This document shows positions 1-64,000 of a DNA stretch of 64,000 nt, in pieces (position 1 is the first letter of the stretch; every line of letters begins with the position of its first letter). A model generated the notes under the pieces. The model was not told the DNA's origin. It saw only the letters and a program-made list of their open reading frames with translations, and did no database searches. The stretch comes from Hygrocybe punicea. Lineage: Eukaryota; Basidiomycota; Agaricomycetes; Agaricales; Hygrophoraceae. A program made the position numbers and the translations under genes. The DNA is taken from contig OY744469.1 of NCBI GenBank assembly GCA_963556145.1, positions 2,948,767 through 3,012,766 on the forward strand. Direction: 5' to 3'.

Positions 1-314
1 TTTTAGCTTTTATTCAGGTGATGTGATGTTACAGCAGAAAACCACACCTCCTTGAATAAAGAACTAATAATAATAATTTGAGTTGACAGAAACATTCAAT
101 GGATGTCATTCTAATTTTACTACATGTTAAATGTCTTATATATGTCCCATTGAATTTACAATGTACATATCAGTAGTCTTTTCAAGCAAAATAATTCAAA
201 GTCACATGATGTGCTACCCTATTATGGCAATTGCCCGACTCTGTACCTTCAGCCACCTGAATTATTTATTTTAATTTTTTTTTTCACGTGCAACAAGGAT
301 TTCCGAAAACGCTG
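1..314. other. AT-rich sequence with no recognised feature
   Basis: No convincing reading frame, repeat or motif was seen. The stretch ends at the left arm of a small inverted-repeat element. Confidence 0.5.
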
Positions 315-556
315 TAAGGAGGGTCTCACCCTTTTTTCAAGAAAATTCCTTAATTCATCTTACATCACATACAACTGAAAATCAAGACACTTTAAGATGA
401 TATCAAGTAAACTAAGATGTCAAGTCAATAATGATTTCTCATTGCTTATTAACTTCAGAGTCTGTCTTGAGTCATCTTGATGTGTCTTGATGTATCTTGA
501 TTTCAATATAAGACACATTAAGGAATTTTCTTGAAAAAAGGGTGAGACCCTCCTTA
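315..556. mobile_element. MITE with 40-bp terminal inverted repeats
   Basis: Positions 315-354 are the reverse complement of 517-556 (core AAGGAGGGTCTCACCC read inward from both ends). The 242-bp unit has no coding capacity. Its interior repeats short CTTGATGT-like words. No clear target duplication was found, so the superfamily is unknown. Confidence 0.75.
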
Positions 557-659
557 AAACAAGACTTATAAGATGGAATAAGACAAATTAAGTGAAATTA
601 AGTGAAATTGAGTTTTCCTGATGGCCTTATAGCAATCAAAATTTTCATAATGGTCATAG

Positions 660-960
660 CACAACTAGCCAATGGCATGCCCGTGGGTATTGGTGCTGTA
701 CCTGTACCTGTACCCACAGCTACCTGTACCCGTGATCTGGTGGGTTTACCCATCATTTTGAGCCCTGGATCATTGAAAACGGTCAAGTATTGAGTGAGTT
801 ATGATCAAAAGAATGAAGAATGATTGTTTTGATCATAACTCACTCAATACTTAACTGTTTTGGACAATCCAGGGCTTAAAATAAAGCTCACAGGTAGGAG
901 AATTGTACCCATACCAATACCCATGGCTACCAATACCTGTACCTGTCCAGGTCAAAACTG
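660..960. repeat. CTGTACC-rich repeat with an embedded 126-bp palindrome
   Basis: Blocks of CCTGTACC-type words lie at about 695-735 and 930-950. Between them 756-810 pairs with 827-881 as an imperfect inverted repeat (AGTATTGAGTGAGTTATGAT against its complement). The composition resembles the hAT-like elements further right, so this may be another decayed member, but no terminal repeats or duplication could be fixed. Confidence 0.5.
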
Positions 961-1063
961 AACCAAAATGGGGCACTTGTGGCTAATCTTTGTCAACGGG
1001 TTCATCAGACTCTGTTAACTCATCAGCTGGAGAGCTGGATCCACTAGTCGAGACACCAGGTTC

Positions 1064-2863
1064 ATGCATGTCTGTCAGAAAGTGCAGAAAGTCATTGAGG
1101 AAAATCAAGAGTCACAAGCAGCTATAATATGGTATAAGCCAGAATGCTGCATACCGGGTTCAAGAAATGGTTCTGTCTACTTTGGCAAGGATGTAGGACT
1201 GACCCTCTATCTTGTGGACAACAATCATTGGACCAAACCCATGTGGCTTTGACTTCTGATCTAGGGACATCTTGACATGTGAATTCCAGATGAGTACCAG
1301 ATCACCAGGTTGCAAGTCATAGCTTTTGATTGTATTGGAAAATTTATCTTCAAATTGTCGAACAGATTTGAACTGAGACTTGAGTACATGGTCCATAATG
1401 GCATCAAGGTCCTCAGACCATTTCCACGACTGTCAGGCACAGAGAGCAATAAGTTCCAGCATTGTCATAGTATTTTGCTGTAAGACCAAATATGTTGCTT
1501 CAGCCAAGTCGAACAGAAAGAGCAGCTTGACACCATGAACCATATAATATGACAAGTACCTGAGATCCCAATAGGTTGTAACACGTTCTGCCCAAAATAC
1601 TGAGTGCACAACAGTACTCCAATTCTGCTCATCTCCATCGCATGTTTCCATTATTGCTTCACAAACATCAATGACGATGTTCGGTGGGTCCATTACCTGA
1701 GAGTTGTAGGGGGGAATCCAGATGTGTTGGATACCAAAATGATCCACAAGATAATTGAGTGTGTCAACAAATGGAGGGCTGTTATCCGTGACAATTTCTT
1801 CCAAAGCTCCCCATTGGCACAGTATTTCTTCAAAAATAAAGGTGACTATAGTAGAACCCATTTCTCAATGTAGCATATGGAACTCCGGATACGAGGTAAG
1901 TGAGCATCAAGCTTGTACAATGTAGTGGAAACCACCAGATTGGGGCATGTGCATAGTATCAATGTAGACCTTGTGAAATAATGAAGCCAGAGTTGCAACC
2001 ATAGGTGGAATATAATGATATTGCATTTGCCAGATTTGACACTGGTGACAGGACTAGACATACCACTTGATGTCGTGATTCAGAAATGGCCACCAAAATT
2101 GATCCAAAAGATGAGTTCAAACAGAGAACACCCCCTTGTGTCCAAGGGAGTTGTGTACTTCATGGATAAGTTGAAGCTATTTACCGACTGGAACTATGAC
2201 CTTATGTTTTCTGTGAGCATCTTTTCTCCATAGCCTGTCATCAATCAGGAAGAACTCAAGCATTGGAGTAGGACTAGATGTCCTACTCACTACAAGGTCA
2301 TGGTCATGGTGGTGGTCTATCTCTCTCATCTGACTAATCCTACTACAAACATCTATCTATGACTAGATCACATGACTAACCTAATCCTCCTACTACAGCA
2401 TATATCACACAAATTGGTGGTATTTCTGGTCAGACATTCTGGGTGGATGCTCCAGTGTTTGAAGGAAACGTTCAACAGCATGGACCCAATTGTCTGCAGC
2501 AACAACATTTGCTGTCCAAGGGATATCGGCATTGGTTTGTTCCACAGAGTACATGGCTACTGGGTTTGTCACGTTACTTCAGTTCTGGCAGGCCATACAT
2601 AAAACACAGGTGGATGGGTCACATCAGGGTGGCCTGTAGTTGACTTATTCCATATAAAAACCATATGACCAGTCAATCCATTCTTCAAAGTCATTGGTGT
2701 CGGTTGGGTCAGCTTCAGTTTGTGGCCAGCAGGAGAGCCTGTCCATGGTTGAATGGTCAGAAGCCAGCATGTGGACTAGTCTGAAATTGAAAAGTAAAAT
2801 CCCAGCAATCCACCAGTTAATTGTGGTGTTTGGCTGAATATCTGGGTTGTTCAACATCCCCTT
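1064..2863 (-). pseudogene. Ty3/gypsy pol remnant: RNase H tail and integrase
   Basis: Reading leftward on the minus strand, the fragment begins with the RNase H to linker region (a PDIQPNTTINWWIAG-type stretch, about 2645-2857). It continues into the HHCC zinc region (HEVHNSLGHKG, about 2130-2170; SCHQCQ, about 2040-2060), then the integrase core (EEIVTDN, about 1780) and the C-terminal domain (PGDLVLIWN, about 1300). Several in-frame stops and frame changes (TAG as well as TGA) show it is dead. It belongs to the same element as the fragments at 3508-4027, 9928-10838, 13427-13771 and 14769-15250. Family identity rests on recognising the domain order and motifs; the exact clade is inferred. 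Confidence 0.8.
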
Positions 2864-3507
2864 TATGGCCAGTCAGGGGTACACCCGCAGTGCTCTGGGG
2901 CTGTACTCGGACCCGTACCCGTCACGGGTACGTACCCGAGGCCAAAAGTATGGGTATGGCACAGGTTTTGCAGGGGTACAGGAAGAAACATGCAAAATAC
3001 CCCATTTTTACCTGTTTTTGGTGGTTTTTATGGTTATTGTGGACAGAATACTGGCCGGATCCCTTTAGTGTAAAGGAACACAATATTTAGAATACTGTGG
3101 GGAGTGTTGAGAGCATTTTTACATATTTTTACAAGCAATGATTCTCATTATATCCCTCAAAAACATGCAAAATACCCCATTTTTACCTGTTTTTGGTGGT
3201 TTTTATGGTTATTGTGGACGGAATACTGGTCGGATCCCTTTAGTGTAAAGGAGCACAATGTTCAGAATACTGTGGGGAGTGTTGAGAGCATTTTTACATA
3301 TTTTTACAAGCAATTATTCTCATTATATCCCTCAAAAATAGCGAAAAATACCCCAAAAATTGAGTTTTTGATGTTTCTTCTCCCAAAAAAAATACAGCCC
3401 ATACCCGCGTGGGTACTGCGGGTATTCTGAGGCTGGACTCGTACCTTTAACCCGTGGTACCCATACTCTTAACCCCTGGGGGTATTGCATACCCTTGACC
3501 TGCCCTA
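2864..3507. mobile_element. hAT-like non-autonomous element, copy A
   Basis: A 644-bp element flanked by the 8-bp duplication ATCCCCTT (2856-2863 and 3508-3515). The ends read TATGGCCAGTCAGGGGTA and, on the other strand, TAGGGCAGGTCAAGGGTA, an imperfect terminal inverted repeat starting TA. It splits the RNase H coding sequence of the minus-strand gypsy remnant. The interior is rich in GGGTACGGGT words and has two near-identical stretches of about 130 bp in tandem. No transposase is present. Copy B is the same family in the opposite orientation. Confidence 0.88.
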
Positions 3508-4027
3508 ATCCCCTTGATGTATTTAGCATCGACCTCTATGGTCAAATTACGGACACCAATGATAAACACCCAGAAGTAACATAAGGCATGGAAAAGGCCA
3601 AACAGTTCCAGCTTAGACTGCGAATAGCGTGATTCCTGATCATTCCACATGATGGAACCAAAGTGGCTCAGATAGTGCTTTCTGTCATCATGGATCTGCA
3701 TGAGAACGAACCTGACACCTATAACTGATGAGTCCACAGCCAAGATAATCTCCCAATCATTTTCATAATTGATGGTGCACAAAGTGGGAGACATGACAAT
3801 GGCATGTTTTAAGAAGTCAAAAGTGGCTCATTCCATGTCCTGAAAATCGAAGGGTATTTATTTTTGGGTAAGATAAACCAAGGGTCAAGCATGCAAAGCA
3901 AATCCCTTGATGAAAATCCTCATACGCCTACAAGTACCAAGGAATGCACGTATATCAGTTGCATTCTTAGGCAGGGGCCAATCGCAAATTTTTCTGAACT
4001 TTCCTGGCGTTGGGGACATGACCTTCA
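3508..4027 (-). pseudogene. Ty3/gypsy pol remnant: RT end and RNase H
   Basis: On the minus strand the fragment encodes the RT-RNase H connection (an RAFLGTCRRMRIFIKGFA-like stretch near 3900-3990). The RNase H domain follows (LAVDSSVIGVRFVL, then ESRYSQSKLELFGL and VDAKYIKG, 3520-3760). It is interrupted on both sides by hAT copies A and B, whose flanking duplications let the frames be joined conceptually. Part of one decayed element. Confidence 0.8.
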
Positions 4028-4654
4028 TAGGGCAGGTCAAGGGTATGCAATACCCCCAGGGGTTAAGAGTATGGGTACCACGGGTTAAGGGTACGAGTCC
4101 AGCCTCAGAATACCCGCAGTACCCACGCGGGTATGGGCTGTATTTTCTTTGGGAGAAGAAACATCAAAAACTCAATTTTTGGGGTATCTTTCGCTATTTT
4201 TGAGGGATATAATGAGAATCATTGCTTGTAAAAATATGTAAAAATGCTCTCAACACTCCCCACAGTATTATGAACATTGTGCTCCTTTACACTCAAAGGA
4301 TCCGACCAGTATTCCGTCCACAATAACCATAAAAACCACCAAAAACAGGTAAAAATGGGGTATTTTGCATGTTTTTGAGGGATATAATGAGAATCATTGC
4401 TTGTAAAAATATGTAAAAATGCTCTCAACACTCCCCACAGTATTCTAAATATTGTGTTCCTTTACACTGAAGGGATCCGGCCAGTATTCTGTCCACAATA
4501 ACCATAAAAACCACCAAAAACAGGTAAAAATGGGGTATTTTGCATGTTTCTTCCTGTACCCCTGCAAAACCCGTGCCATACCCGTACTTTTGGCCTCGGG
4601 TACGGGTCCGAGTACAGCCCCAGAGCACTGCGGGTGTACCCCTGACTGGCCATA
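4028..4654. mobile_element. hAT-like non-autonomous element, copy B
   Basis: A 627-bp copy in inverted orientation relative to copy A, flanked by the 8-bp duplication GACCTTCA (4020-4027 and 4655-4662). Termini are TAGGGCAGGTCAAGGGTA and the complement of TATGGCCAGTCAGGGG. Like copy A it lies inside the gypsy pol remnant. Confidence 0.88.
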
Positions 4655-4805
4655 GACCTTCATAAGTGCACATAGTGTATTGCATGAGTACGGGTAAACC
4701 CGTGGGTATTGCCGCAGGTACAACCACAGGTGCAGGTACGGGTACAGCAATTTGTACCCGTGCGATTACCCATACCCGCAATGGGTAACCGGTAACCTGT
4801 GACAT

Positions 4806-6420
4806 TGTTACGTTTTGCAACTCCGCAACTTCGATTCCGACTCTGCTGCCCCACCATGACGATTCCACTTTACCACACCTTCCTTTTTCGTTTCCTTTAC
4901 CTTTTGTCTTCTTTTGGACATCGTTGTTATTCTTGTCCTTGTTCTCTTTTCTTCCTTTCTTTTAGAACAATCCAGACCAACCATGGACACATCCCCACGT
5001 TACCTTGCTGTACCCGAATAGTCTCCTTGCCGATGGACATCATCGCTATTGTCTTTTCCCTCGCCCTGACATATTGTTGACTTCATCCCATGACAAACCG
5101 ATTCACAATGGCTGTCCTCCCGACACAGCTAATTACTGTAATCATCATTGGCAGCATTGCCATCACCTTCCTGATTGGTTTCTACTTTGTTATGATCTAT
5201 CTTTGGCATCAGCACCGAAACCCTTCTGCCATTGATACACCCGACTTCCACCTTGACAATATATTGACACGTAATTGACAATTGCCATTCTCGGATATTT
5301 GGTTTCCATATTCATACCCTGTGCCTACCATTATCCTCCCTGACATTCCGAAGACATTCCTCACCTGCATGCGAATTCTGAACAATCCTCGATCACAAGA
5401 TATTTCACTCTTCTCGCTAATCTGACCATCGCCGGAGCATACTCTTACAGTGAACCAACCCCTATCATATATTGTTCGCACGACACTGCTTCAATGCAGT
5501 GCCTGACGACTTGTTCCCACAGCCTGTCACTCATGCCATGACTCGAAACCTGGACCCACATTCATTTATCCTTTTCCATCTGTAACCTTGATACCTCCCA
5601 CACTCGTTTACAACAATACCCTTTCTTGGACGAATACCGACGTCAGGTGGACCACGTTGTTCCACACACAGGACAAGACACTGCCCCTCGATACGTCATT
5701 GACACAGACATCGTCATCCAGTACAGCTTATGCTGTTCACATGCCTGACCTCGACTAGTCCACTGTCCTAGTTGGTTTTTTCCTCTATACATTCCTTCAT
5801 TTTCTTTCATACCAACCTTGCCGCTATATCCACGCTACCTCAAGACACTCTCATCACCAACCCCACACTGGACGATACCCATCTTCGACCCAACCATGCA
5901 ATGCACTTGCCAAACTGCGCACTTGCCCGTTACAGCAAGTGTAGACCCCGAATTGGCAATTCTGCATGTCACATGATCTGATGACAAATCATCCGAGTCA
6001 TCCGGACCTCTTCTATCCTCAATGACACCCGGGCCTCCAGTTGGATCGCGAGAACATCAACATGAGGACGCCTCATGTGCGCCTCATGGTGAACACATGG
6101 TGTAGTTGGACATGTTGTGGCTTCATGGTTGTATTTCTATTTACCTCCCCTCAAGACCAGTCACTATATATACTGTTCTTGTTGTTGGTTCGGACTTTTT
6201 CTTCTTTTCCTTTCTTTATGTTTAGTCTGGTTCTTCGGGCAGACTCATCTTGTTTTGGGTAACCCCCATGGCTCGCAATGACATAGACCTTGACCCCCCC
6301 CCTCTTAGCAGTATTGTCTTAGCTGTAAGCAACAATGAAAACTGCTGTCCTCTCCTCTGGAATCCGATCCCTAGTTAAGTTGATTGTTGCCGGAGCCCGC
6401 TGCAGAAGCGATCCGTAACA
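4806..6420. mobile_element. Solo LTR, family LTR1 (copy 1)
   Basis: A 1615-bp unit with ends TGTTAC and GTAACA and the 5-bp duplication GACAT (4801-4805 and 6421-6425). It is homologous in reverse orientation to 42994-44632. There is no internal retroelement sequence, so it is a recombination-derived solo LTR. The sense orientation cannot be fixed because no full-length parent is in the window. It contains a 56-codon membrane-protein ORF. Confidence 0.9.
5108..5278 (+). CDS. LTR1-encoded 56-aa single-pass membrane protein
   Basis: A 56-codon ORF lies inside the solo LTR. An N-terminal eight-residue lead is followed by a hydrophobic segment (about residues 9-33, VIIIGSIAITFLIGFYF core), then a basic-aromatic patch (YLWHQHR) and an acidic tail (DTPDFHLDN). 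It would be a small single-span membrane protein. The second LTR1 copy (44159-44329, minus) keeps the same ATG, length and stop. Ten nucleotide differences cause three amino-acid changes, and six of the ten fall at third positions. The upstream in-frame ATG at 5090 is lost in the other copy, so the start at 5108 is chosen. The neighbouring LTR sequence is at least as conserved, so selection is not proven. Function unknown. Confidence 0.45.
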   Translation: MAVLPTQLITVIIIGSIAITFLIGFYFVMIYLWHQHRNPSAIDTPDFHLDNILTRN

Positions 6421-6635
6421 GACATTCAGTCACGAATGATGCATCGGGTTCAACCGCAACCGCAACAATCCAACCACAACAACCACAACAACAAAATAGA
6501 AGACCATGGTGATGAAGACCATGACAATGGCAATGGAGAGCATGGCTGGGAGGGTGGTGCGCCCACCTACCGGACCTGGTATGTATCTAGATTCTACCTA
6601 CATTGACATTCATTGACTAATTCCATACCTCGCGA

Positions 6636-6686
6636 ACACACCCTGATGTGTCGACATCGTTCACGAGGTAATAGGCACCACGAAGG
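6636..6686. repeat. Imperfect palindrome ACCTCGCGAAC...GTTCACGAGGT
   Basis: A stem-loop of the same design as the more perfect palindrome at 16974-17031 (same ACCTCGCGAA arm). It lies inside hAT-like copy C. Confidence 0.45.
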
Positions 6687-6764
6687 ATGACAGGGCTCAA
6701 GACTCATCCCAGGCCCCCCACATACTGGTCGGCAAGGAGCCAGAGTGCCCAAAGACAACCACCC

Positions 6765-7015
6765 CCATTCACCTCGCATCCACCAGCCCACATGTCCACC
6801 AGCCCATGCGTCCAATGACGCATCACCTGGCTTTGTGCCCACCACCCCCGTTCACCTCATGTCCACCAGCCCACATGTCCACTGGTCCAGGCGTCCAACA
6901 ATGCATCACCCAGCTTTGTGCCCACCACCCCCGTTCACCTCGCATCCACCAGCCCATGCGTCCACCAGTCCAGGCATCCAATGACACATCACCCGTCTTT
7001 GTGCCCACCCACCAA
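6765..7015. repeat. Minisatellite, about 83-bp unit, about three copies
   Basis: Repeats of a unit containing CCCCCGTTCACCTC, CATCCACCAGCCCA and CTTTGTGCCCACC occur three times with small changes, inside hAT-like copy C. The open frames here are by-products of the repeat. Confidence 0.6.
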
Positions 7016-7322
7016 CTAAGCTGCACTGGGCCTGCACCCATTCCACCTCGTGCTCACATGGCGTGCGTCAATTGACACATGTCCAGTGTCGCAAGGTCAA
7101 AGGGCATGCATGTCCGGTGTTGTGAGTGTGAGACCCGCGGGTTACCCGCTACAGGTATGGGTACGGGTCGGGTATGGGTAGGAAAAAAAAGACCCAGCAC
7201 AAAACCCGTACCTGTGGTGATGGGTACAGGTATTCATGGGTACAGGTATGGGTATCCCCAAAAGTACACGGGGGTTACCCATGCAATACACTAAGTGCAC
7301 ATATGACTAACAACAACCACGG

Positions 7323-7477
7323 TGGAGAGGTGCCGATGGGCTAGCAGGGAGTCCTCTAGCTCAATCGCTAAGCTCGAGTCACTAAGATCAATCCTAATCC
7401 TACTGACTACCAAACAGAGCTATCTACTGAATCCAACCGTGGGAAGGTCACGTGATCTACCAGATCTCCCTACCACA
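7323..7477 (-). repeat. TR-GAG-1 3' LTR
   Basis: 155 bp, matching 9773-9927 with about one difference (AACCGTGGG here, AACCATGGG there). Preceded on the minus strand by the purine-rich tract at 7478-7490. Confidence 0.88.
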
Positions 7478-7640
7478 TGTCCCCTCCTCCAAAATGGCAG
7501 CGTCCCCACTGCCAGCGAAAGAGAAAAGAGGGAGACAGAAAGACAAGAAGAGAGATGGAAAGGAATAACAAAAATGGAAAAGAAATGGACAAGAGTCATA
7601 TAGGGAAAGCAATGGGAAAAAAGAAGAATATTAAAAATGC

Positions 7641-9509
7641 CTATCTTGGCTTCTTCCAACCTAGGGCCTGGAGAGCTCTACTCAAGTCTGAGAGACGAGG
7701 GTCCTGGTCCCAGTCGAGACAGGTAGATCTCAGGGCAGTTGGGTATGTCGTGTGGAAAGGCTTCATGAAGATGGGTCGGCCAGGTGCGATGCCAGATGGG
7801 TGGGATCGTGTGAATGCTGGACCAGGTGGTCTTGTGTATATGCAGCGAGCTCGAGGGCGTGCATGGCGTTGTCGAATACGACGTTGAAGGGTGGCGAAGG
7901 GCCGTCGGTTGTCGGAGAAGAGTCCTGAAAGGTCGCGAGGTGGGTATTTGGCTGGGAAAACGGGGCGAAGTGGGATCGTCGCGGCGTCTTCAGCCCAGTC
8001 GAACCGCGTAGGTTGTGCTGGCGTAGACGTTGGGGCGGGGTTGGGCACACGAACGGAGCCGTCCACGGTCTCCTCTTGGTCCGTCTCGTCGTCGCCTCGG
8101 CGCATGCCCCCGTTCGTCTTTGGGGCGGCCTCGCTCGTCTTGCCTCCTCTTGGTGTCGTTGTCTCCTCTTTCTTCGTGCTGTCTCCTTCCCTCTCATTCC
8201 TTTCGTTCGCGTACACGCCGGTTCGTGTTTCGACGTCGCTTGGCTTTGGGGGTCGCATTGGCGACGTCTGGATGGCGACGTCGTGTCTTTGGGCTTGCGT
8301 GGGCGTGGACTGACTGGGCACTGGTGCCGGCGTGGTGGATTCATGGTCTGAGACGCGTATGGACGCGTTTTGTAGCGGGGGTGTTGATTCTTGAGCGGGT
8401 GGGCTTGTTGGGACACGCTGGGACGCGTTTCTGTGCGTGAACGGGGCCGTTTGGGTGGGCATTGGGACATGGAAGGCGTCGCGTTCAGTGTTGGGCGACG
8501 GGGAACGTGCTGGGACGTGTGGGGCCGTTCTCGTCGCGTGTGTGTGGGCTGGTACTTCGATACGCGGTGGTTCTGATGACGTGGCACGTCCTGGTGCAGC
8601 GGGGGTCGTTTTTGGCGAGGGTGGGTAAGCTGGAGCTTGCTGAGACGCGTTTCCGCGTGCGCGTGGGGCCGTGTGAGCGTTCTTATGTGCACTGGGTGCC
8701 GGTGGATGCGCTTGCGGCTCGTCCGTTTGTACTGACGCGAACACGAAGGTGTGTGGGGTCGTTTGGGCTGACTTTGACGCGTGGCGCGTAGTTTTCGGTG
8801 TGGGGGCACAGGTGGGGGCCGGTGATATGTAGACTTGCGGCGTCATTGACGCAGACGCGTGGATGGACGGTTCTGTCTGGGTCGACGTGTGGTGTGTCGT
8901 TTTCGGAGTGAGCGGGTGAGCTGGGGTTCTGGTTGCGGCTGAGCCAATGGACAGCGTTGTCTGTATGCTTGTAGCAGTGTAGGCGAGTGCCGTTTGGGTC
9001 GACGTGGATGCGTAGATGGGCCGATTATGTTGGGTTGGCGGTTCCGTTTGTGTTGTTGCTGATATTTTCACTAGCGGTGTGCTGGTTTGCGCGGTGTCAG
9101 GCGATTGGCAGGCTGCATCCGAACAGCCATCGTTGTACCCTTCGGTATAGCCGTCGTATTGGCCAAAGTCCTTGCCATCCTCATACCCTGCTTCATATCC
9201 TACCAATCGGCCATCGTTGTAGGCTCTTCGTTGGTCTTCATCTGCTTTCACGGCTCTTTTGGATGCTTGTTCGGCTGTTGTCAATTGTCCAAGAGCAAAT
9301 GCGATCTCGAAAAATTCTTTTAAGGCATTGGCCTTGTCGAATGAAGCGTCGAACTCGTTGACGGCAGCTTTGCGGATGTTATCTTTATATTCGACCGTGT
9401 ATTTGTCTATCGTAGTCGATTCGCTAAGTGTGGTAGCTCGAGTTGGCTTGACATGGTGTGCGGCTTTTGCTTTCTTCGTAGCAGCTTTTTTGTTGCTGGG
9501 GCCTGGCAT
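7641..9509 (-). CDS. TR-GAG-1 gag-like protein with repeated QT motifs
   Basis: A 622-codon ORF starting at the first true ATG (9509; MPGPSNKKAATKKAK). The open frame extends upstream to 9590 but only from a GTG. Residues 1-25 are lysine-rich and about 35-97 look helical and charged. Residues 104-127 form a Gly-Tyr repeat (GYEAGYEDG, GYTEGYNDG). From about 138 to 410 the chain is Pro/Thr/Ser-rich and carries about nine QT motifs: TAQTST, TTQTEP, STQTAL, SIQTTL, STQTEP, SAQTTP, SVQTDEP, PTQTAP, AIQTSP. These resemble the short linear motif bound by dynein light chain LC8. The C-terminus (FDWAEDAATIP, PPRDLSGL, then an Arg-rich stretch) is compact. No zinc knuckle or enzyme domain is visible. 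A gag-type structural role is inferred from its place as the sole gene between LTRs. Confidence 0.7.
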   Translation of the reverse strand: MPGPSNKKAATKKAKAAHHVKPTRATTLSESTTIDKYTVEYKDNIRKAAVNEFDASFDKANALKEFFEIAFALGQLTTAEQASKRAVKADEDQRRAYNDGRLVGYEAGYEDGKDFGQYDGYTEGYNDGCSDAACQSPDTAQTSTPLVKISATTQTEPPTQHNRPIYASTSTQTALAYTATSIQTTLSIGSAATRTPAHPLTPKTTHHTSTQTEPSIHASASMTPQVYISPAPTCAPTPKTTRHASKSAQTTPHTFVFASVQTDEPQAHPPAPSAHKNAHTAPRARGNASQQAPAYPPSPKTTPAAPGRATSSEPPRIEVPAHTHATRTAPHVPARSPSPNTERDAFHVPMPTQTAPFTHRNASQRVPTSPPAQESTPPLQNASIRVSDHESTTPAPVPSQSTPTQAQRHDVAIQTSPMRPPKPSDVETRTGVYANERNEREGDSTKKEETTTPRGGKTSEAAPKTNGGMRRGDDETDQEETVDGSVRVPNPAPTSTPAQPTRFDWAEDAATIPLRPVFPAKYPPRDLSGLFSDNRRPFATLQRRIRQRHARPRARCIYTRPPGPAFTRSHPSGIAPGRPIFMKPFHTTYPTALRSTCLDWDQDPRLSDLSRALQALGWKKPR

Positions 9510-9753
9510 GTCGATTGCGAAAAGTAAGAGAGCTGGGATGCAAATGTGAAACGCGAGGACACAGGGTGTAAAACGCGGAGACGCAGGCACGAAACCTTAG
9601 AGACGCAGAGAGGCAAAGACACAAAACGCGGGAACGCAAAATCACTGAAACGCTAAGACGCTGGACGCTGAGACACTAAGATACTGAGACAAAAGCACCA
9701 AAGAGACTTGGGATGCAACAAGAAAGCAGGAGCAGGCGTGTTAAAGGTCGAAT

Positions 9754-9769
9754 CACGCTCTCATCACCA
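9754..9769 (-). promoter_or_regulatory. tRNA primer-binding site of TR-GAG-1
   Basis: TGGTGATGAGAGCGTG on the minus strand, three bases inside the 5' LTR. It begins TGG as required for pairing with a tRNA 3' CCA. The tRNA was not identified. Confidence 0.6.
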
Positions 9770-9772
9770 CGA

Positions 9773-9927
9773 TGGAGAGGTGCCGATGGGCTAGCAGGGA
9801 GTCCTCTAGCTCAATCGCTAAGCTCGAGTCACTAAGATCAATCCTAATCCTACTGACTACCAAACAGAGCTATCTACTGAATCCAACCATGGGAAGGTCA
9901 CGTGATCTACCAGATCTCCCTACCACA
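9773..9927 (-). repeat. TR-GAG-1 5' LTR
   Basis: The matching 155-bp LTR, followed on the plus strand by the duplicated ACGG. Confidence 0.88.
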
Positions 9928-10838
9928 ACGGATGGGTGACAAAGTTCCAGTTTCTTGCTGTTGAATGTTCCACCAATGTACTGGGAACATTGTAGGACTC
10001 AATTGACACCCTGAAAATATTCCCACACAAACTGCCAGATTCCATTGTTTTCTGGTATAGTTTCATAGCCTCCATCAGGTAATTCATAACAGGTTGGAGG
10101 GCCTTTCAGAGGAATATAATCGATAAATGGGATCGTCACATGCAGGATTTGGTCACATAGAATATATGTATCCCCGTGTATGATCTGAGGTGAATTTATA
10201 TATCCCATTGCAATGCATGTAAGACACCAAGCAGGGACTGAAAGGTGTAATCGCATGAATCTGGGTGCACAAGCCACTGATAAAAAGAGACAAAGAGGTC
10301 CAAGGCTCCATAACATGAGTGTCCACCAAAGGACTCAGTGAGTTGTGAATTGTCCCTTCTCAGATTCATTCCAAGCGAATGTGGCTTCCTGTTCCTTGAT
10401 AAGAAAATGGCCAAGATTTTCCTGTTCCAGCCATAGAAATGCATCTGGGTTAATGTTGTATTTGTCATGACGTTCCTGGGTGTATCAGGTTCTGGGGGTA
10501 AAATTAGGTGGGTGTGTCAGAAGTGTGGGTAAGTTGGCAAGTAGATCACCAGTGATGTTCTGAATAATTCTATATTTGTCTGGAAGAACAGATGAACTCT
10601 GTTTGTGACTTTCTTGTACTTTTTCTGGACAATGACCCTTTTTAAATCATGTTTTGGTGGGTCTGCATTAACCTGGAATACATTATGTACAGGTTTAGTT
10701 TCTGAGGATAGTTTTACAAGATAACAATAGAGAGATGACAATATAGATACCATGGGAATATTCTCATGGCAATTGTCACATGTCACATGGGCAGGTCAGG
10801 ACATTACCCTTCATTGCTTGGTGAAAAACCTGGGCCGG
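9928..10838 (-). pseudogene. Ty3/gypsy pol remnant: N-terminal pol and RT
   Basis: The minus strand holds scrambled frames of a gypsy polyprotein. They include a KKYKKVTNRV stretch (about 10590-10640), an INPDAFLWLEQENLGHF segment (about 10400-10450), RT motifs (YGALDLFVSF near 10290-10320; PFIDYIPLKGPPTCYELPDG and YETIPENNGIWQFVWE at about 10010-10150) and GGTFNSKKLELC at about 9940-9980. Stops and frame changes are frequent. The RT frame continues across the TR-GAG-1 insertion. Confidence 0.78.
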
Positions 10839-11561
10839 TGTAGATGTGGGTTTGGGGTGGCTTCAGAACAATATAAAGAAATGATCCTAACCAAGGGGTG
10901 TCAGCGTAGAAGTGACGGTGGATAAGTCAGTGTCGGGAATGGTAGTAAAAGGTGGAAATAGAAGTAAAAGTGTAAGCTGCCATGTAAAACTAAACATATA
11001 ACGACGAATCCAGTGATGAACAGAGTGAAAATGGACTAATAATGATGAACCCGATGGTGAATGGACTGAAAATGAATGAACCCGACGATGCCGATGATGT
11101 TGGGCATGGCGGGTCAGGTCGGGTCGGGTCGGAAACGATGAACAAATAACGAGAATAATGATAAGGACAATGAAGGGAACTATAAAAATCTAAGTGTCTA
11201 CAAGGACAAGCATTTGGAGTGATTAAAATGATTCTGACTATGAGGGAAACAGGGACTAATGGTATCTTTCTTTTTGTACGGTCGTTGGGGACCATTTTTA
11301 TAGTACATGTGTGTGTAATCTACTTTCGGACATGTCTATTTCGGCCGATAGTGTCACGACTAGTGGTCGTGTAATGGATCAGAGGGTCAAACGGTTGCAC
11401 GTTGTCAGCGGTAGTAGGGTTTTATGTTCAAGGGTCTTTTTTACAAGAGTGATTGTGTGGTTTTGTAGAGGTAGGGTCTCAGGGATTAGGTTCAAGTGAT
11501 GGAGTTGGGTGAAGTTTATTACGTCTAGTACAACTGCTAGGAGAAATACAAGAGGTCAAAG

Positions 11562-11990
11562 TTAGGGTAGACTATGTGTAGCGCGATGTCTTTTATACCA
11601 TTCCTCCCCTTCCGCAGTACCAGTGATGCGTCGTAAAGGTGACTCGCTCCGTCGCGTTGGTGGGTCTACGTCTCCCCCGGCATTGAGGTGATTTGTGATC
11701 ATGCCAGGCTGGCATGTGGATTCGTCACCAGATCCATAAGCGTCTGGGTACGCGTCACTATGGCTGTCTAGTTCTTCGTGCGGAGATTTGTTGCCGTGTG
11801 ACGTGTCATTGCTGCGGATCGTGGGGGGTCGGAACACTTCGAACGTTGATAGGGGGACCTCGGGATCGGTGGTGATGGGGATTCATTGCACCCCCCGGCA
11901 TATCGCGATGAGGATGAATGTGTATACGATGATGACAGCAATGATGGCGGCGATAACGGATTGGGTCATGATTGGAGGGAGTTTGTGCAT
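11562..11990 (-). pseudogene. LTR2 membrane-protein gene, one in-frame TGA
   Basis: From ATG 11990 the frame encodes a short lead (MHKLPPI), a hydrophobic signal-anchor-like segment (VIAAIIAVIIVYTFILIAI), the junction CRGVQ, then a TGA at 11883-11885. The same frame stays open for about 107 more codons: DPEVPLSTFEVFRPP, then an acidic, His/Ser-rich tail. In the divergent LTR2 copy at 46972-47178 the TGA position is Arg, so a CGA-to-TGA change is likely. Topology would be a single span with a cytosolic or lumenal C-terminus. Sense relative to the LTR as used by the chromovirus. Function unknown. Confidence 0.55.
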
Positions 11991-12199
11991 GAGTAGTGAA
12001 AGTGGGTGTCTTATTGTCCCGGTGTGAGTGATGGGAGTGGTGTGTGGTGTTCTGTGAGAGTTGGGGGTTTCAACCTCCGGTCCCGTGCCGTTCTCATGGG
12101 TTCGTTGATGAAGTGGTAGAGGTTCCTTCCTGATCGGGAGTGGGCCTCCATTTGGTATAAAGTGTGGTTGGATTCTTCGTCCCATCTCTCATCAATGCG

Positions 12200-12808
12200 A
12201 TGTTTCCCCACTCGTGCCATCATCTCATATTCTTCAAACGTTCTGCCCTCCTTAACCCGTCCCGCCCTGTCGCGGTTAATTGTATTATGCACGACTTCGC
12301 CTGCCGCCTCTCCGACTCTGATCGGGACTTGTATTGGGCTACTGGTCGTTGTTTCGCTTGCGGGAAGGCCAAACATCGTATGGAATGTTGCCACCTTGTT
12401 GTGCGCAACAAGAGGCTTCTGTGCAAGCTTCTGGCCAACCCGTTCGGTAAGTTCTGTCTTTCTTGGGGTGTTTGGTTATTGTTCTGATGGTTCTTTATGA
12501 TAGCGTTGGATGATGCATTCCCGCCCTCAGACTACTCGTCCGAGGACTCGATGCCGTCGCTTGCGACAAAGGTTTCCTGGGGGTCCAACTCCGACGAGGA
12601 CTTCTGGCCCCGGGACGCCTATGTGGACACCGGGGCGCCCTTCGGGCTGCGTAAGTTCCAGCCTTGTCTTCCCTTCAGCATCGCTGACACGTTTAGGCGC
12701 AATTGCCATGCAGCGATCGAACGGGCATTGGAAGACCAGATTTGTAACCTCGTTGAAGACACCGTCCTCCAGGAGGTAATTAAGGAAGAGTATCTCGTAG
12801 ATGAGTAG
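12200..12808 (+). CDS. LTR2 zinc-knuckle protein, two exons (copy 1)
   Basis: Exon 1 is 12200-12446 and exon 2 is 12504-12808; the 57-nt intron begins GTAAGTTCT and ends GATAG. The spliced product is 183 aa. The ATG at 12200 is chosen because it aligns with an ATG in all four LTR2 copies, while the open frame further upstream begins with GTG. Features are a DRDLYWATGRCF segment, then a zinc knuckle CFACGKAKHRMECC fitting C-x2-C-x4-H-x4-C, then Leu-rich LLCKLLAN at the splice junction. Exon 2 has an acidic Ser-rich region (SDYSSEDS, WGSNSDEDFW) and a C-terminal helix-like AIERALEDQICNLVEDTVLQ. It is antisense to the retroelement and divergent from the membrane-protein gene. A nucleic-acid-binding role is inferred from the knuckle. 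Confidence 0.62.
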
Positions 12809-13426
12809 ATACTCCTTGATCGTAACAGTCGTACTCCCTTTTGGGGAGTTGTAGTTGTAGTCTGGTCTGGTCCCACCCCTTTAAGGGGTTTGTAAATGTA
12901 AAAGCTTTTCCCCTGCTCCGCAGAGTGTGTGGATCGTAAGGGTTTGTCTGACAACCTATCAAAGATCGTCATGAAAATAAGTGGTATCTGAGGAAAAATG
13001 TATGGGGGTGACATATTTTCATGACAGATAGAAACTACAAAGAGAGGATGGAATGGGGATGTGTTGCAATGCGACATAGACAGGAAAATGGAGGGGAAAA
13101 GGAATATCCAAGAAAAAGATCTGAAATCTCACATATATCTCCAAAGGGACGAGGGGATGGGTATATAAGGCAAGTCCGAAGTCAGGGATTGAGTCCGATG
13201 AGATCCGTCTCCTATTATTAGAACTCCGGGGCTTCTGAGGCTGCCGGATTTGGTCCAAAAGTGGCTGTCACAAAGCGGCATGTGTCAGGTCACGTCGGTC
13301 ACGTTGGGTCACATCACGTTGGGTTACATTGGGTTGGAATGGGGATCGTTTGGAAGTGTCGGGTTCGTCCGGATTCGTGATATATTGACGGTACGGACTC
13401 AGAGGGAAGTTGAGTCTCTACACCGG

Positions 13427-13771
13427 ATTTGCATCTTTTTCAAAGAAGTGATTTCCTTGAAATGTCAGTGGATATCCAGTGCTATGGCCAATAGTTTGCA
13501 TTGTGAAACCCTCATTTCCATATCAAGAGCCTGACTAGCCATGGATTGTGCCAGACAAGCATCCTTGATGGGAGCCTGATAATGATATTGCGGAGGGGTC
13601 AGATAGGGACTGGTTTTCAGAGCAGGTGTCCATGGAATAGAAGCCATTGCAGCTGGAGGGCCATTATTGGGTGTTTCAACTTTTGGTGCTATGGGTTCAG
13701 GAGTGGGATGAGTATACATGGATTGAGTAGAAAATCCTTGGTCCACTGCAGTTCCAGCCAATAAGAAGTGA
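13427..13771 (-). pseudogene. Ty3/gypsy gag-pol junction remnant
   Basis: The minus-strand frame reads a YHYQAPIKDACLAQSM-type stretch followed by LDMEMRVSQCKLLAIALDI, resembling the region ahead of protease in basidiomycete gypsy polyproteins. It lies between solo LTR4 and an LTR5-like LTR and is part of the same decayed element. Confidence 0.6.
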
Positions 13772-13775
13772 GCGC

Positions 13776-14764
13776 TGTGATGGCGAGTGTGGTTGTAGAT
13801 CCAAATGGGAATCTACTATGAAGGGTGATCAGCTAGTAGAAGTGATCAAAGGAGTGGCAAGTAGGGAATCCGAGGTCACGTAAGTGAGAACCGGAGAGGA
13901 TTGGACCTATCCGATTGGTCGGGTTGGTTTCCAGATTGATTTGGGAGTTGGATCCAGTTGGGTCGTGGAGTTGACGGAGAGTTTTTAGGTATAGTAAAGG
14001 CGGGTTTGTTATGGGATAACGGAAAGTGGTGAGTGACTTAGTATGAAAGAGTTCTGTGTGTTTTGGGCCCATAAGGCATAGCACGAGTCTGATCCACGAG
14101 TTTTCCCACGCTCTTATTTCCTTATTTGGAACAACAATATTGCACCAAAAATCTCGAAAAAATATGATTTGGACAGCCCTTGATCATATCTTTCTGCTGA
14201 ATACAAGAAACCAATATTAATCAGACTTTTTGAGTTCTAAAAAGTCTGATTAATATTGGTTTCTTGTATTCAGCAGAAAGATATGATCAAGGGCTGTCCA
14301 AATCATATTTTTTCGAGATTTTTGGTGCAATATTGTTGTTCCAAATAAGGAAATAAGAGCGTGGGAAAACTCGTGGATCAGACTCGTGCTATGCCAAAAT
14401 TTGGGGTGAAGAGTCAACTTGTATTGTTGGTACAACTATCTCTACATTTTATAGTACTTAAACAAGGCAGTGCTCTGCACAGGCTAGTTAGGAGAAGAGG
14501 CGGTAAACATCAAATCTACTGAAACATATCAACCTGATCAGTGTCTCTATGAAACGTGATAGGAACTGTAGTATAGGAGTGAACCGGTGTTGATGATCAT
14601 CATGATGAGAACATATACAATCGGGTTGAGTGTCGCACTGTGTTACGGATTGGGTCCAGATCCAGGTTTGGTGGATTTTGGTACGTATTTCGATCAGGTT
14701 CGTTATAGGTCTTTGTGCGGATTCGGGTCATGTCGTATATGTCGGGTTTTCATGTATATCTACA
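13776..14764 (-). mobile_element. Divergent LTR5-like solo LTR containing a fold-back element
   Basis: Starts TGTGATGGCGAG and ends TATCTACA. Its first about 100 bp align with the start of the long LTR5 copy at 29201-29793 read in reverse (GGTTGTAGA, ATGGGAATCTAC, GGTGATCAGCTA, AGAAGTGATCA). Flanks are GCGC and GCAC, an imperfect 4-bp duplication. Without the nested fold-back it is about 668 bp. The gypsy gag frame resumes on the far side. Confidence 0.6.
14075..14395. mobile_element. 321-bp perfect fold-back element
   Basis: Arms 14075-14231 and 14239-14395 are exact reverse complements as far as can be read (157 bp each) around a 7-bp loop. Ends are GGCATAGCACGAG. No flanking duplication was identified. 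The perfect match implies a recent origin or ongoing gene conversion between the arms. Confidence 0.8.
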
Positions 14765-14768
14765 GCAC

Positions 14769-15250
14769 AGTCATGAAATTCCTTATAATCATAAGGATCA
14801 TTGTGGAAGTGATTGGGTTTGCTATACTGCATCCTCATTTTGACCTGCTGCTTGAGCTCAGGGTTGAATCTGGTGTATGTGAGATCCCATTCACATTCTG
14901 AGATCCATTTCCTGTCAAGTAAGAAACCTGTGATATAGAAGAACTCTATAATATTCTCCCAACTCAGCATGGCTATGGATCCTATGTTATGAGTCCCTAT
15001 AAGGGAATCATTCTATACAGTGGATTTTTCAACTCAGGGTCACACTCTAATTTGCCAAGCCATGAGAACAAATTTGCCAAGCCGTGGGAACAAAATTTCC
15101 AAACTGTGGGAACAATTTTGAAGCCCTGGGAATAACTATGAAACTGTGTGACTGGGCGGAGTTGAGTGTGAGAATTTGTTGTCCCAATCAGCAAGAACAA
15201 TAAGGCAGCCGGATCACAGCAGCCAATGTGGAAATGGGTAGTGTGATATC
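14769..15250 (-). pseudogene. Ty3/gypsy gag remnant
   Basis: The minus strand encodes a DPYDYKEFHDCAV stretch (about 14770-14810), equivalent to the DPYPLDVFHDAALFL motif of the TR-GAG-2 gag at 25731-27416. This supports gag identity. A 22-bp tandem motif (GCCAAGCC-TGNGAACAAA) repeats about three times at 15055-15115. The 5' end is lost toward the scaffold gap. Confidence 0.6.
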
Positions 15251-15482
15251 ATTTTGGTATTGCAATTGCAATCGGTTTCTTATAATAATCACATGCATTG
15301 GTAATGCAATGCACTGTGTATGAATGAACAATGTGTCAGTGGTATCTGTAGGCAAATGCACAGATTGGGCAGATCAGCGCGGATCACGGATACGGATTGC
15401 CTCGGATATGGGTCCGGATCAAGATTTACCGATCAATGCACCTGTGTATCTGTAACCGGTCCCTATTTGGGTAGTGTCACGG
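15251..15482. other. Non-coding sequence before the scaffold gap
   Basis: No gene or repeat recognised. Confidence 0.4.
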
Positions 15483-15582
15483 NNNNNNNNNNNNNNNNNN
15501 NNNNNNNNNNNNNNNNNNNNNNNNNNNNNNNNNNNNNNNNNNNNNNNNNNNNNNNNNNNNNNNNNNNNNNNNNNNNNNNNNN
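15483..15582. other. Scaffold gap (100 N)
   Basis: Exactly 100 N, a conventional placeholder rather than a measured distance. It lies beside an inverted-repeat centre: 15583-15620 is the reverse complement of about 15700-15735. Confidence 0.95.
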
Positions 15583-16990
15583 AGTTGGTGTGGCAAGGAA
15601 TGTGTTGTAGCCAAAATTGATTTGGAGCTTTGCGGACAATCAAAAGTCCGTATAAGCAGACACAATCATGAATGGAAGGTGAGTGACAAGTTCATCACAT
15701 TTTGGCTCCAACACATTCCCTGCCACACCAACTACCAGGCACTTGTCTGGAACACAATTTACACCTTCCTTAGTACTCCTAGAATTAATTTTGGATTTTT
15801 CAGACGTGTACTCGCAAAGTTAGGTGTTTAAGGGTCCAATTTTGGCAGAGGCATAAAATGCATTGTGAATATCTCCCAATATAAAATGAAATAAAATACA
15901 AAAACTCCTCTCGGGGTAGGTATATCATACCTACATCTTTTCAGGGTCTTGCCTTGGCCATTGAGGTGTTGTAGTATATATAATAATAATAAGAAAATCC
16001 AGCCACTCTTCCCTATATGGCAACTCGACCCCGTTTTGGATATCGGCAAATTCCGGTTGAAATTCTCGCGCGCGACTTCAACAACACTTCGTTTTCAACA
16101 ACGACACGACAACGGGTGCGGATGCCAGAGCACCCCAGGTAAGTCTTCCATTTATCCTTTTCATTTATTCTACTAACTAATTATTAATAAACCGTTTTAG
16201 GTTTTCTTTGCCGCACCAAACGAACGCGAACGCAACAGCAACAACAAGTAGACGCGGTGCGGGCGACAAGGAGACGGATCACGCAGCCGTGAACGGGAGC
16301 AACCCAGGACGACCACGACAGCAAGACTGAGGACGACGGGAATGACGATGACGGGGTGAACGAACGAACGCGACGACGGCGCGAAAGGGGAATACAACGA
16401 CGGTAACCGGGAACCACGACAACGGGAAGACGACAACGGGCAGGGGCAACGACGACGAAGACAGCGGGCACGGGCAGCGGGCATGGGGACGGGGACGGGG
16501 ACAACGGACGACGGAAACGAGGACGACGGGGACGGGGGAACGGGACCACGAGGACCACGGAGCCCGAGACAACAAGGACGACGGCAACGGGGACGACGGC
16601 AACGGGGACGACGAGGACGACGGGGACGACGACGAGGATGACGACGAGGACAGCGAGCACGGGGACGGGGACGGGGGCAACGGACGACGGGCGACGGAAA
16701 CGACGAGGGAACGGGATGACGAGGACAACGAGACCGGGACAACGAGGATGACGGCAACAGGGACGACGAGGACGGAAACGGCGAGGACGGGACGGCAAAC
16801 GGGACGGCAATGACAACACGAACGGCACGGGGCCGACGGCCCCACCAATGCCGTAAAGGGCCCCCAGCCAACGCCCAACGACGACAGCGGCCCCACTGAC
16901 GCCCAACACGGCCCAACGATGACGGCGATGGCCCTCACGGCCCCAATGACAAGCCCACCAGTAGGGCATCAACACCTCGCGAAACACGCC
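15583..16990. mobile_element. Partial second copy of the giant inverted-repeat element
   Basis: Bases 15583-15620 form the inner end of one arm, followed by the central loop and the other arm (about 15700 onward). The segment 15700-16150 matches 39010-39460 of the giant fold-back (shared ATTGTGAATATCTC, AGGGTCCAATTTTGGCAGAG and a TATATGGCAACTCGACC promoter-like region). An intron-like segment runs from GTAAGTCTTCC to CGTTTTAG (16139-16200). The following 16200-16960 is purine-rich GACGACGAGGACG sequence whose complementary-strand ORFs look compositional. Most of the left arm is missing in the gap. Confidence 0.6.
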
Positions 16991-17031
16991 GCCGCATCAA
17001 TTGATGCGTGTGCCGGCTTCGCGAGGTATGT
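16974..17031. repeat. GC-rich palindrome
   Basis: ACCTCGCGAA pairs with TTCGCGAGGT, and an inner CGCATCAATTGATGCG is itself a 16-bp palindrome. A weaker version occurs at 6636-6686. Confidence 0.7.
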
Positions 17032-17988
17032 AGCCTTCTTACTGGGTGTGGGACTGATGCCACCGGCATCAAAAATGAACTGAATGTTCCCTTATAATAA
17101 ACTTAAATATATATGATTGCTTAGAATAAAATTACAACTATACTAGGACCTTTAAAGTCACCAACCCCAGACCCATGCCCAAGGATAGTGGAGAGGCCAC
17201 CCTCCCCACTGGTGACAGTCAAGGCTAGATTTGAATGCTCACAACCATCCAGAGGCTGCACCCAAACCAGGACTTCCGTGCCCTGGCATCAAGCAGAGAA
17301 ATTCGGCTCTCTCTGCTGGGGTGAGTGGACTGGAAGTCGAAGAGCACTGGGGGCCAAACACGAAGGTTTCGGGGTTTTTAATTGAAACTGAACAATCACA
17401 TGATCTTAAACATGTGATTTTTGACGTGGCTAATTCCCAATCACATGACCTTAAACATGTGATTTTTGACGTGAGAATTAGCTATGTCACTTATGAGTTT
17501 ACTCCAAGTCTGAGTTACTACACTAGCAATCTTGCACAAACTCTGTTTCAACTTTCTGAAGTTCATTCAAGCTCTTACCCACTCTTACCCTCTAGTCTAC
17601 CATATACTGAACAATTGCCTGAGCTACTGAGGAAATTCAGACAATTCTCAAGGCCACTACAACAAATATGTTCCTACCACAAACTGCTAATATTGTTTTG
17701 GAAAAAGAATGGTGCAAAGGTGGACTTGTTAAAATTGTTCTACTTGTACTGGGATTGAAGGAATGGGGAATTCAAATTCATGGGAAGGCAGCACATGAAA
17801 AATGGATAAAAGTTCAGCTAGAGGTAAAGTCAGTGTTTCAGAAAATTCTATCTGCTGAAAAATTGTAAGTGATTATTGGTGGATATGGTCAATAAAAACA
17901 CTAATATCAGAAATTAGAAAGGAGTCTAAAATGCATATGGATTAAGAAGAGGCAAATGAGGAGGGCCATCAAAAAAGAAATGACAAGG
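17032..17988. other. Intergenic sequence with a 47-bp tandem duplication
   Basis: A 47-bp unit (about 17393-17486) is present twice. Each copy contains AATCACATGA, then AAACATGTGATTTTTGACGTG, so each can also form a short hairpin. No supported gene elsewhere in the stretch. Confidence 0.5.
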
Positions 17989-18372
17989 CATACATATTTA
18001 TTGCTATTTGTAGGTATTTTGGCACATGTGAAATAATCACAACATTTTGATGTTTTCAACATCAAAATTTAACTCTCTCAGTTTTCAGCAGAATCAGATG
18101 ATTAGATTGGCTCACTTGTAGAGCAATAACAAATGCATAAAAATCCACATGTTGAATATAGTCATTTATAAGCAAAACTGAGTATATATCAAACAAATTA
18201 TTTCATTTGTATTACTAGCAGCTAGGAATCAGAATGTACTGCAATTTTGCCTATCTAATCACCTGATCCTGCCCAAACCCAAAGGAGTTAAAATTGAAAT
18301 GTTGAAAACATCATAAATTTGTGATTATATTACATGTGCCAAAATAACTGCAAATAGCAATGATTTCTCTAC
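17989..18372. mobile_element. MITE with about 70-bp imperfect inverted repeats
   Basis: The left arm (about 17997-18064, ATTGCTATTTG, TATTTTGGCACATGTG, TGATGTTTTCAACAT) pairs with the right arm (about 18303-18365). The interior is non-coding and AT-rich. The flanking duplication is uncertain. Confidence 0.65.
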
Positions 18373-18604
18373 AAGTGATGAACAGAAATAGGGGTTCTAT
18401 CATTCTGTGAATGTAATGAGAATAGAAACATGAAATATGGAACTTATAAATTGTATGTTGAAGTATATGATACTTTGTAAAGAATACACAGTGGTATTAT
18501 CTTTTGTGATGAATATAAATCTGTAAATAGCAGAAAATAAATAGTGAATTAATTATATAAACCAAACGATAATCTTCACCAGAAATTTTGCATTTGTGGA
18601 GGTG
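18373..18604. other. AT-rich intergenic sequence
   Basis: Nothing recognised. Confidence 0.4.
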
Positions 18605-19300
18605 CATCAGCCTAGAAAATAGTGGGTGCAGGAGATATGCTGATAACATCAGCCTAGGCCATCCCAGTGGGGCCTGAAGTTATCCTGGGAAATCAGCCTA
18701 GATAATCCCAGTTGGGTCAGGATATATCCTGAGAAAATCAGCCTAGATCAAATCAGCCTGAACCATGTCAGTTGGGCCAGGATATATCCCGAGAAAATCA
18801 GCCTAGACCATCCCAGTTGGGTCAGGATATATCCTGAGAAATTCAGCCTAGACCATGTCAGTTGGACCAGGATATATCCTGAGAACCTCAGCCTAGACCA
18901 TGTCAGTTGGGCCAGGATATATCCTGAGAAAATCAGCCTGAACCATGTCAGTTGGGTTAGGATATATCCTGAGAAAATCAGCCTGAACCATGTCAGTTGG
19001 ACCAGGATATATCCTGAGAACCTCAGCCTAGACCATGTCAGTTGGGCCAGGATATCCTGAGAAAATCAGCCTAGACCATGTCAGTTGGGTTAGGATATAT
19101 CCTGATAGCATCAGCCTGAACCATGTCAGTTGGGCCAGGATATATCCTGAGAAAATCAGCCTGAACCATGTCAGTTGGACCAGGATATATCCTGAGAACC
19201 TCAGCCTAGACCATGTCAGTTGGGCCAGGATATATCTCAGCCTGATTCAGCTATCCCCAAGTCAGTTGGGTGATCTCATTTTCAGGCATCCCATCTCAGT
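18605..19300. repeat. 45-bp minisatellite
   Basis: About 14 units whose consensus contains ATCAGCCT, CCATGTCAGTTGGG and the 12-bp palindrome AGGATATATCCT. Outer units are diverged and the inner ones nearly identical. Because 45 is divisible by three, the repeat stays open and gives a 15-residue periodic peptide (VSWARIYPEKISLNH type) in one frame. There is no start context or other support for a protein. Confidence 0.85.
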
Positions 19301-19631
19301 TGGTAATATCTTGCTGAATCTGGTGATGAAAGCTCCTGTCAGACTCAGCAATGCTGTGCACCCATTCTAATGGGTTATCCTGGATTCTAATACATATTGT
19401 GCAATGCCACACATTGAGAATGGATGTAATCACCTGTGATACTAACAAGGCACCACCAGTGACCACCTGAATTTTGCCTAGTGATAACCCCATAATTTTT
19501 CTTGTCAAATGTTTATGGTAACACATGTAAGACATTTGCATTACACATCCGAATTGCAATTCTCCTATACGAATACAGTTGAAAAACTGTATGTTAACCC
19601 TGCGGCACAACTCGAATGCTCTTGATGAAAC
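19301..19631. other. 3' flank of the phosphomannomutase gene
   Basis: No ORF or repeat supported. It probably contains the 3' UTR of the minus-strand gene. Confidence 0.4.
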
Positions 19632-20709
19632 TCATGACAAGAATAGTTCTCTAACAATGCGTTCAGTATCTGCAGGACTCGACACAGCATGGCCAATCGT
19701 GCGAGGATCGCTGAAGATCTCATAATCGTTTCCACCCTATAATCATGATATTTGGCTGGCAGTGCGAACGCGTCAAGTCTTAACACATACCTTGTAGGTC
19801 TTGTCGCCGAAAAAATGGATTTCCTCAAATGCTTCGTCTTCAACGTGTCGCAAAGCGTATGTCTTGTCCCATCCTTGCGGAAACACATCAAAAGATATTT
19901 GTCCACCGATTGAAAAAGTGAGGTTGTAGTCTGCGAATTTTTCCTGCAACACCTTCACGAACGCGCTTCGAAGTCCAAATTTCTAGAAGAGTGGAATACA
20001 CAACATGATCCGAAGGCATGACAATAGATGTACCTTGTCATGTGCCTCGAATGCATTGCGCTCCTCGATCCTGTGGCACATAGCTCAAAATAAGGAGCTC
20101 GTGCAGAAATTTGAACCTTACGTGGCATTACGACCAATGGGGCTCACGTTTACCATACCATTACGGAACTCTACGAATGTACCCCTAAAGATACAAGATC
20201 AGTTGTAAACTTTAGGTAACTGCATGTTCACTCACCGTTTGATTGGGATGTCCATGTCCGCGAGGTAATGCAAGATAAAGTTAACCAAGGTCTTGTATCT
20301 CTCCTCACCGACGTGGTTGATAAACGATTGTGTTGCCAAAGGTTTCCCTAATTTATAGGCAATCAACCCATTCTCTGCAAACGCATAGTCGTAATCCTCG
20401 AGTACTAACGTTTGATGGTCGGCAAAGATGGTCACAGATAAGACGTTGGCTTACCGTTGCTCCCGGCCACTGTCAATTGATCGGATATTTTGACAAAGTC
20501 TGATCCGCCAATAAAGCCTATAACAAGTTTTTCCCTGAGATCGCGAAGAAGACGGATAATCTGAGGCGATGCTGTCTAACGCAGAGCTCTTAGCAAGTTC
20601 GTGCGAGGTTAACATAAACACGTACTTGACGAGCAGGAGTCAGTGTGCCATCCACGTCAAAAAGAACAAGTTTCTTGATGGGACGAGTTGAAAACACTGA
20701 GGAAACCAT
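19632..20709 (-). CDS. SEC53: Phosphomannomutase, seven exons
   Basis: Interconverts mannose-6-phosphate and mannose-1-phosphate in the cytosol, feeding GDP-mannose for glycosylation and cell wall. Exons (minus): 20709-20626, 20575-20455, 20404-20236, 20184-20122, 20070-20034, 19982-19791, 19736-19632. The lengths sum to 771 nt, giving 256 aa, the usual size for eukaryotic PMM. All introns are 45-60 nt with GT/AG ends and the phases join cleanly. Seen motifs: the HAD nucleophile loop FDVDGT (Asp18/Asp20), [75 protein letters not shown] and GGNDYEIF. No damage was seen. This is a single-copy housekeeping gene and the only intact one left of VMS1. Confidence 0.95.
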
Positions 20710-21276
20710 TGCGCTTTTAAGAGTGTTATCCTGAGCCGCTCAGTTACGGTGAGTTGTAAGTACATAAGACGCAAATTTACAAGGATTTATCTATTTGGCC
20801 GGGAGCCGCTTAGTCATCTGACACCCTTTCCTTATATAGTCATAGCTAACTGGCCTGATTATTAAGATAAATCAATTCATGCTTGTCTATTACTTGAGAG
20901 CAAATTCAAGAGAATTAAGCAATGAAACATACAATAATTTGTGTTTAAAAAATAATTTTTACGCAAGTCTAATGGACAAGTGCTGCCCCACGCACTCCAG
21001 GACCATCACCTTGCATTTCCCATCCTGATATCTTGCCGTATCCCTCCATGCAGGCATACCTCCTCTCCTATCTTGGGTCAAGGTTCAAATTGTGTTTCAG
21101 ACAATAGGAGGTGTCTCACCCTCCTCATTGCTCACCACATCACCTCACCCAGGTAGCATACCCAAGATATCTGGTTTCCTCTTTTCATTGCTCATCAAAT
21201 CACTCACCCAGGTCCTAACAAATTATTTTTTATTCTCTAAGGGTTTATATTGAATAAATTCCATCATATCAATCTC
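20710..21276. other. Upstream region of SEC53 and 5' flank of Ngaro-like element 1
   Basis: This should hold the SEC53 promoter and, near 20990-21270, the 5' terminal repeat of the plus-strand Ngaro-like element. A pair of short direct repeats (CATTGCTCA, ATCACTCACCCAGGT) occurs at 21118-21212. No copy of this region was found downstream of the recombinase gene, so the terminal repeat is not proven. Confidence 0.4.
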
Positions 21277-22617
21277 ATGACCTCGAGTGAAGATGCGGTA
21301 TCAGGGTCTTCCCAAAGGGGATCTTCCCAACAGGGATTCTTGTTTGATTCCCATGCAGGACGCAAGGCATTGAACTTGGAGACACAACCAAGTATTCAAA
21401 ACCCCTCCGGGCACACCATCACTCCTTCGACGAATGTATTTACGAGAGCCCAAAGCTCAGAGTTCATTGCTCGCACAGATATCATCGGAGAATGCAAACT
21501 CATCCTCGAGTGTTTTCGAAAGGGCACCCAAACCAGATCAGAAGCATTCCTTGCTCTTGCGGATGCAATCCTCAGATCCAGAGATCACAATAGTCCCAGA
21601 AGTAGAGCACTCACTTCCTATCTCGAAATTCTCGACAAACTATCTCAACCGCCCAGCGATTCCCTTAATAGAGCGCCTATCACTGTCAACGCATTGCCAG
21701 AATTGGTCAGACCCAGTTCCCCCTCTCCGGAAGATGCGACGCGTCCCATCAGGCCATCTCACTCCCACGAATCTTCTGCAGAAGTTGAGACTTCCCACAA
21801 GCGCAGAAAGGTGGACGATGCTGCCCTCCCGTGGATCGTCTCCACCGTTATCTCACATGCCGTCTTACACCTGGAACTCACGAAGACTCGGTCCCTACTC
21901 CTTGAGTTCACGAAGGATTACAAGTACGTCCTCAGCTTTTTACTCAACTCTACCAGTCACATCTCGTTCCCCGAGTCTGAATGGACAGTGCTTATCAAAG
22001 GACATGCCGTCAACCTCGATAGGGTCATCACCAGCCATCACTCCGTCTCTCACGACACTCGGACCACTCAGAAGATTGGTGATGGTGTCAAACTCCGTTT
22101 TGGTTCCTCTGATCCAATCAAGTCAGTCAGGACCCTCGGAGAGTGGTTCATCATGTGGGGTAAAGCTGCTGAGGCCACACTCTGGGTGTTCCCGCATCGC
22201 AGTCGCGAACTCAGAGAATACCAACAGTACATTCTCAAACTTTTCAACAGCGCCCACGTATCAGTCCATGAGCGCGTCATCCTATTTGACAAGAAGATTC
22301 AAACAGAGGTCACCTCACGGTGCGACCTCCTCCTCAGCGATTTTGCTTCCTTTGCGCACTGGGAACATTCATACCTCTCCGACTTTGGGACCAGATATCT
22401 CGCATCCACCTCCCCTCAACGTCACGACGCTTGAGGGACCACAGGACTCCATGCGCGCCCACGACATGACTTCAAAAAGAAGCCTGAACCATGCTGACGT
22501 TTCAATGAAGGCGTTTGCCCTTCAATGTCCACTCAGTGCCGATATAGTCATGTCTGTTCAAACTGCAAGAAGGCCGACCACACAGCCGCCTCCTGCAGGG
22601 CACAACCAAAGGCTTGA
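21277..22617 (+). pseudogene. Ngaro-like element 1 gag, two TGA stops
   Basis: ATG at 21277 (MTSSEDAVSG); the open frame begins earlier only from a TTG. The protein aligns with the gag of element 2: VDDAALPWIVSTVISHAVLH, ESEWTVLIKG-AVNLDRVI, RVILFDKKIQ, RCDLLLSDFASFAHWEHSYL. In-frame TGAs at 22432-22434 and 22495-22497 interrupt the tail. Beyond them the same frame gives a cysteine-histidine cluster (RFNEGVC, QCRYSHVCSNCKKADHTAASC) typical of gag-like proteins of this group. The stop at 22615-22617 overlaps the -1 RT frame, which is open from 22548. Confidence 0.75.
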
Positions 22618-23227
22618 CCTTACTCTCCATACATCCCATCCCCGTTTTTTCTGCAATTTCCTTTGGACGAACCTCAACTGTGACATCTGAGTCTGATCCA
22701 CCACTCCCACAACCACCTTCTTCGGAGTACACTGATGCACTGCTCCACACCATCTCAACGCACCCTGAGCTTTTCAAGATCGTCACCCCCACCTATGTTG
22801 CTTCCTTTGCTGCCCTCCTCACCACTCACCCCAACCGCCCATTCGTCGCCTCTGTCATAACCGGACTCTGTCAAGGCTTCTGGCCCTGGTCTGTCTGGGA
22901 CCCATCCTACCCTACGACATATGATGCTTCCTCATGTCCCCCCAAGTCCGACAAAGAACGCACATTCATTTGGTCACAACGCGACAAAGAAGTTGCACTT
23001 GGACGTTTCTCCCCCTCCTTCGGCACTGAACTTCTGCTGGGCATGTACAGCATGCCCATGCATGCTGTGCCCAAGCCCTGTTCAGTAAACCTCCACCTCG
23101 TTGTTGACCATAGCGCAAGCCCTTACTCACTTAACTCGCTCATCTCCTGGTCCACCATCATCGGCTTGACACTTTGCATAACCTTGGCCAGGCTTTACTT
23201 AACTTCCGTCGTGAACACGGGAATGTC
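22548..23227 (+). pseudogene. Ngaro-like element 1 RT-RNase H, 5' part
   Basis: Frame -1 relative to gag. It encodes HPNRPFVASVITGLCQGFWPW, DKEVALGRFSPSF, LLLGMYSMPMHAVPKP and LVVDHSASPYSLNSLI, each matched in element 2 at 57900-58400. A single-base frameshift lies near 23145-23150, after which HHHRLDTLHNLGQALLNF is read in another frame. The codon boundary at 23227 coincides with the chromovirus insertion point. Confidence 0.78.
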
Positions 23228-23445
23228 TGTCATGAAAATATGTCACCCCCCATACATTTTTCCTCAGATACCACTTATTTTCATGACAATCTTTGACAGA
23301 TCACTAGACAAAACCTTATGACTCACACACCCTGCGGAGCGGGGAAAGGCTTTTACATTTACAAGCCCCTTAAAGGGGCGGAACCGGACCGGACTACAAC
23401 TACAACTCCCTGGAAGGGAGTACGACTATCACAACCAAGAAGTAT

Positions 23446-23663
23446 CTACTCATCTACGAGATACTCCTCTTTAATTACCTCCTGGAGGATGGCGTCTTCA
23501 ACGAGGTGACGAATCTGGTCTTCCAATGCCCGCTCAATTGCTGCATGACAATTGCACCTAAACATGTCAGCGATGCCGAAGGGAAGACAAGGCTGGAACT
23601 CACGCAGCCCGAAGGGTGCCCCAGTGTCCACATAGGCATCCCGGGGCCAGAAGTCCTCGTCGG
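23446..23663 (-). pseudogene. LTR2 zinc-knuckle gene, 3' part of exon 2 (5' LTR copy)
   Basis: Encodes the C-terminal region (DEDFWPRDAYVDTGAPFGL, AIERALEDQIRHLVEDAILQ) of the LTR2 protein. It was separated from the rest of its gene (34845-35201) by the LARD and LTR3 insertions. Confidence 0.7.
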
Positions 23664-23757
23664 TGTAGAGACTCGACGTCCCTCTGAGTCCGTATCCTCG
23701 ATATATCACGAATCCAGACGAACCCGCTGCCTCCATTCAACTCGCATTCGAACCCGA

Positions 23758-23855
23758 TGTGACGGCGAGTTCGGTTGTAGACCCGAAATGGGAATGGATG
23801 GGGACGAAGTGGGATATGAAGAGGATTCGGGTCCAGATGGCCCAGAGCCTCTACA
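23758..23855 (-). repeat. TR-GAG-2 3' LTR (98 bp)
   Basis: TGTGACGGCGAG to CCTCTACA; pairs with 27611-27708 (few differences, for example GACGG against GATGG). It appears to be an internally deleted form of the 593-bp LTR5 at 29201-29793. Confidence 0.85.
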
Positions 23856-24189
23856 TCCGGTCAGGACTCAGATAGAGACCATCCCTGGTCGATCCATACG
23901 AAATAACGAAGATACCAGGGTCGTGGGAATAAATGAGCGGAGGTGATGTCGAAAATGGGCGGAAACGAGAGTACAACGTGAGCGGAGTCGAAGCCGGTGG
24001 GTATCGAAGCGTCGGGAGGGGCAGTGGTCCGGAGCTACTGAAAGAGGGTGGGGCGAAACGGCTGGATAAAGGAACAACGGTCACGTGACGGGGCAACAAA
24101 TACAAACAAGAAAACTTTTCAACGCGACTTTCAACAATCTCGACAACAACCTCAACGAGCCCAACAAACCCAACAAACACCAACACCAA

Positions 24190-25658
24190 ATGTCAACGGA
24201 ATACAACAAATTCCTCAATACTCTCGATGCGGAAACGTGGCAAGATTTCGAGAGCGCCGTGGCCGAGTTACTAGAAGTCGATGCGGCCGGAATCGATATC
24301 GTACGCGACGGATTCGAGAACGAAGCACGGCAATGGGTGGTGAGACGACGACGGGCCATGGTAAGAGTTCCCGTTTCTGTAAACGGCACGGACTAACGAT
24401 ACCCAGCAGCGGAACTACAGGGGAATCTTGACGGAAATCCGGGACAACGGAATCGACGTGACGGAACCGAAGGATTTCTCGATGGGCCGAGAGATGGTGG
24501 TGGAGGTCGAGGAGTGGTTGCGGAGCTGGGAAGACTACGAACGGGAACAGAAAGAGGCGAGGCGTCGGGAAGCTGTACGGTTGCAGGAGGAAAAGGAGGA
24601 GGAAGCGAGGAAACAACGGGTCAAGGAGGTGGAAAGGATCGAGCAGCAACAGGCGGAGGAATCGCGTCAATACGAAGAGGAGATGAATAGGAGGGTGGAA
24701 GCGGAGAAGCGGATCGAGGAGGCGGAAAGGGCGAAGGTGGCAGAGGCAGCAAAAAGGGAGGCTGATGCAGCCATGGACAGGGACCGGGAGGAGACTGCAC
24801 AAACCAGCCATCACGGAAGCGAGGACGAGGAGGGCACCTGGTCCGATCAGCAACTACGAAAATACGAGCGGCTTCAAGCACTCAACGCGATCAAACACAA
24901 AAAGCTCAACCGGGATAAGAGGGTCAACCGGGACGACGAGACCGTTCATGGGGACTACAACAGCGGCAACGATTTCTCGAATGCGAGCGGGAACGAGGAC
25001 GTGGAACCGAAGGGAAAGATTCCGGGGGTAAGTGATATATCGCGGACTCGTATATCCATGGTGCCTAACTAATCCGTAGTACATGCAGTCGTTCCGGATC
25101 TGGCAATGCGATGCGTGCGTGACCGCCAATGCAGTTTGTCGCGGAATCGAGGGGTACGCGTGCGACCGTTGCAAAAGGCTTAAACGACGCTGTGGGTTAT
25201 CGACGAAGGGACCGGCCACTGGATCCGGAAAAGCAGACAGGAAAGGGAAGGTGAAGGCGGGTAGTCCAAAGAGGAAAATCATCGCGAAGAAAATACCAAA
25301 GCCCGTGAGGAAGCCTAGGTTGCGGACCGGAGAGGCGTCGACGAGTAAGCGGACGTTGACCGACGTCGAACCGGATACGGAATCGGAGCGGGATGAAGGG
25401 AGATGAGGAAATCCGTTCAAGCACCCGCGGATCGGAGCCGGAATCAACGACCATGTCTGGGCAGTGCGCAAGATGGCGACGGAAACGCAAAGGGAGATAT
25501 CGACGATCGCGGTCGGCCTTTCTGAATACATTGCGGAGGTCCACACCAAGCTAACCCGTTGGACGAAAGAGCTAAATCGACTACGCGTGAACCAGGCCCA
25601 TATCTTGGGTCAACTCGACCTAATCGACACCAAACTCGACGAAGGGAGAAGGGAATAA
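24190..25658 (+). CDS. Coiled-coil and Zn2Cys6-like protein, three exons, antisense inside TR-GAG-2
   Basis: Exons 24190-24360, 24410-25027 and 25080-25406 (or onward to 25658). Introns are 49 and 52 nt with donors GTAAGA and GTAAGT and branch-like GACTAAC and CTAACTAAT. Residues 1-57 contain LDAETWQDFESAVAELLE. Residues about 80-200 are a long Glu/Arg/Gln-rich helix, probably a coiled coil. Exon 3 opens with six cysteines spaced C-x2-C-x6-C-x6-C-x2-C-x6-C (CDAC, VC, ACDRC, RRC), the Gal4-type spacing, then a Lys/Arg-rich tail. The stop at 25404-25406 is TGA; the same frame then runs open for 84 codons (MATETQREISTI, LDLIDTKLDEGRRE). Product 371 aa, or 455 if that TGA arose from CGA. DNA binding is inferred only from cysteine spacing. 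Confidence 0.6.
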
Positions 25659-25730
25659 AAGGGAACGGACGGAAAGGGAAAACGGAATGCGGGACAATGT
25701 ACATAAAGAAAAATAGAGTACATAATAAAA

Positions 25731-27416
25731 CTATAAACGGAAAAGAGGGAAACGGAATGACGATATAAGATAACCGGAATCTGGGGGTCGAGGAGGAGGA
25801 CGGCACCGGAATACAATGGAAACGAAACGGGTCTGGAACGAGCGGGAAACAAAGGAAACTAGAAATGGAAACGAAAATATAAATAAATGAGAAACGGGAG
25901 TGGAAACGGAAACGGAAAGCGGAACGGAAGACGAAAACGCAAAAATAGGAGACGGAAACGGGTCTATATCCCCACAAGAGTTTCTGAAAGAAGGTCGGAG
26001 GTGGAACGACGAGAGGAGGCGGAGAACTTCTTGCAAATATTCGAGTGAGGTGTCGAGGGGGCGGAGGTCCAGAATGCGATGACAAAGTAGAATGAAGACG
26101 GAAACGAGGAACAATAAAAATTTGAGAACCGGAGTGCCGACACCAACACGATCCCATATAACGGGTGTGCCGTGTGACGGGTCTAAAAATGACGGGGTGC
26201 CCCAAGCGGGTGAGGACAGAACCGACAACGATACGGGAGCAGAAACGACAAGGGGAACCGGGAACGAAGGGGTCGACATAACGGAATCGGAACCGGAATC
26301 GAAATCAAATAAAAGGGGTGGAATGGGGTCCGGAATGGGAACGGGTATGGAATACTCAACCAAAGTCAACGGAATCTTGGTAGACGGTGACAGAGGACAA
26401 TATGGCGGCAATATCGGGGACGGAATGTCTATTTCTGGAGAATCCGAGGATAATGGGAGCAGGTCCGGTACGAGTTCGTGGATGTAAAGCGGAGGGGTCG
26501 AATCCGGAGACGAGGGGGACGAAATAGGAAATGAAATGGATAAATCGGTGACCGGCATTGATAAATCGGGGGTGGGATCGGACAGGGACAACACGGGACT
26601 GGACGACAATACCTGTAAACAAATGATGGTCTCGACAGGCACCGGAATGGACAGGGACGGGGAACACGATGACGGGGGTGGAGTATACGAAGGACCGGAA
26701 TGAATGTGGGGGATGGAATGAACGACGGTGGGCGGGATTGAGGTCGGAATTGGGACCGGAGATGACAAAGCTATGACGGGTAGGAGACGGGGACCGGAAT
26801 CGGGACTAGAGATAGTAACGGCAAGGGAAGGGGATTTCGGAACGGAGCGATAACCGGAAAGTAGGAATAAGGCGGCATCGTGGAAAACATCGAGCGGGTA
26901 TGGATCGTCGTGGTAATGGTCGGGAAGAAGGTAATGGAGGCGTTCTTCAATACGTAGATGAAGGTCTGAGTCGAATCCGTTGGCGAAGTATGTGTTCCGT
27001 TGCTTATCCGATAGACGGCCGTTGTCAAACAAGACACCGGAAATGCGTATGAAATCCCGGAAATATTCTCCTAAGTCTGCTTTGTTCTCTATACCGTAAG
27101 CCGATTGTCGTCGCGTAAGTTGATCGAGATCCGAGATCGTATACCGGATGGAATCTGTAGCACCGGGATAAAAGTCGAAGACGGCACGTTGGAAAGCGAT
27201 GAAGTCTTTAGCGGAAGCGGCGGGAAGTGTCGACCAGAGTTCGTAATCGTTGTTGTTGAGGTACCGTAGCGTGTAACGAATCTTCAAAGCGTCTGTGAGT
27301 CCACAATCGGAACCGAGTATGTCGATTTCGTCGAAGAAGCGGGGGAGGTCGAGTTCATTTCCATCAAATGTCGGGGCTGAGGGATCACCTCGGAGAGGCA
27401 TGAATCCGTACGTCAT
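25731..27416 (-). CDS. TR-GAG-2 gag protein
   Basis: A 561-aa ORF from ATG 27416. The N-terminal about 200 residues form a gag-like domain (FDGNELDLPRFFDEIDILG, IRYTLRYLNNNDYELWSTLP, YPGATDSIRYTISDLDQL, DPYPLDVFHDAALFLL). The rest is a Pro/Ser/Leu-rich low-complexity tail (SPVPIPTSIPP-type repeats) without a zinc knuckle or protease. The same DPYxxxxFHDAA motif occurs in the gypsy gag remnant at 14769-15250. It is the only sense-strand gene of TR-GAG-2, so particle assembly must rely on, or mimic, an autonomous partner. The frame is unbroken, which fits a young insertion. Confidence 0.75.
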   Translation of the reverse strand: MTYGFMPLRGDPSAPTFDGNELDLPRFFDEIDILGSDCGLTDALKIRYTLRYLNNNDYELWSTLPAASAKDFIAFQRAVFDFYPGATDSIRYTISDLDQLTRRQSAYGIENKADLGEYFRDFIRISGVLFDNGRLSDKQRNTYFANGFDSDLHLRIEERLHYLLPDHYHDDPYPLDVFHDAALFLLSGYRSVPKSPSLAVTISSPDSGPRLLPVIALSSPVPIPTSIPPTVVHSIPHIHSGPSYTPPPSSCSPSLSIPVPVETIICLQVLSSSPVLSLSDPTPDLSMPVTDLSISFPISSPSSPDSTPPLYIHELVPDLLPLSSDSPEIDIPSPILPPYCPLSPSTKIPLTLVEYSIPVPIPDPIPPLLFDFDSGSDSVMSTPSFPVPLVVSAPVSLSVLSSPAWGTPSFLDPSHGTPVIWDRVGVGTPVLKFLLFLVSVFILLCHRILDLRPLDTSLEYLQEVLRLLSSFHLRPSFRNSCGDIDPFPSPIFAFSSSVPLSVSVSTPVSHLFIFSFPFLVSFVSRSFQTRFVSIVFRCRPPPRPPDSGYLISSFRFPLFRL

Positions 27417-27591
27417 ATCGGGAATGTCTAAATCGGGATGTGGGTCGGAAAGCGGGTCGGGTCGAGGAGGTTCGAGGTCGAGGTCGAAGTCGTAAGCGGA
27501 ACTAAATAACTAGAGTCGGGTAGAAGAGGGAAACGTCATCAAAGTCAAAGCCGACCATGGGGAGGGTATGAAAAGACAAAAGAAATAAACT

Positions 27592-27608
27592 CCTCGCGGT
27601 GGGCTCCA
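27592..27608 (-). promoter_or_regulatory. Primer-binding site of TR-GAG-2
   Basis: TGGAGCCCACCGCGAGG on the minus strand, two bases inside the 5' LTR. It matches the LARD site (28503-28519) at 15 of 17 positions, implying the same tRNA primer. Confidence 0.65.
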
Positions 27609-27610
27609 GT

Positions 27611-27708
27611 TGTGATGGCGAGTTCGGTTGTAGACCCGAAATGGGAATGGATGGGGACGAAGTGGGATATGAAGAGGATTCGGGTCCAGATGGCCCGGAG
27701 CCTCTACA
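27611..27708 (-). repeat. TR-GAG-2 5' LTR (98 bp)
   Basis: Partner of 23758-23855. Confidence 0.85.
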
Positions 27709-28502
27709 CCGACGTAACCCGACGTGACGTGACCCGACATGACCGATGTGACCCGACATATGCCGCTTTGTAACAGCCGCTTTTGGACCAAATCTGGCAG
27801 CATCAGAAGCCCCGGAGTTCTAATAATAGGAGACGGATCTCATCAGACTTGATCCCCGACTTCGGACTTACTTTATTTATGCATCCCCTCGTCCTTTCGG
27901 AGATATGTAGGATGTTTTGAATCTTTTTCTTGGATATTCCTTCTCCCCTCCATTTTCCTGTCCTCATCACTTTTCAACCCCCCTTTCCACATCCCCATTC
28001 CAACCTTTCTTTGTAGCTTACCATCGGCCAAAATAGACATGTCCGAAAGTAGATTACTCACTCCTGTACTATAAAAAACGGTCCCCGACGACCGTACAAA
28101 AAAGAGATACCATTAGTCCCTGTTTTCATATAGTCAGAATCTTCTTTAATCCCTTCAAATGCTCATCCACGTAGATCCTTAGTTTTTTTGTAGTTCATTT
28201 CATTGTCTTTATTGATTGCTTCTATTATTTGTTCATCGTTTCCGACCCGACCCGACCCGCCGTACCCGACATTGTTGGCATTGTTGGGTTCTTCGTTATT
28301 CATCTGTTTTCAGTCCGTTCATTGCCGGATTCATCGTTATTTGTCCAGTTTTACACGGCGGCATTATATTTTACTTCCATTTCCATTTCCTTTACTACTA
28401 TTCCCGACACTGACTTATCCACTGTCACTTTTACGCTGACACCCCTCTGGTTATGATTATTTCTTGATAGTTCCAAAGCCACCAAGAACCTGCATCTACA
28501 TC

Positions 28503-28519
28503 TGGAGCCCACTGCAAGG
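28503..28519 (+). promoter_or_regulatory. Primer-binding site of the LARD
   Basis: TGGAGCCCACTGCAAGG, two bases after the 5' LTR end (TCTACA at 28495-28500). Confidence 0.65.
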
Positions 28520-29200
28520 ATAATTCAGTGTCAAGACACATTCATTCCAAAGCCCTACATATCCTTTTGTCATCTCAAAACAAGCCTTGCTGCAGCATTC
28601 TACACATCCGACATCTGTTACCCGACTTCTTTACATTCAACACCCAATGCTTCGACATCCAATCGCCAACTGCCACACTATCATTTGGGTTTGATTCTCA
28701 TAATATTTTCTCTTCTTTACCGACTACAATTGTTCAGTTTCACTAACAACTTTGAACCCGCTCTTGTGTGGCCGACCCAATGCCTGTTTACCGCTTTAGG
28801 AAACTTGCACAGCCATGACCTGATACACCCTCGTTTATCGACTCAACGTCTCGATCCCCGTCACATCCACCATCCACACTCGATTTACAACTCCAACGTG
28901 CTCGGAAACCCATGCCCCACCGATTCCGGTCGAAAACCTGTGCCCGGAAAGCCCCAAAACGGCCCCAGCGACCGCGACCAACAACAACTGTGTCACTCAC
29001 GAAACACAGATGAACGGAGCCACGAAGGAGAAGGAACACGCCCACAGTGCAATGGGTTTAGCCTGTGCACCCCAGGTATGCCCATAGTCGCCGTTTCCGT
29101 GGTAACCGTGCAGAAAAACATGTTCATACGCAGTTTTCGACGTGTCCGACCGTATCTGCTCCCGTTTGACCCCCGTTTGGCCCATCGTTCTCGTCTACGG

Positions 29201-29793
29201 TGTAGAGGCTCCAGGCCGTCTGGACCCGAATCCTCTTCATATCCCACATCGTCCCCGTCCATTCCCATTCATATACCGTCGATTCCGCCCGATTCCGGTT
29301 CTCTCCGTCGATTCCGCTCCGGATTCCGCCTCCGGAATCGTTCATACTCAAGATGCGATGTCTCTAACGACCCGGAATTAGTACGTATATAGTTACATAT
29401 GATATATCTTCGTTTCCCGTTACTTAGTACATAGCACCATTCCCCCTATACTCCGCTCCACCTCTCTACCATCAGTTACAGCCTTCGCTTGTAGTACCTA
29501 GTTACTACAGCACAGGATCTCTCCCAGTAGTATAAAAGATGTACCCTTATACTACAAACTATATAGAAAATACAGGTTATCGCTCCCCTTCAGTTCTATT
29601 TCTTAGTCCTCGCTTCGTATCGTCTCCATATTAGTCTTCGTACTCCACTCCCTTCACCTCCCCTCTGATCTGGAACCCTGGATTCGGGTTGGATTGACTA
29701 GACTATAGACACTAAACTCCTCTGATCACTTCTTAGCTGATCACCACTTTCGTAGATTCCCATTTCGGGTCTACAACCGAACTCGCCGTCACA
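29201..29793 (+). mobile_element. Solo LTR, family LTR5, long form
   Basis: 593 bp, TGTAGAGGCTCC to GCCGTCACA, with the 4-bp duplication ACGG (29197-29200, 29794-29797). Its two ends are the same as the 98-bp TR-GAG-2 LTR; the extra about 480 bp lies between two copies of ATTCCCATT (about 29269-29277 and 29758-29766). Reading the extra part as an insertion with a 9-bp duplication was considered, but homologous extra sequence also occurs at 13776-14764, so this is the ancestral length. Confidence 0.85.
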
Positions 29794-32279
29794 ACGGACT
29801 CGCCATCGTCCACAGAGGCCAGCCCAGACTGCTCCCCACCTTCTGAACTCAAGCCGTCCCCAGAAAACTGCGCCGGCGCCCAGAAAACACGTCCTTCCAC
29901 GCATCTCAGCCTATTCCCCAACGTTACGTCCCCGTTTCATCAGCCGCTTGCGTCTACCGCCTTGTCGTCGTCTCCGGAGTCAAGCCCAGACCCGTCTGCA
30001 GCGTATGGACCTGCGAAGCTATCAGAACATGTAAGTGGCTAGCAAACTCGGTTCTCAACCAGTCCCAGCACGTACGCCCCCCTTTCGTGTCCAAATCGCC
30101 AGCCCTCTGCATCTACACCCTCACCATTGTCTCCAGATGTGCACTGTCGCATGCCCCCATCGTCTGAGCCCGCAAAGTAACCAGCAAACCATGCCAGTGT
30201 CCCTCACGAGTCCATGCAAACAGTCCCGCCGCGTTTGAGCCCTCAACACCGTGCTACAGCCCCATGATGCCAGTCGTGAGCCCACACGAGCCATCTTCGC
30301 CGTTATTGATGCCTCACAACGTGCCACATCAACTCGCCTTGTGCACCCACCTATACGACATCCCCGGCCGCTCACGTATTTGTTGAACCACCCACCGCTT
30401 CGTACAGCCTCCCAGCACCTCACGGCATCCCTCGCAAGTCCGTAGAAGCCGTCCCCACCATTATTGAGTCTCCAACACCGTGCAATGTCAACCCGCCCCA
30501 TGCACCCGCCTATACAACCTCCTCGGCCGCTCACACCCTCGTAGGACCCACTGGCGGCTTGTATCACATCCCACCACCCCACATCGCCCTCGCAAACCCC
30601 TACAAGCTGTCCCCGTTATATTAGAGCTTCCAACGCCATGCCACGTCACCCAACGGCCTACCACTGCGTTCCCTCATCCAGGACCAATGACCACCACGTA
30701 CAACCACTACCACACCCACGTTCACGCCTCCGCACCTCGGCATGGCTCCCTACTGTCCCATACACGTCCACTCCCATCCCTCATCGTCCCACGCAAAGCG
30801 GCCATGTCACCCCGTTGACCCCCACTCTCGACCCCCACTTCCCAGCCATCCCCGTCCTCGTCCTCTCCCCCCTCAACCACCTACGTCATCGACCAACCCC
30901 ACGATGTCAAGTCCATTTGAGAGCCCAAATAAAGCCCCCATTGAGTTACGCCCATGAAACCGTGACCACTGGCCGCCCAAGCCCGTTCCACGACCCGACG
31001 AACCCTTGTCAAATCCCCACGCATCTATCCGCCATGAAAGTACCACGAAAATGCCACCCGTATCACTCCAATCCATCTCCCCGCCCACGTCATCCGCCTC
31101 CATCTTCAACATCGCCCTACACCATACCCCCAAAATTGACCATCCTCGATTGACCTCACAAAATCACGAACCACCTCATGCAACCCCATGGTCTGCCCCC
31201 AATCCACCCATGTCATCCGTCTCCGTCGCCCAACGTCGCCCTATCCTGTACCCGCTTCCCCTGACCACCCGTTTCCTGCTTGCCCGACCTCTTGCCACCT
31301 CGAACGGCCCCACGTAACCACGGTCGACCCACGCAGCCCCAGACTCGCCTCCATTGCCCCAAAGATGAGCCCCTCCGCCCGTCAGAACGCCTCCATTATC
31401 GGATCCACCACCCGGAACGCCCCAAAACGTGTCGACGGCACCCAAAACACGACTGAACGCCCTCCAGTGTCCATGCCGCACCCGTCTGCAATCTAACTGA
31501 GCCCAACATGGTCACCGTATGAACCCGCCATAGAACCGACACCCGTTTCTAGTCCCCAGACCCGACCACCCGTTCTCAAGCAATCCGCCACACTGGGTTC
31601 CAGTTCCGGATCCGCAACCTGTAAGCCAACACCCGACTACAATCCCGCGGCGTCCGCTTCCAGTTCTGGCTCAATTTGAGCAGCGGTGCTCGATTCGAGC
31701 ATCTGGTTCCGGTTCCGGTTTCACATCCCATACCCGCCACCTTCACACCCCCATACCCACCGAACCTGACCCTACGAAATCCCCTCACCGTCCATCGGCA
31801 TAAGAAATATATACATAGATAGATTAAATAAATAAAAAGAAAGAAAAACGTCAGAGATAAAAGAAAGATAAAAAGAAATACACTCGTTCCTGACACACCC
31901 GGCACCCGCATAATACACCCAACATACCTGACACACCCGCTTATGAATCTGTCATACCCAGCAAACCCGCTTACGAACCCGCCGCACCCACTTATGAACC
32001 CGACGCACCGCTTCACTCGTTCCCCATGCACCTGACTAATCCGCTCACGCACCTGCATTAAACCCTTTGACATCGTTCTCCGTTTTCCATGACCCACCAT
32101 TTCCACCACTGTTTCGACCCAGACACAACATTCCCTGTCTCGGCTTCAATTCCCAACCCACCCGACTTTATATTTCAGTTCCATGGGGGGGAATGCTTCC
32201 CCACAGGTCCAAGCCGGTGCTGAACCGCCTAGTATGAGGCTGATTTCACATCTGCTGATTATCGCCCCCATATTAGTAT

Positions 32280-32420
32280 TGACATATCAAACCTCCGCCA
32301 CCATCTATCAAACCTCCGCCGTCATCTATCGAACCTCTGCCATCATATATCAAACCTCCGTCGTCGTCCATCGAACCTCCATTGTCATCATATCATATTG
32401 AACCTCCGCCGTCGTCATAT
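32280..32420 (+). repeat. Tandem repeat, about 21-bp unit
   Basis: Units of the form TCAAACCTCCGCCATCATATA repeat about seven times with substitutions. Confidence 0.65.
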
Positions 32421-33077
32421 CATGTCTACCGTCGTCACCGTATCTCTATGCCCACATCACCAAGCTTACTATTTTATGCTTTCCGCAACCTATGCCACCG
32501 TTTCCGCCACCCATTGACACAGCCACCGAAGCCGCCGACCCTAACTCGACCCACCTACATCGTCTTTGTCATCTGCTTGCGTTTTATTTCATTTCCGCTT
32601 ATGCTCTATTTGTTTCCGCTCATGCATTCATTGTTTCCGTCACCCACCCCCAATCCGATTTCAAGTTTGATTTTATCCTGACGTCATTTATATTGCTTCC
32701 TTTCCTTCCCGATCCCCAACATTTATTTATTTTCTCATCTATTTTGCATTCCACTCTCTATTTGTCCCATTTTTGTAGCTTTCCATCTTTTCTTTTATTT
32801 CCACTCAGTTCGCTTTTCCACCCGTTGTATGTACTTTGTTTCCTTTTGCTTGACACCATCTTCACCCGCTTTGTTCTCTGCTCCCCGCTCTCCGCCTCCG
32901 ACCCTCCATCGAGTTCTGCTAGTCACCATCCACTGTCCCCATCCACGTCATCCACAACCTGCCTCGTCCTGTCGAACCCGATTCCGCAACCGCTACGTCG
33001 GCCTCATCTTACACTTCCACATCTCAAGTCCACGTAGTATCGACCAGGGATGGTCTTTATTAAAAGTATCCTGGAGA

Positions 33078-33966
33078 TGTAGAGACTCGACGTCCCTCTG
33101 AGTCCGTATCCTCGATATATCACGAATCCGGACGAACCTGCTGCCTCCATTCAACTCGCATTCGAACCCAACGTAACCCGACGTGATGTGACCCAACATG
33201 ACCGATGTGACCCGACATATGCCGCTTTGTGACAGCCGCTTTTGGACCAAATCTGGCAGCATCAGAAGCCCCGGAGTTCTAATAATAGGAGACGGATCTC
33301 ATCGGACTTGATCCCCGACTTCAGACTTACTTTATTTATGCATCCCCTCGTCCTTTCGGAGATATGTAGGATGTTTTAGATCTTTTTCTTGGATATTCCT
33401 TCTCCCCTCCATTTTCCTGTCCTCATCGCTTTTCAACCCCCCTTTCCACATCCCCATTCCAACCTTTCTTTGTAGCTTACCATCGGCCAAAATAGACATG
33501 TCCGAAAGTAGATTACTCACTCCTGTACTATAAAAAACGGTCCCCGACAACCGTACAAAAAAGAGATACCATTAGTCCCTGTTTTCATATAGTCAGAATC
33601 TTCTTTAATCCCTTCAAATGCTCGTCCACGTAGATCCTTAGTTTTTTTGTAGTTCATTTCATTGTCTTTATTGATTGCTTCTATTATTTGTTCATCGTTT
33701 CCGACCTGACCCGACCCGACCCGCCGTACCCGACATTGTCGGCATCGTTGGGTTCTTCGTTATTCATCTGTTTTCAGTCCGTTCATTGCCGGATTCATCG
33801 TTATTTGTCCAGTTTTACACGGTGGCATTATATTTTACTTCCATTTCCATTTCCTTTACTACTATTCCCGACACTGACTTATCCACTGTCACTTTTACGC
33901 TGACACCCCTCTGGTTAGGATCATCTTTCTTTATTGTTCCGAAGCCACCAAGAACCCGCATCTACA
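33078..33966 (+). repeat. LARD 3' LTR (family LTR4)
   Basis: 889 bp with ends TGTAGAGACTC and GCATCTACA. Very close to the 5' LTR parts 23664-23757 and 27713-28500. Confidence 0.88.
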
Positions 33967-34007
33967 TCGGAGTCGGACCCCCAGGAAACCTTCGTCACGA
34001 GCGACGG

Positions 34008-34844
34008 TGATATGGTTTCCACGTCTATGACCCGGATAAAGAGATAATAAATGATGAAAAACGTCGCAAAGGTGCGAACGAGACTTGGGGACACTCCCGA
34101 CAATAACGCGATAGTGCGCGATAATATGCGCGATAAAATAAACAAACACGAAGAGTCGCAAGACAACGCGATGTCGCAACGCAGTGATAAACAAGGATTG
34201 GAAGGCTTAGCTGGGTGTCCTAGATGACAGCGCGATATGTGGTGATGACGCGACGAGACGGAGGTTCTGCGCTACGACTTAGGTCACGATAGCGGAGAGT
34301 ACGCGATGAGGAGAGACGCAGATTCGAGTGAGAATGACTAGATCCTTTTAAAACTTAAGCCACAAACTAGTGGAGAGGGGAGAACTGGGTTCTTCTTCGC
34401 ATATTTTCTACTACAGGACACTTTTTATATTCTAAAGGGATAGGGGGAAAGGGTGGATGAGTGAAATAGAAATGCAGCGAAATATCACATGAAAGCGACG
34501 AAACGGGAACGGAATAGCGAAGGATTTGAAATAAGGGCGAATATCACATGAAAGTCGGCGAAAAGACGAAGATAAACCGGATGAATTACATTTCTGGTAT
34601 CGGACTCGGTGTCCGAACGTGTAGGACGTGTTTAACAGTCATGTGTCAGCGTTTTAAGACCGGGTCATGCGGTTAAGATACAGCGAAGATGTCGCGGTCA
34701 CGCGCGCATCGATCGGCGTAAGTCGCGCAAGTCGCGGGCGGCGCGCTGATGTTTCGCATGTACGCGGGACTGCGGAAGAGTTGTAGGGAAAGTAGAATTG
34801 ACCATATGAGAGATTCCGTGCCCAAAGGGAGAGACTGCGTATCA
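34008..34844. mobile_element. Solo LTR, family LTR3
   Basis: 837 bp with ends TGATATGG and GCGTATCA and the 4-bp duplication ACGG (34004-34007, 34845-34848), inside LTR2. It has no other copy in this window; LTR status rests on TG/CA ends, inverted terminal TGATA/TATCA and the duplication. Confidence 0.65.
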
Positions 34845-35201
34845 ACGGCATCGAGTCCTCGGACAAGTAGTCTGAGGGTGGGAACGCATCATCCAACGCT
34901 ATCATAGAAACTATCAGAACAATACTCAAACACCCCAAGAAAGGCAAAACTTACTGAACAGGTCGGCCAGAAGCTCACACAGAAGCCTCTTGTTGCGCAC
35001 AACAAGGTGGCAACATTCCGTGTGATGTTTGGCCTTCCCGCAAGTGAAACAACGACCAGTAGCCCAATACAAATCCCGATCAGAGTCAGAGAGGCGGCAG
35101 GCGAAGTCGTGCATAATACAATTAACCGTGACAGGGCAGGATGGGTTAAAGAGGGCAGAACGTTTGAAGAATATGAGACAATGGCATGAGTGGGGAAACA
35201 T
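34845..35201 (-). pseudogene. LTR2 zinc-knuckle gene, exon 1 and start of exon 2 (5' LTR copy)
   Basis: Exon 1 runs from ATG 35201 to about 34955 and keeps the knuckle CFTCGKAKHHTECC and LLCELLADLF. After an intron of similar length, exon 2 begins LDDAFPPSDYLSEDSM and is cut by the LTR3 insertion. Confidence 0.65.
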
Positions 35202-35410
35202 TGCACTGATGAGAAATGGGACGAGGTATCCAACCACACTTTATACTGAATGGAAGCCATTCCCAATCAGGAAGAAACCTCTACCACTTCAGCAATGAAC
35301 CCGTGAGAACGACATGTGACCGGAGGTTGAAATCTCTGGCTCTCGCAGGACACCACAGACCACTCCCGTCACTCACACCAGAACAATAAGACACCCCACT
35401 TTCATCACCC

Positions 35411-35610
35411 ATGCACAAACTCCCTTCAATCATGACCCATTCAGTTATCGCCGCTATCATTGCCGTCATCATCATGTAAGCATTCATCCTCGTAACGATA
35501 TGCCGAGGAGTACAACGAATCTCCATCACCATTGATCCCGAGATCCCCCTATCAACATTCAAGGCATTCCGACCCCCTATGATCCGCAGTAATGACATGT
35601 CACACGCTTA
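35411..35610 (+). pseudogene. LTR2 membrane-protein gene, truncated (5' LTR copy)
   Basis: ATG 35411. The hydrophobic segment VIAAIIAVIIM is followed by a TAA at 35477-35479 shared with the 3' LTR copy, then ITIDPEIPLSTFKAFRPP and a premature end caused by the about 380-bp deletion. Confidence 0.6.
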
Positions 35611-35759
35611 AATGTAAACCCTTGCTACCGCTGACATCGTGCAACTATTTGACCCACCGATCCATTACATGACCGCTAGTCGTGACATTAGGTCAAAGTT
35701 ATATTCAAATCCTTGCATATGTCCGCTTCATCTATTATGACACAATTCGCCTCTGGACT

Positions 35760-35905
35760 ATGGAAACCAGCCAGCGGCTCTCACTCCCTTACCCCTGACA
35801 GACCCGCCCACGACATGTGAAGGGTGGCCCAAGAAGAGACCAGATGACTTTCAGAACGCTTCCCAACCAGAGGTACCATGATGCCAGAAAGACCAGTGGT
35901 CCCTG
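35760..35905 (+). pseudogene. Chromovirus gag, first segment
   Basis: ATG 35760 begins METSQRLSLPYP, with a TGA at 35796-35798 where CGA is likely. The frame runs to 35905, where a codon is split (TG|G) by the giant fold-back and resumes at 41772. Confidence 0.65.
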
Positions 35906-35939
35906 TGGTTTTAGTTAACTCAACCCCAGTTAAGGTACA

Positions 35940-36730
35940 AAAGTTAGGTGTACTATCTGCACTAGTAGCTGGGGCTTAAGTTAAACTCCCAGACAGTGCC
36001 GCATGCTGTGATACAGTTAAACTCGGCCTAGCAATTACTGGTAGGTTCAGTTAAACTTTAGACAGCAGTGCTAAGGCCTTCAGTTCACTGTAAAGCTCAG
36101 TTAAACCCAGCCCAGTTGTTACTGTGAGCTTAGTTAAACTGTGTGCACTATTTACTGCATTGGCAGTTAAACTGAAAGCAGTACTTGCTGGACCATGAAG
36201 TTAACTGAGAACAGCAGCTACTGTGTGCTCAGTTTAACCAGGTGCAGCATTTGCTGGATGTCTAGTTTAACTCGGAGCAGTTGCTACTGATTGCTCAGTT
36301 TAACCAGATACAGCACTTGCTGGACATCCAGTTTAACTCATAGCAGTAACTGCTGGATGGTCAGTTTAACCAGGTGCAGCACTTGCTGCACCTCCAGTTT
36401 AACCAGGTGCAGCATTTGCTGTACCAGCAGTTTAACTTGGAGCAGTAGCTACTGGATGGTCAGTTTAACCATCTGCAGCAGTTGCTGTACCCTCAGTTTA
36501 ACCAGGTGCAGCACCTGCAGCACCTCCAGTTTAACTCGGAGCAGCGGCTACTGTACCTTCAGTTTAACCAGGTGTAGCAGTTGCTGGACCCCCAGTTTAA
36601 CCCAGAGCAGTAGCTACTGGATGGTCAATTTAACTCGGAGCAGCAGCTACTGTACCTCCAGTTTAACCAGATGTAGCAGTTGCTGGATGCCCAGTTTAAC
36701 TTAGAGCAGTAGCTACTGAATGGTCAGTTT
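35940..36730 (+). repeat. Subterminal array of AGTTTAAC/AGTTAAAC motifs, left arm
   Basis: About 25 copies of AGTTTAAC or AGTTAAAC, spaced mostly 30-40 bp, alternate with GGTGCAGCACTTGCTG and GAGCAGTAGCTACTG-like words. The mirror image is at about 40945-41740. Regular spacing near the termini suggests protein-binding sites, as in subterminal repeats of DNA transposons. Confidence 0.7.
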
Positions 36731-37499
36731 CTTCTGGCAGTTGCCAGGGGCATCATGCAATTGCTAGGGGGTGCAATTCACTTTCTTCTGGCAGTTGCCA
36801 GTGGGCAGTTATTGTTGTTGTCACGTGACTTGGCGGTTGCCACTTTTGAATATATTATTGAGAGGGTACTTCAAAGGGCTGTAGCTCACTCAATTGTGAA
36901 TGGTTTGCTCAGAAAATTTAAACGTGAAGTATTTAGTAGTATAGCTAGGTGCAGCTGACAGGTGGAGTCATAATTTAATGTATATAAAAAGTCAACTTCA
37001 TTCACTGCTAACTCTGGAAATTTTGATTTTTTATATACTTTAAATTATGACTCCACCTGTCAGCTGCACCTAGCTATACTACTAAATACCTCACATTTAA
37101 ATTTTCAGAGCAAACCATTCACAATTGAGTGAGCTACAGCTCTTTGAAGTACCCTCTCAATAACATGTTCAAAAGCGGCAACCGCCAAGTCACGTGACAA
37201 CAACAATAACCATTTTCTTGTAATATAATGAAATGGAATTATTAAAAGCACAGAGAATAGCAAAATTACAAAATTATTATTTTGGAAATGCACAATATCT
37301 CAGTTTTACCATCAGCCATTCCAGGAGCTACTTATTTGCCGAAATTACCCCACTTGGAATATGGTGCTTTTTTTATTTAATATTACTCAATTGCAAATAA
37401 ATACATACCTCATATGAATAGCAATACCTCAATATTACTTAAGTGAAAATATACATTAAATGATTATTTTATCTAAATACATAATTAAATAATTAAATA

Positions 37500-38190
37500 T
37501 GGCTGGTGGTGGTCTGGTGGTGAGAGGTGGGAGGTGGTGGGGGTGGGACAAGGGGGTGGGAGGAGGGAGGGGGGGTGAGAGAAGGGAGTGGGAGTGGGAG
37601 TGGGAGTGGGAGTGGGAGTGGGAGAAGGAGTGGGAGAAGTGAGTGGGAGAAGGAAGAGGAGGGACGGGCCGCAGGGAGAAGGAGAGGAGGAGAGAGAGGA
37701 GGGTGGCATATACATACCTCTGTCGTCCTCGTCATCTATGTCTCCGTCGTCCTCGTCCTTGTCCCTGTCCCCATCTCCGTCTTCATCTTCATCTTCGTCC
37801 CTGTTGTCGTCGTCCCTGTTGTTGTCCCTGTTGTTGTCCCTGTTGTTGTCCCTGTTGTTGTCCCCCGTTCTCGTCGTCATCCCGTCGTCGTCATCCCTCG
37901 TCGTTCCCTTCACCGTCATCCCCTGGCTGGTCATCGTCATCTCCATCGTCCTGTCGTCCCGTGGCTGGCCGTCTCCGTCCTCATCGGCAGGCTGTCTGTG
38001 TCCTTGTCATTGCCGTCTGGCGCCTTCCCCGGCATCGCAGGCCCATTTCCGCTATCCTCACCGGGACTGTTGTCGTCCGCACCCATTGGGTTTGCTGAGG
38101 TGGCCATGGTGTTCTTGTCTGGGCCAGGTAGGTTGGTGGGTGTGCGGGTTCGCCTGCGTTTGGCACACACAAAATTCAACATCATTTAGC
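37500..38190. repeat. Low-complexity block in the left arm
   Basis: Contains about seven GTGGGA repeats (37588-37626) and five copies of GTCCCTGTTGTTGTC (about 37798-37865). The mirror image is 39483-40172. ORFs on both strands here are compositional. The one with most protein-like character starts at 39565 in the right arm (MATSANPMGADDNSPGEDS) and is acidic; it is not recognised. Confidence 0.55.
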
Positions 38191-38498
38191 ACAAAGATTG
38201 AAAATTAAAATAAAACCTTGGTGCTCTTCTGCACCCGTTTCGCGTTGTTGAAAATGAAGAGTCGAGGCTTCAACTCGCGTGGGAAAGCCAACCGGCAGTT
38301 GCCGATTTCCTAAATGCGGTCGAGTTGCTATATATGGAACTATGCCTGGAACATTTTGAATATTCTGGCATGCACAATAATGCATGTATCAACAAAGTAA
38401 GACTCTCCAGAGATACAAGTGTAGAATACCTACTCCTAGATTAATTTGTGTATTTTATTTGATCCTACATACAGAGATATTCACAATGTGTTGTATTC

Positions 38499-38976
38499 CT
38501 CTGCCAAAATTGGACCCTTAATCACTCAACTTCACGAGTACACATCTCAAAAATCCAAATTTAATTCTGGGAGTACTAAGTAGATGCTATATGATGTTGA
38601 ACATCAGTGCCTGGTTATTGGTGGTGCGGGATATGTGTTGTAGCCAAAAAATGTTTGATACTTTGTGTTGTGGCTGGCTATTCAACTNNNNNNNNNNNNN
38701 NNNNNNNNNNNNNNNNNNNNNNNNNNNNNNNNNNNNNNNNNNNNNNNNNNNNNNNNNNNNNNNNNNNNNNNNNNNNNNNNNNNNNNNCTCTGCCAAAATT
38801 GGACCCTTAATCACTCAACTTCACGAGTACACATCTCAAAAATCCAAATTTAATTCTGGGAGTACTAAGTAGATGCTATATGATGTTGAACATCAGTGCC
38901 TGGTTATTGGTGGTGCGGGATATGTGTTGTAGCCAAAAAATGTTTGATACTTTGTGTTGTGGCTGGCTATTCAACT
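38499..38976. other. Scaffold gap with 189-bp identical flanks
   Basis: 38499-38687 and 38788-38976 are identical, separated by exactly 100 N (38688-38787). This is the pattern left when contig ends overlap but were not merged. The true centre of the palindrome is the about 50-bp loop near 38977-39028. Confidence 0.85.
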
Positions 38977-40944
38977 GAGACAGAATTAATGATTTGTGAT
39001 TGAAGGTTGTGGATTTGTTACATGTTGGCTACAACACATATCCCGCACCACCAATAACCAGGCACTGATGTTCAACATCATATAGCATCTACTTAGTACT
39101 CCCAGAATTAAATTTGGATTTTTGAGATGTGTACTCGTGAAGTTGAGTGATTAAGGGTCCAATTTTGGCAGAGGAATACAACACATTGTGAATATCTCTG
39201 TATGTAGGATCAAATAAAATACACAAATTAATCTAGGAGTAGGTATTCTACACTTGTATCTCTGGAGAGTCTTACTTTGTTGATACATGCATTATTGTGC
39301 ATGCCAGAATATTCAAAATGTTCCAGGCATAGTTCCATATATAGCAACTCGACCGCATTTAGGAAATCGGCAACTGCCGGTTGGCTTTCCCACGCGAGTT
39401 GAAGCCTCGACTCTTCATTTTCAACAACGCGAAACGGGTGCAGAAGAGCACCAAGGTTTTATTTTAATTTTCAATCTTTGTGCTAAATGATGTTGAATTT
39501 TGTGTGCGCCAAACGCAGGCGAACCCGCACACCCACCAACCTACCTGGCCCAGACAAGAACACCATGGCCACCTCAGCAAACCCAATGGGTGCGGACGAC
39601 AACAGTCCCGGTGAGGATAGCGGAAATGGGCCTGCGATGCCGGGGAAGGCGCCAGACGGCAATGACAAGGACACAGACAGCCTGCCGATGAGGACGGAGA
39701 CGGCCAGCCACGGGACGACAGGACGATGGAGATGACGATGACCAGCCAGGGGATGACGGTGAAGGGAACGACGAGGGATGACGACGACGGGATGACGACG
39801 AGAACGGGGGACAACAACAGGGACAACAACAGGGACAACAACAGGGACAACAACAGGGACGACGACAACAGGGACGAAGATGAAGATGAAGACGGAGATG
39901 GGGACAGGGACAAGGACGAGGACGACGGAGACATAGATGACGAGGACGACAGAGGTATGTATATGCCACCCTCCTCTCTCTCCTCCTCTCCTTCTCCCTG
40001 CGGCCCGTCCCTCCTCTTCCTTCTCCCACTCACTTCTCCCACTCCTTCTCCCACTCCCACTCCCACTCCCACTCCCACTCCCACTCCCTTCTCTCACCCC
40101 CCCTCCCTCCTCCCACCCCCTTGTCCCACCCCCACCACCTCCCACCTCTCACCACCAGACCACCACCAGCCATATTTAATTATTTAATTATGTATTTAGA
40201 TAAAATAATCATTTAATGTATATTTTCACTTAAGTAATATTGAGGTATTGCTATTCATATGAGGTATGTATTTATTTGCAATTGAGTAATATTAAATAAA
40301 AAAAGCACCATATTCCAAGTGGGGTAATTTCGGCAAATAAGTAGCTCCTGGAATGGCTGATGGTAAAACTGAGATATTGTGCATTTCCAAAATAATAATT
40401 TTGTAATTTTGCTATTCTCTGTGCTTTTAATAATTCCATTTCATTATATTACAAGAAAATGGTTATTGTTGTTGTCACGTGACTTGGCGGTTGCCGCTTT
40501 TGAACATGTTATTGAGAGGGTACTTCAAAGAGCTGTAGCTCACTCAATTGTGAATGGTTTGCTCTGAAAATTTAAATGTGAGGTATTTAGTAGTATAGCT
40601 AGGTGCAGCTGACAGGTGGAGTCATAATTTAAAGTATATAAAAAATCAAAATTTCCAGAGTTAGCAGTGAATGAAGTTGACTTTTTATATACATTAAATT
40701 ATGACTCCACCTGTCAGCTGCACCTAGCTATACTACTAAATACTTCACGTTTAAATTTTCTGAGCAAACCATTCACAATTGAGTGAGCTACAGCCCTTTG
40801 AAGTACCCTCTCAATAATATATTCAAAAGTGGCAACCGCCAAGTCACGTGACAACAACAATAACTGCCCACTGGCAACTGCCAGAAGAAAGTGAATTGCA
40901 CCCCCTAGCAATTGCATGATGCCCCTGGCAACTGCCAGAAGAAA

Positions 40945-41740
40945 CTGACCATTCAGTAGCTACTGCTCTAAGTTAAACTGGGCATCCAGCAACTGCTACA
41001 TCTGGTTAAACTGGAGGTACAGTAGCTGCTGCTCCGAGTTAAATTGACCATCCAGTAGCTACTGCTCTGGGTTAAACTGGGGGTCCAGCAACTGCTACAC
41101 CTGGTTAAACTGAAGGTACAGTAGCCGCTGCTCCGAGTTAAACTGGAGGTGCTGCAGGTGCTGCACCTGGTTAAACTGAGGGTACAGCAACTGCTGCAGA
41201 TGGTTAAACTGACCATCCAGTAGCTACTGCTCCAAGTTAAACTGCTGGTACAGCAAATGCTGCACCTGGTTAAACTGGAGGTGCAGCAAGTGCTGCACCT
41301 GGTTAAACTGACCATCCAGCAGTTACTGCTATGAGTTAAACTGGATGTCCAGCAAGTGCTGTATCTGGTTAAACTGAGCAATCAGTAGCAACTGCTCCGA
41401 GTTAAACTAGACATCCAGCAAATGCTGCACCTGGTTAAACTGAGCACACAGTAGCTGCTGTTCTCAGTTAACTTCATGGTCCAGCAAGTACTGCTTTCAG
41501 TTTAACTGCCAATGCAGTAAATAGTGCACACAGTTTAACTAAGCTCACAGTAACAACTGGGCTGGGTTTAACTGAGCTTTACAGTGAACTGAAGGCCTTA
41601 GCACTGCTGTCTAAAGTTTAACTGAACCTACCAGTAATTGCTAGGCCGAGTTTAACTGTATCACAGCATGCGGCACTGTCTGGGAGTTTAACTTAAGCCC
41701 CAGCTACTAGTGCAGATAGTACACCTAACTTTTGTACCTT
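40945..41740 (-). repeat. Subterminal motif array, right arm
   Basis: Mirror image of 35940-36730. Confidence 0.7.
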
Positions 41741-42993
41741 AACTGGGGTTGAGTTTAACTAAAACCCCCTGGACTATTGAAACGCCAGTCCAGGGAACAG
41801 AGACTACAACCCGTGCCTGGACAAGCACAGGCCTGCCAGAGTTTGTGCTCACACCAGAGAGCCCTGACCCTGTTGAAGACCCTGGCTACTGGGGGCAGAC
41901 TCCACGGGAGTCTTACCAGGAACTGGGGGACACTGAAGAACCAGGTGGCCTGTTCATCAGGAGATGGGTTCACTATAGCAACGATGAAGACCAAGAAAAG
42001 AAAGATGAAAGGGAAGGATCGGACCAAGAAAGAGGAAAGGGACCAGCTGAACCAGACCCAGGAGGACCCTCAGGTCCTGGGGACGAAGGAGGACCACCCA
42101 ATAAACCTCCGGGCGGCAGACATCCAGGCTGGTGGCCCCCCGGTGGAGGACCGCCAATGGGAGGACCGATTCACTACAACGCCACCCAGGCACCAACCCC
42201 CAAGTTCCCAAAACAAGCCGCACCTGAGCCATTCATGGGAGATCAATCGCAGTGGACAGCCTTCATCATAAAAGCACACATCTACTTTTCACATTTCCCA
42301 GAGTACTTCGCACGGGAACAGAACAAGTGTGTCTACCTCCTGAGCTGGTTTGGAGGAGAGGCCCCAAGGACCTGGGCCATGAACATTCTCAAGACCATGA
42401 GCAGATCGTTCCCCAGTCCCTTCATCAACCATTTTAACCAACTTCTTGACCATGCTGCCAAGCTATGGGGACCGATCAATGACGAACAAGATGCCCGAAA
42501 TGCTCTCGAACGAATTAGACAGACATCCACTATGGCCGAGTACCACACCGAGTTCATCAACTTGGCAACCCAGAGTGGATATAACGAACCAGCCCTGGTA
42601 CAAATCTTCTATAAGGGCCTGAAAGAGAGCATCAAGAACTTGATGGTCACCATCGTCAAGCCGACCACGGTCAACATGATGTTGGCCGTCTGCCTAGAAT
42701 TCGAGACCCGAATCCGCAATAGGCAAGCTGAACGAAAGGAGTTTGAACGAACAGCTCCAAAGAAAGAACCCAAACGGTTCAAGCCGAAAGAGACAAAAGG
42801 AGGAGCTGACCCCAGGGGGGAAGCAGTAAAAGCCGGACGTCTCACCGAAGAAGAAAGAACCAAATGATTATGCAAGGGAAGGTGCTTCCAATGCAACCGC
42901 CTTGGACACATGAGCAAGAATTGCCCAGACAGGAAGGCCAAGGCCAAGATGGCCAGAGCCGAAGAAGACCATGAAACAATGAAACCAGAAGAG

Positions 42994-44632
42994 TGTTACG
43001 GATCGCTTCTGCAGCGGGCTCCGGCAACAATCAACTTAACTGGGAGGCAGTTTCCAGAGGAGAGAACAGCAGTTTTCATTGTTGCTTACACACTGCTAAC
43101 AGGGGGGGGTCAAGGTCTAGTGTCATTGCGAGCCGTGGGGGTTACCCAAAACAAGATGAGTCTGCCCCAAGAACCAGACTAAACGTAAGGAAAGGAAAAG
43201 AAGAAAAAGTCCGAACCAACAACAAGAACAGTACATATAGTGGCTGGTCTTGAGGGGAGGTAAATAGAAATGCAACCATGAAGCTACAACATGTCCAACT
43301 ATACCATGTGTTCACCATGAGACAGACATGAGGCGTCCTCATGTCGATGTTCTCGTGATTTAACTGGAGGCCCGGGTGTCATTGAGGATGGAAGAGGTCC
43401 GGATGACTCGGATGATTTGTCATCAGATCATGTGTTGCGCAGAATTGCCTATTCAGGGTCTCACTTGCTGTAATGGGCTAATGCGCAGTCTGACAAGTGC
43501 GATGCATGGTCGGGTTGAAGAGGGGTATCGTCCAGTGTGGGATTGACGAAGGGAGTGTCTTGAGGTAGTGTGGATATAGCGGCAAGGTTGGTGTGAAAGA
43601 AAACAAAGGAATATATGGAAGAAAAACCAACTAAGACAGTGGGCTAGTCGAGGTCAGACATGTGAACAGCATCAGCTGTACCGGATGACGATGTCTGTGT
43701 CAATGACGTATTGAGGGGTGATGTCTTGTCCTGTATGTAGAACAACATGGTCCACCTGATGTCAGTATTCGTCCAAGAAAGGGTGTCATTGTAAGCGAGT
43801 GTGGGAGGTATCGAGGTTATGGATGGAAAAGGATAAATAAACGTGGGTCCAGGTTTCGAGTCATGGCACGAGTGACAAGCTGTGGGAATAAGATGTTGGG
43901 TACTGCATTGAAGCGATGTCATGTGAACAATAAACGATAGGGGTCGGTTCACTGTATTGGGAAGTCATATGGTCTGTGGTCGAAGTCTGGAGGTATGTGC
44001 TTCAGCAATGGTCAGATTGGAGGGAACAGTGAAATGTCCTGTGATCGAGGATTGTTCAGGGAATACATGCAGGTGAGGAATGTCATCAGATCGTCAGGGA
44101 GGATAATGGTAGGCACAGGGTATGAATATGGAAACCAAATATCCGAGAATAGCAATTGTCAATTACGTGTCAATATATTGTCAAGGTGGAAGTCGGGTGT
44201 ATCAATGGCAGAAGGGTTTCGGTGCCAATGCCAAAGATAGATCATAATAAAGTAGAAACCAATCAGGAAGGTGATGGCAATGCTGCCAATAACAATTACG
44301 GTAATGAGTTGTGTCGGGAGTACAGCCATTGTGAATCGGTTTGTCGTGGGATGAAGTCAACAATATGTCAGGGCAAGGGAAAAGACAATAGCGATGATGT
44401 CCATCGGCAAGGAGACTATTCAGGTACAGCAAGGTAATGTGGGGATGTGTCCATGGTCGGTCTGGATTGTTCTAGAAGAAAGGAAGAAAAGAGAACAAGG
44501 ACAAGAAGAAACAATGATGCCCAAAAGAAGACAAAAGGTAAAAGGAAATGAAAAATGAAGGTGTGATAAAGCGGAATCGTCATGGTGGGTAACGGAGTCG
44601 GGATCAGAGTTGCGGAGTTGAAAAATGTAACA
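42994..44632. mobile_element. Solo LTR, family LTR1 (copy 2)
   Basis: 1639 bp with ends TGTTACGG and ATGTAACA and the 5-bp duplication AAGAG (42989-42993, 44633-44637). Reverse complement of 4806-6420. Confidence 0.92.
44159..44329 (-). CDS. LTR1-encoded 56-aa membrane protein (copy 2)
   Basis: Same length, start and stop as 5108-5278. The hydrophobic core reads VIVIGSIAITFLIGFYF, followed by MIYLWHWHR and the DTPDFHLDN tail. Changes relative to copy 1 are Ile13Val, Val28Ile and Gln35Trp. The upstream ATG of copy 1 is ACG here. Confidence 0.45.
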   Translation of the reverse strand: MAVLPTQLITVIVIGSIAITFLIGFYFIMIYLWHWHRNPSAIDTPDFHLDNILTRN

Positions 44633-46971
44633 AAGAGGATTTTCCTCAAACCTGAACAAAGAACCCATGATTGTTCAGGAACCAATCCAGAGAGTTAGCA
44701 GTACGTATCATAGCAATCTTAACCCCCACTCAAAACAAATATATTTTACTGTTGAATTGAATGGGGAAAAGAAACCTATGAACACACTGGCAATGCTGGA
44801 TAGTGGGGCGACCAACGTCTTCATGTCTCCAAGAGTCATCAAGAAAAACAACCTACCAATAAAAAAGCTACGACAGCCACTCGAGCTAAACAACATTGAC
44901 AACTCACCCAACATCTCAGGAGATATCACACATTACACCCAAATCGACATGCAAATCAAAGACCATTTAGAAACAACATGGTTTTACATCGTCGATATTG
45001 GATCCAATGACATAATACTCGGAATCAACTGGTTATGGACACACAACCCACAGTTGGATTTCGAATGAAAAACAATCACATTCCCACGATGCACAGGAAG
45101 ATGTAGACAAAAACACTGTGAACCGAGGACAACAACAACAACCCAGCAGATCTCAGCCACACAGCTGGAAGAAACCAAGACAGAGATCGAACTGGAACTG
45201 GAAATGGAACCGGAAGACTTCCAAAGTGTCCATGAAGAGATCAAAGCTGGGCGGACCTTATCCTTGATCCTTGCAGAAGCAACTACAATAAAGGAAGGAG
45301 AAAAGACGTTCAAGGAACTGGTCCCCAAAGAGTTCCAGGACTTTCGAGACATCTTCTCAAAAGAGGAGTCTCAATGGATGACCAGATGAAAGCCATACGA
45401 TCTTTCAATAGACCTAGAACCAGACACCGAACCACTCCGATCGAAACTCTACCCAATATCCCCAAAGGAGCAGACAACCCTGCAAGAATGGCTGGACGAA
45501 CAATTAGCCAAAGGATACATTTGAGAGTCCCACTCTGAATATGCAGCACCATTCTTTTTCATAAAAAAGAAAGATGGAACCCTTCGACCAGTTCAAGACT
45601 ACCGAAAGCTAAATGAGAAGACCATCAAGAACCAGTACCCCCTACCATTGTTGCAGCAACTGCTTGACCGGATGGCAGGGGCCAAGATCTTCACATCACT
45701 GGACCTACGATGGGGATACAACAACATCCATATAAAAGAGGGAGAAGAACACAAGCTCACGTTTATCACAGAGTTCAGACTCTTCGAACCGACGGTAATG
45801 TACTTCGGCATGTGCAACGTGCCAGCCACCTTCCAGAAAATGATGAATGATCTGCTCCACGATGTCATTAATCATTTTGTCATTGTTTATTTAGATGACA
45901 TCCTAAGCTTCTCGAAGAACTGAAAGGAACACACCGAACACGTATGAGAAGTCCTCAACAGACTCCAAGAAAACAACCTCTTCTGTAAACCAGAGAAGTG
46001 CAAGTTCTTCCAAGAAAGGATAGAGTACTTGGGACACATCATTAGCAAAGGGAAGGTCGAAATGGACAAGACAAAGGTCAATGCCATACTCGAGTGGCCC
46101 ACCCCCAAGAAAGTCAAGGATGTCCAAAAATTCCTTGGCTTTGCCAACTTCTACCGACGACTTCTTACACACTGCAAAACCGATCACCTCACTCCTACAG
46201 AAGAACCAGCGGTGGGAATGGGGACCCAAGCAGGATGAGGCATTCAACACCCTGAAGAAAGCATTCACCATGACCCTGGTGTTGGCAATGCCAGACCAGG
46301 AAATGCCTTTCATAGTAGAATGTGATGCGTCGGACTTTGCAACAGGGGCCGTGCTGTCCCAACGGAATCAAGAAGGAGTTATCCACCCCATCGCCTTCTT
46401 GTCACAAGTGATGAACAATGCTGAATGAAATTACGAGATCTACAATAAGGAGCTCCTCACAATCATCCGGGTGCTTGAAGAATGGAGGCACTTCCTTGAA
46501 GGAGCAAAGCACAAAGTTACGGTAATCTCCGATCACCAGTGTCACGACTAGCAGTTGTGTAATGGATTGGAGGGTCAAACGGTTGCATGATGTCGGCGGT
46601 AGTAGGGGTTTATCTTTTTACGAGAGTGATTGTATGTTTTTGTAGAGGTAGGGTCTCAGGGATAAGGTTTGAGTGATGGAGTTGGGTGAAGTTTGTTACG
46701 TCTAGTACAACTGCTAGGAGAAATACAAGAGGTCAAAGTTAGGGATCTACATGCTTCTTGCTCGACGTCTTTTATACCCTTCGTCCCCTCCCGCAGCCTC
46801 TATGAGTCGTATGAGCACCGACTCACTCTTAGTCGTCCTGTGAGTAGACACGTCAGCCTTGCTGTGGTGCCCTACGTTCGTCATCGCCAGAACTGCGATG
46901 CCAGCATGTTCCACAGTTACGTGGCACCGGCTTGATGTGTCATGGGTGGGTCTGCAAGGGGACGCAACACC

Positions 46972-47178
46972 TCAGCGGTCTGACTCGTTGTTGTTGTTGC
47001 TGCCATGTGACATGTTGTTGCTGTGGATTGTGGGGGGCTGGAATGCCTCGAATGTTGACAGGGGAATCTCGGGGTCGATCACCCCATGGATTCGTCGTAC
47101 TCCTCGGATTATTGTTGCGAGGAGGAATGCGTACACGATAACGATAGCAATAACGGCGGCGGTGATTGACGGTGTCAT
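46972..47178 (-). CDS. LTR2 membrane protein (divergent copy)
   Basis: 68 aa from ATG 47178. Hydrophobic anchor ITAAVIAIVIVYAFLLATI, then RGVRRIHGVIDPEIPLSTF and EAFQPPTIHSNNMSHG, ending in an Asn-rich tail. It aligns along its length with the minus-strand ORF at 11562-11990 with mostly conservative changes, has no internal stop, and is shorter because of a different C-terminus. Confidence 0.55.
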   Translation of the reverse strand: MTPSITAAVIAIVIVYAFLLATIIRGVRRIHGVIDPEIPLSTFEAFQPPTIHSNNMSHGSNNNNESDR

Positions 47179-47403
47179 GATTCGGTCTTTGACAGGCGTG
47201 GGTGGTGATGGTGAGGGTTGAGTGTCTTTTGTCTATGTGTGAACGATGGGAAGAGTGGCATCATCTGATGGAAAGTGGAGTCTGAACGTCTGGTCACATG
47301 CGGGTCTTGCTGGCAGTTGCCGGTGGGTTGTTCTTGGTGATAGGGTCTTCTTGGTTGTGTATAAAGCTTGGTGGCTTCTGCGTGCTTGTCCTGCAGAAAT
47401 GCG

Positions 47404-48006
47404 ATGTGTCTCCACCCTTATCACCAAGTCACTTTCTTCAAGGCTTCTTTGCTCTTCCCCCCAACCTCAGTTGTCAAGGTTAATTGTTATACATTCCACC
47501 ACCTTATACAACTCTCAGCTTCTGATCGGGATCTCTATTGGGCTCTGGGTTGGTGTTTCGCTTGCGGGAAGGCGAGGCATTGCATGGAGTGTTGCCCGCT
47601 GGTTAAGGTACACAAGGTCCTTTTGTGCCAGTTACTGGCCAACCCGTATCGTGAGTGTTTTGGTTGGTGGATCGTCTGGAGTCTCCTGACTGAGTCTTTT
47701 ATTCTAGAACTGGATGATGCGTGGAGGTCGGAGGAGTCGTCCCCCGAGATACCACCGCTAGTCACAGTGAGCTGGGGCTCGTCGTCTGAGGACCTGAGGG
47801 GTCCTTCTCCGGAGCCAGTCGGAGACTTGACTTATCGTGAGTCTGGTTTCCCACTGCCATTCAGGGTAGCATCGAGGTTTATGGTCATTTGTCGCACAGC
47901 GATTGAAAGGTCTTTGGAAAGGGAGGTTGAGCGGTTCCTGGATGACATGCGCGTCCAGTTGCAAGAGTCGGGGTCATTGGTCTTGGATGCGATTACTATA
48001 GAATAG
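47404..48006 (+). CDS. LTR2 zinc-knuckle protein (divergent copy)
   Basis: Exon 1 47404-47650, intron 47651-47707 (57 nt, GTGAGTG to TTCTAG), exon 2 47708-48006. The intron interrupts the same codon position as in the other copies. The knuckle reads CFACGKARHCMECC, preceded by SASDRDLYWALGW and followed by LLCQLLANPY. Exon 2 keeps LDDAWRSEES, VSWGSSSEDL, AIERSLEREVERFLDDM. The spliced product is about 181 aa. Because the intron is a multiple of three without stops, the unspliced frame is also open. Retention of knuckle, splice position and C-terminal helix despite nucleotide divergence argues for past protein-level constraint. Confidence 0.62.
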   Translation: MCLHPYHQVTFFKASLLFPPTSVVKVNCYTFHHLIQLSASDRDLYWALGWCFACGKARHCMECCPLVKVHKVLLCQLLANPYRECFGWWIVWSLLTESFILELDDAWRSEESSPEIPPLVTVSWGSSSEDLRGPSPEPVGDLTYRESGFPLPFRVASRFMVICRTAIERSLEREVERFLDDMRVQLQESGSLVLDAITIE

Positions 48007-49948
48007 TGTAATCGTGTCGTTTGTACTTGTATCTGGTCTGGTGCCCCTTCTAGGGGTTTGTGAATGTAATGTCTCCCCCGCTCTGCAGGGTGTGTGAGTT
48101 GTAAGGGTTTGTCTGACAATCTGTCAAAGATCGTCATGAAAATAAGTGGTATTTGAGGAAAAATGTATGGGGGTGACATATTTTCATGACAACCAGAACC
48201 TCACATACTTTGCCTCCGCACGAACTCTTACTAGAAGACAAGCCAGATGGCGCCTATTCCTCACACACTTTGATTACGAAATACAACACTGCCCAGGAAG
48301 ACTTGGAGGGAAGCCAGATCAACTCTCCCGGAGGGTCGACCATGAACCTCCAGGACCAGATAATCAGGGGCAGACCCTCCTGAAACCGGAAAGCTTCAGG
48401 ATAAAGGCAATGCGACGGGGACATGGAAACATTATTGAAGACCACCTGATCCTAAAGAAGATCCGACAGTCCGAACAACTCAATGGAGAAGTCCGCACAG
48501 CGCTAGAAGCCATCAACCAAAAAAGCCCCCAGAAGCTCAAGAAGGGGCTTGAAGACTGGAACACCGAAGACAACCTTGTTCTGTACAAAGGAAAGGTTTA
48601 TGTCCCAAACGACCCTGACATCTGGCAGGAAATACTCCGGCTACACCACGATACGTTACCAGCAGGACACGCCGGAGTCCACAAAACAACCGAACTCGTA
48701 TCCAGAAACTACTGGTGGCCAGGGATGACAACCTATGTGAAAAAATATGTTGAATCTTGTGACACCTGCAACCGAAAGAAGGACACACCACGGAGGCCAC
48801 CAGGTCGACTACAAACAATCCCAACCAATGAACGACCCTGGGAGACTGTTACGAACGATTTCATCGTGCAACTCCCAGAGTCCGATGGCTATGACTCTGT
48901 CTGGGTCATAGCCGACCACACCCTAAAAGAAGCACACTTCATCCCCTGCAACTCTGACATTGATACAGAACAAACGATCGATCTATATATCAACCATATT
49001 TGGCAACTCCACGGACTCCCAAAGAAAATGATATCCGACCAAGGACCGCAATTTACCTCAAAACTAATGAAGGGGGTGTTCAAATGCCTCAGGATAGAAG
49101 GTGCACTTTTCATGGCATTCCATCCCCAAACGGATGGACAGAGCGAACGAATTAACCAAGAACTTGAACAATATCTTTGAATATTCTGCAACTACTGACA
49201 GAACGACTGGGCAAAGTACATCCCGATGGCTGAATTTGCCTACAACAACAGAGTTCATTCATCCACCAAACACTCCCCCTTCTACGCATCGCGAGGATAC
49301 CACCCACACTCCATCATAACTCAAGTCGCCAGCTCCTCGGTTCCGAAAGCCAACGAAATCGCCGATAGAATCCAATCACTCCTAACCAAGATATCCTCCA
49401 TGCTCCGCCTGTCACAAGAAACAATCAAACACTATTATGACAAAAAACACGCAGAACCCCCAGACTTCCTGGAAGGAACCAAAGTCTGGCTCGACGCCCA
49501 AAACATCACGACAACAGCCCCATCAAAGAAGCTCGCCGACAAGCATCTTGGACCCTACAAGATAAAGAAAAAACTCTCACCCCTCAATTACGAACTCGAA
49601 TTACCAACCAAGATGAAGATCCACCCGGTCTTCCATGTAAACCTCCTATACTTACACAAACCCGATCAGATCGAAGGCCAGACACCGCCTCCACCCCCAC
49701 CAATTGTCGTCGAAGGGGAAGAACAATGCAAAGTTGAAAAGATACTTGATGGCTGGCTATGGCGCAACCAGAAACAGTACCTGATCAAGTGGGAGGGATA
49801 TAACACCTCTGAAAATTCATGGGAACCACTCCAAAATCTCGAAGGTGCCGCAGATGCAATCGAAGACTTCCACAAAGAACACCCCGACTTCAACTGGAAA
49901 AAACGACAGCGCCATCAATCATCCTCGAGAATCTCCAGTGATTCATAG

Positions 49949-49959
49949 GAGGGGGGTAA
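49949..49959 (+). promoter_or_regulatory. Chromovirus polypurine tract
   Basis: AGGAGGGGGGTAA (from 49947) directly abuts the 3' LTR, as expected for the plus-strand primer; this fixes the LTR2 sense orientation. Confidence 0.75.
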
Positions 49960-50176
49960 TGTCATGAAAATACATCACCCCCATACATTTTTCCTCAGAT
50001 ACCACTTATTTTCATGACAATCTTTGACAGATCGCTAGACAAAACCTTATGACTCACACACCCTGTAGAGCGGGGAAAGGCTTTTACATTTACAAGCCCC
50101 TTAAAGGGGCGGAACCGGACCGGACTACAACTACAACTCCCTGGAAGGGAGTACGACTATCACGACCAAGAAGTAT

Positions 50177-50784
50177 CTACTCATCTATGAGATACTCCTC
50201 TTTAATTACCTCCTGGAGGATGGTGTCTTCAACAAGGTGACAAATCTGGTCTTCCAATGCCCGCTCAATCGCTGCATGACAATTGCGCCTAAACGTGTCA
50301 GCAATGCCGAAGGGAAGACAAGGCTGGAACTCACGCAGCCCAAAGGGTGCCCCGGTGTCCACATAGGCGTCCCGGGGCCAGAAGTCCTCGTCGGAGTCGG
50401 ACCCCCAGGAAACCTTCATCACGAGCGACAGCATCGAGTCCTCGGACGAGTAGTCCGAGGGTGGGAACGCATCATCCAACACTATCATAGAAACTATCAG
50501 AACAATACTCAAACACCCCAAGAAAGGCAAAACTTACTGAACAGGTCGGCCAGAAGCTCGCACAGAAGCCTCTTGTTGCGCGCAACAAGGTGGCAACATT
50601 CCGTGTGATTTTTGGCCTTCCCGCAAGTGAAACAATGACCAGTAGCCCAATACAAATCCCGATCAGAGTCGGAGAGGCGGCAGGCGAAGTCATGCGTAAT
50701 ACAATTAACCGCGACAGGGTGGGATGGGTTAAAGAGGGCAGAACATTTGAAGAATATGAGACGATGGCACGAGTGGGGAAACAT
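50177..50784 (-). CDS. LTR2 zinc-knuckle protein (3' LTR copy)
   Basis: Exon 1 50784-50538, intron 50537-50482 (56 nt, GTAAGT to GATAG), exon 2 50481-50177. The exon 2 length (305 nt) and splice position equal copy 1. The knuckle reads CFTCGKAKNHTECC, so the expected His is Asn with a His one place later; zinc binding may be impaired. It is antisense to the chromovirus, with the start in the middle of the LTR and the stop near its 5' end. Confidence 0.58.
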
Positions 50785-50993
50785 CGCATTGATGAGAAAT
50801 GGGACAAAGGATCCAACCACACTTTATACTGAACGGAAGTCATTCCCAATCAGGAAGAAACCTCTACCACTTCAGCAATGAACCCGTGAGAACGACATGT
50901 GACCAGAGGTTGAAATCTCCGGCTCTCACAGGACACCACAGACCACTCCCGTCACTCACACCAGAACAATAAGACACCCCACTTTCATCACCC

Positions 50994-51422
50994 ATGCACA
51001 AACTCCCTTCAATCATGACCCATTCAGTTATCGCCGCTATCATTGCCGTCATCATCATGTAAGCATTCATCCTCGTAACGATATGCCGAGGAGTACAACG
51101 AATCTCCATCACCATTGATCCCGAGATCCCCCTATCAACATTCGAGGCATTCCGACCCCCTATGATCCGCAGTAATGACATGTCACACGGCAATGAACCC
51201 CTGCACGAAGAACTAGACAGCCATGGTGACACGTGCCCAGACGCTTACGAATCTAGTGATGAATCCATGTGCCAGCCCGGCACGATCACAAATCACTTCG
51301 ATGCCAAGGGAGACATACACCCACCAGCACAATGGAGCGAGTCATCCTTACGACATGTCACTGGTACTGTGGAGGAGAGGGAACGGTATAAAAGACATCG
51401 CGTTACATGTAGCCTACCTTAA
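50994..51422 (+). pseudogene. LTR2 membrane-protein gene (3' LTR copy), TAA at codon 23
   Basis: ATG 50994 (MHKLPSIMTHSV). Hydrophobic VIAAIIAVIIM, then TAA at 51060-51062. The frame is afterwards open for 120 codons to 51422 (ITIDPEIPLSTFEAFRPP, GNEPLHEELDSHGDT, a Cys-containing tail). The TAA overlaps a GTAAGC donor-like word, so splicing around it cannot be excluded. Confidence 0.5.
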
Positions 51423-51635
51423 CTTTGACCTCTTGTATTTCTCCTAGCAGTTGTACTAGATGTAACAAACATCACAACCTCCATACCGCTCGAACTTTAA
51501 TCCTGAGACCCTACCTCCACAAACATACAATCACTCTCGTAAAAAGACCCTTGAACGTAAACCCTCACTACTGCTGACATCGTGCAACTATTTGACCCAC
51601 CGATCCATTACATGACCGCTAGTTGTGACAACGTC

Positions 51636-52841
51636 CCTCTGACACTATTCAAGTCCGATGTTTCCCAAGCCTACCGCCACATGCCTCTACACTTCCTCTA
51701 TCAAGTGAAGCAGATTGTCACCGTCAACAATGAGCGCTTCGTGGACTGGAACAACAACTTTGGGAACCACAGGGCGTATCGCATCTGGGCAGCCTTCATG
51801 GCACTTGTGATATGGATAGCTATATATGTTAAATCTCTCACTGACTTGTTTACTTACGTTGATGACACATTTTCTTTCGAGGTATCTGGCCATGTAACTT
51901 ACTACGCTCCATATGACATGTTCTACCCAGATAAGCAGGCGCAACTCTTACTCCTCCGGGACGATATTGGCCTCCCACACGAAAAAGACAAGCAGGAATT
52001 TGGTGACACACTTATGATCATTGGCTTCCAATGTGACGCAAATGCCATGACATTTACCATGGTCCCTACCACTTGTGAGGACCTTCTGGGTGCCATCACG
52101 GAGTTCATCACAGCCCCACACGGGGGCAGGTGCCACTCCCTCCAGAAATTCCAACGTATGGCTGGTTGGGTCAACTGGGCCCTGAATGTCTTCCCACTCC
52201 TATGACCCTCCCTCTCCAACATTTATGATAAGATGGCTGGCAAATCCAACCCCAATGCACTCGTCTTCCTGAACAAGGCAGTCATCGATGACTTGTTATG
52301 GCTTCATCACCACGTAGAGTCAGCACCGGGTGTTCACGTCCTCACTGCATCTGCCTGGGGCCCGCTCGAAGCTGACGCCACTATATATGGTGATGCATGT
52401 CTCACTGGTCTGGGGTTCGTTTACCCCACCACCAGCCTTGCCTTTCAACATGCTCTGCCAGCATATGCCCCAGCTGCAAACATTTTTTACCTGGAAGCTT
52501 TAGTTGTCCTTTGGGCTCTTGACCATGCTGCGTCCTCTTTGTTTTCAGGTCGTCTCATGGTTTACACTGACAGTTTGAACACTTTCAATATGTTCAACAC
52601 CCTTGCGGCAAAACCACTCTACAACCCAATTGTCAAACTTGCCGTTGATCTCATGATCACTCACTCAATTGACTTGCGTGTGTGCCTCATTGAAGGATCC
52701 TCCAATGTCGTGGCCGATGCTCTCTCCCATGACTGGATAGATGTCGCCCTCCAACACCAACCAAACCTCCACCTCTGTGTGCGCCCGCTGCCCACCCTCA
52801 TAAAACCCCCTCGTGACATGCTGGGGGCTGTGAAGAAATGA
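51636..52841 (+). pseudogene. Ngaro-like element 1 RT-RNase H, 3' part
   Basis: Continues RT from FKSDVSQAYRHMPL to the catalytic TYVDD (about 51860), then IGFQCDANAMTFTM and FQRMAGWVNW. A TGA at 52203-52205 stands where Arg is expected. The RNase H-like part follows (IYGDACLTGLGF, FYLEALVVLWAL, VYTDSLNTFNMFNTL, VVADALSHDW). The RT stop TGA overlaps the recombinase ATG (ATGA at 52838-52841). Confidence 0.82.
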
Positions 52842-53820
52842 TCACCACCCCTACCAAGTCCCGGCAATGCCTGCATGAGCTGTGGACCCTAGAGCAGCTG
52901 TTGCATGAACGGTCCATCACCCTTGGCCTCTCTATCGACAAGTCAACTCGCTCCACTTACACATCTGCTCTCAACTCTTACCTCGCCTTCTGCAAGATCC
53001 ATGCCCTTCCCATCGATCCCACACCCGACACACTCAGTTTTTTCATAGTCTTCATGTGCACCCATATAAAACCTTCCTCTGTAGACAACTACCTCTCCGG
53101 CATCATCAACCAACTCGAAGATCACTTCCCTGATGCTCGCAAAAGTCGTAACAGCTGCCTCGTCATGAAGACGCTTGCTGGTTGCAAGCACCGCTTCAGG
53201 TCGCCCACCACCCGTAAAGATCCCCTATGTCGCTCTCATCTCCAACTCGCCATCATTTCTGTGCCCATGATGCCCTCACATGATGATAAGTTATTTGTAG
53301 CGCAACTACTCACGGGTTTTTTCATGCTCTTACTCTCAGGTGAGCTTGTCTACCCTGACCACAAGCACCTCCAAGATCCCCGTAAACTTTCCCGGTTACG
53401 TCCACCCATGATGGCTACAGCTATGTCCTACCAACACACAAAGCAGATGCCTTTTTTCAAGGTAACATCCTGCACATCCAGCGGCTCCTGGGCAACGATG
53501 ACCCTCATCTCCATTTCCATCATTACCTCACCTTGAGAGATGCCCGTTTTCCTTTCCACCCTCAGCTATGGCTGAAATCTGATGGTACGGTCCCTCAACG
53601 CTCTTGGTTCATCTCTCGCATGCATGCGCTCTTCCCACCTTCCCTCGCTGGCCAGTCATTGCGTGCCGGTGGCACGACATCTCTCGCAATTGCAGGCGCT
53701 GCTCCACACATCATACAGGCTGCTGGACAATGGTCTTCTTCCGCTTTCCAGATCTACATTCGAAAAAATCCCGTTTTACTGCACACTTTGATACATGGTC
53801 GACCGGCTCATTCCTCTTAA
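52838..53820 (+). pseudogene. Ngaro-like element 1 tyrosine recombinase, one frameshift
   Basis: The N-terminal half (STRSTYTSALNSYLAFC, SSVDNYLSGIINQLEDHFPDA, FVAQLLTGFFMLL) aligns with the recombinase of element 2. A frameshift near 53395 moves to a frame encoding HDGYSYVLPTHKADAFFQ and the C-terminal catalytic box (GQSLRAGGTTSLAIAGA, then GQWSSSAFQIYIRK with the presumed Tyr nucleophile). The first position of the usual HxxR box is Gln here. It catalyses integration by recombination in this class, instead of a DDE integrase. Confidence 0.8.
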
Positions 53821-54240
53821 TCTACTCCTGTTTCTTTTTTCTTTATCTGCCGGTGGGCTTTTTTCTTGCCACCCACACACTACTCCCTTCCCTTCCTTTC
53901 TTTTTGTGTTGTCCTCCCATCTTTCCTTTCAAACTGAACCCATTTCCTTATAGACTTTTTACCGATTGTACACACAAAAAATTTCACATGGACTTATTCT
54001 CTCCTGGCTTCAAGCCGGACTGAACAAGCTCCAATATCTGGCTATTCACGTGCTCCTTAAGCAAAGTCGATTAGGTTAGACCTTCAGAATAAATAATCAT
54101 AAGGTTTGGTCAAGTAGTTGGTGAAAAATAAACCAATCTCTTATCTATGCTTAAGGTTCCACTATATAAAAGATGACAATTATTTTTTCTCAGTAATATA
54201 CACTTATAAATTACTCCAATCTAATTTTACTATACTAATC
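53821..54240. other. 3' flank of Ngaro-like element 1
   Basis: Pyrimidine-rich then AT-rich, with a short inverted CTGGCTTCAAGCCGG. The B1A2B2 repeats seen in element 2 were not found here, so the terminus is missing, diverged or deleted. Confidence 0.4.
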
Positions 54241-54640
54241 ACAGGTCACTTTGAGATGTACAGAAAGGGAATAGGAAACACAACCGTGTCCTGAAACAGT
54301 GGCACAGTCTGAGAATATAGTGATTCTTTTTGGTTTTTGTTTTACAATAAGGAACCATTGTGTATGAATGGAAATGGAAAGAAAAGGAAGAGAAAAAGAG
54401 ATGGGGTGGGCACAGGTAGGTCATGAAATATACACACAGCAGGTAACTAGAAGATGAGACTAGGTAAATAAAGAAAGTAGGCAAAGCAATGTGGGACATA
54501 CCTTGGAGACGAGACAAGGGGCTTAAGAGGCCCTTGGGGCGTTTCCGAGGTATATGACTCATGGGTAAAAAGAAGTGCTGCAAGGCGGTGTAAGATTTGA
54601 CATCAAGCAGGGAGGGCAAAAAGTGGGGTGTCAGCAGGTG
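54241..54640 (-). mobile_element. Remnant of another Ngaro-type terminus
   Basis: GTCCTGAAACAGTGGCA at about 54287 resembles GTCCTGAAACAGCGGCAAGG in the B repeats of element 2. ACATACCTTGGAGACGAGA at about 54497 resembles the start of its A repeat. This order is what a related minus-strand terminus would leave. Confidence 0.35.
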
Positions 54641-54796
54641 ATGGCTCCAGCGAGTGTGTCAGCTGGTGACAGTGACAGACAACAGTGACAGAGGACATGC
54701 TGGGTGTTGAGGAACAGTAAGTGTGCGACTGTGTGATTAGCCAAATGTAATCAAGTTTAAAAAACAATTTTTGCCAATGGTATTTCAAGGGCAATA

Positions 54797-55169
54797 CAGT
54801 ATTCAATGGCTCCTTTGAACACAAAAAATTAACCTAAAATGCCACAGGTAGCCAATTATCTTGAACAAAATCTGAGTAGATGAAAATTTGCTCATATATT
54901 TAAAGACCTCTCATACCAATTTTCAAAGAAATCTCAATGTTTTATGATCAAAACATTAGTGTTCAAAGGAGTGATTAGATTTCTCTCTGCTTTGTGAATA
55001 TTCAGTTTCTAATTTTATTGGTGGTTCTGAATAAAAAGCAATATCTAGATGGGTTCAGATGATGCACTGAAGGAATTAGAACACTTTTTAGCAGTAGAAA
55101 TCAGTACAGAATCAATTATATTAGGGTGTTCAGAGGACTGGTAGTGTTCAAAGGAGCCATTGAACACTG
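54797..55169. mobile_element. Mariner-type MITE
   Basis: 373 bp with 26-bp inverted ends (CAGTRTTCAATGGCTCC, TTTGAACAC) and a TA dinucleotide on both sides (54795-54796, 55170-55171). No transposase. Confidence 0.78.
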
Positions 55170-55285
55170 TAATTCATTTATCTTGATCAGGCCACTTAGC
55201 TATAACTATATTAGATGACTAAGCAGCTCCCTCGCCAAATAGACTTCCTTGTTACAAATTAGCCACTTTCTTGTAATTATTATAT

Positions 55286-55405
55286 CTAATCAAGCACCTT
55301 TCAGTTTTTTGGTGAAAGAGATAACCGAACGTGGCCTTGTCCTGAAACAGCGGCAAGGCCTGGAATTGATAAGTATGTAATACATGAGAAGAAAGGGTGC
55401 GGTGC
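55286..55405 (-). repeat. Repeat B2 of Ngaro-like element 2
   Basis: Matches 55737-55856. Contains the imperfect hairpin GGCCTTGTCC and GGCAAGGCC. Confidence 0.85.
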
Positions 55406-55440
55406 AATGTAAAGAAGGGGAAGCGGTACAAAGGGTGGGT

Positions 55441-55737
55441 GCGAGAAACCAAAAAACTAGGGTCTACAAGGAATCAGGAGAATCAAGAAGAGAAAGAAGA
55501 AGAACATACTCGGGAGGAGATGAGAGCGTTGGTAAAAGCAAAGTCTCCTCCAGAGTAAATAAGTAAAACGAAGTGAAACCGCGACGTGGGAAAGCGGGTA
55601 GAAACCCCGGGGGTGAAACTCGAGGAAAGGAGAGGTGCAAGGGCTCTCAATTGCAGAGGGCGAGTGCAGTCCGTACAAGTCTTGAACCATAACGTCGGGC
55701 ATGATTAGACTACAATAAAGTAAACTTTAAATTCAGC
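55441..55737 (-). repeat. Repeat A2 of Ngaro-like element 2
   Basis: 297 bp, matches 59978-60274. Confidence 0.88.
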
Positions 55738-55856
55738 TAATCAAGCACCTTTCAGTTTTTTGGTGAAAGAGATAACTGAATGCGGCCTTGTCCTGAAACA
55801 GCGGCAAGGCCTGGAATTGATAAGTATGTAATACACGAGAAGAAACAGTGCGGTGC
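55737..55856 (-). repeat. Repeat B1 of Ngaro-like element 2
   Basis: Matches 55286-55405 and abuts A2. Confidence 0.85.
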
Positions 55857-56078
55857 TAAAAGCTAAGGAAATTGGTAGGAGAGAGTAGAGAATGGGGTGG
55901 AGAAAAAATATGGAGCAAAGGGATGGTCCGAGGTACAACACAACGACGCAAAAGGTCCAATAAAAGGGTGAGAGAAATGTGTCTGTGGGATATGAAATAA
56001 AAGGCAGCGAAAAGTGTCCAGGAAAGGTATGGAGATGAAATTGTGAGCCCGGAAGGGCAATGGTGAGCACCGGCAGTG

Positions 56079-57062
56079 TCAGCGACGCGCAAATAAGAAG
56101 GCGGCTTGCAGAGTCAGGTGTTTCCGGACATAGATCTGCCAAGCGTTGGAAGCCCAACGGCTGATGCATTGGATCAGGTAAGGCAGAACGCCAGCAGAGG
56201 CAAGGTCGGTTGCCCCGCCGGAGCGGAGAGAGTGGCCACCGATGGACGGGTCCGGAAAATGGGAGCACAAGCGGCGGAGGAACCAAGAACGGGTGGGGAG
56301 AGAGCTGTCTGAGCGGAGAAAAAGTTCGGCACGGAAGGGGAAAAGGTGGTCATGCAACTCAAGGTAACGGGTGAACAGGAGGAGGGGGTTGTCCGGAGTC
56401 GTAGTATGGTGGAGCAGAACACGGGAACCTTCGAAGAAACGGTCCACCTTGTGGCCCGGAAGGAAGAAGTCGAAGGACTGATCATGGAGGGTCACCGACC
56501 CGCGCATAATGACCTTGCAGTAGTCTTGGAGATGAAGGGCGTCCGGCCAAACAAGTTCACCAAGGCGGAGAAGGCCATGAAAAGCCGTTGAGGTCAGAGC
56601 AACGAAGAGCGCATCGTCATAAGAGGGGTGGGCAAGGTAAGAGGTGCAGAGGGAGGAGAGTTCGGTCCGGGAGAGGGCGCGTTTGCGGGTGACGGCCATC
56701 GAGCGGAGTTCCTTGCAACCCACAAGTGTTTTGGAAACAAGGTGGTGGCGACAGAAAGTGCGGACGTCTGGGTAGAACAGTTCGAGTTGGTTGCAGATAC
56801 CGGAGAGGTAGTTGTCGACAGATTGGGGTTTGATATAGAAACACATGTAGACTATGTAGTAACTGAACGTGTCCGCCGTTGGCGCTGGGGAGAAGTGGTG
56901 GTTGGAGCAGAAACCAAGGTAAGATTTGAGAGCAGAAGAATATGCAGCGGCCGTACTGGGTTCAATAGCGCAACCCATCGCGATTGCCCATTCGTGTTGC
57001 AACCGTGAGATCGGCCAAGGTTCCCAATGGGGTTGCCTGGCTGAACGGCTTGTCGTGTTCAT
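56079..57062 (-). CDS. Tyrosine recombinase of Ngaro-like element 2
   Basis: 327 aa from ATG 57062, overlapping the RT stop as ATGA. The N-terminal SAM-like core domain holds STAAAYSSALKSYLGFC and SVDNYLSGICNQLE. The catalytic domain has the first Arg region LLRLGELVWPDALHL, the HxxR box HSLRSGGATDLASAG and ISRWASNAWQIYVRK with the candidate Tyr nucleophile. Length is typical for this class. It joins linear or circular cDNA to the target by site-specific recombination. The frame is complete, so this protein may still be functional. Confidence 0.88.
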   Translation of the reverse strand: MNTTSRSARQPHWEPWPISRLQHEWAIAMGCAIEPSTAAAYSSALKSYLGFCSNHHFSPAPTADTFSYYIVYMCFYIKPQSVDNYLSGICNQLELFYPDVRTFCRHHLVSKTLVGCKELRSMAVTRKRALSRTELSSLCTSYLAHPSYDDALFVALTSTAFHGLLRLGELVWPDALHLQDYCKVIMRGSVTLHDQSFDFFLPGHKVDRFFEGSRVLLHHTTTPDNPLLLFTRYLELHDHLFPFRAELFLRSDSSLPTRSWFLRRLCSHFPDPSIGGHSLRSGGATDLASAGVLPYLIQCISRWASNAWQIYVRKHLTLQAAFLFARR

Positions 57063-58474
57063 AACGGTACTGCCCCCAGTGGAAGACGAGGGGGTTCAAA
57101 AGAGACAATGCACATCATAGGCACAACGTAGTGGACGACGGTGTTGCGGCCACATGAGAGTGCATCTGCGATGACGTTGTCTGTACCAGGTATGTGGAAG
57201 ATGCAGAACTGAACATTGAAGTGGATGGAGAGGTCGACGGCAGCCATTAGGATGGGGTTGTGGGAGGGTTGGGCACACAGAGTGTTGAAGATGTTGACTG
57301 TGTTGGAGTTGTCGGTAAAGAGAGCAACGCGGGAAGGGAGGGGACGGATGTTGACGAGGGTGTAGTGAAGTGCAGAGAGAACGGCGAGGGCCTTGAGATA
57401 AAAAATCCAGTCATCCGGCACGTTGAAAAGACACTGGTGACCATTAATGAGTCGCCGGCCAGGAGTTGCAAAGGTACACAGTGCCGCCAGGAGCTCCACC
57501 TGGTGGTCAGGTGGCATAGTAATTGTGAGGGCATTGGGATCCACCTGGAAGCCGATAATCATGAGTGACTCCCCCCATTCCTGCTTCTTTTCCTCATGTG
57601 GAATGCTGAGGTCATCCCACAGACCAAGTAAGCGGACCTGTTCGGTTGGCATGTATTTGTTGTACGGGCCGTACCATGCGAGTTCGTCGGCGAATTCCCA
57701 AGAAAAATTGTCGTCCACATAAGTGAAGAGGTCCAGGAGTAGGAGAATGTAGATGGCGATCCAGGTGATGAGGCAGGCGAAGGAACCGAAAATGCGGCCG
57801 CCGGCACTGTTGCCAAAATGGTTGCAACAATTCACGAAGCGCTCAGACTCGAAGGTCATGACCTGGCGTATTTGCCAAAGCGGCGCCATCGGCATCAGGC
57901 GGTAGGCACGTGACATATCAGACCTGAAAATGACAAGACGACGGGAGGGGTGGTCGGTGTGCATGCGATGCAAGGCGGATCCGAGTTGATGTAAGTTGTC
58001 CATCCGCACAAAATGGTCCTCCTTGGGAATCAAGGAGTTCTGTGAATAGGGTTCAGCGCTCTGGTCGACGACCATGCAGAGCTTCGAAGAGTGCAGCTTG
58101 AGTATCACCCCAAGCAGCATGCTGTACATCCCAGGAAGGAGGTCGTGGCTGAAGGAGGGTGAAAGCTGCCTGAGCGCGACCTCCGCGTCATGTTGTTCCA
58201 ACAGGAACACGCGATGGGAAGGGTCCGAGATTGGTCGATGCGAGTTGTCCCAGGTCATCGGGTAGTCGAGGGCAGAAGTGCATGCCCAAGGCCAGAAGCC
58301 GGTGTGTAAGGCATTGCAGACGGAGTCCACAAAGGGACGATTGGGGTGCGAGGCAAGATAACTCACGAAGACATCAACACGGATGGGAGTGATGATGGTG
58401 AAAAGTCCGGGATTGTTTTGGATCGTGGAAACGGCAGCGGTGTTTTGAAGCTCATTCGCGGGCACTGCAGGCAC
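57059..58474 (-). CDS. RT-RNase H of Ngaro-like element 2, internally deleted
   Basis: An open frame of 471 codons, -1 relative to gag; the first codon of the open frame is GTG, so translation probably depends on frameshifting. RT parts are MYSMLLGVILKLH, LVVDQSAEPYSQNSLIPKE, RSDMSRAYRLMPM, the catalytic TYVDD (about 57725) and IGFQVDPNALTITM. Relative to element 1, about 110 residues between FATPG and FYLKALAVL are missing, removing the thumb and the first RNase H acidic residue region. The end keeps LFTDNSNTVNIFNTL and GTDNVIADALS. RT may fold but RNase H is unlikely to work. Confidence 0.8.
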   Translation of the reverse strand: MPAVPANELQNTAAVSTIQNNPGLFTIITPIRVDVFVSYLASHPNRPFVDSVCNALHTGFWPWACTSALDYPMTWDNSHRPISDPSHRVFLLEQHDAEVALRQLSPSFSHDLLPGMYSMLLGVILKLHSSKLCMVVDQSAEPYSQNSLIPKEDHFVRMDNLHQLGSALHRMHTDHPSRRLVIFRSDMSRAYRLMPMAPLWQIRQVMTFESERFVNCCNHFGNSAGGRIFGSFACLITWIAIYILLLLDLFTYVDDNFSWEFADELAWYGPYNKYMPTEQVRLLGLWDDLSIPHEEKKQEWGESLMIIGFQVDPNALTITMPPDHQVELLAALCTFATPGRRLINGHQCLFNVPDDWIFYLKALAVLSALHYTLVNIRPLPSRVALFTDNSNTVNIFNTLCAQPSHNPILMAAVDLSIHFNVQFCIFHIPGTDNVIADALSCGRNTVVHYVVPMMCIVSFEPPRLPLGAVPL

Positions 58475-58580
58475 GGGTGGTTCGTGGAGACTGGAAAGGG
58501 CGATGGAAAGGCGTTCCGGCCCGTCTTCGTCCCAAACGAGGTAGCAGGCGTATTTGGGCTGTCGGGACCAAGGGTCTGAT

Positions 58581-59949
58581 TTACTTAGGTGGGCAGTCGG
58601 GTGCCCTGTGTGCAGTAGAATGGCACTTGGAGCAATGGTGGACGTAATTGCACTTGCTGGCGGAGTTCAGGCACTTGTTGTCATTCCAGCGGCGGCACAC
58701 GTCCCGTCATCGAGTTTGCGCGGGGATTCCAGGCGTTCGCCGAGATTCGTGTTGTCTATCCCAAGAGTGGATCCAGTGGAGTTGCAAATCTGCGAATTCG
58801 TGTGCGTTGGTAAGGAGGATATCCCGGCATTGGGCGACGCAGTGGAGAGGTACCGAGGTACCTCTCCAGGGGCTCACGCAGGACTCAAGAGGTAAGACGG
58901 GATGGATGGGATGATGATGGACTGACTACTACATCGGGAAGGCTACTAACTAGGTCAACCGTGGGAGCCTGGTCACGTGACTGGCAGGTCCCACTACTCC
59001 AGCGGATGCGGATGCCTTTGTCAAGGGAGATGACACGTTGATTTTGATCTGCGGGAAGGGCGGCGAAGAGCCCGGAAACGTAGCGCCCGAAACGCTGTAG
59101 TTCGGATTCGCACTGCAGGAAGATGAAGGCGGTGGCCTCAATGGTTGGTTCCCAAGCAGTGATCCATTCACCATGGGAGGTGACGGTTTTAGCAGGGGAC
59201 GAAGGCCCAAGTGAGATTTCAAAGGAACCGACCTGTTCCTTGCGTGAGTTCCCAGTGGAAGTGGTGAAGAGTCTGGAGAGGACGTGATCAAGGTTGACGG
59301 CTCATCCGGAGACGAGGCTGGTCCACTCAGACTGAGGGAACTGCGGGCACGAAGTGGAGTTGAGAATGGAAGCGATGGTGAGTTTGATATCTCGTGAGAA
59401 GTTGTCAAGGAGGGTACACATTTCGTGTAAGGACAGATGGAGGAGCGATGGATGGAGAGATTCTTGGATGACCCACGGGAAAAGAGTGATATCGACGCGC
59501 CATTTCGTAGGACTAGGTTGCTCATCGGCATCGTCGAGGGACTTGCTGGCTCCACGTTTAGTCGGTCGAGTAAGGACAAGGCTGTCTTCCCCGCGGCTGT
59601 CCCTGGGTTCTGCCTCCTGGTCTCCCTCGGCATAACTGATGTCAATAAGTCGATTGAGTGTGTTTGAGCGCTCGGAACCGCCCTTTCGTATGTTGTCATA
59701 GCTGTCGAGCATCCAGCAATAGGCTCTGAAAGCCTGTCGATTAACGGTATCGTCTTCGTGGATGGCTCCGAAAGGTATCGCGGCGGTGAGTTCCAGGATG
59801 GCCGTGGGCTTGTCGATCTTGCCTGCACGGTAATCCTCGGTGAGCTTGACACACATGTCCCTAACCATTGGCTCAAAGGTCGTTTCCAGGTCGAAGGACG
59901 TCGCCTGGGTTTGACTTTGTGCCTCGTTGTTGTTCTCATTTTGAGGCAT
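58581..59949 (-). pseudogene. Gag of Ngaro-like element 2, with TGA stops and a solo LTR insertion
   Basis: ATG 59949 (MPQNENNNEAQSQTQ). It aligns with gag of element 1: LFPWVIQESLHPSL, SEWTSLVSG-AVNLDHVLS, RVISLDKGIRIR. TGA at 59302-59304 and 58707-58709. A 159-bp solo LTR (58843-59001) interrupts it; without that LTR the frame continues (QCRDILLTNAHEFADLQLHW) to a Cys/His cluster (CRRWNDNKC, CNYVHHCSKCHSTAHRAPDC) and a TAA at 58581-58583. Confidence 0.75.
58843..59001 (-). mobile_element. Solo LTR related to TR-GAG-1
   Basis: 159 bp, TGGAGAGGTACC to CACTACTCCA. Shares TGGAGAGGT, TCAACCGTGGGA and GGTCACGTGA with the 155-bp TR-GAG-1 LTR. Flanks are GCAG (58839-58842) and GCGG (59002-59005), a 4-bp duplication with one transition. 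Confidence 0.7.
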
Positions 59950-59977
59950 TCAGATGACGATGTAACGAAGTTAAATT

Positions 59978-60274
59978 GCAAGAAACCAAAAAACTAGGGT
60001 CTACAAGGAATCAGGAGAATCAAGAAGAGAAAGAAGAAGAATATACTTGGGAGGAGACGAGAGCGTTGGTAAAAGCAAAGTCTCCTCCAGAGTAAATAAG
60101 TAAAACGAAGTGAAACCGCGACGTGGGAAAGCGGGTAGAAACCCCAGGGGCGAAACTCAAGGAAAGGAGAGGTGCAAGGGCTCTCGATCGCAGAGGGCGA
60201 GTGCAGTCCATACGAGTCTTGAACCGTAATGTTGGGCATGATTAGACTACAATAAAGTAAACTTTAAATTCAGC
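59978..60274 (-). repeat. Repeat A1 of Ngaro-like element 2
   Basis: 297 bp, matches 55441-55737. Its outer end meets the fold-back MITE. Confidence 0.88.
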
Positions 60275-60691
60275 ACATCAGGACTTTCAACATTTAGTCA
60301 GGATCTAAAGTTATTTCTAAAGTTAGCAGCAAAAATAATCTTTAGATTTTAATTTAGGCCAAGTCTAAGTATGGAATTTAAGTCATGAATAAATAAATGT
60401 CCAAATTAATTGTTTTCTCTTGCCTTTATATCACTCCTGCAATCAAAATAATTATCAGTGCTAAATTGTAGAGGGAAAGTATCATTTAGATTTGAGTTTA
60501 GCACTGATAATTATTTTGATTGCAGGAGTGATCTAAAGGCAAGAGAAAACAATTAATTTGGACATTTATTTATTCATGACTTAAATTCCATACTTAGACT
60601 TGGCCTAAATTAAAATCTAAAGATTATATTTTGCTGCTAACTTTAGAAAAATAACTTTAGATCCCGACTAAATGTTGAAAGTCCTGATGTG
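60274..60691. mobile_element. Fold-back MITE directly upstream of VMS1
   Basis: 418 bp; the arms (60274 to about 60455 and about 60505-60691) are near-perfect reverse complements with end CACATCAGGACTTTCAAC. No coding. It ends 14 bp before the VMS1 ATG, so it lies in the promoter or 5' UTR. Confidence 0.82.
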
Positions 60692-60705
60692 TATCTTGCC
60701 ACGGA

Positions 60706-62892
60706 ATGTTTGCATCCCAGTACTACGTCTTTTCTCTCCCTTCAAGTCTCCTCAACGCGCTCATTCCCCGGGATCGCATAGTTCCAAAACCCTCGAGGTC
60801 ACCTTCTCCGGCGCCGACAGTAGCACCCTCTGTCAGTTCTACAAGGGTATGCAATATCTGTCTTGCTGCGGTGTTTGACGATGTCGGGGAGCAACGAGCC
60901 CATTTTCGATCTGACTGGCACAGGTACAATGTCAAAGTACGTTTCAACGGTGGAACCTCAGTCACAGAACTAGCATTTGCCGAACTAATCGATGGTAGGC
61001 GTGCCGTATTGTGGGCTCATCTCGATATGCTCAATTCACAAATAGAACTCGAGGACTCGATTTCTGGTTCTGCCTCTTCTGAGGACGATGATTCAGAGAC
61101 ATCAGATGCTGTTGTAACCCTGGTAAACAGGGCAAAGATACCTCTGCGGATACCTTCCCCTACGTCTGAATCACCCACGATGCCACGAACCCCTCTTACC
61201 TGGTTTCACTCCCCCCCAACGACCCAAATCGGGGTTTACAAGGCATTGTTCTCAAATCAGAACGACGCTACATCTCACCTCCAGGAGCTTAAAGCTTTAC
61301 AAAAGTCTGGGGAACGCAAGTGGGCGTTGTTCATGACGGCGGGCGGCCATTTCGCAGGGGCAGTCGTTCGTGTCAGCAGTGTGGATGAATCCGGGAACAC
61401 GGAGAAAAAGAAACCCAAGCGACCGAAACCGGATACGGAAGTTTTGATGCACAAAACTTTTCACCGCTACACTAGTCTGTACTTTCAAATGGGTTAACCG
61501 TTTTCTGGGCTCATTTGCCCCTTTAGCCCGGCGGAAGCAAGGGGGTTCCCAGTCCATGAACGACAATGCGAAGGGCACTGCAAAGAGTGCTGGCGCTCAG
61601 CTTCGGCGCTACGGGGAACAAGCTTTGCGTGATGTACGAACTCGTTTCGTGTTTCGTGTAATGATTCTTTATCGGTATACAGGATATTCATAGCCTGCTT
61701 CAGGAGTGGGCAGACGACATTGCCGATTGTGAAAGAATTTGGATCCGCGCAAGCAGTTCGAATAAGAAAATCTTTTTTGATTCCGACGGCGCGATTATTG
61801 TGAAAGGTAACATTTATTCACCCCCATTGGTATATTATAACGCGCCCACAAAGGTGACGACCGTCTGCGGTCTTTTCCATTCCCCACTCGTCGTCCGGTA
61901 CGTCTCTCGATGTTTCCTCTCGTTATTCCTTGTAGTCAACCCTTCGACAGACCCAGTCCGAGCTGTCTCGCTGTCTGCTTGAACTCACCCAGGTCAAGGT
62001 TTCGCATCTGACCGAAGATGCCCTTCGGGCTCAGGATGAAGCTTATCTCGCTTCTCTGCCGAAGCCGAAGCCGAAACCCACTGTACCCGGGCCTGCTTCC
62101 GACATTGTGAAGCCTAGGTTACCAAAGTTGTCGAAAGAGGAGGAGGCTGTTCGAGAAAAGTGGGCTCGGCTCCTGGAAATGGTCAGCAAAGGGCGGCTAG
62201 ACCCTCTTATATCCTTATGGACCCGCGAGGGATCCAATCTTGGTGGTATCAATACTCCAATTCCGGAATGGACGGGGGAACCCAGGGCAACCCTTCTTCA
62301 GGCTGCCACCGTAGCAGGACACGAGAATGTCGTCAGGTGGCTCCTGGAGGATGCACATGCAGATCCAACGATCGACGTTTCGTTCCGCAGTACAGATGAA
62401 GACGAAGACATTGGTCACCTGTCAGATGTTTCGGATTCGCCTCAGATGACTCTGAGCTCGCGCCGCACTGCATATGATCTAGCACGGACACGAGGTGTAC
62501 GCAATGTGTTCAGAAGATGTGCTGCTGCACACCCAGATTGGTGGGATTGGCTTGGGGCAGCGCGAGTGCCAAGTTTCTTGAGTCAGAAGCTGGAGGAGGA
62601 ACAGGAAGAGAAGAAGAAGGGTCGTAGAAAAACGTTGAAAGAGAAAGTAAAAGAAAGAGAGGCAAAAGAGAAGGAGAAGGAGAAGGCACCGATTCTTGAG
62701 CAAGTTGTTGAGAGTGGCAAAAAGGAACGGGAAAATGAGGACTTTTCGGGGCCAAGGAAGTTGGGTGGTTCCGCAGGCGGAAGGGAAGGGCTTTTTGGAC
62801 TGACCTCTGAAATGAGAGCAAGAGTCGAAAGAGAGCGGCGTGCAAGGGCAGCGGAAGCCCGAATCCATGGGCTGAAATTTGCCCCAGAATAG
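60706..62892 (+). CDS. VMS1: Vms1/ANKZF1 tRNA endonuclease of ribosome quality control, six exons
   Basis: Cleaves peptidyl-tRNA on stalled 60S subunits and links them to Cdc48/p97. Exons 60706-60994, 61046-61474, 61527-61633, 61683-61806, 61854-61897, 61936-62892; total 1950 nt, 649 aa, close to the yeast protein. Seen in order: a C2H2 finger (CNICLAAVF...HFRSDWHRYNVK, about residues 49-75); the VLRF1 catalytic domain (WALFMTAGGHFAGAVV, MHKTFHRYTTRRKQGGSQS, with the Gly-Ser-Gln loop created across intron 2); ankyrin-like TLLQAATVAGHENVVRWLLE; a Lys/Glu-rich coiled coil; and a C-terminal VIM-like helix (RERRARAAEAR) for Cdc48. Intron 1 (60995-61045, 51 nt) is inferred from family alignment; it is in frame without stops, so retention would add 17 residues. 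Start chosen at the first ATG, giving MFASQYYVFSLPSSLL. Confidence 0.93.
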
Positions 62893-63423
62893 GGTTAGGG
62901 CATGTTGGCGATCCTTTGAACGCGTTTCCTCTCCGCTATTTGCATGTAATGCGAACGAAACATGTTACATTATCATCAGATAATATTGTCACTCTGGCCA
63001 AAGATATTGTCATGCCAATGAGATGTGAATGGGGCGCCTGTGTAATGGTCATGAATAGTTGGAACAATCTATTCCAGGTATGTTCCATCGCCTGGTTATC
63101 TTCAGAGAAAACCTCAAGGTCATGACACATATACATGTTTAGCATCTGTGTATCCACTGTCGAAGATCACAGACTGAGGTAAATTGCTCAGCACCAAGCA
63201 AAATATTTGCATGTCAAGACTGACATATAACATGAACCGACAATCAGGATGGGATGTATCAGTGTTGTCTTCCGCGATGCGCCTATCGCAATCACCTGTC
63301 CATTGTAGCTCTTCAGACCCACGTTGAATTGAGCCATATGTCTCGAAACTCTCTTCTCTGTCCCATAAGAGGTGCGACACCATTAATTGTCTCATTTTGA
63401 ATTTGTTGTTATATACCTTTCAG
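62893..63423. other. Intergenic sequence downstream of VMS1
   Basis: No supported exon. It probably holds the VMS1 3' UTR and possibly upstream exons or an intron of the next gene. Confidence 0.35.
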
Positions 63424-63941
63424 GGTGCAAGGAAACATTCCTGCGTTCCAACTATTTGGTGGAACACTTGGAGCACATCCACACCAAGCTTTTGGATACG
63501 GTTCTCCCTGTTGCTTCCAATCTTCTTGCAACCTTTTCATATCCAATCCGGCCATCACTTCCTCCTCCTCTCCCGCTGCCCCCTGAACCTATGTCTTGGT
63601 CCGGCATTTGCTCTCCCCCTGTCACTGGGGCCAAATACAAAAGAGGCTTATCACAACCAACACAGCCTTCCGCACGTAAATGGAGCCGTCTTGATCAACA
63701 AGATTATGACGACACTAAGCCCCTTGCTATTGTGTTCCATGACCTTCCTCAGGTTGAGGACAAATCCCATGTTCCTCCTCCGGAAATCATGATTCAACGA
63801 CAGAACCCAAAACTTGCATGTCAGTTCTCCAGCCCACAATCAATGGACACCAGACCACACAAACAACCACCCAGCTTATGTTCCTTTGAAGCACTGGCTC
63901 ACCAGGTTGCTCAGAAAGGTCATCAATTTTTACACCTGTGA
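63424..63941 (+). CDS. Possible C2H2 zinc-finger gene, 3' exon only
   Basis: An acceptor-like TATACCTTTCAG precedes 63424, and the frame opens GCKETFLRSNYLVEHLEHIHTK. This carries the second Cys, the Phe and Leu core and the His-x3-His of a classical C2H2 finger; the first Cys would have to come from an upstream exon. After the finger, a Pro/Ser-rich region (PSLPPPLPLPPEP) and a polar tail run to TGA 63939-63941. The open frame upstream starts only at a TTG, so this is not a complete gene. The remaining 59 bases show nothing. Confidence 0.35.
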
Positions 63942-64000
63942 CAGTCGTGGGGAGGTTCCTTCTTGAAGCTTAGTTTTCAATGTTTTCGAGAGAGTTTTCG

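What the first reader, a model, noticed from the sequence alone, without database searches (positions are those of the whole stretch)
49960..51630. LTR2 retroelement LTRs carry a divergent pair of protein genes
Four LTR2 copies (11352-13026, 23228-35689, 46540-48191, 49960-51630) contain, antisense, a two-exon gene for a CCHC zinc-knuckle protein and, in sense, an ORF for a single-span membrane protein. The two diverge from mid-LTR. Exon 1 is 247 nt from the ATG in three copies, and the 56-57 nt intron splits the same codon in all three. The copy at 46540-48191 is strongly diverged in DNA yet keeps the knuckle, splice site, membrane anchor and the DPEIPLSTFEAF motif. LTR-encoded or LTR-driven antisense genes are known in animal retroviruses (MMTV Sag, HTLV-1 HBZ), but I know of none with this pair in a fungal chromovirus.
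Basis: partly seen in the sequence, partly recalled or inferred. Interest (0 to 1): 0.88.

Follow-up and report, generated by a model that had tools for sequence, protein, structure and literature searches.

The report
Retrotransposon LTR carrying two divergent genes
In a fungal retrotransposon the end repeats themselves contain two facing-away genes, one for a small spliced zinc-knuckle protein and one for a small membrane protein, kept by natural selection and in at least one case swapped between elements as one cassette.

Summary
A self-priming, chromodomain Ty3/gypsy retrotransposon in a 92-Mb fungal genome carries two genes inside U3 of its ~1.6-kb LTR. Antisense: a two-exon gene (247-nt exon 1, 55-57-nt intron, 178-183 aa) with a CX2CX4HX4C knuckle and its own TATA. 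Sense: a small membrane-protein ORF, conserved over its first ~58 codons. 79 of 84 exon-1 places in the genome have the divergent partner. In subfamily B, older (shared) variants give omega 0.27-0.37 in both genes; the sense C-terminus (0.94) is neutral. Relatives of the knuckle gene occur in contigs of other public collections. The focus copy keeps the antisense frame and splice sites, but its sense ORF stops at codon 16 and its knuckle histidine is lost. New here: at least two deeply diverged cassette types sit on one gag-pol backbone. One recent element with identical LTRs has an A cassette but gag, pol and R-U5 of the B lineage, joined near the start of R, as strand transfer in reverse transcription would give. 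Best reading: trans-acting accessory or regulatory proteins encoded wholly in U3. Expression and biochemical role are untested.

The parts
49960..51630 (+). 3' LTR (type A), U3 49960-51420, R-U5 51421-51630 (U3/R border inferred from TATA and self-primer)
   Evidence: TGTCA..TGACA ends, TSD, PPT upstream, TATA and self-primer
50538..50784 (-). antisense gene exon 1 (82 codons + 1 nt), zinc-knuckle module
50482..50537 (-). 56-nt intron GTAAGT..TGATAG
50177..50481 (-). antisense gene exon 2 with stop; acidic, C-terminal long helix predicted
50822..50829 (-). TATA box (GTATAAAG) of the antisense gene; 38 nt from the ATG in 34 of 37 A and B copies
51015..51422 (+). sense membrane-protein frame; in this copy stopped at codon 16; constrained part is the first 58 codons (51015-51188)
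51387..51395 (+). TATA box of the genomic RNA (string in 39 of 44 LTR sequences)
51421..51431 (+). R start / self-primer AACTTTGACCT, reverse complement of the PBS
49947..49956 (+). polypurine tract AGGAGGGGGG
23228..23666 (+). 5' LTR of the same element, first piece
34845..35687 (+). 5' LTR of the same element, last piece (exon 1 at 34956-35201 minus strand; sense frame 35432-35611 with the same codon-16 stop)
35690..35700 (+). primer-binding site AGGTCAAAGTT
42169..42861 (+). part of gag of the element; its own knuckle CFQCNRLGHMSKNC follows, after a stop in this copy
48146..49948 (+). end of pol in two open pieces: integrase and chromodomain
46540..48191 (-). solo LTR type B inside pol (TSD ACCAG)
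47404..48006 (+). antisense gene of the B LTR: exon 1 47404-47650, intron 47651-47707, exon 2 47708-48006, 181 aa
46972..47178 (-). sense membrane ORF of the B LTR, 68 aa, open
11352..13026 (-). solo LTR type A (TSD GATAG)
12200..12808 (+). antisense gene of that LTR: exon 1 12200-12446, intron 12447-12503, exon 2 12504-12808, 183 aa

Best explanation
The LTR of a self-priming chromodomain Ty3/gypsy element carries in U3 a two-gene cassette facing outward from mid-U3. SHOWN by sequence: two protein genes under purifying selection; an antisense TATA 38 nt from the ATG; an intron only in the antisense gene, as expected because an intron in the sense gene would be lost at retrotransposition; two diverged cassette types on one gag-pol backbone, with one clear recent exchange. 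INFERRED: the proteins act in trans for the element, since solo LTRs keep both genes and one element seems to have integrated with a broken sense gene. The antisense protein (basic knuckle exon; acidic second exon ending in a predicted long helix) would be a regulator derived from, or resembling, a Gag nucleocapsid module, acting on element RNA or DNA. The sense protein would be a small N-out/C-in membrane anchor. Exchange would be favoured because the first strand transfer in R renews U3 as a block. Type-specific control of sister copies would explain why diverged types persist.
For: Selection and frames. Divergent pairing 79 of 84. Antisense TATA at 38 nt in 34 of 37. Third group C with both genes, in two decayed copies. 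Homologues elsewhere with the same exon-1 module, two of them running on to LDDEW after the junction. Knuckle: P0004 matches zf-CCHC in register but below cut-off; all 13 PDB sequences at E<=10 are knuckle proteins, none significant; hhalign with the element's own Gag knuckle, probability 87.5 over 25 columns. Backbone and swap. Recent activity: neighbouring same-strand LTRs taken as pairs are 100% (L018/L019) and 99.94% (three others) identical, L074/L076 1627 of 1627.
Against: No RNA or protein data. The sense gene is open over 58 codons in only 3 of 8 A and 21 of 29 B copies. Both LTRs of the focus element carry the same sense stop, so that gene may be dispensable (or the LTRs were converted later). 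No homologue of the sense protein was found. Pfam cut-offs are not reached for the knuckle. Group A alone gives weak selection signals (exon 1 shared omega 0.83). The model of exon 1 is poor (pLDDT 58); that of exon 2 is confident only in its helix. The exchange rests on one clear element. No function was tested.
Confidence: 0.65

Rival explanations
1. The LTR carries a captured host gene pair as passenger; the proteins serve no function for the element and conservation reflects recent capture.
For: An intron and a divergent promoter look like a host locus; Pfam names neither protein.
Against: No clear host copy among 84 exon-1 places: 79 have the sense partner; of the other five, C8:2483915, C40:4767943 and C2:484685 (L069) lie in LTR pieces, C35:3050211 near one, and C39:1818915 is placed only by inference. 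The LTR setting was read in fetched copies only; for the rest it is inferred from the pairing. Omega is below 1 within B, between A and B, and between A and C (0.48 exon 1, 0.27 exon 2).
Confidence: 0.1
2. Conservation is at the DNA or RNA level (enhancer, packaging or antisense-RNA control), and the reading frames are incidental.
For: U3 is regulatory, and antisense transcripts of LTR elements can act as RNA (PMC7264820, passages).
Against: Proposed frames have median omega 0.57 (exon 1) and 0.32 (sense N-terminus) between A and B against 0.78-1.10 and 0.50-1.27 in the other five frames; donor GT kept in 35 of 37 copies; A and B align without gaps over exon 1 and the first 58 sense codons; the sense C-terminus, equally in U3, is neutral.
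Confidence: 0.05
3. The genes are real but act as self-restriction factors (as Ty1 p22 does): the knuckle protein interferes with Gag or RNA of the same type and limits copy number.
For: Knuckle resembles the element's own Gag knuckle; genes persist in solo LTRs, so dose could rise with copy number; types diverge and are exchanged, and for Ty1 subfamily-specific restriction and recombination are reported (titles and abstract starts).
Against: An A cassette sits on a B gag-pol backbone in a recent insertion, so specificity need not rest on matching gag; pure restriction would not easily be kept by selection on the element.
Confidence: 0.25
4. A and B differ because the LTR genes evolve very fast on a slowly evolving backbone, without exchange.
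For: Type is weakly associated with R-U5 sequence (between minus within 0.03; 3 of 1000 shuffles reach it).
Against: The C3 element: A cassette, but pol 98.6% identical to B element L019 (B-B pair L019-L027 97.4%; C3 to A elements L005 93.1%, window 90.1%), and last ~147 nt of the LTR 97-100% B.
Confidence: 0.05

Closest known systems
MMTV Sag (superantigen gene in U3; recalled, papers seen only as a listing)
   Same: membrane-protein ORF in sense inside U3
   Different: no sequence relation seen; here a ~60-aa conserved core in a fungal retrotransposon, with a divergent antisense partner
HTLV-1 HBZ (recalled; antisense promoter inside the 3' LTR mentioned in PMC7264820, passages)
   Same: spliced antisense gene started from the LTR
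   Different: HBZ is a bZIP protein coded largely outside the LTR (recalled); here both exons lie inside U3, so solo LTRs keep the gene
Antisense aORFs of plant LTR retrotransposons: Grande gene23, RIRE2, Retand (PMC7264820, passages)
   Same: conserved antisense extra gene of an LTR retrotransposon
   Different: those lie between pol and the 3' LTR, not inside the LTR
Ty1 p22/p18 copy number control (PMC4599808, PMC7055915, PMC12530519; titles and abstract starts)
   Same: self-encoded small protein related to Gag; subfamily differences in restriction, recombination
   Different: p22 is part of Gag itself in sense; here a separate antisense gene in U3
Podospora crapaud LTR subfamilies (PMC10787394, abstract start and passages)
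   Same: diverged subfamily-specific 5' half of the LTR on one element family
   Different: no LTR genes mentioned in the passages seen

Membership tests
Ty3/gypsy chromovirus, Tf1/sushi self-priming type | integrase with chromodomain | tested here: met
   Chromo E 6e-13, Integrase_H2C2 8.5e-22
Ty3/gypsy chromovirus, Tf1/sushi self-priming type | PBS complementary to the 5' end of its own RNA (11 nt; recalled criterion) | tested here: met
   PBS AGGTCAAAGTT exact in 6 of 7 elements read (window, L018, L020, L023, L028, L074; L007 one mismatch); its reverse complement AACTTTGACCT lies 34-36 nt after the TATA in 37 of 39 LTRs; the RNA start itself was not measured
Ty3/gypsy chromovirus, Tf1/sushi self-priming type | RT phylogeny within the clade | not tested
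   no tree made
CCHC zinc knuckle protein | CX2CX4HX4C spacing | tested here: met
   7 of 8 A and 29 of 29 B copies; P0001, P0003, P0004, P0007; not met in the focus copy or in P0002, which lacks the first Cys
CCHC zinc knuckle protein | Pfam zf-CCHC cut-off reached | tested here: not met
   no family for one A and one B protein; P0004 E 0.1, 13.2 bits against 20.8
MMTV Sag | sequence homology / superantigen activity | tested here: inconclusive
   no Pfam family for the A protein, only DUF7027 far below cut-off for B, and no homologue found; activity not testable
HBZ-type antisense gene | bZIP domain | tested here: not met
   no Pfam match
Plant antisense aORF | between pol and 3' LTR | tested here: not met
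   both exons inside U3
Ty1 p22-type restriction factor | in-frame fragment of Gag | tested here: not met
   separate antisense gene; only a 25-column knuckle match to Gag
Ty1 p22-type restriction factor | inhibits transposition in trans | not testable with these tools
   no assay

The most novel reading that the evidence does not exclude
U3 of this retrotransposon family is an exchangeable two-gene cassette with several ancient types, held apart from a homogeneous gag-pol backbone and moved between elements by strand transfer in R. The types persist because each type's knuckle protein controls copies of its own type, a self/non-self system of the retrotransposon in which solo LTRs act as long-lived resident genes.
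Probability: 0.3. Interest if true: 0.92.

Novelty: new variant of a known kind. Interest (0 to 1): 0.82.

Why it matters
LTRs are treated as control regions, and solo LTRs as dead. Here many LTRs, solo ones included, keep two genes that may be expressed, so gene annotation and repeat masking would both miss them. It sets retroviral genes in U3 (Sag) and antisense genes (HBZ) beside a fungal retrotransposon, and it suggests why a gene would live in U3: reverse transcription copies it into both LTRs and can swap it as a block. Related proteins in other public collections suggest a wider, unnamed family.

Tried and rejected
Host-gene passenger, DNA-level constraint and fast evolution without exchange were weighed and set low (see rivals). 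The full ~140-aa sense ORF as the conserved unit was rejected: codons after 58 are neutral in B (shared omega 0.94, p 0.76) and a new A element has only 66 aa. Scans of viral contigs gave no relatives of either protein. The exon-1 model was too poor for a fold search (pLDDT 58); the exon-2 model (pLDDT 64, one helix 59-98) was not searched either. The species was not identified (rRNA search unanswered). CACGTGACC between the two genes is in only 28 of 44 LTR sequences and is not claimed as a control site. Literature: in 10 searches (several lists capped at 6-20 papers) no listed title or abstract start, and no passage read in three papers, reports genes inside LTRs of fungal elements; open-licence papers only.

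Results against: exon-1 singletons in B also have low omega (0.38); group A shared variants give 0.83 in exon 1 and 0.60 in exon 2; the reverse-strand shift-1 frame of the sense block has omega 0.50. The exon-2 A-B omega (0.43) rests on a protein-guided alignment, which leans towards low values. Identities come from a lax alignment and are not used. Rows dropped: one search used 23 of 29 B copies (four partner LTRs, L036 and L038 out); one search used 14 of 29 B copies (those with the LTR end inside the match); one search lost L031 and L033 of 25 B copies; L002 and L010, segmental duplicates, are counted only among the 44 sequences.

Full report
SETTING. The window lies in an unnamed 92.2-Mb genome (42 contigs); the window has GC 47.8% and CpG observed/expected 0.77. 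The focus LTR is the 3' LTR of a Ty3/gypsy element running from 23228 to 51630: chromodomain integrase, polypurine tract before the LTR, TSD ATGTC/ACGTC. Its PBS (35690) is the exact 11-nt reverse complement of AACTTTGACCT at 51421, which lies 34-36 nt after the TATA in 37 of 39 LTR sequences with that TATA: a Tf1/sushi-like self-primer (the comparison with Tf1 is recalled). Taking that as the start of R, U3 is 49960-51420 and both genes lie inside it (the sense stop codon touches the border).

THE ANTISENSE GENE. In 37 copies (8 of type A, 29 of type B), with exon 1 cut at 247 nt, a GT donor follows in 35 (L011 and L025 have AT), the intron is 55-57 nt, and the protein ends after 178-183 residues in 35 (L036 stops at 82; L038 is a truncated piece). 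ATG in 35 of 37. Start, splice sites and length are all kept in 7 of 8 A and 24 of 29 B copies. Genome-wide, exon 1 gives 85 rows, 82 without a stop. A third group C (L069, L070; both decayed) keeps the same plan. GTATAAAG lies 38 nt from the ATG in 34 of 37, 39 nt in 2, absent in 1, and at 38 nt in C copy L069 and in L072. The protein joins a basic exon 1 (pI 9.3 and 8.9 in one A and one B copy) with CX2CX4HX4C to an acidic exon 2 (pI 4.2 and 4.3). A model of exon 2 shows only a long C-terminal helix (residues 59-98, mean pLDDT 80-92 over 61-90); the rest is unconfident.

THE SENSE GENE. Downstream, facing away, lies an ORF with one strongly hydrophobic stretch (residues 5-24) and the block DPEIPLSTFEAFRPPTI..ND.SH. 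Group C has a hydrophobic stretch + NPEIPLS..PPT. It is open over 58 codons in 3 of 8 A and 21 of 29 B copies. In the focus element both LTRs share a TAA at codon 16, so it probably integrated with this gene already broken.

SELECTION. Among 23 of 29 B copies (partner LTRs of one element and two poor copies dropped), variants shared by two or more copies give omega 0.33 (exon 1), 0.27 (exon 2) and 0.37 (first 58 sense codons) against a mutation spectrum from the non-coding LTR; p 0.005, 4e-7, 5e-4. The rest of the sense ORF gives 0.94. Singletons give 1.08 (exon 2) and 1.13 (whole sense), as expected for decay after insertion, but 0.38 in exon 1. Between A and B the median omega is 0.57 for exon 1 (other five frames 0.78-1.10) and 0.32 for the sense block (other five 0.50-1.27). 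Group A alone (8 copies) is weaker: 0.83, 0.60 and 0.48.

PAIRING. 79 of 84 exon-1 places have the sense partner divergently, median gap 232 nt. By identity bands, 37 are B-B, 35 A-A, 1 B-A and 6 have an intermediate or third type.

RELATIVES ELSEWHERE. Three protein searches: the antisense alignment found one protein, from a 1976-base JGI contig (E 2e-20), and a second round 15 including it, 14 with E <= 1e-5, from JGI and ENA contigs of 0.6-3.8 kb, probably environmental. P0001-P0004 and P0007 carry the exon-1 module; P0001 and P0002 run on, and P0005, P0006 and P0008-P0015 carry, the exon-2 part LDDEW (or close). P0001 and P0002 look like read-through of an in-frame intron at the same junction (inference). 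The sense alignment found none. Whether these lie in LTRs is unknown.

KNUCKLE AND GAG. The element's Gag has its own CCHC (GRCFQCNRLGHMSKNC). hhalign joins it to the antisense family over 25 columns, and all 13 PDB sequences at E <= 10 are knuckle proteins, none significant. Descent from a nucleocapsid is plausible, not proven.

CASSETTE EXCHANGE. Comparing 8 A with 14 B copies, LTR positions 1-75 and 1501-1671 differ between types no more than, or hardly more than, within them; about 150-1425 differ by 0.26-0.56 (within 0.05-0.23); 76-150 and 1426-1500 are intermediate. In pol the A-B dS is 0.28-0.39, the one A-A comparison 0.35, B-B 0.01-0.09; for exon 1 the A-B dS averages 0.67 and dN 0.38. 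One element at C3 settles that exchange happens: its LTRs are identical over 1627 nt and carry an A cassette with an intact 183-aa antisense gene, yet its pol is 98.6, 98.2 and 96.8% identical to B elements L019, L024 and L027 (B-B pair L019-L027: 97.4%) and 93.1 and 90.1% to A elements L005 and the window's; its gag flank is 94.5-96.2% identical to four B flanks and 86.6% to the A flank of L007; its last ~147 LTR nt are 97-100% B. The right junction lies between about 1441 and 1520 (R begins at 1465), the left one within the first ~120 nt or before. In R-U5, 3 of 9 A copies (C3 among them) have a B copy as nearest neighbour, though type and R-U5 remain weakly associated. R is where minus strong-stop DNA jumps between templates (established retroviral replication), so a jump to the other RNA plus a switch back near the U3/pol border would give this product.

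MECHANISM. Shown: genes, selection, arrangement, recent transposition, one exchange. Inferred: divergent transcription, trans action, nucleic-acid binding by the knuckle protein, membrane anchoring. An A cassette sits on a B backbone in a recent insertion, so the products seem not to need a matched Gag or Pol. I think a regulatory/accessory role is most likely, with type-specific copy control the boldest form.

LIMITS. No RNA data; counts of copies are lower bounds (only the best candidates are scored in DNA searches); many copies were seen only as match rows; the host is unidentified; pol comparisons rest on three A and three B elements, those of the C3 gag flank on one A and four B.

Noticed in passing
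35917-38647 and 39025-41755: Inverted repeat with arms of 2731 nt differing at one base, 377 nt apart, holding 33-bp minisatellites; it lies inside gag of the focus element.
   Followed up: partly
46540-51630 and G000:C35:3032776-3037847: The nested A and B LTRs of the window have 99% identical counterparts in inverted order about 33 kb away, so L002 and L010 are not independent copies.
   Followed up: partly
51582-52841: Reverse-transcriptase-like frames (YVDD), judged by eye, of another element into which the focus element inserted.
   Followed up: no
27709-33924 and 55440-60276: Direct repeats 95-98% alike, probably LTR pairs of two other elements.
   Followed up: no
L071, G000:C41:2802357: LTRs that look like recombinants within the cassette: L071 A-like in the sense gene and B-like after it, C41 B exon 1 with an A sense gene.
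   Followed up: partly
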